Shown: positions 1 to 50,964 of the stretch, in pieces
Numbering within the stretch: the stretch's first letter is position 1
How the letters are laid out: each line of letters starts with the position of its first letter
NCBI GenBank assembly: GCA_014381825.1
Contig: JACNKX010000131.1
Coordinates: 1-50,964 of the forward strand
Length of the DNA stretch: 50,964 nucleotides
DNA from: Planctomycetota bacterium
GTDB taxonomy: Bacteria > Planctomycetota > Planctomycetia > Pirellulales > Pirellulaceae
Direction: 5' to 3'
Notes under the pieces: generated by a model
Told to the model about the DNA's origin: nothing
What the model saw: the letters and a program-made list of their open reading frames with translations, nothing else
Databases searched by the model: none
Position numbers and translations under genes: made by a program

Positions 1-2
1 AC

Positions 3-686
3 GGCTGGAGCCTGAAGCACATGCACCGGCTGGTGCTGAACTCGCGAGCCTGGCGGCAGGCGTCCCGCCGTACGTCGGACCGCGCCGAAGAAATCGATCC
101 GGGCAACACGCTGCTCTGGCGACAGAACCTGAACCGACTCGAATCAGAGATCATCCGTGACGCCGTACTCGCCGTAAGCGGCCGTCTGAATCCAAAGGCA
201 TTCGGACCGCCGGTCTCAGTAACCAGTCCCGTCAGCGGCCTCTCGATGGTCGAACCTGGACCGAGCGGCAATGGACACAACCGCCGCAGCGTTTACATCT
301 TTGCCCGGCGAGTCTACCCGCTGAAGTTCATGGAGATCTTCGACTCGCCGATCATGGCGGTCAACTGCACGCGGCGCATGAACTCCACCACCGTGCTCCA
401 GTCGTTCGCACAGCTCAACAGCGACTTCGTCGTTCACGCGGCGAAGGACACAGGCGATCGACTCCTGAAAGCCGCCGGCACAAATAAGAGCAATTTCATC
501 ACGCTCGCCTGGCAAACCGTCGTCGGTCGACGGCCAACCGACGACGAACACCAGGCATGCGAACAATTCCTTGCCGAGCAGACCGCGACGTGGCGGCAAA
601 CGAATCCGGCAGAGGCCAGGCAACTCGCAATGGCCGATCTGTGCCACATGCTCCTGTGCACGAATGAGTTTATCCATGTCGAGTAG
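3..686 (+). CDS. DUF1553 (PSD1) domain protein, C-terminal part
   Basis: The reading frame is open from the window edge, so the N-terminus is missing. The visible residues match the C-terminal PSD1 domain of planctomycete DUF1553 proteins: a WRQNLNRLESEIIRDAVLAV helix, then the RRVYPLKFMEIFDSP segment, the RMNSTTVLQSFAQLNS block and a terminal MLLCTNEFIHVE. In this phylum such proteins are large and secreted, usually with an N-terminal cytochrome-c-like or DUF1549 part, and they sit directly upstream of a DUF1501 partner, as here. The biochemical role of the family is not established; involvement in polysaccharide or sulfated-glycan use is inferred from neighbourhoods. The stop codon overlaps the likely start of the DUF1501 gene, so the two are probably translationally coupled. 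Confidence 0.88.
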   Translation, partial: GWSLKHMHRLVLNSRAWRQASRRTSDRAEEIDPGNTLLWRQNLNRLESEIIRDAVLAVSGRLNPKAFGPPVSVTSPVSGLSMVEPGPSGNGHNRRSVYIFARRVYPLKFMEIFDSPIMAVNCTRRMNSTTVLQSFAQLNSDFVVHAAKDTGDRLLKAAGTNKSNFITLAWQTVVGRRPTDDEHQACEQFLAEQTATWRQTNPAEARQLAMADLCHMLLCTNEFIHVE

Positions 687-2202
687 AAGCAATTCCAAAA
701 CCTGTAGCGGAAGTCGTCAAGACTTTCGGCACTCGGCTAAAACCGAAACTCTTGACGAGTTCCGCTACGACCTACTGCCGGTCTCCCGCCGCACCGCATT
801 GACCTCGTGCGCGATGAGTCTGGGCGGACTCGCACTGCAGGGGCTGCTTCATGCTGAAGCGGTATCTCATGAGTCAACGCCATCGCAAAGAACGCGCTTC
901 GACATGAAGCCTCGCGAGGCTCATTTCCCGCCGAAGGCCAGGGCCGTTATCCAGCTCTTTCAAAACGGAGGTCCATCTCAAATGGACCTCTTCGATCCAA
1001 AACCGGAGTTGGCGCGGCAGGCCGGCAAGCCGCATCCGGGCGATGTCGAGACGTTTCAGCTTGGTAACAAGAACATCATCTTCCCGCCGCAGTTTGACAT
1101 TAAACCGCACGGCGACAACGGCATGAACTTCGGTTCTCCGCTGCCGCACATGGCTGGGCTGGCCGACCAATGGTGCATGATTCGTTCGATGTACACGGTG
1201 AATAATAATCACCCGTTCGCGATCAGCATGTTTCAATCGGGCAAGCCGTTCTTCGGCTATCCGGCGCTGGGGTCGTGGATCACGTACGGGCTCGGCAGCG
1301 AAAACCAGGACCTGCCTGGTTACATCGTTCTCCGCGATCCGGCGGGCTACAACACGTCGGGCAAAGCCGTCTGGTCGAGCGGCTGGATGCCGGCTCTGTA
1401 CCAGGGCACCGAATTCAACACGGGCGGCAACGTCGTGCACTATCTGCATCCGTCAAAAAAGCGGCCTGCCGGATCGCAGGAGAGATCGCTCGAATTGCTC
1501 AGTCGCCTAAACCGGAAGCACGCTGAAACGCATCCGGGCGAACTTGAACTCGACGCCCGCATCCAGAATTTCGAACTCGCCGCACGAATGCAGCTCGCCG
1601 CGGGCAACATCCTCGACGTGTCCGGCGAAACGCCTGCCACGCGCAAAATGTACGGACTCGAGAATCCAAACACTGCCGGCTACGGCATGCGGTGTCTGAT
1701 GGCGCGGCGACTGGTCGAAAGAGGAGTTCGTTATGTCCAGGTCTTCCCGCCGCTCAAACCGAGCTTTCAACCGTGGGACTCACACGGCAGCCTGAAATCC
1801 GGAATCTCAACGATCGCCAGTATGGTCGATCAACCATCAGCGGCATTGATTCGTGACCTGCGGCAACGCGGATTGCTGGACGAAGTGATCGTGATGTGGA
1901 CGGGCGAGTTTGGCCGCATCCCGATCACCGAAGGCGCCGACGGCCGCGACCATAACCGCAACGCCTTTACCACCCTGATGGCCGGCGGCGGCTTCAAACC
2001 GGGACACACCCACGGAGCCACCGATGATTTCGGCTACAAGTCAATTGAAGACCGGGTGAGCGTTCCCGATCTGCACGCCACGATTCTCCACCAGCTCGGT
2101 ATCGACCACACCAAACTGTCGTTCCTCCACAAAGGCCGACAGGAACGCCTGACCGATCCCGAGGTGACGGGCGCGAGCGTTGTGCATGCACTTCTTGGTT
2201 AG
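664..2202 (+). CDS. DUF1501 family protein, Tat-exported
   Basis: DUF1501 proteins are alkaline-phosphatase/sulfatase-fold relatives exported folded by the Tat pathway; their activity is unproven. The twin-arginine signal is visible as SRRTALTSCAMSLGGLAL. Further family landmarks are AVIQLFQNGGPSQMDLFDPK, LPGYIVLRDP, the MWTGEFGRIP motif and a C-terminal DLHATILHQLGIDHTKL. I chose ATG 664 (an in-frame ATG also lies at 676) because residues encoded further upstream look like read-through of the preceding gene in another frame. The Tat motif sits unusually far in, at about residue 44, because a 63-nt palindromic repeat occupies codons in between. The gene overlaps the DUF1553 partner by 23 nt. 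Confidence 0.85.
   Translation: MSLSMSSRSNSKTCSGSRQDFRHSAKTETLDEFRYDLLPVSRRTALTSCAMSLGGLALQGLLHAEAVSHESTPSQRTRFDMKPREAHFPPKARAVIQLFQNGGPSQMDLFDPKPELARQAGKPHPGDVETFQLGNKNIIFPPQFDIKPHGDNGMNFGSPLPHMAGLADQWCMIRSMYTVNNNHPFAISMFQSGKPFFGYPALGSWITYGLGSENQDLPGYIVLRDPAGYNTSGKAVWSSGWMPALYQGTEFNTGGNVVHYLHPSKKRPAGSQERSLELLSRLNRKHAETHPGELELDARIQNFELAARMQLAAGNILDVSGETPATRKMYGLENPNTAGYGMRCLMARRLVERGVRYVQVFPPLKPSFQPWDSHGSLKSGISTIASMVDQPSAALIRDLRQRGLLDEVIVMWTGEFGRIPITEGADGRDHNRNAFTTLMAGGGFKPGHTHGATDDFGYKSIEDRVSVPDLHATILHQLGIDHTKLSFLHKGRQERLTDPEVTGASVVHALLG
705..767. repeat. 63-nt palindromic repeat inside the start of the DUF1501 gene
   Basis: Two 25-nt arms, 705-729 and 743-767, are inverted complements at 23 of 25 positions and flank a 13-nt loop. 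Both arms begin with TAGCGGAA on their own strand. The element lies wholly within coding sequence, between the chosen start and the twin-arginine motif, and adds about 21 codons. It has the shape of a dispersed REP- or MITE-type element; no second copy was noticed in this window. Its multicopy nature is inferred. Confidence 0.8.
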
Positions 2203-2358
2203 AGCAGTGTTGATCAATGCCTCCCAAATCCATCACAAGGATCCGCTGGAGGGCGCCGCCTTGTGACAACGGAGTTGCAGGTTTGGCTGCGCACAGAGCA
2301 CTCATCGTGCGTTACGATGTTGGATTCAAACCCTACGACATGTGAGCTGAATTGAACG

Positions 2359-3567
2359 ATGCCAGTTGCCGTGGAACCGCTTTCTATCAACATTTCCCAG
2401 GAAATTCTGGACGATCTCCGCGACCGACTGCGCCGCACGCGGTGGCCGGGCGAGGTACCAGGGAGCGGCTGGAATCGTGGCGTCGATCTCAATTACATGA
2501 AAGAACTCGTGGAGTACTGGCTGGACGAGTACGACTGGCGCGAGCAGGAGGCCAGACTCAACGAACTGCCGCACTTCAGAGCCGATATTGACGGTTTGGG
2601 TGTGCACTTTATTCACGTCAAGGGAAACGGCCCGGATCCGCTGCCGCTGTTCATGATGCACGGCTACCCATGGTCGTTTGTGCTGCTGTTGAGAATTCTG
2701 CCGATGCTGACTGACCCGGCGGCGCATGGCGGTAACCCGGAAGATGCGTTTTCGGTTGTCATTCCGTCGATCATCGGCTTTGGGCTCTCCGACTATCCGG
2801 CCGAGGAAGGGTTCGGCTTTCAACATCATCCGGCGCGTTACGACCGGCTGATGACCGAGGGACTCGGGTACAGCCGCTACGGCATTGAAGGTGGCGACTG
2901 GGGCGGGTTTCTGACGGCGCCGTGGGGATACCATCATCCCGACAACCTGATCGGCATTCACCTGAACTGTCTGTTTCCTCGCCTGGGTGATGAACGCGAG
3001 CCGGAAGACAAAGACCCGGATATCCTGCGCGGGTTGGGCATGAAGTGGGCACCGGTCAAGCCGAAAGACCCCGACATGCTGCGCTACTGGAAGAACGTTG
3101 AAAAGTACTGGATTGACGAAGGCGCTTACTGCCATCAACAGATGACCCGACCGCAGACGCTGGCTGTGGGTATGGCCGATTCTCCTGTCGGTCTGGCTGC
3201 CTGGATCATCGAGAAATGGCGGGCGTGGAGCGGCTGGTATGACGACTTCGAGAAACTCTTTTCCCGGGACATGTTGATCACCAACGTGATGCTGTACTGG
3301 GTAACGAATTCGTTCTGGTCAGCCATTCGACTCTACAGCGAGTCGTACTATCACCCGTGGGAGTTGCCGGTCGGTGCACGGATCGAAGTGCCGGCGGCGG
3401 TGGCCGCCTATCCGCACGAACTGGCTCCGATCGTGCGCAAGCGAGCTGAGCGGTATTACAACGTAGTCCATTACAATGACTATCCCGAAGGCGGACATTT
3501 CGCCGTTCACGAACGAGCCGATGAAATGGCCGCGGATCTGCGTGAGTTCTTTCGGCCTCTGCGTTAG
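2359..3567 (+). CDS. Epoxide hydrolase-like alpha/beta hydrolase
   Basis: This 402-residue protein matches the microsomal/juvenile-hormone type epoxide hydrolases, which have an N-terminal EHN lid domain followed by an alpha/beta-hydrolase fold. The lid runs from about residue 5 to 110 (DLRDRLRRTRWP is typical). The oxyanion-hole motif HGYP is at 101-104, the nucleophilic Asp is D180 in GGDWGG, and the charge-relay His is H380 in EGGHFAVHE. Length and motif order fit an intact enzyme. There is no signal peptide, so it is probably cytoplasmic. The substrate is unknown. It stands alone between a DUF1501 gene and a convergent sialidase-like gene, with no sign of an operon. A haloalkane dehalogenase is less likely because of the EHN domain. 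Confidence 0.87.
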   Translation: MPVAVEPLSINISQEILDDLRDRLRRTRWPGEVPGSGWNRGVDLNYMKELVEYWLDEYDWREQEARLNELPHFRADIDGLGVHFIHVKGNGPDPLPLFMMHGYPWSFVLLLRILPMLTDPAAHGGNPEDAFSVVIPSIIGFGLSDYPAEEGFGFQHHPARYDRLMTEGLGYSRYGIEGGDWGGFLTAPWGYHHPDNLIGIHLNCLFPRLGDEREPEDKDPDILRGLGMKWAPVKPKDPDMLRYWKNVEKYWIDEGAYCHQQMTRPQTLAVGMADSPVGLAAWIIEKWRAWSGWYDDFEKLFSRDMLITNVMLYWVTNSFWSAIRLYSESYYHPWELPVGARIEVPAAVAAYPHELAPIVRKRAERYYNVVHYNDYPEGGHFAVHERADEMAADLREFFRPLR

Positions 3568-3801
3568 CCCTTAAACCCGCGACCCCATGAGCCCGTTCAC
3601 ATGAAGGAAAACGCAGCTCTGTTGATGTCGACAGCCGTGGCCGACGGCGATCGTTTTCGCGACCCGGCCAGTTTCGACGGTCTTTCACCGTTAGTCCATC
3701 CAGACGTCGTCGTGCGTCGTAGCGTGCTTGTTAGATAGGAGGGTGTCCAAGGCGCCAACGGACTCCCCGCTTTCGAAGACCTGAGCAACGCCTATTTCAG
3801 G

Positions 3802-5148
3802 TTATCGAGTGCCCGTTGGACCGACGCTGTTGTTCCAGCACGTGGCGTCGAAGTCCGGTTTGAGATCCAGCGCCAATGATCGGAAATCTTTAACGCGATG
3901 CAACGTGATCATGTTCGAGTCATGGTTGTTATAGGGGAGTTTCGCTTTGCCTGAGGCGATACCGGAATTCCATGTGTAGTCGCGATACTGATGGGCCGCG
4001 CCAATGCTGCTGCGTGACAGAACCAGCAAGTCGTCGCCAACGATAACCGGAGACGCGTAATGAAACGATTCGAGAGGATTCCTGCTCATCGCGACACAAC
4101 CTGCCTGAAACCAGTTGAGCCCGTCGATGCTGTAGCTGAGCATCAGGATCCGGCGCATGTTTCCTGGCGTCCCGGAGAATCCGCGGTCGGCGAGCGGTTC
4201 GGGCGGCTGATACGGATCGGGTACCATGGTGCTGCACGTCCAGAACAGGCCAGACTTTTCGTCATAGAGAATCTTGAACTTATTCTGCCCGCCCGGCATG
4301 GGATAGAACTGAACGAATCGGTACTTCATGGTTTGGCCATCGTCATCCAGTTTGCACACCGACGTCAGGCCGGCCGTCAGTTGCACGTCGATGCGGGTTC
4401 TCAGCAGAACGTATAACTCGCCGCGAATCTCGACGACGTTGCCTTCCAGAAACCAGTTGCCTCCCGAGTCGCGGCCGTCCTTCTTTGTCGCCGCCCGGCG
4501 CGACAGCGATGGCGTATCACGAGGTGGCTCGACCTTGTTTGACATTCGCCACGCCGCCGGATCGAGCAGGTCGTTCGACAGATCGCCCGCCACCACCAGC
4601 GACGCCGAACCTCGATCCATGTCTTCAAAGGCTCGATAGACGAACCCGTCCTTCACGTGGACCGGCGTGGCCGAACCGTGGTACCGCGAGTCATCAAACA
4701 ACGTCACCGGCTTCGACCATGTCCTGCCGTCATCAGGCGAACGAATAATGCGGATGTCGCGCTGATGTGGATCGTTGCCGATCATGTGCAGCGCGTCCTT
4801 TACATAGAACAACGATCCCCACGTGATGCCGTTGGTCGAGATCTGCTGCCAGGTCCGGCCCCCATCGTCACTGGCTTTGATCTTGCAGTGATTGGGATAG
4901 TCAATCCCGCCCTCATCACCGGAATTGGGTCGCTTGAGCCACAATTCCATCGACGCAATCAACCGCCCCGACGGTAACTGCAGAATGTCCGGAGTCCCGA
5001 CACAGACCGCCTTCGCCGGGTCTTTCAAATCGCGAACCTTGTGAACGACAATATACTCCTGCGCCAGCGGTTCAGCCCCATGAACCGCGAGCGAAAACAA
5101 CAGAACTACAGCGGCCAGCGATGGAATGTGCTGTCTTATCATCTTCAT
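3802..5148 (-). CDS. Secreted sialidase-superfamily (BNR) beta-propeller protein
   Basis: The protein starts MKMIRQHIPSLAAVVLLFSL, a Sec signal peptide, preceded by AGGA seven bases upstream; this is why I place the start at 5148 rather than 39 nt further out. Asp-box signatures of the sialidase propeller are visible: SDDGGRTWQQ and SPDDGRTW, with a degenerate YSIDGLNW. Such propellers occur in exo-sialidases and in glycosidases of other specificities, so the substrate is not predicted. It is transcribed towards the epoxide hydrolase gene and lies 72 nt downstream of the end of another minus-strand propeller gene, so the two may form an operon. At 448 residues it is of normal length and has no obvious defect. 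Confidence 0.8.
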   Translation of the reverse strand: MKMIRQHIPSLAAVVLLFSLAVHGAEPLAQEYIVVHKVRDLKDPAKAVCVGTPDILQLPSGRLIASMELWLKRPNSGDEGGIDYPNHCKIKASDDGGRTWQQISTNGITWGSLFYVKDALHMIGNDPHQRDIRIIRSPDDGRTWSKPVTLFDDSRYHGSATPVHVKDGFVYRAFEDMDRGSASLVVAGDLSNDLLDPAAWRMSNKVEPPRDTPSLSRRAATKKDGRDSGGNWFLEGNVVEIRGELYVLLRTRIDVQLTAGLTSVCKLDDDGQTMKYRFVQFYPMPGGQNKFKILYDEKSGLFWTCSTMVPDPYQPPEPLADRGFSGTPGNMRRILMLSYSIDGLNWFQAGCVAMSRNPLESFHYASPVIVGDDLLVLSRSSIGAAHQYRDYTWNSGIASGKAKLPYNNHDSNMITLHRVKDFRSLALDLKPDFDATCWNNSVGPTGTR

Positions 5149-5259
5149 GAGATATCCTTGGAACGCCCCGAGTACCAGGCGAGACAATGCGGCGTGTCAC
5201 TTGACCATAACGATAATCGTTCGCAAGATCGCACGAAAGCATCTCCAAACAGAATCGCT

Positions 5260-6768
5260 TTACCGGTTTGGCTGCTGAGTCGTGAATCGAAATGAGTAAA
5301 TGTCCGAGTCTTTCATCACAAGTCGCAGCCGTATCGGTTGTCCCGCGAGGCTGCTGACGTCGCTGTTGTTTTTCCAGCGAATGATGCCGCTCAGGCTGTC
5401 TCCGGTGAGTGTCACACAGTCGGACAAAGCGAATCCGGGCAGTGGCTGCCCTGCTGCGTTTTGAATCTCGACGCTCATGCCGCTCGTCGCGGTTGTCACG
5501 GCGTTGATGACCAGGCGGTTGCCATCGAACTTCAGAGGTCTGGTAGTAAACGAACCGCCTTTCGGGCCAGCGCTGATGGAAATGAAGCCGTCGCGACGGA
5601 TGGTAGCGACACCAATGCCGCCTTTGGGGCCGCTGAGATTCGGGCACCACTGACCAGCATGAGTTCGGGCGAGACCGACGTAGTAGAGCCAGTGGCGATC
5701 GTTCCAAGTGACGATGCTCGGAGCGGGCTGGATCCAGCGGCAGTCGAACCGGCCGGGCTCGCCGCGAGGAATCAGTGGCCGATCGTCGTAGACCCATCGA
5801 AGATTCCACGGCTGGTCGCCGCGCGTTGTTGCCAGACGGGCGTTCATCGTTTCCTCGTCTCCCGTTTCGAGAGTCCAGATCAGGGCGAACTGAACGCCTG
5901 CGTGAATCCAGCCATTCACGCTGTAAAGCTGCCGCCTGCGATGATAGTCGTGGTCTCCTCTTTCCCATCCCAGACACCACTGGCGAACTGTGCGCCAACT
6001 GTTTGGGTCGGCGAGGTTGGCGTCGGCGGCCGCGACCATGTCGCGCGTGCCGCGAACTTCACCGGTGCGGCTTGTACCGTAATCCGTTCGGGTATAGAGC
6101 CGATAAACCCTCGCGAACGGATCCCACAACACTTGGCTGATGGTGTCGGACGCTCGACCGGTGATCGCAGCTCCCTGGCGGTACGGTGTCCATCGCAAGC
6201 CATCAGGCGAACTGGCAAATGCGGTGTCGATACGAACGGAGTTGATGGCCGACTTGTAACGGCGCTGCGGATCGTTCTCATTCGGATCAACGAACGGAGT
6301 AAACGCCTGGGGCTGTCCGATGACGTAGATATTGTTGTCGCGACTGCCCTTGTATTCGACCAACTTCAGCGACGGCTTCTTCCACGTCAAACCGTCGTCC
6401 GACTCGGCGAAACACCAGACGCCGCCCCGCGGTCCGCTGCCCCCGCCGCGATACCACAGCCTGAATCTCCCATTCTCACGCAGCACGGTTCCGAGGATCG
6501 GCGTGCCCACTTCCTCCCAGGGCTGATCCAGCAGCAGAACAGGCTGACCGTCGTTCTCTTTCCGAGGTTGGTGCAACCTGTGTCGGACGCCGTCTCTCGA
6601 CTCGATGACAAAGTCATCGCACAAGAGCTGAGTTTGCGAACCGATGTCGAGAGCGGCTTCGCGTTCCGCCGACAATGCGCGCGTTACGTCGCTACCCGTG
6701 CACAGCCCGGAAAGTCCCCACGCCGTCATCGATCTAAGCCAGTCGCGCCGCGACGAGCCGATGTTCAT
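5260..6768 (-). CDS. Tat-exported five-bladed propeller glycosidase-like protein
   Basis: ATG 6768 places SSRRDWLRSMTAWGLSGLC at the N-terminus, a twin-arginine signal; an upstream in-frame ATG at 6831 would add 21 residues and is less convincing. The body resembles glycoside hydrolase family 32/43-like five-bladed propellers common in planctomycetes: RFRLWYRG, CFAESDDGLTWKKPSLKL, EYKGSRDNNIYV, and CRWIQPAP. The last 90 residues (from about TTRPLKFDGN to YSFRFT) form a beta-sandwich module also seen in four other proteins of this window. The protein is probably periplasmic or surface-located and acts on sugar polymers, but no catalytic residue can be assigned safely by eye. The gene is divergent from the secreted protein gene at 6997 across a 228-nt gap. 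Confidence 0.75.
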   Translation of the reverse strand: MNIGSSRRDWLRSMTAWGLSGLCTGSDVTRALSAEREAALDIGSQTQLLCDDFVIESRDGVRHRLHQPRKENDGQPVLLLDQPWEEVGTPILGTVLRENGRFRLWYRGGGSGPRGGVWCFAESDDGLTWKKPSLKLVEYKGSRDNNIYVIGQPQAFTPFVDPNENDPQRRYKSAINSVRIDTAFASSPDGLRWTPYRQGAAITGRASDTISQVLWDPFARVYRLYTRTDYGTSRTGEVRGTRDMVAAADANLADPNSWRTVRQWCLGWERGDHDYHRRRQLYSVNGWIHAGVQFALIWTLETGDEETMNARLATTRGDQPWNLRWVYDDRPLIPRGEPGRFDCRWIQPAPSIVTWNDRHWLYYVGLARTHAGQWCPNLSGPKGGIGVATIRRDGFISISAGPKGGSFTTRPLKFDGNRLVINAVTTATSGMSVEIQNAAGQPLPGFALSDCVTLTGDSLSGIIRWKNNSDVSSLAGQPIRLRLVMKDSDIYSFRFTTQQPNR

Positions 6769-6996
6769 TTCAAGGCACCTCCCAGCCGGCTCATTCGGCG
6801 CGACAGCGGGAATGAATAGCTTGTGTGTCATGGAATTCGTGTGATGGACGAGTCCTCGATGAAACGACGTCGTTTTTCCCCCATCCAATGTAAGTTGAGC
6901 AGGCGCCGGGTTAAAGTAAGTCACACGACGGCTTGCTCGTCCGGAACATTTCGGTCCGGCTTGCATGCGATTGAAGAAGAAGATGGAGGAGCAACA

Positions 6997-7596
6997 ATGA
7001 GAACGTGGATATCGTCTTGTGTTTTCGCTTTCGGTCTGTTCTGCATGATCGGCGCGGCACCCAATAGACATCAACAAGCGCCTCTCCAACTGGATCTTGC
7101 GAAGCCGGGTGATGCGCTGATCATTACATTGAACGGCAATCACGTTGGCGGTTTGCGTGTCGACAGCGAGGGACGGCTGGGCATTTACGGACCGAATCGG
7201 ACTTCCACGGCCATCACGATCGACGGACTGGACCGTGTCCAGATCGATCCGGAACCGGTCGCAGCGCCGCCCGTCCGGCTCACTGTCGCCGATGATGTCT
7301 GGATGACCGGTGTTCTGCGAGTGGGGCGAGCCGATGCTTTTGGCAATGCTCCTTTCGACCCAAACGGAGCCATTCAAGTCGGTCGAAATCTCCCCCAGGC
7401 TCAGCCCATGTCGGTCTTCCGCGCATTCGGTCAGGGCAGGGAACGATTTCGTTTTGGAATCTCCGAGGACGGTCACGGCTTCTGGAGCAACGGACCACGC
7501 GACACTCCACTGGTCACATTCCGAGGCCTGTCGGAAGACAAGACCACGTCTGCTCGGATCGACTTGCATGCGGCCGTTAAGGAAAGTCTCTACTGA
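6997..7596 (+). CDS. Small secreted protein of unknown function
   Basis: The chosen ATG follows a good ribosome-binding site (GGAGGA) and begins a clear signal peptide, MRTWISSCVFAFGLFCMIGA. The mature part of about 175 residues is rich in short beta-type segments (ALIITLNGNHVGGLRVDSEG, then GRLGIYG) and may be a phage-tail or lectin-like beta structure, but I do not recognise the family. The stop TGA overlaps the ATG of the ceramidase-like gene by one base, so the two are almost certainly co-translated and could act together outside the cytoplasm. Confidence 0.65.
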   Translation: MRTWISSCVFAFGLFCMIGAAPNRHQQAPLQLDLAKPGDALIITLNGNHVGGLRVDSEGRLGIYGPNRTSTAITIDGLDRVQIDPEPVAAPPVRLTVADDVWMTGVLRVGRADAFGNAPFDPNGAIQVGRNLPQAQPMSVFRAFGQGRERFRFGISEDGHGFWSNGPRDTPLVTFRGLSEDKTTSARIDLHAAVKESLY

Positions 7597-9593
7597 TGAT
7601 CCAACAAACGACGCTACGGCTCGCCGTTGCAGCCGTTCTTTTTCAGCTTTCGGTTTCGACCTTTGCAGCCGAGACCGATTTTCAGGTGGGATTCGGTCGA
7701 AAGAAAATCACGCCTACCGAATCGCTGTGGATGTCCGGGTATGCCGGACGCCGCCAGGGATCGACCGGCGTCCTGGACGATTTGTACGCTCAGGCCGTGG
7801 CCATTCGAGACCGGTCCGGGACGCGGGCTTTGCTCTTGCGCATCGATGTCTGCACGCTGCATGACGCGACGATCACGCAGATCTGCGAGCTGATCAAACA
7901 ACGAACGGGACTGATGCGACGTGAGATGCTGGTCAATGTTTCGCACTCGCATTCCGGACCTGCGGTCGATGAGTTGTATCACTATCCCATGACCACAACG
8001 CATCGTGAAAAGCTCGCAGCTTACATGGAGCGACTCAAGGCACTGTGCGCGGACGCCGCCGCAGACGCGCTCAACGATCTCCAGCCGGCGGTGCTCGAAT
8101 TCGGCACTGGTGAGGCTAACTTCTTTCACAACCGTCGAGGGCTCGATGCGAACGGACGCTACACCGGCATGCTGGCGAACCCGGACAACCATGCCGATCG
8201 CGACGTACCGGTGCTCCGCATTTCCAATCCCGACGGCTCCGTTCGAGGCGTCGTCTTCGGTGTTGCCTGCCATAACGTGACGCTCGGAGCGAACTACGAA
8301 TTCTCGGGCGACTACGCTGGTCAAACTCGAATCCAATTGGAACAAGAAATTCCGCATGCACTGTTTGTCACTGGCTGCGGGGCGGATGCGAATCCTCATC
8401 GGGGGGCAAACGGACATGAACTCGTTCGCCAGCACGGTGTCACCTTGGCCAAAGAAGTGAAGCGAGTCATGGCTCAACCCATGAAGTCCGTGCGCGGTCC
8501 CTTGAAGACGGTGTTTCGTTACGTCGATCTACCGCTGGTCACATTCTCGTCCCGGGCCGATGTCGAGCAGATGCGACGCGGTCCTTTCGCCGACTTTGGC
8601 AACGTCAACAAACTGTTGGCCATCCTCGACCGGGGAGCCCAACTGTCGGCGACATACTCGGCTCCCTTCGCGGTCTGGCAGTTTGGAAACGATCTCACCC
8701 TCGTCGGACTGCCCGAAGAAACCGTTTCCGAGTACGTTCCTCTGCTGAACAACGCCGTGGGGAAACGAACGCTGTGGACGGCCGGTTACTGCAACGACGT
8801 GTCCAGCTATTTGCCCACCGTCAGGATCATGGATCAGGGCGGTTACGAAACGCGAGGATTCATCGCCGATACACAAGCCGGCTGGTACGCGCGGGAAGCC
8901 GAGAAGACGCTCGTCGAAGCGGTTGCACAGATGGTGGACGAGGTTGATCGCGAAGTCGCCGATCACTCGAAGCCCACTCCGGTCGAGACGTTCGCCGAGT
9001 GGGGGTTTGAGCCGGACTTGCCGCACTCCGGGTTGAAGGCGATTGGAGACGTGCCGCGTGGCGAACGTGGACTGCGGTTCGACGGCGACAGTTATCTCGA
9101 AGGTCCGCCGGTAGCCCTGCCGGAAGTTGAAACGAAAGGACTGACGATGGCGGCATGGATCAAACCCGATCTGGCTGGCATGCAGGGGAATCGAATGATT
9201 GTTTGCCAGTGGGCCAACGCGATCGGTAGCGATCGATTCGGCCTGTCGCTTAACAACGGCAAACCGAGCCTCGGCGTCGGAGACGGGGTCACCGGCGAAC
9301 AGGGCTTCACTTGTGGTCAGACGCTGAGCGCAGAACGCTGGACGTTTGTCGCCGCCACGTGGGAGCCATCGACTCGACGGTACAGTGTCTATATCGACGG
9401 CAAACTCACCTCGACCACCGGCATGCAAACCGGCAGCGGTATTAACACCGCCAGCAAAACCACCCTGAAAATCGGCGCACAGGCCACGCCAAACAACCCT
9501 CGCAACTTCATCGGGCTGATTGACGACGTTTGGATCGGCAACGCGCTGAATCCGGCGGCAATCGAGAAGCTATACGAATCTCGAAGCAAGTAA
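7596..9593 (+). CDS. Neutral ceramidase-like hydrolase with C-terminal LamG domain
   Basis: After a signal peptide (MIQQTTLRLAVAAVLFQLSV) the protein has the start of a neutral/alkaline ceramidase N-terminal domain: FQVGFGRKKITPTESLWMSG, then LLLRIDVCTLHD and the VNVSHSHSGPAV motif that carries zinc-binding histidines in ceramidases. A second region near FGVACHNVTLGANYEFSGDY agrees with that fold. From about residue 500 to 660 there is a LamG/concanavalin-like domain (GLTMAAWIKPD, ERWTFVAATWEPSTRRYSVY). The combination suggests a secreted amidase- or esterase-like enzyme tethered to carbohydrate; ceramide itself is an unlikely substrate. It follows the small secreted protein gene by direct overlap. 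Confidence 0.78.
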   Translation: MIQQTTLRLAVAAVLFQLSVSTFAAETDFQVGFGRKKITPTESLWMSGYAGRRQGSTGVLDDLYAQAVAIRDRSGTRALLLRIDVCTLHDATITQICELIKQRTGLMRREMLVNVSHSHSGPAVDELYHYPMTTTHREKLAAYMERLKALCADAAADALNDLQPAVLEFGTGEANFFHNRRGLDANGRYTGMLANPDNHADRDVPVLRISNPDGSVRGVVFGVACHNVTLGANYEFSGDYAGQTRIQLEQEIPHALFVTGCGADANPHRGANGHELVRQHGVTLAKEVKRVMAQPMKSVRGPLKTVFRYVDLPLVTFSSRADVEQMRRGPFADFGNVNKLLAILDRGAQLSATYSAPFAVWQFGNDLTLVGLPEETVSEYVPLLNNAVGKRTLWTAGYCNDVSSYLPTVRIMDQGGYETRGFIADTQAGWYAREAEKTLVEAVAQMVDEVDREVADHSKPTPVETFAEWGFEPDLPHSGLKAIGDVPRGERGLRFDGDSYLEGPPVALPEVETKGLTMAAWIKPDLAGMQGNRMIVCQWANAIGSDRFGLSLNNGKPSLGVGDGVTGEQGFTCGQTLSAERWTFVAATWEPSTRRYSVYIDGKLTSTTGMQTGSGINTASKTTLKIGAQATPNNPRNFIGLIDDVWIGNALNPAAIEKLYESRSK

Positions 9594-9647
9594 GGAAGCG
9601 GTTCAAAGTGACTTTTCCGCTTCGCTCACTCCCATTTGAGCTCTGAC

Positions 9648-11714
9648 GTGAAAACAACTGGTTACCAATTACGGCTCGCGATGCTGGTGCTTGTGTCAAC
9701 CGTGACTCCGGTCTCGGCGGATGTATTGCTCTCTGATCACTTCAACGGGGCGACCGGTGAACTGACTGGATGGAAAGCCCGGACCGGGCAGTCGTGGGAG
9801 GCTCAGACCGCGAAATGGAATTCGGGATCGCTCGTCGCTGGGCGCGAGTTCGGGCAGCGGCGGACAGCCGGAGTCGGGTATCGCGACGACGCCGGAGTAC
9901 GGTGGCATGGAAATGTCCTCGGGCTGGGTAGGGAACTGCGGAGCGGGACGGTTGTTTTTGGCGTCGACATCCGGCAAGGCATCGGTGTTCAGGAATCTTG
10001 TGCGGCGCTGACGTCGGGCGATGGTGTCGAAGACGTCACGCTCATCTGGACGGGGCAGCGGTTGAAGTGCGGCGGCAACACCTGGGCCGGCGAAATCGAC
10101 ATGGGGATCGCCGAGGGCAACGTTCGCGTCGAACTGATTTTGCGGCTCGATGCCGATGCGCCGGGGAACAGCACGGCCGCGATGCGGTATCTCGACATCG
10201 ACAACCCGGAGAATCGCGGCAGCGTCGATCTTGGACGCCCAAGGAATCCGGACCGCAACGGCAGCGGCTCGTTCGAGTTCTCACGTGTCGCCCTGCACGT
10301 GCTGAAGGGCGGCGACGCTCGCTCCGGCTTCGACAATGTGTCGGTACGCGACAATCTCGAAGACGTCCCCGCACTGAACACAGTTCCTGTTGCTACAAAA
10401 CGGCTGATGCTCGACAGCCGCCTGATCGCGGACGTGGAGAATGCGGCGTTGCGCGTGGGGACCGTCCGCAAGCATCCGGCCAATCCGCTGTTTGGCGAAG
10501 AGCATGAGTGGGAGTCGCGCTTTGACAACCTGTACCCCAATGTCATCTACGACGAAGACGAGAAGCTCTACAAGGTGTGGTACTTCACGTGGACCTACGA
10601 CCCGGCGACCAGCGACGTGCCGCGTGATCAGCGAAAGCCGGGCACCTACATGAAGGTGCGCGAGGCGAGCGGCAAGGGGCTTAAAGAAGGCCTCGGCTAT
10701 GCGACGTCGAAGGATGGGATTCAATGGGACAAGCCGCTGATGCGAGTCTCACCGTGGAAGGGCCAGCCCAGCAATCTTGTTGCGCAGCCGTGTCATGGCG
10801 CCGGCATCTTCAAGGATCTCCGCGAGCGGGACCCGGCGCGGCGTTACAAGATGTTCCACAAGGGACAGGGCATGTCCGCCCGGTTTTCTCCCGACGGAAT
10901 TTGCTGGGGTCAATACGTCCCGCTCCCGGAGATCGACGCCGCCGGCGACACGCACAACAACGCGTTGTGGTGCCCGGAGTTGAAGAAGTATGTCGGCTTC
11001 ACGCGTTTGTGGCGGGACGGCATGCGAGTTGTCGGCCGCACAGAGAGTCGCGACTTCGTGTACTGGACAAGAGCCGTCGAAGTGCTCGGCGACCGCCGCG
11101 ACATGCAGCCGTATTCCATGCCCGTGATTCGTTACGCCGGCGTGTATCTCGGCCTGCCCGCGATCCTGCGCAAGAAAGACGATCGGGCGCATACGGAACT
11201 TGCTTGGAGCCCCGACACGGTTCACTGGCATCGCATCGAACCGGGCACGCCGCTCATTCCCAATTCGACCAAGCGCGGCGACTACGACTGGGGCACGGTC
11301 TATGCCAGCTTCCCAATCATCCGCGACCACGAGATCCGCATCTACTACGGCGGCTGCAACGGGCAGCACTTCGACTGGCGAGACGGCTTTCTGTGCCTGG
11401 CTACGCTGCGACCGGACGGCTTTGCCGGCTACAGGCCGGTCGCTGTCGATAGGCCGGCCGCCGTGACGACCCAGCCCATCAAAGTCGCCGGCGAACTGCG
11501 CGTCTCGGCCGACGTTAACAAAGGCGGAGCACTCACCGTGAGCATGCTCGATGAGCAGAATAAGGTGATCGCGCAAAGCAAGCCGATCACGAGCAACGTC
11601 AGCAATCACCGCGTCGATTGGAGTAACGGAGCCACGATGGAAGGCTACGTCGGGCGGGACGTACGGCTGCGATTCACCTTCAGCAAAGGCACTGTCTATG
11701 CGTTCGAACTCTGA
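9648..11714 (+). CDS. Secreted two-domain propeller protein (jelly-roll plus GH32/43-like)
   Basis: A Sec signal is followed by a first domain of about 200 residues that looks like a concanavalin/lectin-type beta-sandwich (LLSDHFNGATGELTGWKA at its start, FDNVSVRD at its end). A five-bladed propeller follows (YKVWYFTWTYDP, YATSKDGIQWDKPL, RYKMFHKGQG, LWCPELKKYVGFTRLW). The C-terminal 90 residues are the shared TTQP...YAF module. No canonical ATG precedes the signal peptide; I chose GTG 9648, with TTG 9636 and ATG 9681 as alternatives. The end overlaps the next gene by 17 nt. The general role is probably glycan hydrolysis or binding outside the cell. Confidence 0.75.
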   Translation: MKTTGYQLRLAMLVLVSTVTPVSADVLLSDHFNGATGELTGWKARTGQSWEAQTAKWNSGSLVAGREFGQRRTAGVGYRDDAGVRWHGNVLGLGRELRSGTVVFGVDIRQGIGVQESCAALTSGDGVEDVTLIWTGQRLKCGGNTWAGEIDMGIAEGNVRVELILRLDADAPGNSTAAMRYLDIDNPENRGSVDLGRPRNPDRNGSGSFEFSRVALHVLKGGDARSGFDNVSVRDNLEDVPALNTVPVATKRLMLDSRLIADVENAALRVGTVRKHPANPLFGEEHEWESRFDNLYPNVIYDEDEKLYKVWYFTWTYDPATSDVPRDQRKPGTYMKVREASGKGLKEGLGYATSKDGIQWDKPLMRVSPWKGQPSNLVAQPCHGAGIFKDLRERDPARRYKMFHKGQGMSARFSPDGICWGQYVPLPEIDAAGDTHNNALWCPELKKYVGFTRLWRDGMRVVGRTESRDFVYWTRAVEVLGDRRDMQPYSMPVIRYAGVYLGLPAILRKKDDRAHTELAWSPDTVHWHRIEPGTPLIPNSTKRGDYDWGTVYASFPIIRDHEIRIYYGGCNGQHFDWRDGFLCLATLRPDGFAGYRPVAVDRPAAVTTQPIKVAGELRVSADVNKGGALTVSMLDEQNKVIAQSKPITSNVSNHRVDWSNGATMEGYVGRDVRLRFTFSKGTVYAFEL

Positions 11715-13707
11715 GCGACGCCGACGGAGAGTCTGTCTGACTGTACTTGCTCTGACCGTGTTATCCGTGGTACACGACGTCTTCGCTGACGACTCTGACG
11801 CGGTGCATCTCGTTGTGTGCGCGGAACACTCGTTACCGGTGGCCGGCGAGCCGTGTCGGTTATGGCTTGCCGGCGAAGGCTCGCTTGTACCTCCTCGGCC
11901 GGAAGATGTTACGGTGACGTTCCACATCGTACGGGGAGACGGAGATCGAAATCGAATCGATCTGCCAGCCACCGTTGCGGGTGGGGATTCCATCGTGAGC
12001 GCCCGCTGGACACCGCAGCAGACGGGGCCGTTTCAAATCACGGCAACGGTGCGGAAACGGCAGGCGAGTAAGCCAAAGCGGTTCAAAGTGCTCCCGGCGA
12101 ATGTTCGGGTTACCTCGCGAAGAATGCACTTCAACTACTGGCAGGCGCGTCCCCAGCAGCGATTCGTGACCTCCGTGATGGACAACAGCGAGACGAGCGA
12201 AACGGCGGTTCGCTGGAAGCAGCGCGGTGTCATGCCGCTGGGATACAAAAGCGGCCAGTGGCACTGGGCTCATGGATACGACTCGGCGGAGAAGATGACG
12301 AAGCTCTGGGTGGACCTTCCCCAGCAACGCGCCGGCATTGTGATCGATGAGTTTGGCGGTGGGGACGAGATCGATCAGCGGCTCGGTGAGGCACTGCTGT
12401 TGACCCGTAAACAAAGGCCACTGATGTTCATCGCGCCGTACTGCCTGTCCGTTGGCGGCCCGAAGATGATTGAAGGGTACCGACAAGCGAACCTCATACT
12501 GGTTGAGACATACACACCCGACTGGCGCTGGGATGGATTCATCACGGGTCGCTGGAAAACGGCCGTGGACGCCGGACTGAAGGAAAAGAGCATCGCCGTG
12601 CTGGGACTTGGCAGTCAGTGGATCGGAACCGAACGGGAATTGCGGCGAGTCTGCCGCATGATCCGAGCGACCTGCCCGGAGATGCCAGGCGTAGGTTTCT
12701 TTCCCGATGTGCCGCCTCGATTGATGAAGGCTGTCGATTCCGCGATCGAGGACTACTTCCTTCGTCCGGTCGTCGAAGCCCGCGTCGATGGAAACCGCTA
12801 CACCGTCCGCAACATCGGGGAATCGCCAGCGATGAACGTCGAAGTCGAGTTCCTCGACAAGGATCGTAATCGAGTTGCCGTCAGCCGAGCTATTACACAG
12901 CTGAAACCGTGGGCTGACATTCCAGGTGATCTGCCGCCGGGGGCAGTCACTGCACACGTCGCGACGGCACCGGATCGTTACACCGTGCTGTCTTACGTTC
13001 CACCCTTGGAAGAGCCTGAGCACGACGATGACCCGCGGCGTGCCTCACTGCGGTTCAGACAGCGGATTCAAAGTCGTGCGGCCACGAATCCGTTGGAGCG
13101 TGCCAGCGAGATGGCCATCGTGCGCACCGACGAAACCAGCGCGGATCCAGATCAGCACAACAACGTACGCAGCGGAGCGATTCCGATCCCCTCAAGCAAA
13201 GGCAAGGCCGTCGCACTGTCCTTCGACATCCGAACAAATCGCTGCTGGTTCTACGGACACAACAAGATCAGCCTGGTCGGCGATGGCGAACTCACGCTAA
13301 CGTGGGCCAGGCAGGACCACGACGCTGGTCTCGAAGGCAATCAGCCGCGTCCGGCTCTCATCTTCAAAGGCAAAGACGAGTACGTCGTGCGCGACGTACC
13401 AACACTGGGCTTTCGCGAAAATGAAACGTACCACGTCCTGCTGGCGTATGACGGTTGTGAAACCGTGCGCGCTGTTGTGGCCAGTAAGGAGGAGAAGGTG
13501 CTCTGGGACAGCGGCCCGCTGCCAGCCAAGGGTGGCTTCACCTGCGACAAACTTCGATTTGATGTGAACCCCTTCCCGCGCAGCGAAATCAGTGTCGACT
13601 CGAAAAAAGCCAACATCCTTCTCCGCGGTGGCGGTGGTGGCCGGGACTCGCCGTATTGGCTGGAATCGACACTCGCGAATCTTCGCCTTGTAAGCGCAGA
13701 CGAATAG
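11698..13707 (+). CDS. Large secreted protein of unknown function
   Basis: The 669-residue product begins with a basic segment and a hydrophobic stretch (VCLTVLALTVLSVVHDVFAD), a Sec signal. The central part (about 140-370) looks like a TIM-barrel-like region: HFNYWQARPQQRFVTSVMDN, GIVIDEFGGGDEIDQ, MFIAPYCLSVGG, GVGFFPD. Acidic residues in IVIDEFGG would be natural candidates for catalysis. After it come beta-rich segments. I cannot assign a glycosidase family. It is translationally coupled to the preceding propeller gene (17-nt overlap), which suggests joint work on one substrate. Confidence 0.62.
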   Translation: MRSNSERRRRRVCLTVLALTVLSVVHDVFADDSDAVHLVVCAEHSLPVAGEPCRLWLAGEGSLVPPRPEDVTVTFHIVRGDGDRNRIDLPATVAGGDSIVSARWTPQQTGPFQITATVRKRQASKPKRFKVLPANVRVTSRRMHFNYWQARPQQRFVTSVMDNSETSETAVRWKQRGVMPLGYKSGQWHWAHGYDSAEKMTKLWVDLPQQRAGIVIDEFGGGDEIDQRLGEALLLTRKQRPLMFIAPYCLSVGGPKMIEGYRQANLILVETYTPDWRWDGFITGRWKTAVDAGLKEKSIAVLGLGSQWIGTERELRRVCRMIRATCPEMPGVGFFPDVPPRLMKAVDSAIEDYFLRPVVEARVDGNRYTVRNIGESPAMNVEVEFLDKDRNRVAVSRAITQLKPWADIPGDLPPGAVTAHVATAPDRYTVLSYVPPLEEPEHDDDPRRASLRFRQRIQSRAATNPLERASEMAIVRTDETSADPDQHNNVRSGAIPIPSSKGKAVALSFDIRTNRCWFYGHNKISLVGDGELTLTWARQDHDAGLEGNQPRPALIFKGKDEYVVRDVPTLGFRENETYHVLLAYDGCETVRAVVASKEEKVLWDSGPLPAKGGFTCDKLRFDVNPFPRSEISVDSKKANILLRGGGGGRDSPYWLESTLANLRLVSADE

Positions 13708-13708
13708 C

Positions 13709-14230
13709 ATGACTGAACACGGCTCTTCCAGAACTCAGCACGGACGAATGCGTATGGCCATGCTTGTTGAGTCCCAGCGGTCGAATTATCAGCGCGACGG
13801 ATTCCTCTCTGTCGCGGATTTGCTCGCGTGCGAGGAACTACAGCAGGTGCGTGAGAGAATGCAGGAAGTCGCCGAGGGCCGCGTCGCGACGTTTCCCGCT
13901 GATCAGATCGAATTTGAAGCCGCCGCCGGTGACCGTTCCGTGCAGCGTGCGATTCGTAAGATCAATCAGTGTGCGGAGCACGACGCGGTGTTCACGGCGC
14001 ATGCGGCCAATCCGCGGATTCTTGATATCGTGGAGTTGCTGATCGGGCTGGACATCAAGCTGTTCGGCAGTCAGTGTTTCATGAAGCCCTGCCAACGAGC
14101 CGTTGACTGGAAATGGTCCAGCGCACGATTCTATTTGGAAAATCAAGTTGAACCGCGACTGCCCGACTTGACCCTGCCGCCCGCGGAACTCTTCGTTTGC
14201 GGCGGCGTTCAAGTTGCCGATCAGTCTTAA
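13709..14230 (+). pseudogene. Chimera: phytanoyl-CoA dioxygenase fragment joined to Y1 transposase tail
   Basis: Residues 1 to about 128 look like the N-terminal part of a phytanoyl-CoA dioxygenase (PhyH) family protein: NYQRDGFLSVADLL, then a mid-domain segment ending LFGSQCFMKP. Before the Fe(II)-binding HxD motif can appear, the sequence switches to DWKWSSARFYLENQVEPRLP followed by DLTLPPAELF, which is the typical C-terminal end of REP-associated Y1 tyrosine transposases. The junction is in frame. Neither half can be active: the dioxygenase lacks its metal ligands and the transposase lacks its HUH motif and tyrosine. A REP-like double hairpin follows directly after the stop. It is most likely a relic of a Y1-transposase gene that landed in, or recombined with, the dioxygenase gene. 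Confidence 0.7.
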
Positions 14231-14233
14231 GAG

Positions 14234-14264
14234 CACTGGCAGAGCCAGTGGCACACCAGTGCCA
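14234..14264. repeat. REP-like double hairpin
   Basis: Two adjacent hairpins are visible: arms 14234-14240 and 14244-14250 (7 bp, 3-nt loop), and arms 14249-14254 and 14259-14264 (6 bp, 4-nt loop). This tandem small-hairpin arrangement is what REP elements mobilised by Y1 transposases look like, and it lies four bases after the Y1 transposase tail fragment. Confidence 0.65.
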
Positions 14265-14293
14265 CCCTGCCGCTGAACAAAGAGCCTCAAGCT

Positions 14294-15919
14294 ATGTCAT
14301 TCCGGTTACGCTTCAGTTTCATCTTCCCTTTAGTCGTGCTTTTTGGTCAGGCATCTGCGCAAACTCCTGAGCCGAAACGTTCGGTGGCGCCCGATCCGCT
14401 CATGACACACGACCCAAATCTGTATCTCTTTGTCGATGAGCACTGGATCGCCACACAAGAGGGTGTCCGGCGAGTCGTTAATCATCCGAAGCCGCTAAAG
14501 GAACCGGTGGTTTGGCCCGAGGATCCGAAGGCTGAAGCGGACTGTGCGTGGGGAAATGTCATTCGGGAACCCAATGGCAAATTCCGCATGTGGTATTGCA
14601 CAGCGATGATGGGTCACAAGGGACGCGGCCCCCACGAGATGGCGAAAGCCGGAGTCTGGGGTCGGGGTGACGACTTCACATTTCGGCCTCGATCGGCTGC
14701 TGACGTCCGTCCCGAGGAAACGATGCTTGGCAAGTACGCCGAATCGGACGACGGCATTCACTGGACGAAACCGAAGCTGAATCTTATCGAACTCCGTGGC
14801 AGCCGAGCCAACAACATCATTCTGAACGGGTATCGTGCGGCACAGCAGACCGGTGGAGCTCTGACGAATTTCGACGGCTATTCGATATTGCGTGACGATG
14901 CCGAAAAGAATCCAAACCGCCGTTACAAGATGATCGCTCACTGGGAATCGGTGCACTGCTGGGACAATCACGCGGTCAGCGGTTCTCTGGGGCGCCCCAA
15001 GGAACGAATCGATCGGCACTGGGCCGCGCGTGCCGAATACATCACCTACAGCCCCGACGGACTTCGCTGGGAACAGCCCCTGGAAAGGCTCGAAACACTG
15101 CCGACTCGTGGTGGCGACCGGCTACTGGTTGTCCCCGATCATCGGCATCAACGGTGGATGGCCTACGTACGAACCGGCGGCCACGCCTATCCCTCGTTCA
15201 GTTACAGCCGCGATCTTGTGAACTGGTCGCCGCCCGATGAGGCAAAACAAATCACGCCGCAAACCGTCCAGGCTCCGGCGGTCGAATGCATGATCCCATT
15301 CAACTACGGCAACCAGGACCTCGGCTTTCCCTGCGGCATGCACAAAGCCAAAGGCGTTTTGCCCGTCATGCTGTCGGCGCGACAGGAGGGAGGCAAGTGG
15401 AACTGGGTTCACAACCGTGATCCCTGGATACCATTCGGACCGCCCGGGAGTTATTGCTCGACGGGAATCGTCCCGCTACACAACGAGCCGTTTATCGTCG
15501 GCGACGAACTGCTGATCTTCTTCAACGCATTCTCTCGCTCGCCGGACAAGCCATGTCCCTTCGGAGCACGTACGATCGGCGTGGCAAAGCTGCGCCGTGA
15601 TGGATTCGCGGGATTGACGGCCGCCGACAGCGACACGCCCGGCACACTGACGACTCGGCCAATTACCGTGAAAGGCGATGCTCTGCAAATCAACGTGGAA
15701 CAACGCGGCAAGGGCGAGGTGAAGGTTGCTCTGCTCGATGAAGCCGGAAAGATAATTCCGGGATTCGGCTTTGATGAATCGAACCCCATCACTCAAGACG
15801 CAGTGCGTGCCCAGGTCAACTGGAAGAATGCATTCGTGCGATCACTCAACAATCGACAACTGCGCGTCCGTGTGAGCATAAGTGGTGGCGCGGTCCTTTA
15901 CGCCATAGCATTTCGCTGA
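14294..15919 (+). CDS. Secreted five-bladed propeller glycosidase-like protein
   Basis: It opens with a signal peptide (MSFRLRFSFIFPLVVLFGQA) and continues with a propeller of the GH32/43-like type: KFRMWYCTAMMG, KYAESDDGIHWTKPKLNL, LRGSRANNIILNG, RRYKMIAHWESVHCWDN, YITYSPDGLRWEQPL, and a late VGDELLIFFNAFSRS. The C-terminal module (TTRPITVKGDALQINV to YAIAF) is shared with other proteins here. It has full length at 541 residues, and the close match of segment order to the protein at 5260-6768 suggests a paralogue with a different substrate. It follows the dioxygenase/transposase relic and is transcribed alone. Confidence 0.77.
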   Translation: MSFRLRFSFIFPLVVLFGQASAQTPEPKRSVAPDPLMTHDPNLYLFVDEHWIATQEGVRRVVNHPKPLKEPVVWPEDPKAEADCAWGNVIREPNGKFRMWYCTAMMGHKGRGPHEMAKAGVWGRGDDFTFRPRSAADVRPEETMLGKYAESDDGIHWTKPKLNLIELRGSRANNIILNGYRAAQQTGGALTNFDGYSILRDDAEKNPNRRYKMIAHWESVHCWDNHAVSGSLGRPKERIDRHWAARAEYITYSPDGLRWEQPLERLETLPTRGGDRLLVVPDHRHQRWMAYVRTGGHAYPSFSYSRDLVNWSPPDEAKQITPQTVQAPAVECMIPFNYGNQDLGFPCGMHKAKGVLPVMLSARQEGGKWNWVHNRDPWIPFGPPGSYCSTGIVPLHNEPFIVGDELLIFFNAFSRSPDKPCPFGARTIGVAKLRRDGFAGLTAADSDTPGTLTTRPITVKGDALQINVEQRGKGEVKVALLDEAGKIIPGFGFDESNPITQDAVRAQVNWKNAFVRSLNNRQLRVRVSISGGAVLYAIAFR

Positions 15920-15938
15920 ATGATGATGTTACGCAGCT

Positions 15939-16241
15939 TCATCTGGGCCAAGATCTGTCAGTCGCGCTTGCAGGTTCGCGTGAAGAAAAGCCGGAGTAGG
16001 CGACGCGGAGCGAACCGTAGGCGAACTTCTTCTCGTTCTCGAGGAACAGGAAGTATCGCCGCAGCTGACTCTCGGTGATCTTGTTGGGAGCGGTCTTGCA
16101 GTAATCGGCGAGTTGCCGAACCGCCCGCAGGTAACCGTCATGGGTCCGCTGGCTCATCCCGCCCAGGTGCAGGTCCTCAGCAATCCGGGAATAGAGCGGA
16201 GCTGCGGACTTGACGCGCACGACCTGTTGCCGGATCAACAT
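15939..16241 (-). pseudogene. Tyrosine recombinase, N-terminal fragment
   Basis: The 100-residue frame contains HLGGMSQRTHDGYLRAVRQL, then ADYCKTAPNKITESQLRRYF and LFLENEKKFAYGSLRVAYSG. This is the SAM-like DNA-binding N-terminal domain of XerC/D-type integrases often found next to IS91-like transposases. The catalytic C-terminal domain (R-H-R-Y) is absent: after SGF the frame runs into unrelated residues and stops. It is a dead remnant marking an old insertion. Confidence 0.72.
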
Positions 16242-16471
16242 GGGTTGCAGCGGAATTGGAGCACGATATCGACGATAAGCGGAATCGTCCTACGTCCTCA
16301 CAGTCTACCGAGACCGGCGCGCACTCAGTGCCTTGATCTCTACGCCGCTGGGGTCCGGCCTGTTTACTAATCACTTTCTCCCGTTCATCGACCGCTCGCT
16401 AAGCCATGGAGCGAACGCGGCTACTGGGACCGGTGCGGAGTGCACAGCCAATGTCGTCGCGTGATGTCTTG

Positions 16472-17179
16472 TCAACGTTCGACTTCAATTCGCACTTCAT
16501 CAATGGCGACGTAGCCTTCGGGCAGTCGGTGCCGCCAGACGGGATAGTCGCGTTCAGGGCGCAGGAGATGCGGGTCGCTGTCGATCGGTCCCATCGGCGA
16601 AACGTCCAGCGGAAACAGCACGAGCATGATGTTGACGTTGACGTCTGACAGCACGGCCTGGAGCGGCTTGCTGCCATACATGTCTCCACGATCGTGACGC
16701 ACGCCCAGCGCGGTCCAGTTTGCGGGATCGGGGGCGAGCTTGATCGTCTGCTCGGACGAAGACTCCTGCACCTCAAACGCCTGCCCCGTACATAGCCAGC
16801 CGCTAGTGATCCCTTCAACGTTCCCTTGGATCAGCAACACGAGCTGAGCCCCCTGGGCCACCAACTCGCCGCGTGCACGAATCGTCATCTCAGCATTGGT
16901 GAAGTCAGTCGAGCAACGATCGGCGATGAATCGATTGTCCCCGCCCACTTCCATGTAGACCTCGCCCTGTGGTCCGGCAGTCGCAAGGCAGAAGACCATG
17001 TGCATATACCCGGCGCCAGGCGGCGCGTGGTTGTAGTCAATCCACCATGGACTGCGAGACGTGACCCGGCCTGGCTGCCACTCCAGCGCCTTGGGCCCGC
17101 CGGCATTACTAATCCAGCCGTACCAGCCGCCCGGCCCGTCGTCGAATCGCTCGTGATAGACGCGATTAATCGCCTGCAT
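16472..17179 (-). CDS. Unrecognised beta-rich protein
   Basis: A 235-residue product without a signal peptide. It starts RVYHERFDDGPGGWYGWISN, which resembles the first strands of a carbohydrate-binding jelly roll, and ends LPEGYVAIDEVRIEVE, a typical last strand of such folds. I infer a lectin-like sandwich but cannot name a family. ATG 17179 is preceded by a purine-rich AGGAGG about nine bases upstream, a good start. It is transcribed in the same direction as, and downstream of, the amidohydrolase gene at 17231-18637, only 51 nt away, so the two probably share a transcript. Confidence 0.62.
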   Translation of the reverse strand: MQAINRVYHERFDDGPGGWYGWISNAGGPKALEWQPGRVTSRSPWWIDYNHAPPGAGYMHMVFCLATAGPQGEVYMEVGGDNRFIADRCSTDFTNAEMTIRARGELVAQGAQLVLLIQGNVEGITSGWLCTGQAFEVQESSSEQTIKLAPDPANWTALGVRHDRGDMYGSKPLQAVLSDVNVNIMLVLFPLDVSPMGPIDSDPHLLRPERDYPVWRHRLPEGYVAIDEVRIEVER

Positions 17180-17230
17180 TGTTAGATCCTCCTATCGCAC
17201 GACAATAGACTCGCTGGTTCGATCGGCGTT

Positions 17231-18637
17231 TCACTCGCGAGGGACAGCGTTGAGCACTTCCGCGGGCCGGCAGACTATGCCGCCGCGGATCACCGTGTCG
17301 ATCTTCCGCGTATTCTGGATCGCCTTGGTAGGGTCAGCGCTCAGCACGACGAGGTCGGCCTGGTGGCCGGCGGCGACGCGACCGAGCTTCTGTTCCTGGC
17401 CGAGGATTCGCGCGTTGTCGGCTGTGGCGGCGCGCAGTGCTTCCGCCGGGGTCATCCCCGCTTCGACGAGCATCTCGAGTTCCTGGTGCATTGAATAACC
17501 GGGAGGAACGAAGGGCTCCGGCGCATCCGTGCCCACCAAGACCGTAACATCCGCGCGATGCAGCGCAAGGGCAAGTTCCTGGTACTTGGCGATCAGCCGT
17601 CGCCGCTGTGGCAGCGTCTTCGGGTCCTGGCGACGATAGGTCGCGCTGTAGTGGTTCCAGTATTCGCGCATGCGAGCCGGGCAGAGCGCCACGTCGGGAT
17701 GTTCGGAGTAACGCTGTTCGTCGTTGAGGTACAGCATGTTGCGGAACACCACGAGCGTCGGATCGACGGCAACTTTCTGCTGGGCGAGCAATTCGATCAA
17801 CGCTTGGCATCGCGGGTTCTCGAGGTCCAGGTTGCCGCCGTTGACGCGAGCCCGATCGAAACCGGAAGGCATGCTGAAGTCGAACACCGATTCGATGTGT
17901 TCCAGGCAGTCGATGCCGTCCGCGGCCGCATCCTGCGCGGAGTAAGCGCCCAAATGCGCTGTCACTTTCAGCCCGTGCTTGTGGCCGTACGTGATGATCT
18001 GCTGGCCGACATTCCGCGGCGTGCCAGCGTAGATCTTCAGCGAAGTTACCTTCCAGCGAACCATGTCGTTCACAAACGCCGGCACCTTGGCCGGATCCGT
18101 GAGCGCATAACCCGTATCGCGATGAATCGGTGGGTTGCGGTCGAGCAGCGGGCTGCAGGTAAACACGCGCGGACAGATTTGAGGATGCTTATCAGCGTAG
18201 TGCTGCACGCCGACCTGCGCCACGATCGGATCGCCCGTGCTTCGAACGGAGGTCACGCCGGCCGCCAGGAACATCGGCAGAAACTCGTCGCCCGTCACGT
18301 GCATGAAGTGGGCGAGGTGGACTAAGTGCACATGCGCGTCAATCAGTCCAGGGATCACGAACTTTCCGCTGCCGTCGATCGTGTGGGCGTCCCGCGGAAT
18401 GGCGATCGGCTCCTGCGGCGAGCTGACCGCACGAATGGTGTCGCCCACGATCACGATCGTGCGTTCGGGCAGCATGCTGGCGGACGTTGAGTCGAAAAGC
18501 GTGGTGTCCTTGATGACGAGGGCTGTTCGCTCGTCGGCGTGGAGCTGCGGAGAGTACCTGGAAGCGGGCTGCGCGATTGCGACGAGAAGAACCAAGGCGA
18601 TTGTGAGTCGTATGCGTGGCAGGAAGTCAGGCCGCAT
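17231..18637 (-). CDS. Secreted metal-dependent amidohydrolase
   Basis: This 468-residue protein has the imidazolonepropionase-like amidohydrolase fold. The first metal pair is H102 and H104 in GLIDAHVHLVHL; further ligands appear in the order SLKIYAG (a lysine candidate), KVTAHLG, CLEHIES and VLVGTDAPEP. The C-terminal composite domain returns with GRVAAGHQADLVVLSADP. A Sec signal (LTIALVLLVAIAQPA) means it acts outside the cytoplasm. Members act as prolidases, organophosphate hydrolases or deacetylases; the substrate cannot be inferred. All metal ligands look present, so it is probably active. Confidence 0.87.
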   Translation of the reverse strand: MRPDFLPRIRLTIALVLLVAIAQPASRYSPQLHADERTALVIKDTTLFDSTSASMLPERTIVIVGDTIRAVSSPQEPIAIPRDAHTIDGSGKFVIPGLIDAHVHLVHLAHFMHVTGDEFLPMFLAAGVTSVRSTGDPIVAQVGVQHYADKHPQICPRVFTCSPLLDRNPPIHRDTGYALTDPAKVPAFVNDMVRWKVTSLKIYAGTPRNVGQQIITYGHKHGLKVTAHLGAYSAQDAAADGIDCLEHIESVFDFSMPSGFDRARVNGGNLDLENPRCQALIELLAQQKVAVDPTLVVFRNMLYLNDEQRYSEHPDVALCPARMREYWNHYSATYRRQDPKTLPQRRRLIAKYQELALALHRADVTVLVGTDAPEPFVPPGYSMHQELEMLVEAGMTPAEALRAATADNARILGQEQKLGRVAAGHQADLVVLSADPTKAIQNTRKIDTVIRGGIVCRPAEVLNAVPRE

Positions 18638-18757
18638 GATAAAAACGCCTTTTAAACAGGTGCTTCCGTCGAGTCGTTGTCGGCAATGTACCGTCTGCTT
18701 CGATGGGATACGATAGTCTGGTGAACCAACAGCTTCCTGTTCTCTGAACCAGCATTG

Positions 18758-18931
18758 ATGAAGCTCAAGCAGATCTCAATACTCACCGTTTGTTTATTCC
18801 TGCCAGCCGACTCGGTCTTCTCACGCGAAGCCGCTGAGTTACGTCGCTATCGGTTGAAGAACGGTGACTTTTCCACCTATCAAGGGATGGGCGTGGCCAG
18901 CGGGGTGGTCGCTCGCCAGCAACGCCGGTGA
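18758..18931 (+). pseudogene. Short signal-peptide ORF, probably a gene remnant
   Basis: A 57-codon frame begins MKLKQISILTVCLFLPADSV, a good Sec signal ending near FSREAAE, and stops after YRLKNGDFSTYQGMGVASG. It looks like the first part of an exported protein cut short. The rest of the 419-nt stretch between the amidohydrolase start and 19057 shows nothing recognisable. Confidence 0.35.
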
Positions 18932-19056
18932 GCACGAACTGACGGTCAACAACTGAACTACCGCGGTCGTAACACACGACCGCATTTCCTGTTTGCCTTC
19001 GAGTAAACTGTGAGTCGACGAGATCCCTCCTCTCATCTGTTTTGAAAAGGCCTGTG

Positions 19057-20847
19057 ATGTTGCATCGATTAGCTTTGGCAATCCGCATCGTGGCTGTTGG
19101 CCTGTCATGTGCGACGGTGTTTGCCCAGGGCATCAACGCTCCAGAGCAACGGGAAACGTCGCTCAAAGGCAACTACTACAACGCCGGCGATCGAGCAGAC
19201 AGTCAGCTCATCGTTTACCGTCTCGACGCGATCACGAGCCGGCGTGCGCTGCCGGATTGCTTTCCGGATGTGCCCGGCAAGGCCGGTGCTGCATTGAGGC
19301 TCGCCGGGTGTCGCGATGAGTACGAATCGGCTTCGTTGGCGGTTTACGCGCGAGACGACGTTCAGCAACTGCGACTGGAAATCAGCGATCTGCGTTCGGG
19401 GGATCACGTTCTGCCGAGATCGGCATTCGAAGCCTGGGTCGTGAAATGCTGGTATCAGGCTGGCCGAGACGTGATGTTTCATGACGGCGTCAAGAGACTG
19501 GTGCCGGAACTGCTGCTCAAAGACGACGCACTTGTGAGGGTGGATACGAAGAACGAAACCAATGCCGTACGCAGCACGGCGGAAAACGGCTCGACGAGGT
19601 ACCTGCCTGCCAGCGGAAAGGACCCCAATGCTCTCGAAGGACTGCGCCCCATTGATGCCACAAAGCTGCAACCGGTGACGATCCCCGGCAAGACGCTGAA
19701 GCAGTTCTGGCTGACGTTGCACATCCCAAAGGATGCTGCTGCGGGGAAATACACTGGCTCAATTCGTCTGTCGGCCCGTGGCATCACGCCGGTCGACGTT
19801 CCCATCGAGGTGACCGTGCATGATTTTGAGCTGGCTCAGCCGAAGATGATCTACTCGATCTACTACCCCGGTAAGCTGAGTGTCGAACAGCCCCAGGGCA
19901 CGATCGCCGCCCACTATAAGTCGGAAGAACAGATGCGGGCCGAATTAGCTGACATGGTTGCGCACGGCGTTCGCTATCCCAACCTGTGGCAGGCCTATTC
20001 GGAGGAACTCGTGCCGCGAGCGCTGCAGTTGAGAAAGGAAGCGGGGATGCCCAACGACCGGCTGTTCATCAACATGCCCGCTGGTGCACCAGCCTCGTCC
20101 GCTGGAAAAGTCAAAGGCTGGCGGAAGCTGACGGCCGGCTTTGGCTACGAGGACATCTACCTGTACGGCGAGGACGAAGCGTCCGGGGATCGGCTCCGGC
20201 GCCAGAAGCCGTCGTGGGAGAACGTGCAGAAGGCTGGCGGAAAGATGTATGCCTCGGCATGGAAGGAAGACCCGTTCGAGGTAATGGGAAGTCGGCTCAA
20301 TGTGCTGGTCTGGTCCGGAGGCTGTCAGCCGGACAAGGCCAAACGATGGCACAGCGTGGGGTCGAAGATCTTCAGCTACAGTAATCCGCAGGCCGGCGTC
20401 GAGGAGCCGTTGCTGTACCGCTACAACTACGGTCTTGCACTGTGGAAGGCCGACTATGACGGCGCCATGACGTTCGCCTACCAATGGGCCTACGGCCACA
20501 TCTGGAACGACTTCGACAGCGAAAAGTTCCGCGAGCACTGCTTCGCCTACCCGACCGTCAACAGCATTGTCGGAACCATCCAATGGGAAGGCTTCCGCGA
20601 AGGAGTCGACGATGTCCGCTACATCACCACACTGGAGCAGGCGATCGAGAAGGCTGGTGATACCGAGGTGGCTCGCACTGCCAAGCGGTGGCTGGCGGGC
20701 CTGAAGATTGAGAATGCTCGGCAGAAAGTCGGGTGGAAGTCGCAGGGCCCCCTACCAGACGATCTAGATCAAATCCGCTCACGCACCGTTTTCTGGATCA
20801 ATCAGCTAATAATTCCCAAAACAACGCCTGGAGGAAACGATGAGTGA
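19057..20847 (+). CDS. Secreted DUF4091 / GH123-like protein
   Basis: Start ATG 19057 has AAAAGG eight bases upstream and opens a signal peptide (LALAIRIVAVGLSCATVFAQ). The middle has the arrangement of glycoside hydrolase family 123-like or DUF4091 proteins: an N-terminal beta-sandwich ending KQFWLTLHIPKDAAAGKYTG, then a TIM-barrel-type half with DIYLYGEDEASGD, NVLVWSGGCQPDKAKRW, and the C-terminal GTIQWEGFREGVDDVRYITT typical of DUF4091. The acidic pair in YGEDEASG lies where the GH123 catalytic acids are expected (inference). The end overlaps the next gene by 8 nt. It is probably a glycosidase acting on N-acetylated or other amino sugars, with low certainty on substrate. Confidence 0.75.
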   Translation: MLHRLALAIRIVAVGLSCATVFAQGINAPEQRETSLKGNYYNAGDRADSQLIVYRLDAITSRRALPDCFPDVPGKAGAALRLAGCRDEYESASLAVYARDDVQQLRLEISDLRSGDHVLPRSAFEAWVVKCWYQAGRDVMFHDGVKRLVPELLLKDDALVRVDTKNETNAVRSTAENGSTRYLPASGKDPNALEGLRPIDATKLQPVTIPGKTLKQFWLTLHIPKDAAAGKYTGSIRLSARGITPVDVPIEVTVHDFELAQPKMIYSIYYPGKLSVEQPQGTIAAHYKSEEQMRAELADMVAHGVRYPNLWQAYSEELVPRALQLRKEAGMPNDRLFINMPAGAPASSAGKVKGWRKLTAGFGYEDIYLYGEDEASGDRLRRQKPSWENVQKAGGKMYASAWKEDPFEVMGSRLNVLVWSGGCQPDKAKRWHSVGSKIFSYSNPQAGVEEPLLYRYNYGLALWKADYDGAMTFAYQWAYGHIWNDFDSEKFREHCFAYPTVNSIVGTIQWEGFREGVDDVRYITTLEQAIEKAGDTEVARTAKRWLAGLKIENARQKVGWKSQGPLPDDLDQIRSRTVFWINQLIIPKTTPGGNDE

Positions 20848-21736
20848 ACTGACGCGAAGAGAGTTCCAACTTGGCGCAGGGTGTCTGTTGGCAGGTGGTT
20901 CGATTGTCGCACCGCTGGTGAGTGAGCGCGGGCTGGCGGCTGAGCGAGCGGATCCGATGGCGGCGCCGATGTGTGATTTCCAGACGTCGTTTATGACATG
21001 GCACTCTCGCGCGCGAAAGGACCCGCGACCGCATGCGCGGCATAACGTCCCGCACGGCAACATGGTGCGGATTCAATTGGATGCGTTGATCGATGTGGTT
21101 GACAAGGACTCCGGCACTTCCGAACAGTTCGTGCTGATCGCGCCCTGTCGCACGGAGTGGGTCTACGCCGAAGACCGCCTGTTCCAGATTCCCAGCGCCG
21201 AATTCCGCGACATCTACTCGTCGTCAGAACAACGCCCCATGTCGTGCCATCTCACCACGGACGGCAAGCCAACGCGTGGCCATGCCACCTCGACCAGATA
21301 CCATTTTCTCAAATTCGACGTGAATCCGCACCAGCAGACGCGGATGCTGACGACGGCGGCAGAAATCGTCGAAGCGACCCGCACGAAGACTCCACTTGTG
21401 GGCCGTACACAAATCGACGACCCGAACGGGCAAGTGTCCTACATCCTGGAGTATCCAATCAAGACGATGAACTTCATGCCGAAGACCAACTCCTTCCAGG
21501 TCGACACCGGGCCGATCCTCGTGCCAGACTACGAATCAAAGGCCGACCGGCCAATCAACCGTCTTGAAATGGCACACGTTGCCTACAACCGGTTGGACCG
21601 CGCTGAGTTCATCCTGCGCCGTCCGACGCCGATTAACGACGAGCAGGGAAAGCAACTCTGCCAAGTGCTGCACTATTCCAAAGTGCGTGAAGACAAAGCG
21701 AGGAACGTTCTGCTTGCCGCAACGTCGGTTGAGTGA
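20840..21736 (+). CDS. Tat-exported protein of unknown function
   Basis: Its start follows GGAGG and overlaps the GH123-like gene by 8 nt. The N-terminus TRREFQLGAGCLLAGG is a twin-arginine signal. The remaining 260 residues contain MTWHSRARKDPRPHARHNVP and VPDYESKADRPINRLEMAHVA; I recognise no family. Operon position and export suggest a partner of the preceding glycosidase-like protein. Confidence 0.6.
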   Translation: MSELTRREFQLGAGCLLAGGSIVAPLVSERGLAAERADPMAAPMCDFQTSFMTWHSRARKDPRPHARHNVPHGNMVRIQLDALIDVVDKDSGTSEQFVLIAPCRTEWVYAEDRLFQIPSAEFRDIYSSSEQRPMSCHLTTDGKPTRGHATSTRYHFLKFDVNPHQQTRMLTTAAEIVEATRTKTPLVGRTQIDDPNGQVSYILEYPIKTMNFMPKTNSFQVDTGPILVPDYESKADRPINRLEMAHVAYNRLDRAEFILRRPTPINDEQGKQLCQVLHYSKVREDKARNVLLAATSVE

Positions 21737-22152
21737 AGCGTTTCGCTAATGAACGAAAATGGCACTGTGGAGCTGCAGCCAACGAGATGACACACTTCTA
21801 TCTAACGATGGACGCGGCTGTCCTTTACCGCGAAGGCGAACGACCAGGGAATTACAGTCCCAACAAGCGACTCGAATTCAGTCTCGACGAGATTGAACAT
21901 GGTCGAGAGTTGCTCGGCCACGCCGCTGCCAAGGTCGCAACGAGTCCGGTCTTGCTGCGTCGAGTCGACCAGGCCCGCTTCGCCCACGCCCTGCTGACTT
22001 TGGCACGGCTCGAAAGCGAACCGAATGATTCGCCACGTCGCGACTCAATCGCATGTCAAGCACATGATGACATCAACGCGATTCGCGCCAAGTACAACAT
22101 CGTGGTCAAGCAGAGCACGTACAATGCTCTCAAAGCCTCAAACGCCGACTAA
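21733..22152 (+). CDS. Short helical protein, possibly the C-terminal remnant of a larger one
   Basis: A GTG start overlaps the previous stop (GTGA). The product of 139 residues has no signal and contains HFYLTMDAAVLYREGERPGN, then the helix SLDEIEHGRELLGHAAAKVA and a second helical stretch. This resembles the helical C-terminal end of DUF4838-type secreted glycosidases, so it could be the tail of a truncated gene rather than an independent protein; I am unsure. Confidence 0.4.
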   Translation: MKRFANERKWHCGAAANEMTHFYLTMDAAVLYREGERPGNYSPNKRLEFSLDEIEHGRELLGHAAAKVATSPVLLRRVDQARFAHALLTLARLESEPNDSPRRDSIACQAHDDINAIRAKYNIVVKQSTYNALKASNAD

Positions 22153-22182
22153 ACGACGTTTGGGCGTAACGGACATTCAGGC

Positions 22183-24966
22183 ATGAAACACGTAAAGCTC
22201 GTTGTTTTCGTCCTGATCGGGTGTGTGCTGCGCGCCGGTGGAATGGCCCGGTCTGACGATTCCGTTGATCGAATTGTGACGGTACGCGCTGCAGACGGTT
22301 TGATTCAGATCGTCGATGCAAAGGGGCAGGTCGAGAAGTCGTTTGGTCGGAACGTCGGGCAGAGTGTTTTGGGCGCGACCGTTCAATCGCCGAACTTTCG
22401 TGTCGCGGTGGGAGACGTTCTGGGAGCCGGGTCTCCGCAGATCATCACGGCCGTCGCCGATCAACTTGATCCGTGCCGCCGACTGTTCGATCCGCACGGC
22501 GGCAAGCCAATCGACCTTCGTTGGTCGCGAGAAGGTCGTTTCGCCCTTGACGTTGCGGTCAGCCGATCCGGCGCGCTCACCATCAACGAAAAGCGTGACG
22601 CCGACGGACGGCCAGTGAGCAGCTATTGGAATTGCTACAACGTTGGTGCGAACGAGCGGTTGTTCCACACTGAGTTTGGTGTCGAGGTGGTGGCGATCGA
22701 CGCGGGCGAACTCGATTCCACGATCGCTGGAGATGAAGTCGCCACGATCAATCGCGACGGGCGGATCCAGGTTTGGGATTCGGCGAAGAAGGCTCACGAC
22801 CCGATCGTGCTCTTTCGGATCGATGCGGAGAGACGCCACGTCGATCTCACGATTTCGGATGTCAATGAACAGAGCCCCGGTAACGAGATTGTTGCTTCCG
22901 ACGCGGAAGGTCGACTGCGCATCTACTCGGCGGTCGGAAAAATGTTGCAAGTCGTATCGCTGGACGCGCGCATCTCCAGGGTCGCGGCTGGTAATGTTTC
23001 TGGCCGACCTGGGCGCGAGATCCTCGCGGTGGATCGCAAGTCAGGCGACGTATTGGTGGTTTCTCGCGGCGAGGTGGTCAGTCGCATCAAAGCCAGTTCA
23101 GGGAAGCCGTTTGTCGACGTGGCGACGATTGGTGCGGTCAAACCACTCCGCACGGCGGAGCGACAGTTGGCCACCCGCTTCAATCCAGTCAACGACATCC
23201 GTCGGGGTAATGCCGGCGATGTTTCCTGGCGGGTCGACACGCTGACGTTTGCCAACGGCGGCGAAGGGCTGTTTCGCGCGTACAACTGCCTGTTCACCAT
23301 CGCGAATTACTGGGACTATGCCGTTTTCTCGTCGCAGAGCCGGTGCGAATTGCCAGGCAAGCGATTCGTCGCTCGCGCGTCGGGAAACGTTGGCGACAGC
23401 CACCACTTTCTCTCGCCGTCCTTCTGGGGAACCGTCAATCGCTATCGCATGGTGGATGGGCGCTTCTACATCGCGTGGCGAACTCGAGCTCCCGACAAGT
23501 TCATCGAGGGTGGACGATTCTCGGACGTGACGCCTTCGGCAGGTCCCTGGGAGGTTTGGTGCAACGCGGCTGAAGGTGGCAAGACGACCTGGTCAATTCG
23601 CTCGCTCCGCGATGGCAAATGGGCCGAAGAACGCGTGACGGTCGAACCGGGAAAGGCCGAGTGGATGAACGTGCAACTGATCGCAGAATCGCGTCAGTTG
23701 ATTCTGCAAGTCAATCAGAAAGAACAGCTTCGTGTCACTCACGACGCTTACCGAGAGCCGTTCGACTTGCGGTTCGGCAGTCGGCAAACCAAGGTCGGTG
23801 GAGCCGAGGTGGTCAGCCGCTTCCGCGAGGTCTATGTCAGCGAGCGACCGTATCCGTGGCCCGGCGAGCAATTCGCCGAAGGACCGGAAGACGTGCACTC
23901 AGAGGATGGTGCGCTGGTCGGGTATCTGCTCAAGGCCACGCCGCAGTCGCCAAGGTCGAGCGAAGGCGACATGATTCTCACCAAAGAGGGACATCTGCTC
24001 GCAGTTTACTCCTATTACTACGACGGCAAAGGACACGACGGCTCGCCGGCTCGGCTGGTGGCGAGCCTTTCGAAAGACGGCGGTCGCACCTGGAGTCCAA
24101 ACTGGACGGTGGCCGATCGGGACAAGGGGTCGCAGGGCAACGTGATGTCGGCCAGCCTTTTGCGAGCCAGCAACGGTGATCTGCTGATGACGTATTACGA
24201 CCGAACGCCAAAGATGCCGGCTAAAGGGATGGTGCTGCGACGTTCGGCCGATGAGGGCAAGACGTGGAGTCAACGAGTCGTTGTCACGCCTGGCAATGGG
24301 AACCGTCACGTGGCCAACAACGCCTGTCTTACGCGCCTCTCCAGTCGGCGGATCATTTTGGCGACTCGCGAATACGTGGGTGGCATTCGCTGGCCATACG
24401 CCTGCTATTCGGACGACGACGGCCGCACATGGAATGCCGGCAGGCACGTTCCCGATCCGGGACTCACGCCCAGGCAGAAGCGCGGTCAGAACGTCAACGA
24501 ACCGAGTATCTGCGAGTTGGCGGACGGACGTCTGTTGATGACGATGCGATCGATCGCGGGCGGCCAGTTCTTCTCTTGGTCGCGCGATGCTGGCGAGACG
24601 TGGACCAAGCCGATCTTGTCGCCCTTGCGAGGCGAGTGTTCGCCCGCCATTGTACGGCGCATCCCCGGCACGGATGACATTCTGGCGGTGTGGACCTATG
24701 GCTACGGCGGCCGCGCCCCGCTCGTTTCAGCGATCAGCAGCGACGGCGGACAGACCTGGAAGCATCTCAAGCTGCTGGAACAGAGCCGGTATCACGGCTA
24801 CTGCTACGCAAGTTGTATCTTCCAGGGCGACCGTGTGCATCTCAGCTACATGCACTTCCCGATGTTCAGTTCACGCTTCCGCTTTGAAGCGGACCCTGGC
24901 TACATTGACTACCGTTTCGTCTCGCTGCCGCTCGCGTGGTTCTATCGCGACCCCGGCGACTCTTAA
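22183..24966 (+). CDS. Large secreted exo-sialidase-like protein with N-terminal repeat propeller
   Basis: This 927-residue protein begins with a signal peptide (LVVFVLIGCVLRAGGMA). Residues about 30-320 hold FG-GAP/VCBS-like repeats seen as GAGSPQIITAVADQ, GDEVATINRDGRIQVWD, GNEIVASDAEGRLRIYS and GREILAVDRKSGDVLVV. A concanavalin-like region follows (RFVARASGNVGDSHHF to GGAEVVSRFREVYV). The C-terminal part (about 580-920) is a sialidase-superfamily propeller with five Asp boxes: SKDGGRTW, SADEGKTW, SDDDGRTW, SRDAGETW and SSDGGQTW. The three-module build suggests a cell-surface glycan-degrading enzyme. Sialidase activity itself is not shown, since the arginine triad cannot be placed with certainty. 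Confidence 0.82.
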   Translation: MKHVKLVVFVLIGCVLRAGGMARSDDSVDRIVTVRAADGLIQIVDAKGQVEKSFGRNVGQSVLGATVQSPNFRVAVGDVLGAGSPQIITAVADQLDPCRRLFDPHGGKPIDLRWSREGRFALDVAVSRSGALTINEKRDADGRPVSSYWNCYNVGANERLFHTEFGVEVVAIDAGELDSTIAGDEVATINRDGRIQVWDSAKKAHDPIVLFRIDAERRHVDLTISDVNEQSPGNEIVASDAEGRLRIYSAVGKMLQVVSLDARISRVAAGNVSGRPGREILAVDRKSGDVLVVSRGEVVSRIKASSGKPFVDVATIGAVKPLRTAERQLATRFNPVNDIRRGNAGDVSWRVDTLTFANGGEGLFRAYNCLFTIANYWDYAVFSSQSRCELPGKRFVARASGNVGDSHHFLSPSFWGTVNRYRMVDGRFYIAWRTRAPDKFIEGGRFSDVTPSAGPWEVWCNAAEGGKTTWSIRSLRDGKWAEERVTVEPGKAEWMNVQLIAESRQLILQVNQKEQLRVTHDAYREPFDLRFGSRQTKVGGAEVVSRFREVYVSERPYPWPGEQFAEGPEDVHSEDGALVGYLLKATPQSPRSSEGDMILTKEGHLLAVYSYYYDGKGHDGSPARLVASLSKDGGRTWSPNWTVADRDKGSQGNVMSASLLRASNGDLLMTYYDRTPKMPAKGMVLRRSADEGKTWSQRVVVTPGNGNRHVANNACLTRLSSRRIILATREYVGGIRWPYACYSDDDGRTWNAGRHVPDPGLTPRQKRGQNVNEPSICELADGRLLMTMRSIAGGQFFSWSRDAGETWTKPILSPLRGECSPAIVRRIPGTDDILAVWTYGYGGRAPLVSAISSDGGQTWKHLKLLEQSRYHGYCYASCIFQGDRVHLSYMHFPMFSSRFRFEADPGYIDYRFVSLPLAWFYRDPGDS

Positions 24967-24994
24967 GCAATTTCAGCCCCCTTGAGGAGCAGGG

Positions 24995-26623
24995 ATGAGC
25001 CGCCAACCTTCACGCCGACAGTTCATGAAGTCAACGGCAGTGGCCGGCACCTTTGTTTTCGCTGCCGAGGGAGTTCATGCGCAGGAACGCAATTGGGAAC
25101 GCGGAGGGCTGCCGGCCCCTGGGAAACCTGACAGAGGAACAATTAACCAACGCCACGATGTGCTATTCGCGTTCGATGACGTGGGCTTCGAGATGGTTCG
25201 CGGGGTGAGGCTGGAAATGGTGCGTCCGGACAAGCACGCGGACAACCCCATCCTGGAGAGAGGTAAAGCGGGAGAGCCAGACGCGATGCGCGTGGCCTTC
25301 CCTTCCATCATCCGTGACGGTGGGCGATGGCGGATATGGTACGCGGCGGTCTACGACAACTGGATGACCTCAAGGGTCGGCTATGCGGAAAGCGACGATG
25401 GGATCGTGTGGCGCAAGCCGGAGCTGGGGCTGTGCGAGCACAAGGGATCGACCCAGAACAACCTCGTCAAGAGCATCCGGGGCCTGTCCACCGTCGCGGT
25501 AATCCGCGACGAGGAAGCTCCTCCCGAACGCCGCTATGTCATGGCCGGCACCGACATGAGCTGGTTCAAGAAATGGGCTCGTGACGCACAGCCCATGACT
25601 CGTATCGATGTCAGCCCCGACGGTCTGAACTGGACGCCGGTCCGGGATAAGCCCGGAATCGTCCCTGGGGTCGACGAGATGATCTGCCTCTACAAGTTCC
25701 GGGGCAACTACCACATCGCCGCCCATCAGAGCCCGCCGATCCTCCATCTTCCCATGCAGGAGGACATTCCCAACCTGATGTTCACGCCCCGTACGTTCGT
25801 GGTGTGGCGGTCACCGACAATCGACAGGTGGCCGGACGGCAACACCATTGCCTTCTTCAAGCCGATGCGTTCCTCGTCTCCCTATGTCGACGGTTGGGAC
25901 GGCGAACAGGTGCACCTGGGCGCGTCGGTGTTGCCGTACAGGAACGTCTGCGTCGGGGCCTACGGCCAGTGGCACTATCCGCAGCATCGCGACAAGAACG
26001 GCAAGTGGGTCTACGACGACCACCTTGTCTCTGCCGATCTGGGCCTGGTGGTGAGCAATGACGGCATGCACTTCCGGGAACCCGCGCCCGGCTTCACCAT
26101 GATCGCCCGCGACGAGGAACTGAGGTGGGACAGGGATCACAAGGACAATAAAGATGACGACAAGATCCTGCTCGTCCAGGGACCGATCATCAACACCGAC
26201 GTACGGACACATCTCTACTACACGGCCAGCACACCAGGCGGGAACACGGGGAAACCCACAGCGAACATGGGGCTGGCCACTTGGCCGCGCGACCGGTTCG
26301 GCTACCTGAGCGCGATCGATGAAACACGCACGGCCAAGGTGACTTCGTGTCCGCTGGAGTACGACGACGATGTGAGGCTGTACGCGAATGCGGACGTTCC
26401 CGCCGGCTCATCGTTGCAAATCTCTCTGATGGACGAACATGGACTGGACGTCCTGCCGGGCTACGGAGCCGCCGAGGGAGGTCAGGTCAAGGAATCGGGC
26501 CTGGATGTTGCCGTCGACTGGAAAGAGCAACCGCTTCTTCCAGGCGGACGGCCCTTCAGAATTAGGTGTGAAATCAAAGGCAAGACCCGCGTATTCGCCC
26601 TGTATTTGCGCTCTGCGAAGTAG
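24995..26623 (+). CDS. Tat-exported five-bladed propeller glycosidase-like protein
   Basis: A good ribosome-binding site (GAGGAG) precedes MSRQPSRRQFMKSTAVAGTF, a Tat signal. The propeller shows RWRIWYAAVYDNWM, YAESDDGIVWRKPELGL, RRYVMAGTDMSWFKK, and IDVSPDGLNWTPV; the C-terminal shared module runs from TSCPLEYDDDVRLY to RVFALYLR. It is a divergent member of the same paralogue set as 5260-6768 and 29593-31194. It lies 28 nt after the sialidase-like gene, so the two are probably cotranscribed. Confidence 0.77.
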   Translation: MSRQPSRRQFMKSTAVAGTFVFAAEGVHAQERNWERGGLPAPGKPDRGTINQRHDVLFAFDDVGFEMVRGVRLEMVRPDKHADNPILERGKAGEPDAMRVAFPSIIRDGGRWRIWYAAVYDNWMTSRVGYAESDDGIVWRKPELGLCEHKGSTQNNLVKSIRGLSTVAVIRDEEAPPERRYVMAGTDMSWFKKWARDAQPMTRIDVSPDGLNWTPVRDKPGIVPGVDEMICLYKFRGNYHIAAHQSPPILHLPMQEDIPNLMFTPRTFVVWRSPTIDRWPDGNTIAFFKPMRSSSPYVDGWDGEQVHLGASVLPYRNVCVGAYGQWHYPQHRDKNGKWVYDDHLVSADLGLVVSNDGMHFREPAPGFTMIARDEELRWDRDHKDNKDDDKILLVQGPIINTDVRTHLYYTASTPGGNTGKPTANMGLATWPRDRFGYLSAIDETRTAKVTSCPLEYDDDVRLYANADVPAGSSLQISLMDEHGLDVLPGYGAAEGGQVKESGLDVAVDWKEQPLLPGGRPFRIRCEIKGKTRVFALYLRSAK

Positions 26624-26678
26624 TAGCGAGGAACTAAACAAGATCGTGGCATCAATAAGACACTCTGGAACCGGAGCG

Positions 26679-27080
26679 ATGACACCACAAGTCTCGCGAG
26701 TTGTAACCATGAATCGCCGACGCTGTCGAACGTTGCCCGTTGCCGTGCTGGTTGTTTTGACCGTGGGGATGATGCTCAACAGTGACACGACGGTGGCGGC
26801 ACAGGTCACGTTTTACGTTGCGACAGGCGGTGACGATGCCTGGTCGGGAACACGAAAGACTCCCAACAAGGGGAAGAGCGATGGGCCATTTGCAACGTTA
26901 ACTCGCGCGCGACGCTGTTCGACAGTTGAAGAAAGCGAATCAACTCCCGACTCGCCAGCCTGGGATATCGGCTTTGAGAAGCTGGCACTCGAACGGATCG
27001 GGCTTTACGGGCGCGAAGACTCGACTTCGGATCGGGCAGAGGCACTCAAAGGCGAGGAATCAAAGGACGACGCGAAATGA
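26679..27080 (+). pseudogene. Beta-helix (pectate-lyase-like) gene with large internal deletion
   Basis: The frame encodes a signal peptide (LPVAVLVVLTVGMMLNSD) and then TFYVATGGDDAWSGTRKTPN plus DGPFATLTRAR, the standard start of planctomycete right-handed beta-helix proteins, which normally continue for 400-900 residues. Here the sequence jumps after ARRCSTVEESES to SPAWDIGFEKLALERIGLYG, which is the standard C-terminal end of the same proteins. The helix repeats are missing, so the product cannot fold as in the family. A clean internal deletion of one gene is the simplest reading. ATG 26709 is an alternative start. Confidence 0.62.
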
Positions 27081-27150
27081 CTGGCTGCCCGTCAGCCGCT
27101 CCCTGCCAGCGTTCTTGTGACAACAGTTCTCTTAGAAGGACCAAGGACAG

Positions 27151-28248
27151 ATGACTCGAACTGAATCGAGAAGACAGTTCATTAACAAGGGGCTTGTTAC
27201 GTCAGCCGGTCTTTTGTGGACATCTGAGATTGACGTCACCAAGGCGATGGCCGCAGAGCAAGCAGAACGTGGTAACAATGTGCAAATCACAATCGAGGAC
27301 GAGAAGAAAGTGTATTCGACGCCGGACGGACGCACGCTTAGATACAATGCCTTTACGAACATGGAGTTCTGGCACGGCAAATACTACATTGCTTTTCGCC
27401 AAGGCGTGAAGCATTCCCCATCGGAATGCAGGTTGGTACTGATAGAATCGACCGACCTTGAGAATTGGACAGAGCGGGTTGTGCTGAATCGCCCGTCGAT
27501 CGATGACCGCGACCCCAAGTTGCTATCTACGCCAGACCGGTTGTTTCTGTACACGGTTCCCTACCCGCGGGATTCCGAGGTTATGTCTACTCAGGATGGA
27601 GTCCGCTGGACAGACCCAGTGGACGCATACCGGGGCAGCGGCGGCGATCAGTTCTGGAAACCGAAGTTCTATAACGGCTCGTACTATGTCGCCAGCGACT
27701 ACAACAACGACCGAGTGGACCTGCTGAAATCAACGGACGGTCTGAGCTGGCGGCATACCGGAACGATCCTCGAAGGCACGAAATACAAGCCCACCGAGAT
27801 CGCCATTGTTTTCCTCGAGGACGGCAGGTGTCTGGCCTTGTTGCGGATGAACAACATTGGCCCCAGTGGCACGCTTCCTGGGTTTGCGATCTCAAGTCCG
27901 CCGTACACCTCGTGGGATCTTACGTTGGGTAAGGCGGTTCGATTCTCCGGCCATGCCGTCGAGCGTTTTGGTGACACGATCCTGGTGGCCTCCCGGGCGG
28001 AACTAGGCACAGGTCCGGGTCGCTGGGACATACCGGGGGAACGGGCAAGCCAACGTACGGTTCTGTACACTTTCAACCTGGAGACCATGCGTCTGGAGTT
28101 TCAGGCCCTGCTGCCGTCGGAGCACTATCGCGACAGTTCCTATGTCGGCCTTGTGAAGACTGGCGAGAGCAGTGCCCTTATGTCCTGGCACGACGGCAAT
28201 GTCCGTAGTGAGAGCAACATCTGGCTGGCCCGTATAAGAATTGGATAA
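27151..28248 (+). CDS. Tat-exported sialidase-like propeller protein
   Basis: The N-terminus RTESRRQFINKGLVTSAGLL is a twin-arginine signal with AGGA upstream of the ATG. The 365-residue body is a compact six-bladed-type propeller: YYIAFRQGVKHSPSECRLVL, LIESTDLENWTERVV, MSTQDGVRWTDPV, LLKSTDGLSWRHTG and a late YVGLVKTGESSALMSWHDGN. The repeated S-T-D-G-x-x-W motifs are Asp-box-like. Planctomycete homologues are annotated as exo-alpha-sialidases without proof of activity. The stop TAA overlaps the first possible start of the next gene by one base. Confidence 0.75.
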   Translation: MTRTESRRQFINKGLVTSAGLLWTSEIDVTKAMAAEQAERGNNVQITIEDEKKVYSTPDGRTLRYNAFTNMEFWHGKYYIAFRQGVKHSPSECRLVLIESTDLENWTERVVLNRPSIDDRDPKLLSTPDRLFLYTVPYPRDSEVMSTQDGVRWTDPVDAYRGSGGDQFWKPKFYNGSYYVASDYNNDRVDLLKSTDGLSWRHTGTILEGTKYKPTEIAIVFLEDGRCLALLRMNNIGPSGTLPGFAISSPPYTSWDLTLGKAVRFSGHAVERFGDTILVASRAELGTGPGRWDIPGERASQRTVLYTFNLETMRLEFQALLPSEHYRDSSYVGLVKTGESSALMSWHDGNVRSESNIWLARIRIG

Positions 28249-29516
28249 TGCGTACGATGGGCCCTCTCCCCTTCGAGTCTCAAGAGCGAAAGGCGGCCTG
28301 CCTGAGTGGTAGTTATTCAATGATAAGACAGCGCGAAATGACTCGCTGCGGCCAAGCGATCGCTCTCGCCGTTTGCATAGTAACGACGCTGTTTGTCGCG
28401 ACGCTTCGTGCCGACGATGATCACATCCGATACACGATCGCCTTTCGGGCCGAGAACCCGTGGCCAGTTGGCGTGCTGGGTATGATCGATCCAGATGGAT
28501 CGCGTCAAAAGTTCCTGGACTTCAAGCGGCCGAAACAGAAGGGCTGGCAATGGGGATCGCGTCTGCCGGATGGCCGCGTGATTCTGACCAGCCTTGAAGC
28601 GGCCGATGTGGCTGAGATTCGCGCGGGCAAGGTCGTCAGCCATTCGTGGCTTTACAGTTTTGCATCCGGGAAGCTGACGAAGCTGCTTGAGCGCGATCCG
28701 CTCTCGAAGAATATCTACGTTCAGACTGTGCTGCCTGGCGAACGGCGTTTGCTGGCGCTGGTGTTTCTCGACGGCGAGCAGCGGCTTTACGAAATGGACC
28801 TGGATGGCGGAAACCCGGTTGCGCTGACGAAGCCGGGCGAAGGTTTCTGCTATGGTGTCTCGCTCAGCCCGGACGGGAAAAGGGTTGCGATGCACGTCAC
28901 CGGCGGCGGCGAGAGCCCATTCAATCCCGGGCACTACTCGATCAACGTCATCGATCTGGCGACACGCGGGCGGTCGCTGGTCAGTGGAGCGAAGGGACAT
29001 CTCTACTTCGGTCCACAATGGTCTCCCGACGGCAAGTGGCTCGCATTCCTGGACTGCCATGCGGACATTGATCCCAGGCACTTTTCAGCAGATCTGTGCA
29101 TTGCTCGCCCGGACGGTTCTGAACATCGTGTCGTGACGAGCGGTCGTCGTCACTGGTTTGGCACGGGCTACGGTTCTAACGTGACTAGCTGGTCTCCCGA
29201 CGGCAAGACCATCACTTACTGCCGTTTGCTGCCCGGTTCGACCACGTCAGGCAAAGGCGGCACACAGATCTGCCTTCTCAATCCGTTCACTGGTGATGTG
29301 ACTGAGCTGAATGAACCGGTCGACGGCGACTGGCACTGCCGACTCGCATGGTCCCCCGATGGCCGACAGCTCGCCTTTGTAAAATCCGGCACCCGAGGTC
29401 GTGAGCTCTGGTTGATGGATGCGGACGGAAGGAACGCAAAGCTCTTGACCAGAGGCTTGAAGGACCAAGGCGCCGACCACCCGGCTTGGTTGCCAAGCGC
29501 GAGCGATCGAGATTGA
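28248..29516 (+). CDS. Secreted TolB-like PD40 propeller protein
   Basis: PD40/WD40-like repeats of the TolB type are clear: VSLSPDGKRVAMHV, PQWSPDGKWLAFLD, TSWSPDGKTITYCR and LAWSPDGRQLAFVK. Such propellers bind proteins or carry dipeptidyl-peptidase-like folds; no hydrolase domain is attached here. The first ATG (28248) overlaps the upstream stop, but the signal peptide (CGQAIALAVCIVTTLFVATL) starts about 30 codons later, so ATG 28320 or 28338 may be the true start. It is probably periplasmic. Confidence 0.78.
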   Translation: MRTMGPLPFESQERKAACLSGSYSMIRQREMTRCGQAIALAVCIVTTLFVATLRADDDHIRYTIAFRAENPWPVGVLGMIDPDGSRQKFLDFKRPKQKGWQWGSRLPDGRVILTSLEAADVAEIRAGKVVSHSWLYSFASGKLTKLLERDPLSKNIYVQTVLPGERRLLALVFLDGEQRLYEMDLDGGNPVALTKPGEGFCYGVSLSPDGKRVAMHVTGGGESPFNPGHYSINVIDLATRGRSLVSGAKGHLYFGPQWSPDGKWLAFLDCHADIDPRHFSADLCIARPDGSEHRVVTSGRRHWFGTGYGSNVTSWSPDGKTITYCRLLPGSTTSGKGGTQICLLNPFTGDVTELNEPVDGDWHCRLAWSPDGRQLAFVKSGTRGRELWLMDADGRNAKLLTRGLKDQGADHPAWLPSASDRD

Positions 29517-29592
29517 GACTTTCCTTTGCCAATCGCCGTCAGTTTAGAATCACCGACAGTTCACACTCACTATTGGGTAGATTGGCCATGCT

Positions 29593-31194
29593 ATGAATCC
29601 TGATCCTATCTCAGCACGGCGTATTTGCCTGACAGTCGCGAGTCTGGTGGTGGTCTCAACGCTTGTTGAGCGGCCGGGCGCGTGCGATGAACGTGAGTCG
29701 GTCGATGCTCCGCTCGACGTGGGTTCGCGCCTGGAACTCGCGGTCGATCCGCGATGGATTGATTCGATCGACGGAGCGAGGTTGGATCAAAAGACGCCTG
29801 TGCCACGTGAAGTTGTCATGCAAGGGCTTGGCGAGTTCGGCTATTTGTCGGTGCTGAAGGATGGCGATCTGTACCGGATGTATCATCGGACGGTCCGTCC
29901 CGGCAACGATCCCGATGGTCATGAATTCTTCTGTTACCTCGAAAGTCGCGATGGAGTCCGCTGGTCGAAACCGAATCTTGACCTGTTTACCATCCCGGGT
30001 CTGGATGCGCGGAATGCCATCACAGAAGAGAACATGGTGGAGCCGGGTGATGATGATCCCGATCATACTCCGTGCATCTCTCACAACCTTCGGCCATTCC
30101 TTGATTCGCGTCCGGATGTGCCGGAATCGGAACGCTTTAAGGCACTTGGAGGCGGCTTCAACTCTTATGGTCCCAAGGCCGGCTTCTGGGGCCTCGTCAG
30201 TGGCGATGGTATTCACTGGCGCAAGTTACGAAAGGAGTGGGTGATCGACCGATCCAACTGGCCGACTGGAACAGATTCCACGCCAGCATGCGCCTTCTGG
30301 TCGGAATCCGAGCAGAAGTATGTCGCTTACATCCGAATCCGAGTCGACCCTGAGAATCCGGCCCGTGGGAAGGTCCAGGGGCTCCGCTGGATTGGACGTC
30401 TGACATCGGCTGACTTCATCAACTGGTCGGAAGTTACACCGATGAAGCCGTTGAAACCTGATCCCGATCCGGGCCAAGTCGCGGGGCGGCGCATGCACTA
30501 TTACACCAATGAGACGCAGCCTTACTTCCGGAACCGCGACCTGTTGATCGCGACGCCGACCAGGTACTTTGAAGGAACCGTTTTCTCGAAAGAGCAGTTG
30601 GCGAAGATGTCGCCTGAGATGCGAAAACATCAGGAAGAAGCCAGTGTCGGCTATACGGATTCCGTTCTCATGACGACGCGACCTGGCGAGCTGTCGTACC
30701 GTCAGCCGTTTGCCGAGGCGTTCCTGCGACCTGGCCCCGACATTCGCAACTGGAGCAATCGGTCCACTTACGCGCACGTGCGATTCGTGCCGACGAGCGA
30801 AAGCGAGATGTCGTTCTGGGCCAAACACGGACGCGGTTCTTATGCTCACGTGCGCCGTTATACGCTCCGGATCGACGGCTTCGCGTCCGTACGCGCACCA
30901 CTCGCCGGCGGGAGTGTCACAACAAGGCCATTGACGTTCACGGGCGAGCGACTTGTCATCAACTACTCGACTTCCGGTGCCGGGAGCGTGCGTGTTGAGA
31001 TTCAGGATGAGTCAGGTGCGCCGATTCCTGGCTTCTCCCTAGCCGAATCGGTTCGCCAGGTTGGTGATGCCATTGAACAGACCGTACGTTGGAAGTCCGG
31101 CAGCGATGTCGGCAGGTTAAGCGGCCGGACGATTCGTTTGCGGTTCGTACTGCACGACGTGGACCTCTACTCATTTCGCTTCGCGAAGAACTGA
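29593..31194 (+). CDS. Secreted five-bladed propeller glycosidase-like protein
   Basis: A signal peptide (ICLTVASLVVVSTLVE) leads into a propeller with DGDLYRMYHRTVRPGNDPDG, YLESRDGVRWSKPNLDL, YGPKAGFWGLVSGDGIHWRK and a YVAYIRIRVDPENP blade. The C-terminal module from VTTRPLTFTGERLVINYST to LYSFRFAKN is nearly the same in layout as that of the protein at 5260-6768. Full length, no defects seen. It is the last gene of the catabolic region before the mobile element. Confidence 0.78.
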   Translation: MNPDPISARRICLTVASLVVVSTLVERPGACDERESVDAPLDVGSRLELAVDPRWIDSIDGARLDQKTPVPREVVMQGLGEFGYLSVLKDGDLYRMYHRTVRPGNDPDGHEFFCYLESRDGVRWSKPNLDLFTIPGLDARNAITEENMVEPGDDDPDHTPCISHNLRPFLDSRPDVPESERFKALGGGFNSYGPKAGFWGLVSGDGIHWRKLRKEWVIDRSNWPTGTDSTPACAFWSESEQKYVAYIRIRVDPENPARGKVQGLRWIGRLTSADFINWSEVTPMKPLKPDPDPGQVAGRRMHYYTNETQPYFRNRDLLIATPTRYFEGTVFSKEQLAKMSPEMRKHQEEASVGYTDSVLMTTRPGELSYRQPFAEAFLRPGPDIRNWSNRSTYAHVRFVPTSESEMSFWAKHGRGSYAHVRRYTLRIDGFASVRAPLAGGSVTTRPLTFTGERLVINYSTSGAGSVRVEIQDESGAPIPGFSLAESVRQVGDAIEQTVRWKSGSDVGRLSGRTIRLRFVLHDVDLYSFRFAKN

Positions 31195-32111
31195 GCAATG
31201 TGGGTTGCACGAAGACTCACAAACCCGACCAATGGTCTCCGCAGGTGATGGGTGACCTTGCAGTCAAGGCGGTGGGATAGTCGGGAGACGCCCGGCAACA
31301 AGGAATTGACAGGAGCGTGGAGGCAACCGTGGATCATCGTTCAGCAGGCGGCAACGCTGTCTTGAAACACGGTCTTTCGCACTTGCTTGGAATTCAACGT
31401 TTCGACTGCGCCGTTTTGTGTTGGTGGCCCCGGAGCAATGAACCCGTGGCTTAGCAGCGACACTCCGGACATGCGGTTGTTGCGTGGTGCACTGCGAAGC
31501 AAACGCCGCGAGATGCGAGCCTTGCAGCCAGGTGACTTGCCTCTGGTCACCGCCAACTTCTCCGCCGCAGTTCGCGCGATCCCAGTTGGAGGCGATCCCG
31601 GGCAACCAAGCCGTTACGTGGAATCATTTTCCGGATTCACCTGGATCAACGATGCCACGATCACCGGTTTTCTGGACCTGATGCTGACCAGCCGGCGTGC
31701 CGTCTGACGAACTGCAGGAGTTGACCGAGCTGGACGTCATCGTCGAGCTACACAGCACCAGCGGCGTCGAGCAAGGCGCCAAGGCGTGTGCCACATTCGA
31801 CAGTTTGAGCATTCGGGCACGATGAAGAGGCAGCAGGTTCAGACGCGTCGCAACCCCACTGCATCTGATTCGGCCTTTATGAGGACTGCCGTCGCTACGA
31901 CTGGCCACCGATTCCTAAATAACTGGGAAAAGGACGTCAGAATACGATGGTGGTCCTGGGATAGCTCTCAGAGGGACCTTTTCTGGGGCTGAATTCGCAT
32001 CATTCGGCGCGATCCACGGTTTCGGCGCGAGGTACTCAGCGTGCGCGCACGTCTGTGTTCTCGAAGTCGGCTAGCCGTTCCGAGTCAATTTCATCCGCGA
32101 AAGGGGAACAC
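31195..32111. other. About 0.9 kb without a credible gene
   Basis: Short frames on both strands (for example plus 31387-31707 and minus 31264-31605) lack ribosome-binding sites and recognisable motifs. One plus-strand frame ends at 31707, and a second frame shifted by two bases continues to about 31822 with protein-like composition (DELQELTELDVIVELHSTSG), so a frameshifted relic is possible. Just upstream of the ku gene a 10-bp direct repeat (TTCGGCGCGA) occurs at 32003-32012 and 32021-32030. No copy of the repeats found at the right end of the window is present. Confidence 0.5.
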
Positions 32112-32948
32112 GTGAAAAAACGAGTCAAGGACGCGGAAGTCACCGCGAGACGTTGTGATCGACTACGCCCAGGCCGAGCGAGCTGGTGTGGTCAGCTGCA
32201 GTTGGATGGGTTGATGGTTCCCGTCAAGGCGTTTCCTGCTGTCCAGAGTTCTGCGGGCACGCAACTGTGCCAAGTACATGCTGGATGTGGACGCAGAGTT
32301 GAGCAGCCCAAGCGTTGTCCGAAGCACGGAGTGCTCGAACCGCACGAGGTCGGCAAGGCGTTTGCGTACTCGGCCGACGAGATGGTTGAACTCAGCGCAT
32401 CCGACCTACAGAGTATCGGTCCGGTGGACGACAAGAAGATCGTTCTTGGGCAATTCATCAGCGCGACGTCACTCGATCTGACCTTGCTCGCCGGCCGGAG
32501 TTTGCAACTTGCGCCAAGCCACGCGGTTGCAGGCCCACTGTACGCAACGATTGTCGCCGCACTAACCAAAACGACCAAGTGGGGAATCGGGACAGTCGTC
32601 TTTTCGGGAAAAAGGAACCTGATTCTTGTCCGGCCGGAGTCGTCGCGCCTCGTGCTGCACACGCTACATAGTCCGCGCTTGCTCTTCGCGCCGGTTGACA
32701 GCGTGAACACGGCCGACAGTGTATCTCACCCAACCGTTAAGCGCATCTGCAAGACAATCGAGCACAACTCGGGACCAATCAACTGGGACGACTTTGAAGA
32801 CGACGCAGGAGGCCGGCTAGTTGAACTGATCAATGCTCGCGCAAGTCGCTTCACTCCCGCCAAGGAGCCGTCGAAATGTCCAGGACAAAGAAAGTCACCG
32901 AGCCGTCCCCGGCGCCGCGCAACATCGAAAACTGCGAAGGCCGCATGA
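32112..32948 (+). CDS. ku: Ku-like DNA-end-binding protein
   Basis: The 278-residue product follows the bacterial Ku pattern from end to end: RASWCGQLQLDGLMVPVKAF (the usual start of the Ku core), a cysteine/histidine-rich turn CQVHAGCGRRVEQPKRCPKH, AFAYSADEMVELSASDLQSI, KKIVLGQFISATSLDLTLLA, GTVVFSGKRNLILVRPESSR and a LVLHTLHSPRLL strand. It ends in a lysine/arginine-rich tail (KSPSRPRRRATSKTAK) as many bacterial Ku proteins do. Ku dimers ring double-stranded DNA ends and recruit ligase LigD in non-homologous end joining; no LigD is in this window. GTG 32112 is preferred over ATG 32055 because AAGGGGA lies just upstream. The end overlaps tnsA by 73 nt, so Ku is made together with the transposase and probably protects or bridges element or donor ends, comparable to Mu Gam (inference). 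Confidence 0.83.
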   Translation: MKKRVKDAEVTARRCDRLRPGRASWCGQLQLDGLMVPVKAFPAVQSSAGTQLCQVHAGCGRRVEQPKRCPKHGVLEPHEVGKAFAYSADEMVELSASDLQSIGPVDDKKIVLGQFISATSLDLTLLAGRSLQLAPSHAVAGPLYATIVAALTKTTKWGIGTVVFSGKRNLILVRPESSRLVLHTLHSPRLLFAPVDSVNTADSVSHPTVKRICKTIEHNSGPINWDDFEDDAGGRLVELINARASRFTPAKEPSKCPGQRKSPSRPRRRATSKTAKAA

Positions 32949-33754
32949 AGTGGCAAGCAGAGATTGGCGAACCGGTGGAGTCACTCCCCGCCCCGAGCAC
33001 CTATCGCCTCCGTCGCCGTACGCCTGGCTCTTTTGTACTAGTTTCCTGTCCGCAGATCGGGAGGGCGCTCAAGTGCCAGGGGCAGTTGGAAGCGGCAACG
33101 GCTGTGATTCTTGCCGGTTGCCCCGAAGTGCAGTCCGTGCGCGAACAGCCCGCGAAGATCTGGTACTCGTGGCACGAGAACGCTGACGAACTCAACGTGC
33201 AGATTCTGGATGCTCCGCAGCAGATAGCGCGGGGGCGAAACGCAACACGGCACGTTAGCTACGTCGTTCCGGACTTCCTGGTGAGACTAACGAATCGGCG
33301 GGTACATTTGATCGAAGTCAAACCGTCGCGACGGCTGGAAGATCCGATTGTGCAGCGAAAACTCTGCGCATCGCGCACATATGCCGACGACCAGGGTTGG
33401 TCGTTCCACGTACTCACCGAAGAGCACTTGGTTGGCGGCTCATTGGTTCGCAACCTTCGGCTGTTGGCTCGTTACCGTCACTTGCAGGCAGAAGCGCAGG
33501 AGTTAGCCGCGCTGGAGTCGCGTGTCCCACCCCAGGGACGAACGCTGATGGACTTGTGTGATGGCGAGACTTCTGGCGCTCAGGTGCGCGTTCACCTGTT
33601 TCATCTGCTTGCGATGCACAGGCTCAGCTTTGACCCCCGTTCAAGGCCACTCGATAAAGCGACAAAGATCTTTCCTGGAGGTGTTATCACATGGAACCCG
33701 TTCGACTCGGTGTGGGCACCGAATGGTTGCTCGACGGGCGGACTTTCCGTGTAG
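32876..33754 (+). CDS. tnsA: TnsA-like PDDEXK transposon endonuclease
   Basis: TnsA cuts the 5-prime strands at the transposon ends while TnsB cuts the 3-prime strands, giving cut-and-paste movement. The core is visible as GQLEAATAVILA (E72), a beta-strand QPAKIWYSW, SYVVPDFLVRLTNRRVHLIE with D133 and EVK at 147-149, the PD-(D/E)xK triad. The length of 292 residues is close to that of Tn7 TnsA. The start ATG 32876 has AAGGAG eight bases upstream; ATG 32945, which overlaps the ku stop as ATGA, would give a 269-residue protein and is also plausible. The end overlaps tnsB by 64 nt. All catalytic residues are present, so donor excision is expected rather than replicative cointegrate formation. 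Confidence 0.85.
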   Translation: MSRTKKVTEPSPAPRNIENCEGRMKWQAEIGEPVESLPAPSTYRLRRRTPGSFVLVSCPQIGRALKCQGQLEAATAVILAGCPEVQSVREQPAKIWYSWHENADELNVQILDAPQQIARGRNATRHVSYVVPDFLVRLTNRRVHLIEVKPSRRLEDPIVQRKLCASRTYADDQGWSFHVLTEEHLVGGSLVRNLRLLARYRHLQAEAQELAALESRVPPQGRTLMDLCDGETSGAQVRVHLFHLLAMHRLSFDPRSRPLDKATKIFPGGVITWNPFDSVWAPNGCSTGGLSV

Positions 33755-35739
33755 TCCGCCAAATCTCTAACGAGGTGTTCGTCGCCGAAGACATCAAGTT
33801 TCGCGTTCCGAGAGAGTTCACAAAATCGGAGATTCTCACGTCGTACGCCGAAGGTAAGTTGTCGTTTTCGGTTGTCGCCCCCGCCAGTGATGAAGCGTCG
33901 CTTAGTGCACCTGTCTCGGTCGTCCATGATCTGACGGAAGAGCAGCAGGCGGTCCTACAGAACCGTTGGATCGCGATCGCGCCGCTGGCGGACTTAGATC
34001 GGCAACCCACCCAGGACGAGTTCCGAGAACGATCGGATCAGCTGACGGCTGGCGGAATGCGGATCTCACCGCGCACCTTGCGACGTTGGTGGCGCGCCTG
34101 GCATCAGGCGGGCAAGAATCGGCTGGCGTTGCTCCCTCGAACGGCTCGTAGTGGTGCCCGGGGAAAGCAGCGATCTCACAGCTGGCTGGAGAGGTATCCG
34201 CGTTTGAAGCAGCTCGTCGACGACGCGATTCAGAACGTCTATCTGACCAAGGCTCGCAGACCCGTCTCTGCCGTAACTCGCCGCGTGCTGGAAGACTTGC
34301 AACGACTTAACGCCCGGATGCCTGCGGCTCAGGCGTTGCCCATACCTAAGGAAGCGACTCTAAGCCGAGCCATCGCGCGACGAATTGCGCAACTCGATCC
34401 GTGGGAAGTGGATCGCCAGCGCTGGGGCCGGCAGATCGCCGATCGGCGGCACGCGCCGACCACACCTCAGCGACTTGCTCGACGAATTCTCGAAAGAGTT
34501 GAAGTGGACCATACGCCTCTCAAGATTGTTGTTGGCACAGAAGCCGGGCCGATCGGACAACCGACCTTGACGGTCCTGATCGACTACTACAGCCGCATGA
34601 TCACGGGCTTTTGCCTCAGTTTCGAGCCACCATCATACGCTGTGCTGATGGAGGCGCTCCGGCACGGCATCCTGCCGAAGACATACGTCGGTGATCACTA
34701 TCCCAGAATCAATGGGAACTGGCCTTGCTATGGCGTACCCGAAAAGCTTGTCTGTGACCGTGGCGCGGATCTCACCAGCAAAGACTTGGAACACGCGGCG
34801 TTTCAGTTGGGGATTGAGCTCGACTTCAACCCACCTCGCACGCCGAACTTCAAAGGGGCGGTCGAAGCGTTCTTTGGTGGTTTGAATGATCAATTGTCGG
34901 CATCGCTCCCCGGTCGCACCTTTCGTAGCTGGGAACGCCGAGCGGACTACGATCCGGACGACGGACCACTGATGAGCTACGACGCGCTGCTGGAGATCAT
35001 CCATATCCACTTAGTTGATGTCTATGCTGCGAGTAAGCACCCAACAGCGACCCAGACGCGGCTCGCGATGTGGCAAAACGGCGCCGATGAGTTCCCACCC
35101 TCCCTGCCGGCATCTCCAGACGAACTCGTCGTTCTGCTGTCCAAGCGGGTCGAGCGCACTCTGTTGGCTCGTGGGATTGAACTCGGTGGCATGTTTTATA
35201 CGAGTGACGAACTGATGGCCTTGCGATCCGAACTGGTCGCCAACAACGTGCATACCAACCGCTTCCAGGTTTGCTACAACCCATGGAATCTAGGCGAGGC
35301 GTGGGTGCTAAATCCCTTAACTCACGGCTATATCAAGGCCACCGCCGTCGACACGGCGATGAAGGGAATGACGCAGTATCAGTGGAACGTCTTGAAACGT
35401 GCGGTGCGCGAGAAGTTCGACGAACCAGACTATCTGATGAATCTGGCAGCCGGTCGGAACGCGATTCGGGAGGTTGCCGAGCAGGCGATGAAAACACCGT
35501 CTCGCAAGCGTCGAGTCCGTGCAGCAAGGTTTCTGCAGGATCCGCCAGGCGAACGGAACAGCATGAGCGAGCTCGATCCAGTTGCTTCGTCTCTGATCGC
35601 TGACAATGACAGCGCAACACCGGCAGTGCCCGCTCCGCCCGAAACTACTGGCGACGAGCCGGGCGATGAAACGGCGGCTGACATCGACCCTGACGAACTT
35701 GATGTCGATGACTGGGACATCGCTGCACCCAACACGTAG
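33691..35739 (+). CDS. tnsB: TnsB-like DDE transposase (Mu/Tn7 type)
   Basis: The 682-residue protein carries an N-terminal DNA-binding part with helix-turn-helix segments (ISPRTLRRWWRAWHQAGKNR at about 125-144) and an RNase H-fold catalytic core: D273 in VEVDHTPLKIV, D356 in KLVCDRGADL and E392 in NFKGAVEAFFG, giving the 35-residue D-E spacing of the DD35E group. The C-terminus is acidic and flexible (GDEPGDETAADIDPDELDVD followed by DWDI), which matches the TnsC-contacting tail of other TnsB proteins. A GGAGGT site precedes ATG 33691 inside tnsA. It should bind the terminal repeats and join 3-prime ends to target DNA. Confidence 0.92.
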   Translation: MEPVRLGVGTEWLLDGRTFRVVRQISNEVFVAEDIKFRVPREFTKSEILTSYAEGKLSFSVVAPASDEASLSAPVSVVHDLTEEQQAVLQNRWIAIAPLADLDRQPTQDEFRERSDQLTAGGMRISPRTLRRWWRAWHQAGKNRLALLPRTARSGARGKQRSHSWLERYPRLKQLVDDAIQNVYLTKARRPVSAVTRRVLEDLQRLNARMPAAQALPIPKEATLSRAIARRIAQLDPWEVDRQRWGRQIADRRHAPTTPQRLARRILERVEVDHTPLKIVVGTEAGPIGQPTLTVLIDYYSRMITGFCLSFEPPSYAVLMEALRHGILPKTYVGDHYPRINGNWPCYGVPEKLVCDRGADLTSKDLEHAAFQLGIELDFNPPRTPNFKGAVEAFFGGLNDQLSASLPGRTFRSWERRADYDPDDGPLMSYDALLEIIHIHLVDVYAASKHPTATQTRLAMWQNGADEFPPSLPASPDELVVLLSKRVERTLLARGIELGGMFYTSDELMALRSELVANNVHTNRFQVCYNPWNLGEAWVLNPLTHGYIKATAVDTAMKGMTQYQWNVLKRAVREKFDEPDYLMNLAAGRNAIREVAEQAMKTPSRKRRVRAARFLQDPPGERNSMSELDPVASSLIADNDSATPAVPAPPETTGDEPGDETAADIDPDELDVDDWDIAAPNT

Positions 35740-35790
35740 GCCTCGGTACGTGCGGCCTGTCATTCCTTTTGAGTTTGAAGGAGGCCTCTT

Positions 35791-36843
35791 ATGGCTCGAG
35801 CTTCCGCTTCGCAATCCGACCGAAGCAGGTGGCGGCGGGTGCCTGTTGAAGAACGATTGGCGCACGTGAATCACTTGATCGTGTTACATCCTTGCTTCCG
35901 AGACGCGGTTGCCTTGTTGAAGCGGTGCCACGAGGCCAGTGGTCAGTCGACGGAGCCTGTCTGTGGCGCAATCCTGGGAGCGTCAGGCGTCGGCAAGACC
36001 AGCGTCGTGGATCATTATCGAAGATCCCACCCAGCCGAGGAGACTGAAACCGCAACAAGGCAACCGGTCCTGAAGGTCACTCTCCAGCCAGACGCCCGAC
36101 CGAAAGGGATCGCCTCGGACTTGCTGCTGGCCCTGGGCGATCCCGCGTGGAGTCGTGGCACAGTGCAAACGTTGACCAATCGCGCGGTGAAGTTGCTGAA
36201 CCGTTGTGGCGTTGAGCTCATCGTGATGGACGAATTCCATCATCTGTTCGACATGGACCGCGCTCGAGTGATGACCAAAGCCTCGCAGTGGCTAAAGGTG
36301 CTGATCGTAAACACGGGGATCCCGATCGTTGTTTGCGGGATGCCGGAAGCTGAGCATGTATTAAGAGCGGAACACACAGAACGGCGGTTCAAGGAACGTT
36401 TGACGCTGCCCTGTTTCACTTGGCGGACGACACCTGGCCGCCGCGAGTTCTGCGGCATGCTGAAAAAGCTGGATACTACGCTGCCCTTGGCCAAGATGTC
36501 GGGACTCGCCGCACCGGACATGGCAGGCCGTTTCTTTCTGGCCACTCGAGGCGTACCCGATTACCTGATGACCCTGGTTCGCAGCGCGACATCCGAAGCC
36601 TTGACGCAACGACATGAGCATATCGACATGGCTGACCTCGCACGCGTTTATGAGTCCAAGCTTGCGATGCAACGGGTACTAGCCGAGCAGGAGAATCCGT
36701 TCATTGGAAGTCTCGACAAAGGTGCTCTGGACCGAGCCCAACCGGCTGACGAAAGAAGAACTGCCGGAGTCGGACTGACGCCGCGCGCTGCAAAGAGTCG
36801 TCGGAAGCCACTTACCGCTGGCCAGCTATTGGGAGGTGGATGA
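35791..36843 (+). CDS. tnsC: TnsC/TniB-like AAA+ transposition regulator
   Basis: TnsC-type ATPases form filaments or rings on target DNA and link the TniQ protein to TnsB. The 350-residue product has Walker A GASGVGKTS at 63-71 and Walker B LIVMDEFHH at 143-151, with a sensor region near GIPIVVCGMPEAEH and an arginine-rich stretch (EHTERRFKERLTL). Length and motif order suit the TniB/short TnsC group (Tn5053 and type V-K CAST) more than the 555-residue Tn7 TnsC. AAGGAGG lies in front of the ATG, 51 nt after tnsB. The last four bases overlap tniQ (ATGA). Confidence 0.9.
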   Translation: MARASASQSDRSRWRRVPVEERLAHVNHLIVLHPCFRDAVALLKRCHEASGQSTEPVCGAILGASGVGKTSVVDHYRRSHPAEETETATRQPVLKVTLQPDARPKGIASDLLLALGDPAWSRGTVQTLTNRAVKLLNRCGVELIVMDEFHHLFDMDRARVMTKASQWLKVLIVNTGIPIVVCGMPEAEHVLRAEHTERRFKERLTLPCFTWRTTPGRREFCGMLKKLDTTLPLAKMSGLAAPDMAGRFFLATRGVPDYLMTLVRSATSEALTQRHEHIDMADLARVYESKLAMQRVLAEQENPFIGSLDKGALDRAQPADERRTAGVGLTPRAAKSRRKPLTAGQLLGGG

Positions 36844-38762
36844 TGGAAAGGCTTCCTGCTCGCGAAGTGCCCCTACCTGGCGAGTCGTTAGCCAGTCTCT
36901 TGAGACGCACGTCAGAAGCGATGGGCTATAAGGATCTTGGATACATTGCCAGCTTCGTATCGGACAAGTCGGTGCCGCTATGGAATGCTAGTCGTTCTAG
37001 TGACAGCGCGATTCTCGACCCCCTGGCCGCTCTACTGGCGACGACCTCAGAGCAGTTGCTGCAGCTAACGGTCCATGCTTATGCAAATCCGCTAGTGCTT
37101 GTTCCGCGCCAGGAAACGCCAGCCCAGCTGTCCGACAGCAAGACGATCCTACGTTACTTCACCGCGTCCGCGCCCGTCTGTCCGCATTGCTTGAACGACG
37201 ACCCCATACCCTACGAACGTCTAACGTGGACGTTTAAGCCAGCTCCAGTCTGTGCCGATCATCAATGTCTCTTGATTGATCGTTGTCCAACCTGCCATCG
37301 GCAACTGTGGCCACACCGCAGGTTGGTTCAACAGTGCAGTTGCGGAAGCGACATTCGTGAATGGAAGGTAGGCAGCGTATCCCGGGAAGCGGCGGATCTG
37401 GTGAAAGAGTTATTTGGCTGGATACGCGGTGACAAGCTGGCGATCAACGGAATCTCAACGGCCGCCAGTTTCTGGTGGATGGACCGCGTCAGAGCGTGCA
37501 TCGAGAAGAAGCTTGCGTGCTTGCAGCGTACTCGAATTGAACTTGCGCTTGGGCTGCAGATGCCCGATGACGTGAGTTGGCTCGCTGCGGCGTCAACGCT
37601 GCGTGACTGGCCCGAATCGTTTACTTCCTTCCTCGACTCGCTTCAGCAAACTCCCGACAGTGCCAACTCTGGCATCGGTCGCCGATTTGGCTATTTGCCG
37701 CGAGATGCTGTGAAGCTGGAGTCCAAAGGGTACTCGGCCCCAGCAGAGGTAATTCGAGAGTACTTGCTGGGGCAGTATACGCAAGGCCACCTGAACCGTA
37801 AGGTCTGCCTGTTCAAATCCGCCACCTACCGGAGTCGCTTGTCCCAGCGTGATTGGATGACTCAAACGCAGGCGGCCAAAGCGATCGGCCTCCGACACGG
37901 CTGCGTTCGAGCGTTGATCGAACGTGGGCTACTTGAGGGCGAGGTGAGTAATGCCGGTAGCCGCACGGTTGGACTCGTGCGGCGCGGTTCGATGGTCAGG
38001 TTACGAGGTGAACTGCACAACTCGCTCAGTCGAAGGGAAGTATCGGTTCGCCTCGGAATTGGCCCACATCAAGTACTCGATCTGATTCGGCTTGAGCTGC
38101 TTTGCGGTATTCGCACGAACAGAGGCTGGCGAATCCTGAATCACTCCGTTCGAGCCGTGGAAGATCTGTACGAGCGACTACCAATTGCGACGCGCGTAAC
38201 AGCCCAATGGTCTACCGCTCGCCAGGCTACGCGAGTTCACGGAGCATGTGGTTTGAGATTCGCTCAGCTTTGGCAGCGCATCGCATCTCAACAAGTCCGC
38301 GGCCGCAGACTGACGGGGCAGGCGACCCTGAAGGGTCTCGTCGTATCCACACCGGATATCGAGCGCATCCTTCCGGAAGTCGAAGCACAGTACTTCCAAG
38401 GGCGCGGATACCCGCTCAACAAACTCGCGAAGAGCTTGCTTCCCGGACGCCCAACGAAAGAGCGAGTCCTCAAGAAATGGATCGAGATGGGGATTCTGCA
38501 CGTCCGTCAGTCCGGTCGGTCTCTCGTTTGTTCCCACGATGAGGTGCAGCGATTTCGAGACCTTTACTGTCTCGCGGCGGAGGCCTGCGAACTTCTCCAG
38601 ATCAGCCGTGCATCCTTGGCTCGTTGGGAAACTGAGGACCGCCTCCGTCCTGTCTACGGGAAACGAGTCACGGCTGGAGCCGGGTTCTCGCTCTATCGAT
38701 GGCCCGACATCGAGCAACTAAAGGCACAACGCGATGCGGGACAGTTTCGCCGCGCAGCGTGA
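36840..38762 (+). CDS. tniQ: TniQ/TnsD-like target-selection protein
   Basis: The N-terminal TniQ domain is shown by VPLPGESLASLLRRTSEAMG at 10-29 and the treble-clef zinc site CPHC (114-117) with CADHQCLL and CPTC (149-152), then CSCG at 166-169. At 640 residues it is far longer than the 167-400-residue TniQ of Tn5053 or CAST and is in the range of Tn7 TnsD (508). The C-terminal two thirds hold several helix-turn-helix-like segments (WMTQTQAAKAIGLRHGCVRA, LSRREVSVRLGIGPHQVLDL, AAEACELLQISRASLARWET) of MerR/excisionase flavour, so sequence-specific target binding is likely. No second TniQ or guide system is visible. Confidence 0.87.
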   Translation: MMERLPAREVPLPGESLASLLRRTSEAMGYKDLGYIASFVSDKSVPLWNASRSSDSAILDPLAALLATTSEQLLQLTVHAYANPLVLVPRQETPAQLSDSKTILRYFTASAPVCPHCLNDDPIPYERLTWTFKPAPVCADHQCLLIDRCPTCHRQLWPHRRLVQQCSCGSDIREWKVGSVSREAADLVKELFGWIRGDKLAINGISTAASFWWMDRVRACIEKKLACLQRTRIELALGLQMPDDVSWLAAASTLRDWPESFTSFLDSLQQTPDSANSGIGRRFGYLPRDAVKLESKGYSAPAEVIREYLLGQYTQGHLNRKVCLFKSATYRSRLSQRDWMTQTQAAKAIGLRHGCVRALIERGLLEGEVSNAGSRTVGLVRRGSMVRLRGELHNSLSRREVSVRLGIGPHQVLDLIRLELLCGIRTNRGWRILNHSVRAVEDLYERLPIATRVTAQWSTARQATRVHGACGLRFAQLWQRIASQQVRGRRLTGQATLKGLVVSTPDIERILPEVEAQYFQGRGYPLNKLAKSLLPGRPTKERVLKKWIEMGILHVRQSGRSLVCSHDEVQRFRDLYCLAAEACELLQISRASLARWETEDRLRPVYGKRVTAGAGFSLYRWPDIEQLKAQRDAGQFRRAA

Positions 38763-38835
38763 CACGCCAAATGTCCGCATGTCGCCCGGTCTTTGATCCC
38801 GTCACATATCTGCTTCCGTGAAAGGAGCATCAGAT

Positions 38836-39231
38836 TTGACTATTCAACCAGCGCCAGACGTCTCGTGCGACTCTGGCGCCGAACGCCATCATGGCCCACT
38901 TCCGATTACAATCGCGCCCGGAATGAGTGTTGTCGATATCACTTTGGAACCGGCTGGGACACTCGTCGCCTTTACCGGGGCGTATTGCATTTACCGGCTC
39001 GACGGCTCCGACACGCTGGCCGTAGCGAACTGGCGAGACGTTGCCGTTGGACCAGTCTGTCCCGCCGCGCCATTATTGCCAGCCGGTGTCGAAGAGAACG
39101 ATCGCCGTAATGCGAGCGCCACCGTAATCCGCGAGTTGCTCGCATTGAAGCAGTTCGGGCTTTCCGAACGTCAGACGACAGCGTACGACGAGCTGACTCA
39201 GTATCTAGGTGCGGGAGGCGGCGAATCGTAG
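38836..39231 (+). CDS. Unrecognised cargo protein, 131 residues
   Basis: AAAGGAG at 38821-38827 sits nine bases before an in-frame TTG at 38836, which I take as the start; GTG 38818 lies before the Shine-Dalgarno site. The product opens LTIQPAPDVSCDSGAERHHG, has a small beta-rich centre (MSVVDITLEPAGTLVAFTGA) and a helical end (SATVIRELLALKQFGLSERQ). I recognise no family. It is the first gene after tniQ and reads into the DUF1257 operon. Confidence 0.55.
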   Translation: MTIQPAPDVSCDSGAERHHGPLPITIAPGMSVVDITLEPAGTLVAFTGAYCIYRLDGSDTLAVANWRDVAVGPVCPAAPLLPAGVEENDRRNASATVIRELLALKQFGLSERQTTAYDELTQYLGAGGGES

Positions 39232-39289
39232 GGACACATCAACGGCTGGCGCGCCTCTCTCGCCACACTTCCGAAATGAGGACTGCACC

Positions 39290-39484
39290 TTGAACACTCA
39301 CATCGTGGTGGCCTGCATGTCGCTGGCCATCCTGCTTGCGGTGATCGCTCTATTGCGCGAGGCGCGGTTGAGGCGGGCGTTGCAAGTGCTTTTACGTCGA
39401 TTGTTACTTCACTGGAACCGTCATGAACAAGAACCAACGGATACTGCTGACCGCGATCGCGACCATCGTGATCACCGGTTGTAG
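39290..39484 (+). CDS. Small single-pass membrane protein
   Basis: A TTG start with TGAGGA seven bases upstream opens a 64-codon frame, LNTHIVVACMSLAILLAVIA, a clear transmembrane segment, followed by a basic stretch (LREARLRRALQVLLRRLLLH). The end overlaps the following gene by 62 nt in another frame. The positive-inside rule puts the tail in the cytoplasm. Small size and non-ATG start keep the call uncertain. Confidence 0.45.
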   Translation: MNTHIVVACMSLAILLAVIALLREARLRRALQVLLRRLLLHWNRHEQEPTDTADRDRDHRDHRL

Positions 39485-40004
39485 CGAAGACGAGCGGCTG
39501 GCACGCCTGGCGCAGGAGTCGGTCCAGCAACAACGTTCGCAAAACGAAGAGATGACGCGACTCAATCGTGAAGTCGCCGAAGGCGTGAAGCGATTAGTCG
39601 AAAGCGAGAACGAGTCTCGCAAGGAACTGACTTCGCTCCAGCGCGAGGTTCAATGCCAGCAGGCAGACGTTGGTGTTCAACGTGACCGGCTGGAGAGTGA
39701 ACGAAAGGAAATCGCCAGGCAACGCTACCGCGACTCGCTGCTGGTTCCCGTGTTGCACCATGCGGGTTTGCTGCTCGTCTGTATACTTCCGTTGTTGCTG
39801 GCGTGGTATTTGTTGCACGATTGGCGCAGTGAACCGCAGGACGACCTCGCGATCAGCGAGCTACTGATCGAAGAATTCGCCAGTGATCGGCCCAGATTAT
39901 TGCCACCGGGTGCGACCGCTCCATCGATTGAGCACCGTGACCAGGAACGGCTCCCGGAACCTGATGATCCAGCAGCTTTCCACGATGAGACCGTCACGCT
40001 GTAG
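39423..40004 (+). CDS. Lipoprotein-like membrane protein with coiled coil
   Basis: The N-terminus RILLTAIATIVITGCSED is a lipoprotein signal with the cysteine at about residue 20. Residues about 25-105 form a long charged coiled coil (QESVQQQRSQNEEMTRLNRE and SLQREVQCQQADVGVQRDR). A transmembrane helix follows (HAGLLLVCILPLLLAWYLLH), then an acidic tail. Having both a lipobox and a downstream helix is unusual; the first hydrophobic stretch could instead be an uncleaved anchor. Its place directly upstream of the DUF1257/DUF2997/AAA+ genes suggests it brings that machinery to the membrane (inference). Confidence 0.65.
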   Translation: MNKNQRILLTAIATIVITGCSEDERLARLAQESVQQQRSQNEEMTRLNREVAEGVKRLVESENESRKELTSLQREVQCQQADVGVQRDRLESERKEIARQRYRDSLLVPVLHHAGLLLVCILPLLLAWYLLHDWRSEPQDDLAISELLIEEFASDRPRLLPPGATAPSIEHRDQERLPEPDDPAAFHDETVTL

Positions 40005-40049
40005 GTCCATGTTGTTCCCATGTCGTCAAGCACTGAAGGAGACTGTCAA

Positions 40050-40418
40050 TTGTCACACATTGTTGAAATCTCCACACAGGTGAGAGATCCGGCCGCCATT
40101 CGTGCTACCTGCCAGCGGCTGACGTTACCTCCGCCTGTCCACGGCCCAACACGGCTGTTTGCAGGCGAAGTGACCGGTTGGGCAGTCCAGCTGCCTGATT
40201 GGAAGTTGCCCGCTGTCTGCAACACGGACACGGGTCAGCTCCACTACGACAACTACAACGGAAGATGGGGAGACGAGTCTCGACTGCATGAGTTTCTGCA
40301 GAGTTATGCCGTCGAGAAGACTCGCATCGAGGTTCGAAGGCAGGGACACACGATGACCGAGGAGTCACTGCCGGACGGTTCGATTCGCATGACCGTCGCG
40401 GTTGGGGGTGCAGCATGA
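40050..40418 (+). CDS. DUF1257 (Ycf35-like) protein
   Basis: The start is a TTG at 40050 with GAAGGAG nine bases upstream, giving LSHIVEISTQVRDPAAIRAT, which matches the usual family start SHF-x-x-I-x-T-x-x-x-D. The end holds DGSIRMTVAV, and LHEFLQSYAVEKTRIEVRRQ matches the central region of DUF1257, the family that includes plastid Ycf35. Its function is unknown; in bacteria it often pairs with a DUF2997 gene and a Ycf46-type ATPase, exactly the order seen here. Overlap ATGA with the next gene shows tight coupling. Confidence 0.8.
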   Translation: MSHIVEISTQVRDPAAIRATCQRLTLPPPVHGPTRLFAGEVTGWAVQLPDWKLPAVCNTDTGQLHYDNYNGRWGDESRLHEFLQSYAVEKTRIEVRRQGHTMTEESLPDGSIRMTVAVGGAA

Positions 40419-40609
40419 AGAGAATCGTCATCACCATCTCCCCCAAGGGTGAGACACAGCTTGAGACAAAGGGCTTCGCGGGATCTGACTGCAAAGAGGC
40501 AAGCCGCTCCTTGGAAGCGGCTCTCGGTACTGCAGCGCAAGAACGGCTCACAGCGGAATACCACCAACCGGCGGTGACCGAGCAGAGTCAACTTCGCCAA
40601 CGGAACTGA
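40415..40609 (+). CDS. DUF2997 small protein
   Basis: A 64-residue product: MKRIVITISPKGETQLETKG, then GFAGSDCKEASRSLEAALGT, the typical DUF2997 pattern (short beta hairpin, G-F-x-G-x-x-C, helix). DUF2997 is the standard companion of DUF1257. The conserved Cys in SDCKEA is present. The role is unknown. Confidence 0.83.
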   Translation: MKRIVITISPKGETQLETKGFAGSDCKEASRSLEAALGTAAQERLTAEYHQPAVTEQSQLRQRN

Positions 40610-40645
40610 CCCGCTGACCCCCTACACTGAATCGAAAGGCATTCT

Positions 40646-42130
40646 ATGACGCTGGCCACCAGCTTGAGTGATCATGTGCGCGCTTGCTGCAGCGGCATCT
40701 GGATCCAGAGCCACGAGCATGAAGATGCGATTGCTGATATCTCCCGGCTCTGCGCCGAACAGCAGTGGCATCTCGCAACGTGGGACATTGAACAAGGGCT
40801 ACAGTTCTCAGGACAGGCGACAGAGGAGTCAGGCACTGCGAGTGACCCTGTAGCAGCGATTCGTTCTATCAACTCCTTAGCTACGGCTGATGGCGCGGCC
40901 CTCTTGGTGCTAACCAACTTCCATCGGTTTCTCCAGTCTGCGGAAGTCATCCAGGCCGTCGCGCAGCAAGTCACACTTGGCAAGCGAAATCGCACGTTCC
41001 TGATCGTGTTGTCACCAACTGTGCAGCTTCCCCTCGAACTCGAGAAACTGTTCGTTGTTTTGGAGCATGATCTACCAGACCGCGAGCAGCTCGAACAGAT
41101 TGCCCGTGGAATCGCTACGGAAGAAGACGAGCTGCCTCAAGGCGAGCAGCTACAACAGGTACTCGACTCGGCCGTCGGTCTGACACGACATGAAGCTGAG
41201 GTAGCCTTCTCTTTGTCGCTTGTCCAGCATGGTCGCCTGACGCCAAGTGTTCTGTGGAATACGAAGGCTCAGACGCTCAAGAAGAGCGGGCTGTTGTCGC
41301 TCCATCAAGGCGGTGACTCGCTCGATTGCCTGGGTGGAATGAGAGCATTGAAATCCTTCTGCATCCGTGCTCTGCGCCGAACCAATTCAGAAGAATCGTC
41401 GCCGCAAGCACGGGGCGTGTTGTTACTCGGCGTGCCCGGAACGGGGAAGAGCGCCTTCGCGAAGGGCCTTGGACACGAGGTTGGGCGACCGACACTGATC
41501 ATGGATGTTGGCGCTCTGATGGGAGGCATCGTCGGCGAAACGGAACGCAACGTCCGTCAAGCACTACGCATCGTCGATGCCATGAGCCCCGCCATTCTGA
41601 TGATCGACGAAGTCGAGAAAGCCTTAAGCGGCGTTGCCAACTCTGGCCAATCAGACAGTGGTGTCTCTGCAAGACTCTTCGGCACGTTCCTCACATGGCT
41701 GGCCGATCATCAATCCGATGTTTTCGTGATCTGCACCTGCAACAACATCAGCGCGTTGCCTCCAGAATTCGCGCGAGCCGAGCGCTTTGACGGGGTCTTC
41801 TTCTGTGACCTTCCCGGAGCGTCGCACAAAGGCAGTATCTGGGATATCTACCTTCAGCAGTATGAACTTGATCCGGAGCAGCCGAAGCCACGGACTGACC
41901 AATGGACTGGGGCGGAGATTAAGAGCTGCTGCCGACTTGCTGCGCTGCTAGATATTTCGCTGAAGGAGGCTGCCAAGCACGTTGTGCCAGTTGCAGTCAC
42001 GGCGAGCGAGTCCATCGAACGCCTACGCAACTGGGCCAATGGCAGATGCCTCGATGCTGATGCGCCGGGAATCTACGCGCGGCGTGCTTCATTATCTCGC
42101 AACGCCGCCCGAGATATCTCGGCCAATTGA
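40646..42130 (+). CDS. Ycf46-like AAA+ ATPase
   Basis: The 494-residue protein has a non-catalytic N-terminal half with a decayed nucleotide-binding fold (AALLVLTNFHRFLQS, RTFLIVLSPTVQLPLELEKL) and a C-terminal AAA+ module with Walker A GVPGTGKS (262-269), Walker B ILMIDEVEKA (from 317), sensor 1 VICTCNNISALP and arginine finger region PPEFARAERFD. This two-half layout is that of the Ycf46/SpoVK-like family of cyanobacteria and plastids. It follows DUF2997 by 36 nt with AAAGG before the ATG. An unfolding or remodelling role next to a conjugation system would fit, but is inference. Confidence 0.85.
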   Translation: MTLATSLSDHVRACCSGIWIQSHEHEDAIADISRLCAEQQWHLATWDIEQGLQFSGQATEESGTASDPVAAIRSINSLATADGAALLVLTNFHRFLQSAEVIQAVAQQVTLGKRNRTFLIVLSPTVQLPLELEKLFVVLEHDLPDREQLEQIARGIATEEDELPQGEQLQQVLDSAVGLTRHEAEVAFSLSLVQHGRLTPSVLWNTKAQTLKKSGLLSLHQGGDSLDCLGGMRALKSFCIRALRRTNSEESSPQARGVLLLGVPGTGKSAFAKGLGHEVGRPTLIMDVGALMGGIVGETERNVRQALRIVDAMSPAILMIDEVEKALSGVANSGQSDSGVSARLFGTFLTWLADHQSDVFVICTCNNISALPPEFARAERFDGVFFCDLPGASHKGSIWDIYLQQYELDPEQPKPRTDQWTGAEIKSCCRLAALLDISLKEAAKHVVPVAVTASESIERLRNWANGRCLDADAPGIYARRASLSRNAARDISAN

Positions 42131-42179
42131 TCGTATTCCCTTGGTACGACGTCTGCGGCTCTGAAAGGAATAATCGCCT

Positions 42180-43130
42180 ATGAGTGTTACATTAGAAGAA
42201 CCGATCGTTCGTCCATCGACGTGCCCAGCGCAACGGCTGCGCGCCGAGATGGCGGCAGTTCGACTGTCGTTGTCGTGGTTTGGTGTCCGCAAGGCGCTCA
42301 CCGAGCAGCAGAAGCAACAGGCTGCCGTCGCGTTCGATGCCCAACACAACTGCCTGTCTGCTGGCAAGAGACTGTTGGATACACGGCATCCGGCCTACCG
42401 AGCCATTACGACGATCAAAGGCCGTGTCATCGGTTACTGGAAAGGGATGACGGTCCCGTTCCCGGAACCTGGAGTGAGGTTGATTCGGCAAAACGGCATC
42501 ATCGACTTCGAGAGTCAGATGAGTGTCTTCCGAGAAGAACTGGTAGAAGCGGTCCAGAGTTTGGATGAGCACTATGACGAGCTGAGAGAAGCGGCGCGGC
42601 AACAGCTCGGCAGTCTGTTCAATGCGACCGACTATCCACCGCAATTTCGAGGCCTGTTTCTCCTCGAATGGGACTACCCGTCGGTTGAAGCACCGTCCTA
42701 CTTGCGCCAGCTCAACCCCGAGCTCTTCGAGCAGGAATGTGCTCGCGTCGCCTCGCGATTTGATGAGGCGGTTCGTTTGACGGAAGCAGCATTCGTGGAA
42801 GAGTTCGCTAAGCTGGTGGAACATCTCACGGAACGACTATCTGCAGACGATGGTCATCCGAAGGTCTTCAGAGACTCAGCAGTTGGTAATCTCACCCAGT
42901 TCTTTGATCGCTTTCGCAACTTGAACATTCGTAGCAACGACCAGTTGGATGAACTGGTCGAACAAGCTCAAGACGTCGTGCAGGGACGCAGCCCGCAACA
43001 GCTTCGCGATAACGACACATTGCGACAGTCTGTGGCGACACAACTTACGGAGGTTCAGAACGCACTAGACGACTTGCTCGTCAATCGGCCACGCCGCAAC
43101 ATTCTGCGTCGCCCTCGGTCAGAGGAGTAG
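42180..43130 (+). CDS. Helical protein of unknown function (DUF3150-like?)
   Basis: A 316-residue soluble, mostly helical protein. It opens with RLRAEMAAVRLSLSWFGVRK and continues LDTRHPAYRAITTIKGRVIG followed by YWKGMTVPFPEPGVRLI, and has heptad-like helices after residue 100. The arrangement reminds me of DUF3150 proteins, which accompany MoxR-type ATPases, but the match is by impression only. It follows the AAA+ gene by 49 nt with AAAGGA upstream, so it is probably its partner. Confidence 0.68.
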   Translation: MSVTLEEPIVRPSTCPAQRLRAEMAAVRLSLSWFGVRKALTEQQKQQAAVAFDAQHNCLSAGKRLLDTRHPAYRAITTIKGRVIGYWKGMTVPFPEPGVRLIRQNGIIDFESQMSVFREELVEAVQSLDEHYDELREAARQQLGSLFNATDYPPQFRGLFLLEWDYPSVEAPSYLRQLNPELFEQECARVASRFDEAVRLTEAAFVEEFAKLVEHLTERLSADDGHPKVFRDSAVGNLTQFFDRFRNLNIRSNDQLDELVEQAQDVVQGRSPQQLRDNDTLRQSVATQLTEVQNALDDLLVNRPRRNILRRPRSEE

Positions 43131-43134
43131 CAGC

Positions 43135-43386
43135 ATGGAGATGGTGGTGGGTCCGAACGGTGTCGTTCGCTGTCTGTATGAAGAGACAATCGCGTTGGTC
43201 AGCCTGGGCCCTCTCCGCATCAGTCGCGCATCGCACGTCGAACCTGACTCTTCGGGAACGTGGTATGCGGATCTAGCGCCGGTTGCCGGCCCTCGGCTAG
43301 GCCCTTTCTCTGTTCGTAGCGAAGCGCTCGATGCGGAGAAGGAGTGGCTGATTCAACATCGGCTACTCGATTCATGTGAGCGCTGA
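43135..43386 (+). CDS. Small unrecognised protein, 83 residues
   Basis: GAGGAG lies eight bases before the ATG, four bases after the preceding stop. The product starts MEMVVGPNGVVRCLYEETIA and ends with a helix LDAEKEWLIQHRLLDSC; it looks like a single small alpha/beta domain. It is the last gene before a terminator hairpin, so it closes the DUF1257/AAA+ half of the cargo. Confidence 0.65.
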   Translation: MEMVVGPNGVVRCLYEETIALVSLGPLRISRASHVEPDSSGTWYADLAPVAGPRLGPFSVRSEALDAEKEWLIQHRLLDSCER

Positions 43387-43421
43387 GTCGCCACTCTTCA
43401 CAACCTGACAGCACTTGTCGT

Positions 43422-43452
43422 GGCTCTCGTCCGAGAGCCGTTTCTGTTTCTT
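43422..43452 (+). terminator. Rho-independent-like terminator
   Basis: A perfect 8-bp stem (43422-43429 with 43432-43439, loop of two bases) is followed by a T-rich tail (GTTTCTGTTTCTT). It lies 36 nt after the 83-residue ORF and separates the AAA+ half of the cargo from the ubiquitin-like half. The two-base loop is tight; the outer base pair may open in practice. Confidence 0.6.
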
Positions 43453-43478
43453 GTCCCCGCAATTGCCTGAGTGAATGC

Positions 43479-43661
43479 ATGAACCAACGTGATTTGGACC
43501 GTGAAGTTGCCCGCGCCACGGGGGAAACCGTGGCAACGATTAACCAGATGGGATTCGTCCCTCTGGAGCCCATTCCGTACGAGCGGGATCGCAAGCCGCT
43601 CGTCGTCGATTGGGAAGAACTGGAACAGGAACGCATGATCCTGCACCCCTGCGCGAAGTGA
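43479..43661 (+). CDS. Conserved-looking short protein, 60 residues
   Basis: The frame MNQRDLDREVARATGETVAT, then INQMGFVPLEPIPYERDRKP and LVVDWEELE, resembles a short protein I associate with planctomycete genomes (a helical start ending G-E-T/S-V plus a proline-rich end). No function is known. The upstream site is weak. It opens the second half of the cargo. Confidence 0.55.
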   Translation: MNQRDLDREVARATGETVATINQMGFVPLEPIPYERDRKPLVVDWEELEQERMILHPCAK

Positions 43662-43724
43662 CCTTCGCGTGTCGTGACAAGGCTGTCGTTACCAAACTGC
43701 AACAACCAACTATCGAGAACGCGA

Positions 43725-43949
43725 ATGAAGATCCTATGGATCAATAATGACGGCGGCGGTTACGCCAATGACATCGACATCAACGAAGCGACAACTATCG
43801 CAGAACTCTTCGAGAACAAGATTCCAAATGCGAAGGCCAGCGATTACCTGATACGGGTGAATCGCCAGCCGACGTCTCGGGAGTACGTCCTCCAAGCAGG
43901 TGACCGCGTTTCCTGTACTCCCGTCAAGATTGAAGGAGCACGTCGCTAA
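43725..43949 (+). CDS. Ubiquitin-like (beta-grasp) modifier
   Basis: The 74-residue product MKILWINNDGGGYANDIDIN, EATTIAELFENKI and VNRQPTSREYVLQAGDRVSC has the beta-grasp pattern of MoaD/ThiS/ubiquitin: strand, strand, helix (TIAELFENKI), then a final hairpin with the L-Q-x-G-D-R-V motif common to MoaD/ThiS and bacterial ubiquitin-like proteins. The C-terminus is PVKIEGARR: only one Gly (G71) and three residues beyond it, not a bare GG. Processing by the JAMM peptidase encoded downstream could expose G71 (inference). ATG 43725 is chosen over 43674 because the beta-grasp begins at once. Confidence 0.78.
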   Translation: MKILWINNDGGGYANDIDINEATTIAELFENKIPNAKASDYLIRVNRQPTSREYVLQAGDRVSCTPVKIEGARR

Positions 43950-44014
43950 TCGCACACATGGGGACGCCGCGGCTTGTTCGTGACGTTCCCGTGCGTCTTT
44001 ACCAAGGAAACACC

Positions 44015-45061
44015 ATGGCACCGACTCCCGCATATCGTATCGCGCTCGTTATCCACGAGCATCTAACGCCGCAGCCCAGTACGATCCAATGCCAGGAACT
44101 ACCCGACGCAGCTTGGTCTAAGTGTCAATCACTGCGCCGACAATTACACCTCGCTCATAGTCGCGAGTGGCGACTTGCGGCCCGACGATTGGATCGAGAC
44201 TATCGGAGTCAACTGCAGGCGTTTGCCGATCAGATGGCTCGACTCACCAGCGGCTTAGCTCATGGTGCAACAGCGGGCATCGCGACTGCGCGCGGCGTTT
44301 ACGAAGACATCTTATCGCTGCACGCAGAATTCGATGATGTGGCTTGGAGCAAACTTCAAGGTACGCTCTGTGTGACGACCGAGGACATCGTCCTGGAAGG
44401 TGTCGCTCTTGGGCGATTTCAGATCCAGCTCGATTGGCGTGAACTTCCTGCTACATGTTTTCGCGTCATTGCACTCGATCCCAATCCAGCGGCCAGTAAT
44501 GAAGACGTCACGCATCCTCACGTTGAGCATGATTCGCTTTGTGTCGGCGACGCCAGGCTGCCAATTCAACGCGCGCTGGAGCAAGGTCGGATCGCTGACT
44601 TCTTCCAAATCATCAATAGTGTTCTGCTAACGTACAACAGCGGCAGCCCCTACGTGTCGCTCGCGGATTGGAATGGCGTGTCCTGCTCGGACTGCGGTGA
44701 TTCCGTCGACTCCGACGGCCGTTACACGTGCGAGAAATGCGAACACTGCTTGTGTGAGTCTTGTTATCGCTACTGCGAAGCGTGCAGTTGCTACTTCTGT
44801 TGCGAGTGCGTCGCTCGCTGCGAGGGATGTGAGGAAGACGTATGTCATTGTTGTCAGCAGTCTTGTAAGTCGTGCCGAGATACCTTTTGTCCAGGTTGCC
44901 TGGAGGAGAACCTCTGTGATAACTGCCAGCAAGAATCGACGGAAGCGGCCGCGTTACCAGCGAGCGAACGAACCGCGGGTGATTCTGTCGGAGCCAGAGC
45001 GACGAACGCCGACATTGCGATTCACGCCGACCGCCTGGGGAAAGTTGCTGTTCCTGCGTGA
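44015..45061 (+). CDS. E2-like protein fused to cysteine-rich RING-like domain
   Basis: AAGGA precedes ATG 44015. Residues 35-110 are helical and charged. The E2-like core spans about 113-222 with THPHV at 166-170 and the catalytic cysteine C176 in DSLCVGD, followed by the helix [20 protein letters not shown]. In eukaryotic E2s the HPN motif precedes the cysteine by ten residues; here HPH precedes it by nine. Residues 224-304 contain over 20 cysteines in C-x-x-C pairs ([24 protein letters not shown]-type runs, [13 protein letters not shown]) that would bind several zinc ions as treble-clef/RING-like or TRASH-like units. A single chain thus has E2 plus a possible E3 module. The gene overlaps the JAMM gene by 146 nt. 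Confidence 0.75.
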
Positions 45062-45647
45062 TCGCGGTGAGACCGAGATTGGCGGCTTCGGGTTGTCTGG
45101 TCCAAACGACTTGTCTCTGATTGAGGACATCCGCCTCGTTGAACAAGACTGTACGGCGGTGACGGTCTCCTTCAGGGACCACGCAGTTGCGGACTTCTTT
45201 GATGAGCAGGTTGATGCGGGCCGCACACCTGAATCATTTGGGAGATGTTGGCTGCATACGCATCCTGGTGATTGTCCATTGCCTAGCGCTACAGACGAGG
45301 AGACCTTCGATCGAGTATTTGGTCGCGCGGACTGGGCTGTCATGTTCATCATCGCCCGCAGCGGCGACACCTACGCACGACTGCGATTCAACACCGGCCC
45401 TGGCGGTGAAATCGAGCTTGCCACCACGATCGACTATAGAGCGGACTTCCCGGCGTCGGATCGAACAGCGTGGGAGCAGGAGTTCACCAAGGCGGTGCAC
45501 GACACCACCATCGTCAGTTCGACGGTTGATGTCTCCGCACCCCTCGGCTATCGAGATCCGTTCGATGAGGAATGGTACGACGAGTGGTTTCAGTACGCAG
45601 ATGACGATTCCGATCGTCCAAGTGTGAAAGTGGTAGAGCATGAATGA
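44916..45647 (+). CDS. JAMM/JAB-domain isopeptidase
   Basis: The JAMM zinc-peptidase motif is complete: E54 in TEIGGFGLS, then H114-x-H116-P with S124 and D127 in [22 protein letters not shown] peptidases of bacterial ubiquitin-like operons remove C-terminal tails or detach the modifier. I place the start at GTG 44916, with GGAGGAG about eight bases before it, inside the zinc-binding tail of the E2-like gene; longer frames upstream are shadow of that gene. The acidic C-terminus ([17 protein letters not shown]) may be a binding tail. The end overlaps the E1-like gene by 8 nt. Confidence 0.85.
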
Positions 45648-46332
45648 CGGTTTAGACGATCGCTTCGTTCGGCAACGCGACTTGGTGCCAGGCGACAGGC
45701 TATCCGAATGTCGGGCCACCATCGTCGGTGTGGGTGCTGTGGGCAGGAACTTGGCGCTTCAGCTTGCCGCCGTTGGGGTGCCCAACATTCAACTGATCGA
45801 CTTTGATCGCGTTGATCTATCAAACACGACCACGCAGGGTTTTTCGGCTGATGAAGTCGGCATGGCCAAGGTCGAGGCCGTCCGAGGCGCGATCCAGCGA
45901 CTCGATCCTTCTCTCGCTGTTGAGACAATTCAAGATCGCTATCGGTCCAAGCAAGCCGTCGGAAATGTCTTGTTCGGTTGCGTCGATTCGATCTCGGCGC
46001 GAGCAGCAATCTGGCGCACTGTCAAGAATCGCTGCGGTTTCTGGTGTGATGCAAGAATGCTTGGAGAAGTCATCCGAGTTTTAACTGCAAGCCATCCAAG
46101 CATTGATGAGTTCTACTCGACGACGCTCTTCTCACAATCCGAGGCCCAAGTCGGGAATTGCACAAGTCGCACTACGATCTACGCAGCCTGCATTGCTGCT
46201 GGAATGATGACCCATCAATTCTCGCGCTGGCTTCGCGAGATCCCAACTGATTCTGACCTGACCCTCAATCTGCTCGCCAGCGAACTATCCATTCCATCAC
46301 CCGTTCCAACGCCGCAGTACTCCTGGGACTGA
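45640..46332 (+). CDS. E1-like ThiF-family adenylating enzyme
   Basis: The 230-residue protein is a single ThiF/MoeB Rossmann module: ATP-binding GVGAVG at 30-35, [11 protein letters not shown] at 52-62, the lysine in GMAKVEA, D116 in [10 protein letters not shown], and a cysteine in VGNCTSRTT (C174), placed as the catalytic or thioester cysteine of the family. It would adenylate the C-terminus of the beta-grasp protein and pass it to C176 of the E2-like protein. It lacks the C-terminal ubiquitin-fold and second catalytic domain of eukaryotic E1, as is normal for bacteria. Confidence 0.88.
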
Positions 46333-46463
46333 CGGTCACCGAGAAAGCACATTGGAAGGACCGAATGTCGATGCGGATCGATCGGAAGATCGCTGCCATC
46401 TACGCCGCGTCAACCAAACTCAAACGGGACGCCCTGTCGAAGTCACCACTGGAAGCTGACTGA
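46329..46463 (+). CDS. Micro-ORF closing the ubiquitin-like operon
   Basis: The 44-codon frame [20 protein letters not shown], then [17 protein letters not shown], is compact and basic and looks like short HWK-x-R-I-type proteins of planctomycetes. It would need a CTG start overlapping the E1 stop (CTGA), or start at ATG 46365 with 32 residues. It ends 15 nt before the terminator stem. It is supported by position and composition only. Confidence 0.4.
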
Positions 46464-46478
46464 TTCACAGTAGAAGCT

Positions 46479-46520
46479 CCCGGCCGCGCGATTGCGCGGC
46501 CGGGGGTGTGCTCTCTCTTA
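46479..46520 (+). terminator. Strong stem-loop terminator of the ubiquitin-like operon
   Basis: A perfect 11-bp GC-rich stem (46479-46489 and 46494-46504) with a GATT loop is followed by a pyrimidine-rich run (GTGCTCTCTCTTA). It marks the end of the ubiquitin-like gene block and insulates the following repressor gene. Confidence 0.75.
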
Positions 46521-46564
46521 GCTATCAGACGGTTCAGCCGCAGCGAGATTGCCGTCCGAATAGG

Positions 46565-46580
46565 TATTCCAAATGGAATA
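46565..46580. promoter_or_regulatory. Dyad operator, TATTCCA-AA-TGGAATA
   Basis: Two perfect 7-bp arms with a 2-bp centre lie 41 bp before ATG of the repressor-like gene, in the promoter position. A half site (TGGAATA) recurs at 47492-47498 in front of the next gene. Self-regulation by the neighbouring phage-type repressor is inferred. Confidence 0.6.
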
Positions 46581-46620
46581 GTTGTTGAGTCATATGCATG
46601 CGTCGGTACAATGTGACGTC

Positions 46621-47409
46621 ATGGGAAAGAAAAAGCTCGCGACGAAGTCCAATCGCCCGGCTGCCTCGGCGCTCGGAGAGCGTATTACTTGGTTGCTAGA
46701 TCATGTATGGGATGGAAATCGCTCGGCGATGTCGCGCGACGTTGGCTGTTCGCCGTCGGTCATCACCAAGGTTGCAGCCGGAAGTCAGTCAGCTGGGCGG
46801 CGGCTGCTAACGGCGATCGCCAATCACCCAAAAATAAATCCCACATGGTTGCTAAGCGGAATAGGAGAACCGCTACTTGCAGATAGTCCAGAAGTGCCAG
46901 CCGCAGGTTGGCCGCTGGAAATTACCCGCCAACCACTGCTTGGCGCGCCAGCCGATTGCCCGGGCTTGCTTAGCGGCGAATCGTTTCCAACTGCCGGTGC
47001 TTTTTACAGGGAGAGCCGTTACTGGATCGAAGTGCAACCAAGAGATCCGCTCCTTCGCCTACGGCACTTGAGGATTGCTGCCAAGGATCTTCTCCTGATC
47101 GAGACTGATAAGAGCTACTGGAGTCAGATCCATCTGGTTCAAGATCGCATCTGCGTGGTTGAACAGCAGGGTGTGGCCGAACTTGCCTTTGTGCATCATC
47201 ACGAGGGCGACCCTGACGATCCGAATGAGCACCTCTATGTTGAGATGCCCTACGAGCAAGAAACGGGAGACAGGCTGGTCATCGTTCGCCTCCGTGCGGA
47301 CGGATCCACGGAAACCAAGGTGCGAGAGCCCGCCCCACCCCTGCCGCGCACCAGAACCATTCGAAGTTCGCAGATCTTGGGCGTTTGCTTGATGGTCGTT
47401 CGTCGTTAA
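46621..47409 (+). CDS. Phage-type (CI/LexA-like) repressor
   Basis: After a basic start (MGKKKLATKSNRP) residues about 18-65 are a helix-turn-helix (GERITWLLDHVWDGNRSAMS, then RDVGCSPSVITKVAAGSQSA), followed by INPTWLLSGIGEPLL, a motif typical of phage-type repressors. The C-terminal half resembles the S24 peptidase fold in outline (RHLRIAAKDLLLIETD, ends SSQILGVCLMVVRR), but the G-D-S-M catalytic motif is absent, so it probably does not cleave itself. A dyad lies just upstream. In-frame ATGs exist further upstream (46582, 46594); 46621 avoids running through the operator-proximal region. No strong Shine-Dalgarno is seen. Confidence 0.68.
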   Translation: MGKKKLATKSNRPAASALGERITWLLDHVWDGNRSAMSRDVGCSPSVITKVAAGSQSAGRRLLTAIANHPKINPTWLLSGIGEPLLADSPEVPAAGWPLEITRQPLLGAPADCPGLLSGESFPTAGAFYRESRYWIEVQPRDPLLRLRHLRIAAKDLLLIETDKSYWSQIHLVQDRICVVEQQGVAELAFVHHHEGDPDDPNEHLYVEMPYEQETGDRLVIVRLRADGSTETKVREPAPPLPRTRTIRSSQILGVCLMVVRR

Positions 47410-47483
47410 GTCGCTAATACAAAACGAGTTGCCTGCTTCTGAGCGTTCGCCATTTGCGGTCCAATCAAGGTTCGCAACTGATG

Positions 47484-47510
47484 TTGACAATTGGAATAGA
47501 AAACTAATAC
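47484..47510 (+). promoter_or_regulatory. Possible promoter with operator half site
   Basis: TTGACA at 47484-47489 and TAATAC at 47505-47510 are 15 bp apart, shorter than the ideal 17. Between them lies TGGAATA (47492-47498), one arm of the dyad found in front of the repressor gene. This would let the repressor also control the genes at 47549-50749. Confidence 0.4.
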
Positions 47511-47548
47511 AACTATCCAGACGCACAGCACTCAGTCGATGGAAAATC

Positions 47549-49051
47549 ATGGCGAAGAAATCTGATCAGACCGGGTTTAGCAGAATCTACGCTGCCTTTC
47601 TGTCTTTGTGCAGGCCCGCCGAACTCCCGCCGCCGTGGGATGGCTTGACGCCGCACTCTGACTGCTTTCTTTGCCCGACAGACCCGGATGCGGCATTCGC
47701 TGAACTACAGGAGCAATTTGATCGTCGTGATCTCTTACGATCTCACGTCGCAGTTCGAACAAGAGACAATGGAGTTCGGCTTCGTCGCAGTCTGCGTGAC
47801 CCGGCGGAGTATGTTGTCGCGCTGAGAAAGAAGGAAGGGGCCGCGCCGTTTGATGTCCTCACGGCCGAGGGGTGCTTGTCGCAAACGCGCTGGCCTGCGA
47901 TTGCGAGTTTGGAAGATCTGTCGATTCGGGCTGCTTTGGCGGATTCTGATAACCGACTTTTGGTTTGTTTTGACATGCTGGAACTTGTTGTGTGCCGCAG
48001 CATCGGACTCCCCGCAAGTCTGGCTGTAGGCCTTGATGATGAGAGCCTGGATTTGCTCGACGAGCTAGCGTTGTTGTGTGGCTGGAACACGCGCGATCGG
48101 GATTATTATCTCAACAGACTGACTGATGAGCAGTTGGAGGCGGAAGAAGCTAGGTACGAGGCTTTGGAAGCTCGACTTGCTGACTCGATGGCGGCGGCCG
48201 ACGCCGCTGCCAGGGCGCTCGATGAACCGCCCCAAGATGATGTCGAAGACCAACAGGAATGTAGCGGCGCACAGTCGAGCGAGGTAGAAGGTCTGGAAGT
48301 AGGAGACTCTGCGGCCGCGGCCGTTCAAGATGTATCTGATGATAGCGCTGCCGATAAACGAGCAGCGCCCAGCAGTGTGAAGAAGGAGAATGATAGCCCA
48401 ATACATGAACTGACCATCCTCGGCTGGCGATTTCCGGCGATGAGTACAGAAGAACCAGCGGAACTGATGCCGTTGATCGACTATCTGCGCGATGTGGATC
48501 AGTATCTTGGAATCGACTTGGAAGTCGGAATCTGGACTCCAAAGGCGGCGAGTATTCGGCTTATCGAAAAACGCTTGGAGCACGGCGTCATTCCCGGCGC
48601 AGTCGACGCTGTACGGGACAGCTATGAGCAAGAAGGTTGGTCGCTCCAAAGATATGGCCATCCCCCGCGTAGGCCGCCATCGAATTTCGCAGAAGCCGTC
48701 GCGCGATTGCGCGAAGTGTTCCGAGGCGAAGGTTCTCAACTCGCGCCCTACGAAGAACGGGTAAAAGAAGCGATGGTCTGGTTTGAGAGGCACTTGGACC
48801 TAGATGTTGTTGTTCCGATGTTGAATGAAGCCGCGACGGCGAGCGACCCTGTCAGGAAGTCGAACCTGTTGGTGGCAGCCGAACTAGGACGAATGCTGCA
48901 CCGCGAGGCGGCAGCCGTTGATCAGTGCATGCAGCGCGCTGTAGCAACTGCGGTGGAGAATCACACTGCTCCAGCGGAGCTGCCGAATATGAAGTGTCTG
49001 CTTGCTCTTGTAGATAGGTTGATGGGCGTGAGCCGGGAGCTGTCTCGATGA
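47549..49051 (+). CDS. Unrecognised 500-residue protein
   Basis: The ATG is preceded by GGA, nine bases upstream. The N-terminal third is a folded domain with a C-x-x-C pair (DCFLCPTDPDAAF) and helices (FDVLTAEGCLSQTRWPAIAS). The middle (about 180-290) is an acidic, alanine-rich, low-complexity linker (SMAAADAAARALDEPPQDDV, VGDSAAAAVQDVSDDSAADK). The C-terminal third is helical (HELTILGWRFPAMST, ERVKEAMVWFERHLDLDVVV). The linker separates two functional ends. I cannot assign a family. The stop overlaps the next gene by ATGA. Confidence 0.65.
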   Translation: MAKKSDQTGFSRIYAAFLSLCRPAELPPPWDGLTPHSDCFLCPTDPDAAFAELQEQFDRRDLLRSHVAVRTRDNGVRLRRSLRDPAEYVVALRKKEGAAPFDVLTAEGCLSQTRWPAIASLEDLSIRAALADSDNRLLVCFDMLELVVCRSIGLPASLAVGLDDESLDLLDELALLCGWNTRDRDYYLNRLTDEQLEAEEARYEALEARLADSMAAADAAARALDEPPQDDVEDQQECSGAQSSEVEGLEVGDSAAAAVQDVSDDSAADKRAAPSSVKKENDSPIHELTILGWRFPAMSTEEPAELMPLIDYLRDVDQYLGIDLEVGIWTPKAASIRLIEKRLEHGVIPGAVDAVRDSYEQEGWSLQRYGHPPRRPPSNFAEAVARLREVFRGEGSQLAPYEERVKEAMVWFERHLDLDVVVPMLNEAATASDPVRKSNLLVAAELGRMLHREAAAVDQCMQRAVATAVENHTAPAELPNMKCLLALVDRLMGVSRELSR

Positions 49052-49461
49052 TTGAATCGGGTGACTCGCATCTTAGTAATCTTCGGCTATCCGATGGTGA
49101 CTTTGCTTCGTTGCGAGAGAACGGATTTGTGAGAGCGGAGCCCAGAGGCGCCATGATCATCTTCAAGCTCAGGTTTCGTTGCCGAGAGACAAAGCGACAG
49201 TGTGTGCGATACATCGGCACCAATCAAGAACTCGCCGACGCTGTAGGCGCAGAACTGAAACTACTCCAACAGGACAAACAACTTCGCAGAGACCTACGCC
49301 GCATGGAACAACGCGCTCGCCGCGTGTTAAGAGAGACGAAAAGGCGCCTGGAGCATCTGCTATTGGAAAGCGGATTTCATTTTCATGGGCTAGAGATCCG
49401 GCGGCAACGCTCGACGTCATGTGACGAGCGGTTACGCAGCGCGTCAAGTCATTCTGAATAA
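49048..49461 (+). CDS. Small basic coiled-coil protein
   Basis: A 137-residue protein: FKLRFRCRETKRQCVRYIGT, then a long basic helix (LKLLQQDKQLRRDLRRMEQR, ARRVLRETKRRLEHLLLE) and GFHFHGLEIRRQRS. The C-x6-C hook plus basic helices suggests nucleic acid binding (inference); it has a slight likeness to DUF6788-type small proteins that accompany mobile elements. Overlap with the previous stop shows coupling. Confidence 0.6.
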   Translation: MIESGDSHLSNLRLSDGDFASLRENGFVRAEPRGAMIIFKLRFRCRETKRQCVRYIGTNQELADAVGAELKLLQQDKQLRRDLRRMEQRARRVLRETKRRLEHLLLESGFHFHGLEIRRQRSTSCDERLRSASSHSE

Positions 49462-49475
49462 GGGAGGCCCGAACA

Positions 49476-49922
49476 GTGCCAGAAGCGCCACAAGAACCCG
49501 ATAGTGCACCGAAACAGGTACGCAAGAAGAAAGTTCGAGCCAAGGGGCAAGATCTGCCCGCGAAGCCACCGGCGGCCGAAATCGATATCGATCAGCGACG
49601 AGTCGAGAAGCTCGACGAGCTTCAATTGAACGCGCTTGAATCGCCAAATCCGCTTCAGGGTGGGTTGAGGAGTGCTGCTGGCGATCTGCTGTACATCGGG
49701 CTACAGATGAAGCGAACCATTGTTGCCAACATCGGCGGGCAGATGGGGGTATCGGATTTCGATCGTGTATCACCATCGATCGAGCTCCTTCTTCGCGTGT
49801 CACGCCAAGCTGATCGCCTTGCGAGTCTTGACCAGCGTTTTAGCGAAACTCAACAAGTGACACGGTCGCACCTTCCTGACCCAGGTAGCAAAGCGGAGAA
49901 CTTGGATTTTGATACCCACTGA
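49476..49922 (+). CDS. Unrecognised 148-residue protein
   Basis: GTG start with GGGAGG about nine bases upstream. The N-terminus is a basic, disordered stretch (KQVRKKKVRAKGQDLPAKPP); the rest is helical (LDELQLNALESPNPLQGGLR, DRVSPSIELLLRVSRQADRL). It lies 14 nt behind the basic coiled-coil gene. It might be a DNA-associated adaptor; the function is unknown. Confidence 0.6.
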   Translation: MPEAPQEPDSAPKQVRKKKVRAKGQDLPAKPPAAEIDIDQRRVEKLDELQLNALESPNPLQGGLRSAAGDLLYIGLQMKRTIVANIGGQMGVSDFDRVSPSIELLLRVSRQADRLASLDQRFSETQQVTRSHLPDPGSKAENLDFDTH

Positions 49923-49966
49923 CTCCTTGTTGCTAGCACAGGGCAATCGAACGCGGGAAGGACGTC

Positions 49967-50749
49967 ATGAGTGATCATGATCCGACAACCTATTCTGTGA
50001 CCCGGGCGCGTTGGCGAAACGGCCCGAGCTGGCGCTGGTTGACCGCGCAACAGGCCGCATCACAGCCTGGTAAGGTCGTCGGGAGGCACGATGCGCTCAC
50101 CAAATTGGCGATTGATTATCTGCGTGGACGCGTAGGCCGACGTCAACGCGCAGCGCAGCTGAGCTTTCGCCTGGTCGAAGCAGCCGAAATCATCGATGCT
50201 GATGGGGGAGTTCGAGAGACCCTACAGATATTGGCCGTCGGCGATGTGGATGTCGCGGATATGGCTGAGACGTCCGGTATTGCACAGGACGAGATTCGGA
50301 CCTGGGAAGGTTTGTACTTCGATGTCCGAGAATGTCGGAGTCGATTCGCGTGGATCAGAGCGAAGATTATTCATCCGCTTGAAGAGGCAGGTCGAACAAC
50401 CTTTGCCGCTCGGCTCAAGGTAGCGTTAGTGGGAGGCGCTTCTGCAGCTGAGGCAGTTATCGAATCTGACGTAAGGATGCCCGCTGAGGAGGCAGACCGA
50501 ATACTCGATGCGAACCGAAAGATACATCAAAAGCTGATGGAAGCTGGCGACATTCCACTTACGAATTCAGCTGAGGCTCTTCAGCTGATGTCGCTTTACC
50601 AGGAACAACAGCAGCTTGAGTTTGAACGCGAGAAGTTTCGCGAACACTGCGCCACGGAGAGGCGACGTCACGAACTCGCTGTTAAACGCCTTGAGCACCC
50701 TGAGCTAGTCGCCGAAGAACTTCGAGCCCAGGTGGCATCTGAGAGCTGA
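49967..50749 (+). CDS. Helix-turn-helix and coiled-coil protein of unknown function
   Basis: GGAAGGA lies before the ATG. A 260-residue protein whose middle (DVADMAETSGIAQDEIRTWE, then GLYFDVRECRSRFAW) has the shape of a helix-turn-helix with the G-L-Y-F-D-V-R tail of some phage-derived regulators. The last 70 residues form a charged coiled coil (YQEQQQLEFEREKFREHCAT). It is the last gene before the terminal repeats. Control of, or binding to, the element end is a possibility only. Confidence 0.62.
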   Translation: MSDHDPTTYSVTRARWRNGPSWRWLTAQQAASQPGKVVGRHDALTKLAIDYLRGRVGRRQRAAQLSFRLVEAAEIIDADGGVRETLQILAVGDVDVADMAETSGIAQDEIRTWEGLYFDVRECRSRFAWIRAKIIHPLEEAGRTTFAARLKVALVGGASAAEAVIESDVRMPAEEADRILDANRKIHQKLMEAGDIPLTNSAEALQLMSLYQEQQQLEFEREKFREHCATERRRHELAVKRLEHPELVAEELRAQVASES

Positions 50750-50777
50750 CGTTCACGTAGCGGTCGCGACGCACACG

Positions 50778-50960
50778 TGCCAACCTTTGTGTCCGGAATG
50801 CGTCCGATGGCCAACCTTTGTGTCTCAAACGTGACAAGGTTTGTGTCCAAGCTGGTTGTAACTCGTTATGCTCTGGTGATCGACGGGACAAGCTTTATGT
50901 CATCTACCAACCGTTTGGTATTTGACATAAAGGTTGTCATTTCGGACACAAAGGTTGTCA
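50778..50960. repeat. Six 16-bp repeats, probable transposon-end TnsB sites
   Basis: Copies of TGACAACCTTTGTGTC lie at 50778-50794, 50809-50825, 50832-50848, 50887-50901 (plus strand) and at 50924-50939 and 50945-50960 (minus strand). The outermost two read inward as TGACA...TGTC, the layout of terminal TnsB-binding repeats of Tn7-like and type V-K elements. A palindrome TACCAA-CCGT-TTGGTA (50905-50920) lies between copies four and five. The four copies in the opposite orientation are odd for a single transposon end and may belong to a second element or a regulatory array. The tip itself is not visible. Confidence 0.65.
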
Positions 50961-50964
50961 CGCT

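Follow-up and report, generated by a model that had tools for sequence, protein, structure and literature searches.

The window, by which we mean the whole stretch of 50,964 nt analysed here (Planctomycetota bacterium, Pirellulaceae; GCA_014381825.1, contig JACNKX010000131.1, forward strand), contains five genes, ku-tnsA-tnsB-tnsC-tniQ, that all lie on its + strand and are followed by cargo genes and by two sequences of transposon-end type:

32112..32948, + strand: ku, first gene of the operon; Ku homologue of 278 aa with a beta-barrel core and a basic C-terminal tail
32945..33754, + strand: tnsA, TnsA-like endonuclease (PF08722, 1.2e-12)
33691..35739, + strand: tnsB, DDE transposase (Mu-transpos_C, 2.6e-6; rve, 8.5e-6, under its cut-off)
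35791..36843, + strand: tnsC, AAA+ regulator of TniB type (PF05621, 1.4e-25, above cut-off)
36840..38762, + strand: tniQ, presumed target selector of 640 aa (PF06527, 1.5e-15, above cut-off) with an extra HTH domain (HTH_17, 2.8e-7)
39423..40004, + strand: small lipoprotein-like gene, found downstream of tniQ in relatives too (tblastn)
40020..46332, + strand: cargo, comprising DUF1257-like, Cdc48-like AAA, o42180, ubiquitin-like, E2-like (Cys-rich tail, by eye), JAB and E1 (ThiF) genes, which recur in relatives to the extent that contigs cover them
50779..50909, - strand: transposon-type end with four GACAYAAA-N3-TGKC-like repeats at 50779, 50810, 50833 and 50887, and a terminus ACCA at about 50909
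50910..50964, + strand: second end, with ACCGTT, then TGGT at about 50916 and repeats at 50924 and 50945, running off the contig

The existence of an operon headed by Ku, proposed from the letters of the DNA, is confirmed by profile matches for all five genes. The ku gene starts with a GTG codon preceded by an AAAGGGG box, and its 278-residue frame matches the Ku beta-barrel core (PF02735) with E=1.2e-18 and 68.1 bits for a cut-off of 25, so that the assignment, which hung on such a match, stands. Against TIGR02772 (Ku_bact), the protein reaches 118.6 bits, under the 150-bit equivalog cut-off, and it is not classed as an NHEJ Ku on that model. A phmmer search with the window Ku matches a solved bacterial Ku at 2.2e-8, a profile built from seven element Kus finds solved bacterial Kus at 7.4e-29, and these are also the best matches of the element Ku in the PDB. 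The proposed structural comparison agrees as far as a poor AlphaFold model allows (pLDDT 59), since bacterial Ku heads the Foldseek matches with a TM of 0.41 to the query. The nuclease motifs of TnsA (PD-(D/E)xK type, GQLEA and PDFL..E.K) are intact in all seven sequences read, and a seven-row TnsA profile matches, at 4.2e-8, the TnsA portion of the PseTnsAB structure from the PDB. Likewise, the D-D-E motifs of TnsB (VEVDH, VCDRG, KGAVE) are intact in 6/6. No Cas gene was matched among the window proteins that were profile-scanned.

The sequence-only reading holds in part: the full-length Ku, its operon with tnsA and its conservation are retained, whereas the recruitment of host LigD (see below) and a 73-nt overlap between ku and tnsA are not. 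That overlap assumes a tnsA start at 32876, which we set aside; the start is likely the ATG at 32945, which overlaps the Ku TGA as ATGA (a 4-nt overlap) and yields an N-terminus of about the length found in relatives. In the six intact relatives, the gap between the two genes is 16-34 nt when the first ATG after Ku is taken as start, giving a spacing of -4 to 34 nt with the preferred starts in all seven intact loci. Alternative tnsA starts are possible: L040, L042 and L046 each have a GTG that overlaps the stop codon of Ku, and L045 has earlier ATGs.

The association of Ku with this transposase lineage is consistent, as the earlier reading had expected if the two genes were not chance neighbours. 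The ku gene lies directly upstream of tnsA in 8/8 loci of this tns lineage in which the region 5' of tnsA can be read (the window, L040 and L042-L047; L041, which starts inside tnsA, was left out). In 13 other TnsA loci, searched over at most about 1.5 kb per side, no Ku was found (0/13); three of these controls score under the Pfam cut-off and several lie in long frames. The element Kus form one clade with a support of 100/100, apart from 24 planctomycete Kus that are not beside tns, and a host-type Ku of genome G424 falls outside the clade. This tree holds 24 of the 27 non-tns Kus and eight element-type Kus; it leaves out L016 (a 41-aa frame), L021 and L028 (no tblastn match), L047 and C219 (broken frames) and L121 (contig end). 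The window Ku is the most divergent member of the element clade, with an end branch of 1.69, and the dN/dS estimates (YN00) concern close pairs other than the window's: they range from 0.16 to 0.24 for Ku (five pairs among L040, L042, L043 and L046) and from 0.28 to 0.46 for TnsA (six pairs).

The Ku-carrying family appears to insert directly behind gyrB, as judged from flanking sequences. A transposon-like TGGT end starts exactly 10 bp past the gyrB stop codon in six genomes and carries three 15-bp repeats at +19, +40 and +62 after the stop; the background for this repeat pattern is 0 sites in 793,320 strand-bases of 21 loci. The six are the window's own genome and, of the six other Ku-element genomes where a gyrB was located, all but one. 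Genome G422 has gyrB without the TGGT end, and gyrB was not found in G426. Ku-tns and the gyrB-side end are contiguous in G424 and G427 only, and lie on separate contigs in the window's genome, G421, G423 and G425. In a set of 30 gyrB flanks, 24 were readable: two (the window's own and G393) have the repeat close behind gyrB, three a different TGGT end (by eye) and 19 neither. The right end of the window bears the same repeats as the gyrB-side end, and its repeat spacing suggests that the copy at 50779..50909 is perhaps the end distal to gyrB. The last 55 bp of the window (50910..50964) recur without a mismatch as the gyrB 3' flank that ends contig C84, and again where contig C19 begins. The hexamer ACCGTT both precedes the gyrB-side end and stands at the window junction, which may fit the 5-bp target-site duplication of Tn7-like transposons; no element could be delimited, and no consistent map was obtained from the window, C84, C19 and C57. 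For the left end of the element in G369, the 41.5 kb of contig left of Ku hold no pattern site and two weak matrix matches (13.8 and 14.7 bits), where one shuffled window gave four at threshold 11. Stray single sites occur elsewhere, at 28132 of the window and in L041, L140, L143, L096 and L097.

Several repeats resembling transposase sites at the ends, a predicted fixed attachment site behind a housekeeping gene and the tnsA, tnsB, tnsC, tniQ order are shared with Tn7 and Tn7-like transposons, from which the present elements differ by having Ku as first gene and gyrB as site. Sequence comparison shows that these planctomycete elements, a gyrB-associated family of cut-and-paste transposons of Tn7-like type, have Ku as an integral gene. 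The main texts of two papers on Tn7-like transposons (PMC8649781, which lists one planctomycete host species, and PMC10293859) make no mention of Ku70, Ku protein, NHEJ or gyrB. Among viral contigs searched for TnsA, eight pattern matches included no relative, and the ten best of at least 5000 plasmid records retrieved with TnsB do not exceed 35.4% identity.

What could Ku do in such an element? Mu Gam, a Ku relative that binds DNA ends, serves a DDE element, and the PiggyMac/PiggyBac transposases are DDE-type as well; Tn7 itself is not known to depend on Ku, which counts against the proposal that follows. Since the TnsA nuclease and TnsB DDE motifs are intact, double-strand ends are expected. 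We see an even chance that the element Ku binds, protects and perhaps synapses the ends cut by TnsA and TnsB without LigD. Both strands would be cut at each element end by the two proteins, and Ku, translated from the message that also encodes them, would load as a homodimer on the freed double-strand ends of the excised element and/or of the donor flanks. Once loaded, Ku would keep host nucleases from resecting these ends and may bridge two of them until strand transfer behind gyrB, directed by TnsC/TniQ, is completed; it would act without LigD, and host enzymes would seal the gaps. Synapsis is in line with PMC12658125, in which Mycobacterium tuberculosis Ku oligomerises and synapses DNA. In PMC12757027, loss of recD raises CAST activity 21.8-fold, gam alone, a RecBCD inhibitor, leaves it unchanged, and the authors read the recD result as a recombination effect; the gam null and this reading count against end protection. 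The proposal is further weakened by the L140 Ku described below, by the separate contigs that carry Ku and the gyrB-side end in four genomes, by the divergence of the window Ku and by the poor AlphaFold model. More broadly, we lean slightly towards Ku being a dedicated, LigD-independent part of the cut-and-paste machine, which would couple cleavage to end custody as a separately arisen prokaryotic counterpart of PiggyMac-Ku.

A clearly less probable reading places Ku in the transpososome itself, as a structural or licensing subunit, TnsA and TnsB cutting only with Ku bound and protection being secondary. It would account for the operon position and conservation of ku, and it has precedents in ciliates: Paramecium Ku belongs to the PiggyMac cleavage machinery and licenses PiggyMac (PMC4148214), and a Tetrahymena transposon Ku bears a PiggyBac domain (PMC11936186). 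However, the sole joint Ku-TnsA frame, in L047, looks like deletion decay.

Doubtful, and somewhat more so, is the view of Ku as ordinary cargo or as an accessory that goes with the remaining genes of the element (lipoprotein, AAA and the ubiquitin-like module) and serves the host cell or defence. Some components of the module look defence-like, matching IetA, E1 and JAB models, and E2-JAB-E1 precedes Ku in L141, L042 and L043. The same trio shares a contig with the intact Ku of L140 (genome G421), a member of the element clade with two other ORFs behind it in place of tnsA, one for a membrane protein and one lipoprotein-like; L122 is this same gene. Against this view stand the position of Ku immediately 5' of tnsA and the lack of any PADLOC model matching Ku. 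Moreover, 20 module loci elsewhere (drawn from 19 of the 27 genomes that gave a match and including two loci of the window's genome, the Ku loci of the window and of G369 being deliberately excluded) contain neither Ku nor tns in the 4-20 kb read, and the module is rejected as the usual partner of Ku.

A role for Ku in bringing in LigD-type end joining so that the break at the donor site is healed, as first suggested, is improbable, and we reject it as the main role. The basic C-terminal tail would suit it and G424 does have LigD, beside its second, host-type Ku. Nevertheless, the LigD polymerase (TIGR02778) was found in only 1/10 genomes searched, and neither in the window's genome nor in 6/7 other Ku-element genomes, which are drafts scanned with one domain model, making Ku-LigD end joining unlikely as Ku's job; donor joining would also lose an element copy that recombination repair could restore. 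Insertion of the element next to a host ku by chance has next to no probability: a second, broken ku does lie on contig C219 of the same genome, with no tns match and a neighbour gene common to the window, but this explanation is refuted by the identical gene order and the separate Ku clade, and G392 and G393, from the same genus, are without Ku.

Bacterial Ku is known as a partner of LigD, and a Ku that a transposon maintains under selection in hosts with no LigD found would be a clean system to study Ku alone. If true, the proposed role would illustrate how a cut-and-paste element cares for its ends after excision. There is also a practical side, since recombination factors affect Tn7-like insertion tools, according to PMC12757027. 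The element Ku shares the Ku core and basic tail with the Ku of Ku-LigD systems, and is set apart from it by its equivalog score, its own clade and the lack of a LigD polymerase match in 9/10 genomes. The couplings of Ku to a transposase in Paramecium (PiggyMac-Ku70a/Ku80c) and Tetrahymena, as described in PMC4148214 and PMC11936186, offer a testable parallel, although these systems are eukaryotic and use another transposase. Ku is likewise carried on a mobile element in mycobacteriophages (LittleE, Thibault, Bombitas and others), which differ in being viral and in their Ku, about 25% identical; all 22 phage records that match Ku in the viral search are from Mycobacterium phages.

The operon in the window opens with a gene whose 278-residue frame had been taken, in the sequence-only reading, for a Ku homologue leading Tn7-like transposition genes.

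32112-32948, + strand: ku, first gene of the operon, followed on the same strand by tnsA, tnsB, tnsC and tniQ

Its identity as Ku is confirmed by the PF02735 profile (68.1 bits for a cut-off of 25), and a profile built from seven element Kus matched solved bacterial Kus at 7.4e-29; the threshold of the NHEJ equivalog TIGR02772 is missed by the window Ku (118.6 of 150 bits). The 73-nt overlap between ku and tnsA proposed in the same reading was not borne out, as tnsA most likely starts at 32945 and shares only an ATGA with the Ku stop codon. The G+C content is 0.585 for ku and 0.585 for tnsA-tniQ, and the transposase motifs of the element are intact. The window corresponds to an entire contig (C196, 50,964 bp), from a draft genome assembly totalling 9.69 Mb.

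Comparison with related loci revealed that Ku is a constant part of this tns lineage. A close TnsA is present in 2 of 392 genomes of the phylum, the window's own and G369, where Ku, TnsA and TnsB are colinear with the window genes and display 37.6%, 46.6% and 63.7% identity, respectively (TnsB over the part present). A scan with a two-row TnsB alignment, whose sensitivity is limited to close relatives, yielded eight loci from the species-genome collection, G369 included, all labelled planctomycete MAGs. Ku directly precedes tnsA in all seven relatives whose contig covers the 5' side of tnsA (L041, whose contig begins inside tnsA, is outside this count), hence in 8/8 loci with the window added, so Ku is no chance neighbour. 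With the preferred starts, 16-34 nt separate ku from tnsA in each of the six intact relatives. In addition, the eight element-type Kus form a single clade (support 100/100) versus 24 phylum Kus whose neighbourhoods were checked for tns and which do not lie beside it; the host-type Ku of G424 also falls outside this clade. Ku dN/dS ranges from 0.16 to 0.24 (five pairs among L040, L042, L043 and L046, the window Ku being left out), next to 0.28-0.46 for TnsA (six pairs), 0.11-0.16 for TnsB (three pairs) and 0.03-0.06 for TnsC (three pairs). The 13 further TnsA loci (PF08722) examined in the phylum showed no Ku within at most about 1.5 kb. As for LigD, the family model TIGR02778 was detected in 1 of 10 draft genomes, G424, adjoining the host-type Ku, and with this model alone no match was found in the drafts of the window's genome, six other Ku-element genomes, G392 and G393. 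Together, these results show that the operon of a TnsA-containing, gyrB-linked element family includes a conserved Ku under selection, and that the hosts mostly have no detected LigD.

Degraded copies were also observed. L047 (6762-8461) is a decayed element with a broken ku frame, a deletion having fused Ku to the C-terminal half of TnsA in one frame, and a tnsB truncated just ahead of end repeats and gyrB. In the window's own genome, contig C219 (L034, 1660-4696) carries a diverged copy of window 31309-32818 (about 85% identity) with a broken ku; the gene upstream is intact there and shortened by deletions in the window, and a second common gene (window 17218-18909) keeps its order.

Regarding its function, Ku would bind the DNA ends made by TnsA/TnsB, might protect them and could perhaps synapse them. 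M. tuberculosis Ku forms filaments and synapses DNA (PMC12658125), and its C-terminus contacts both DNA and LigD (PMC9638933). CAST activity rises 21.8-fold on recD loss and does not change with gam alone (PMC12757027), and PiggyMac-dependent cleavage is abolished on Ku80c depletion (PMC4148214). In L140 (11131-12324), the genes after an intact element-clade Ku, assigned by eye, encode a small membrane protein and a lipoprotein-like protein, with no tnsABC-tniQ in between, an arrangement that counts against an action of Ku on TnsA/TnsB-made ends.

The element ends point to gyrB. Six TGNCAACCTTTGTGTC-type repeats occur within the window's final 190 bp (1.1 expected; six reached in 0/100 shuffles), and the same repeats occur in the 3' flank of gyrB. 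In six genomes (the window's own, on contig C84, and those of L040, L043, L044, L045 and L047), a TGGT end lies at +11 after the gyrB stop codon, with repeats starting at +19, +40 and +62; the end pattern has no match in 793,320 background strand-bases, and stray single repeat sites occur at window 28132 and in five other loci. gyrB was recovered in six of the seven other Ku-element genomes, with the end present in five and absent in G422 (L042). A single contig holds Ku-tns, end and gyrB in G369/G424 and L047/G427; for the window's genome and for G421, G423 and G425, which have gyrB and Ku on separate contigs, only the repeat type makes the link. Among 24 readable gyrB flanks from the own genome and near relatives, two (own, G393) carry a TGNCAACCTTTGTGTC-type repeat, three (G392, G409, G394) a different TGGT end (by eye) and 19 neither. 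No element gene was found behind gyrB in 35 kb (G393), 15.9 kb (G394) or shorter stretches (G392, G409), so a gyrB-side end alone is no proof of a Ku element. Our conclusion is that the Ku-element family uses gyrB as its attachment site. The second TGGT end (L065, L067, L071), with TACAGACTT/CCACAAACTT-type repeats at a similar distance from gyrB (by eye), probably marks a sister family sharing the site.

At the window right end (50775-50964), four spaced repeats extend to about 50909 and are followed by ACCGTT and another end. This arrangement resembles the end of one element, a target sequence and then a neighbouring element in a gyrB array, or else a mixed population. The 55 bp of this second end also form the end of C84, behind gyrB, and the start of C19, a length suggestive of an assembler overlap. 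Transposon ends recur at contig ends (window, end of C84, both ends of C19, start of C57), which suggests an array of elements behind gyrB; no tns was found on C19 (32 kb, flanked by two same-direction ends). The four-repeat end likely belongs to the element of the window ku. This assignment is no more than likely, since in both G369 and L047 tns is transcribed in the direction of the end beside gyrB, whereas the window junction suggests the opposite orientation, and since no left-end site was found in 41.5 kb left of Ku on the G369 contig.

Among the matches listed for open-access titles and abstract starts (subscription papers and preprints being mostly outside this scope), we found neither a Tn7-like or TnsA/TnsB element with Ku nor a Tn7-like element at gyrB, gyrB being a marker gene in the one Tn7-like-related paper naming it. 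The main texts of PMC8649781 and PMC10293859 mention neither Ku70, Ku protein, NHEJ nor gyrB. The partial text of PMC7719229 treats the Ku-only state as rare, with no word beginning with "transpos". In a Tetrahymena transposon, by comparison, Ku itself bears a PiggyBac domain (PMC11936186).

Downstream of tns, the window carries cargo genes in the following order: lipoprotein-like gene, DUF1257-like, Cdc48-like AAA, o42180 (an ORF), ubiquitin-like, E2-like, JAB and E1.

40020-46332: module from DUF1257 to E1

The ubiquitin-like protein (ThiS, E=0.034) and JAB match below cut-off, and the E2-like assignment is by eye. o42180 occurs in 27/392 genomes, in several copies in some (at most five scored per genome). 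None of the 20 other module loci read (L175-L194) has Ku or tns nearby; the ubiquitin-like module, with its Cdc48-like AAA and DUF1257 genes, is thus found in planctomycetes beyond the Ku element and also travels without Ku. In L042 and L043, an E2-JAB-E1 block lies upstream of Ku. Finally, the gyrB-proximal gene of G369 (L038, 4248-9083) encodes a 1611-aa PNP_UDP_1 and STAND/NACHT-like protein of defence-like architecture.
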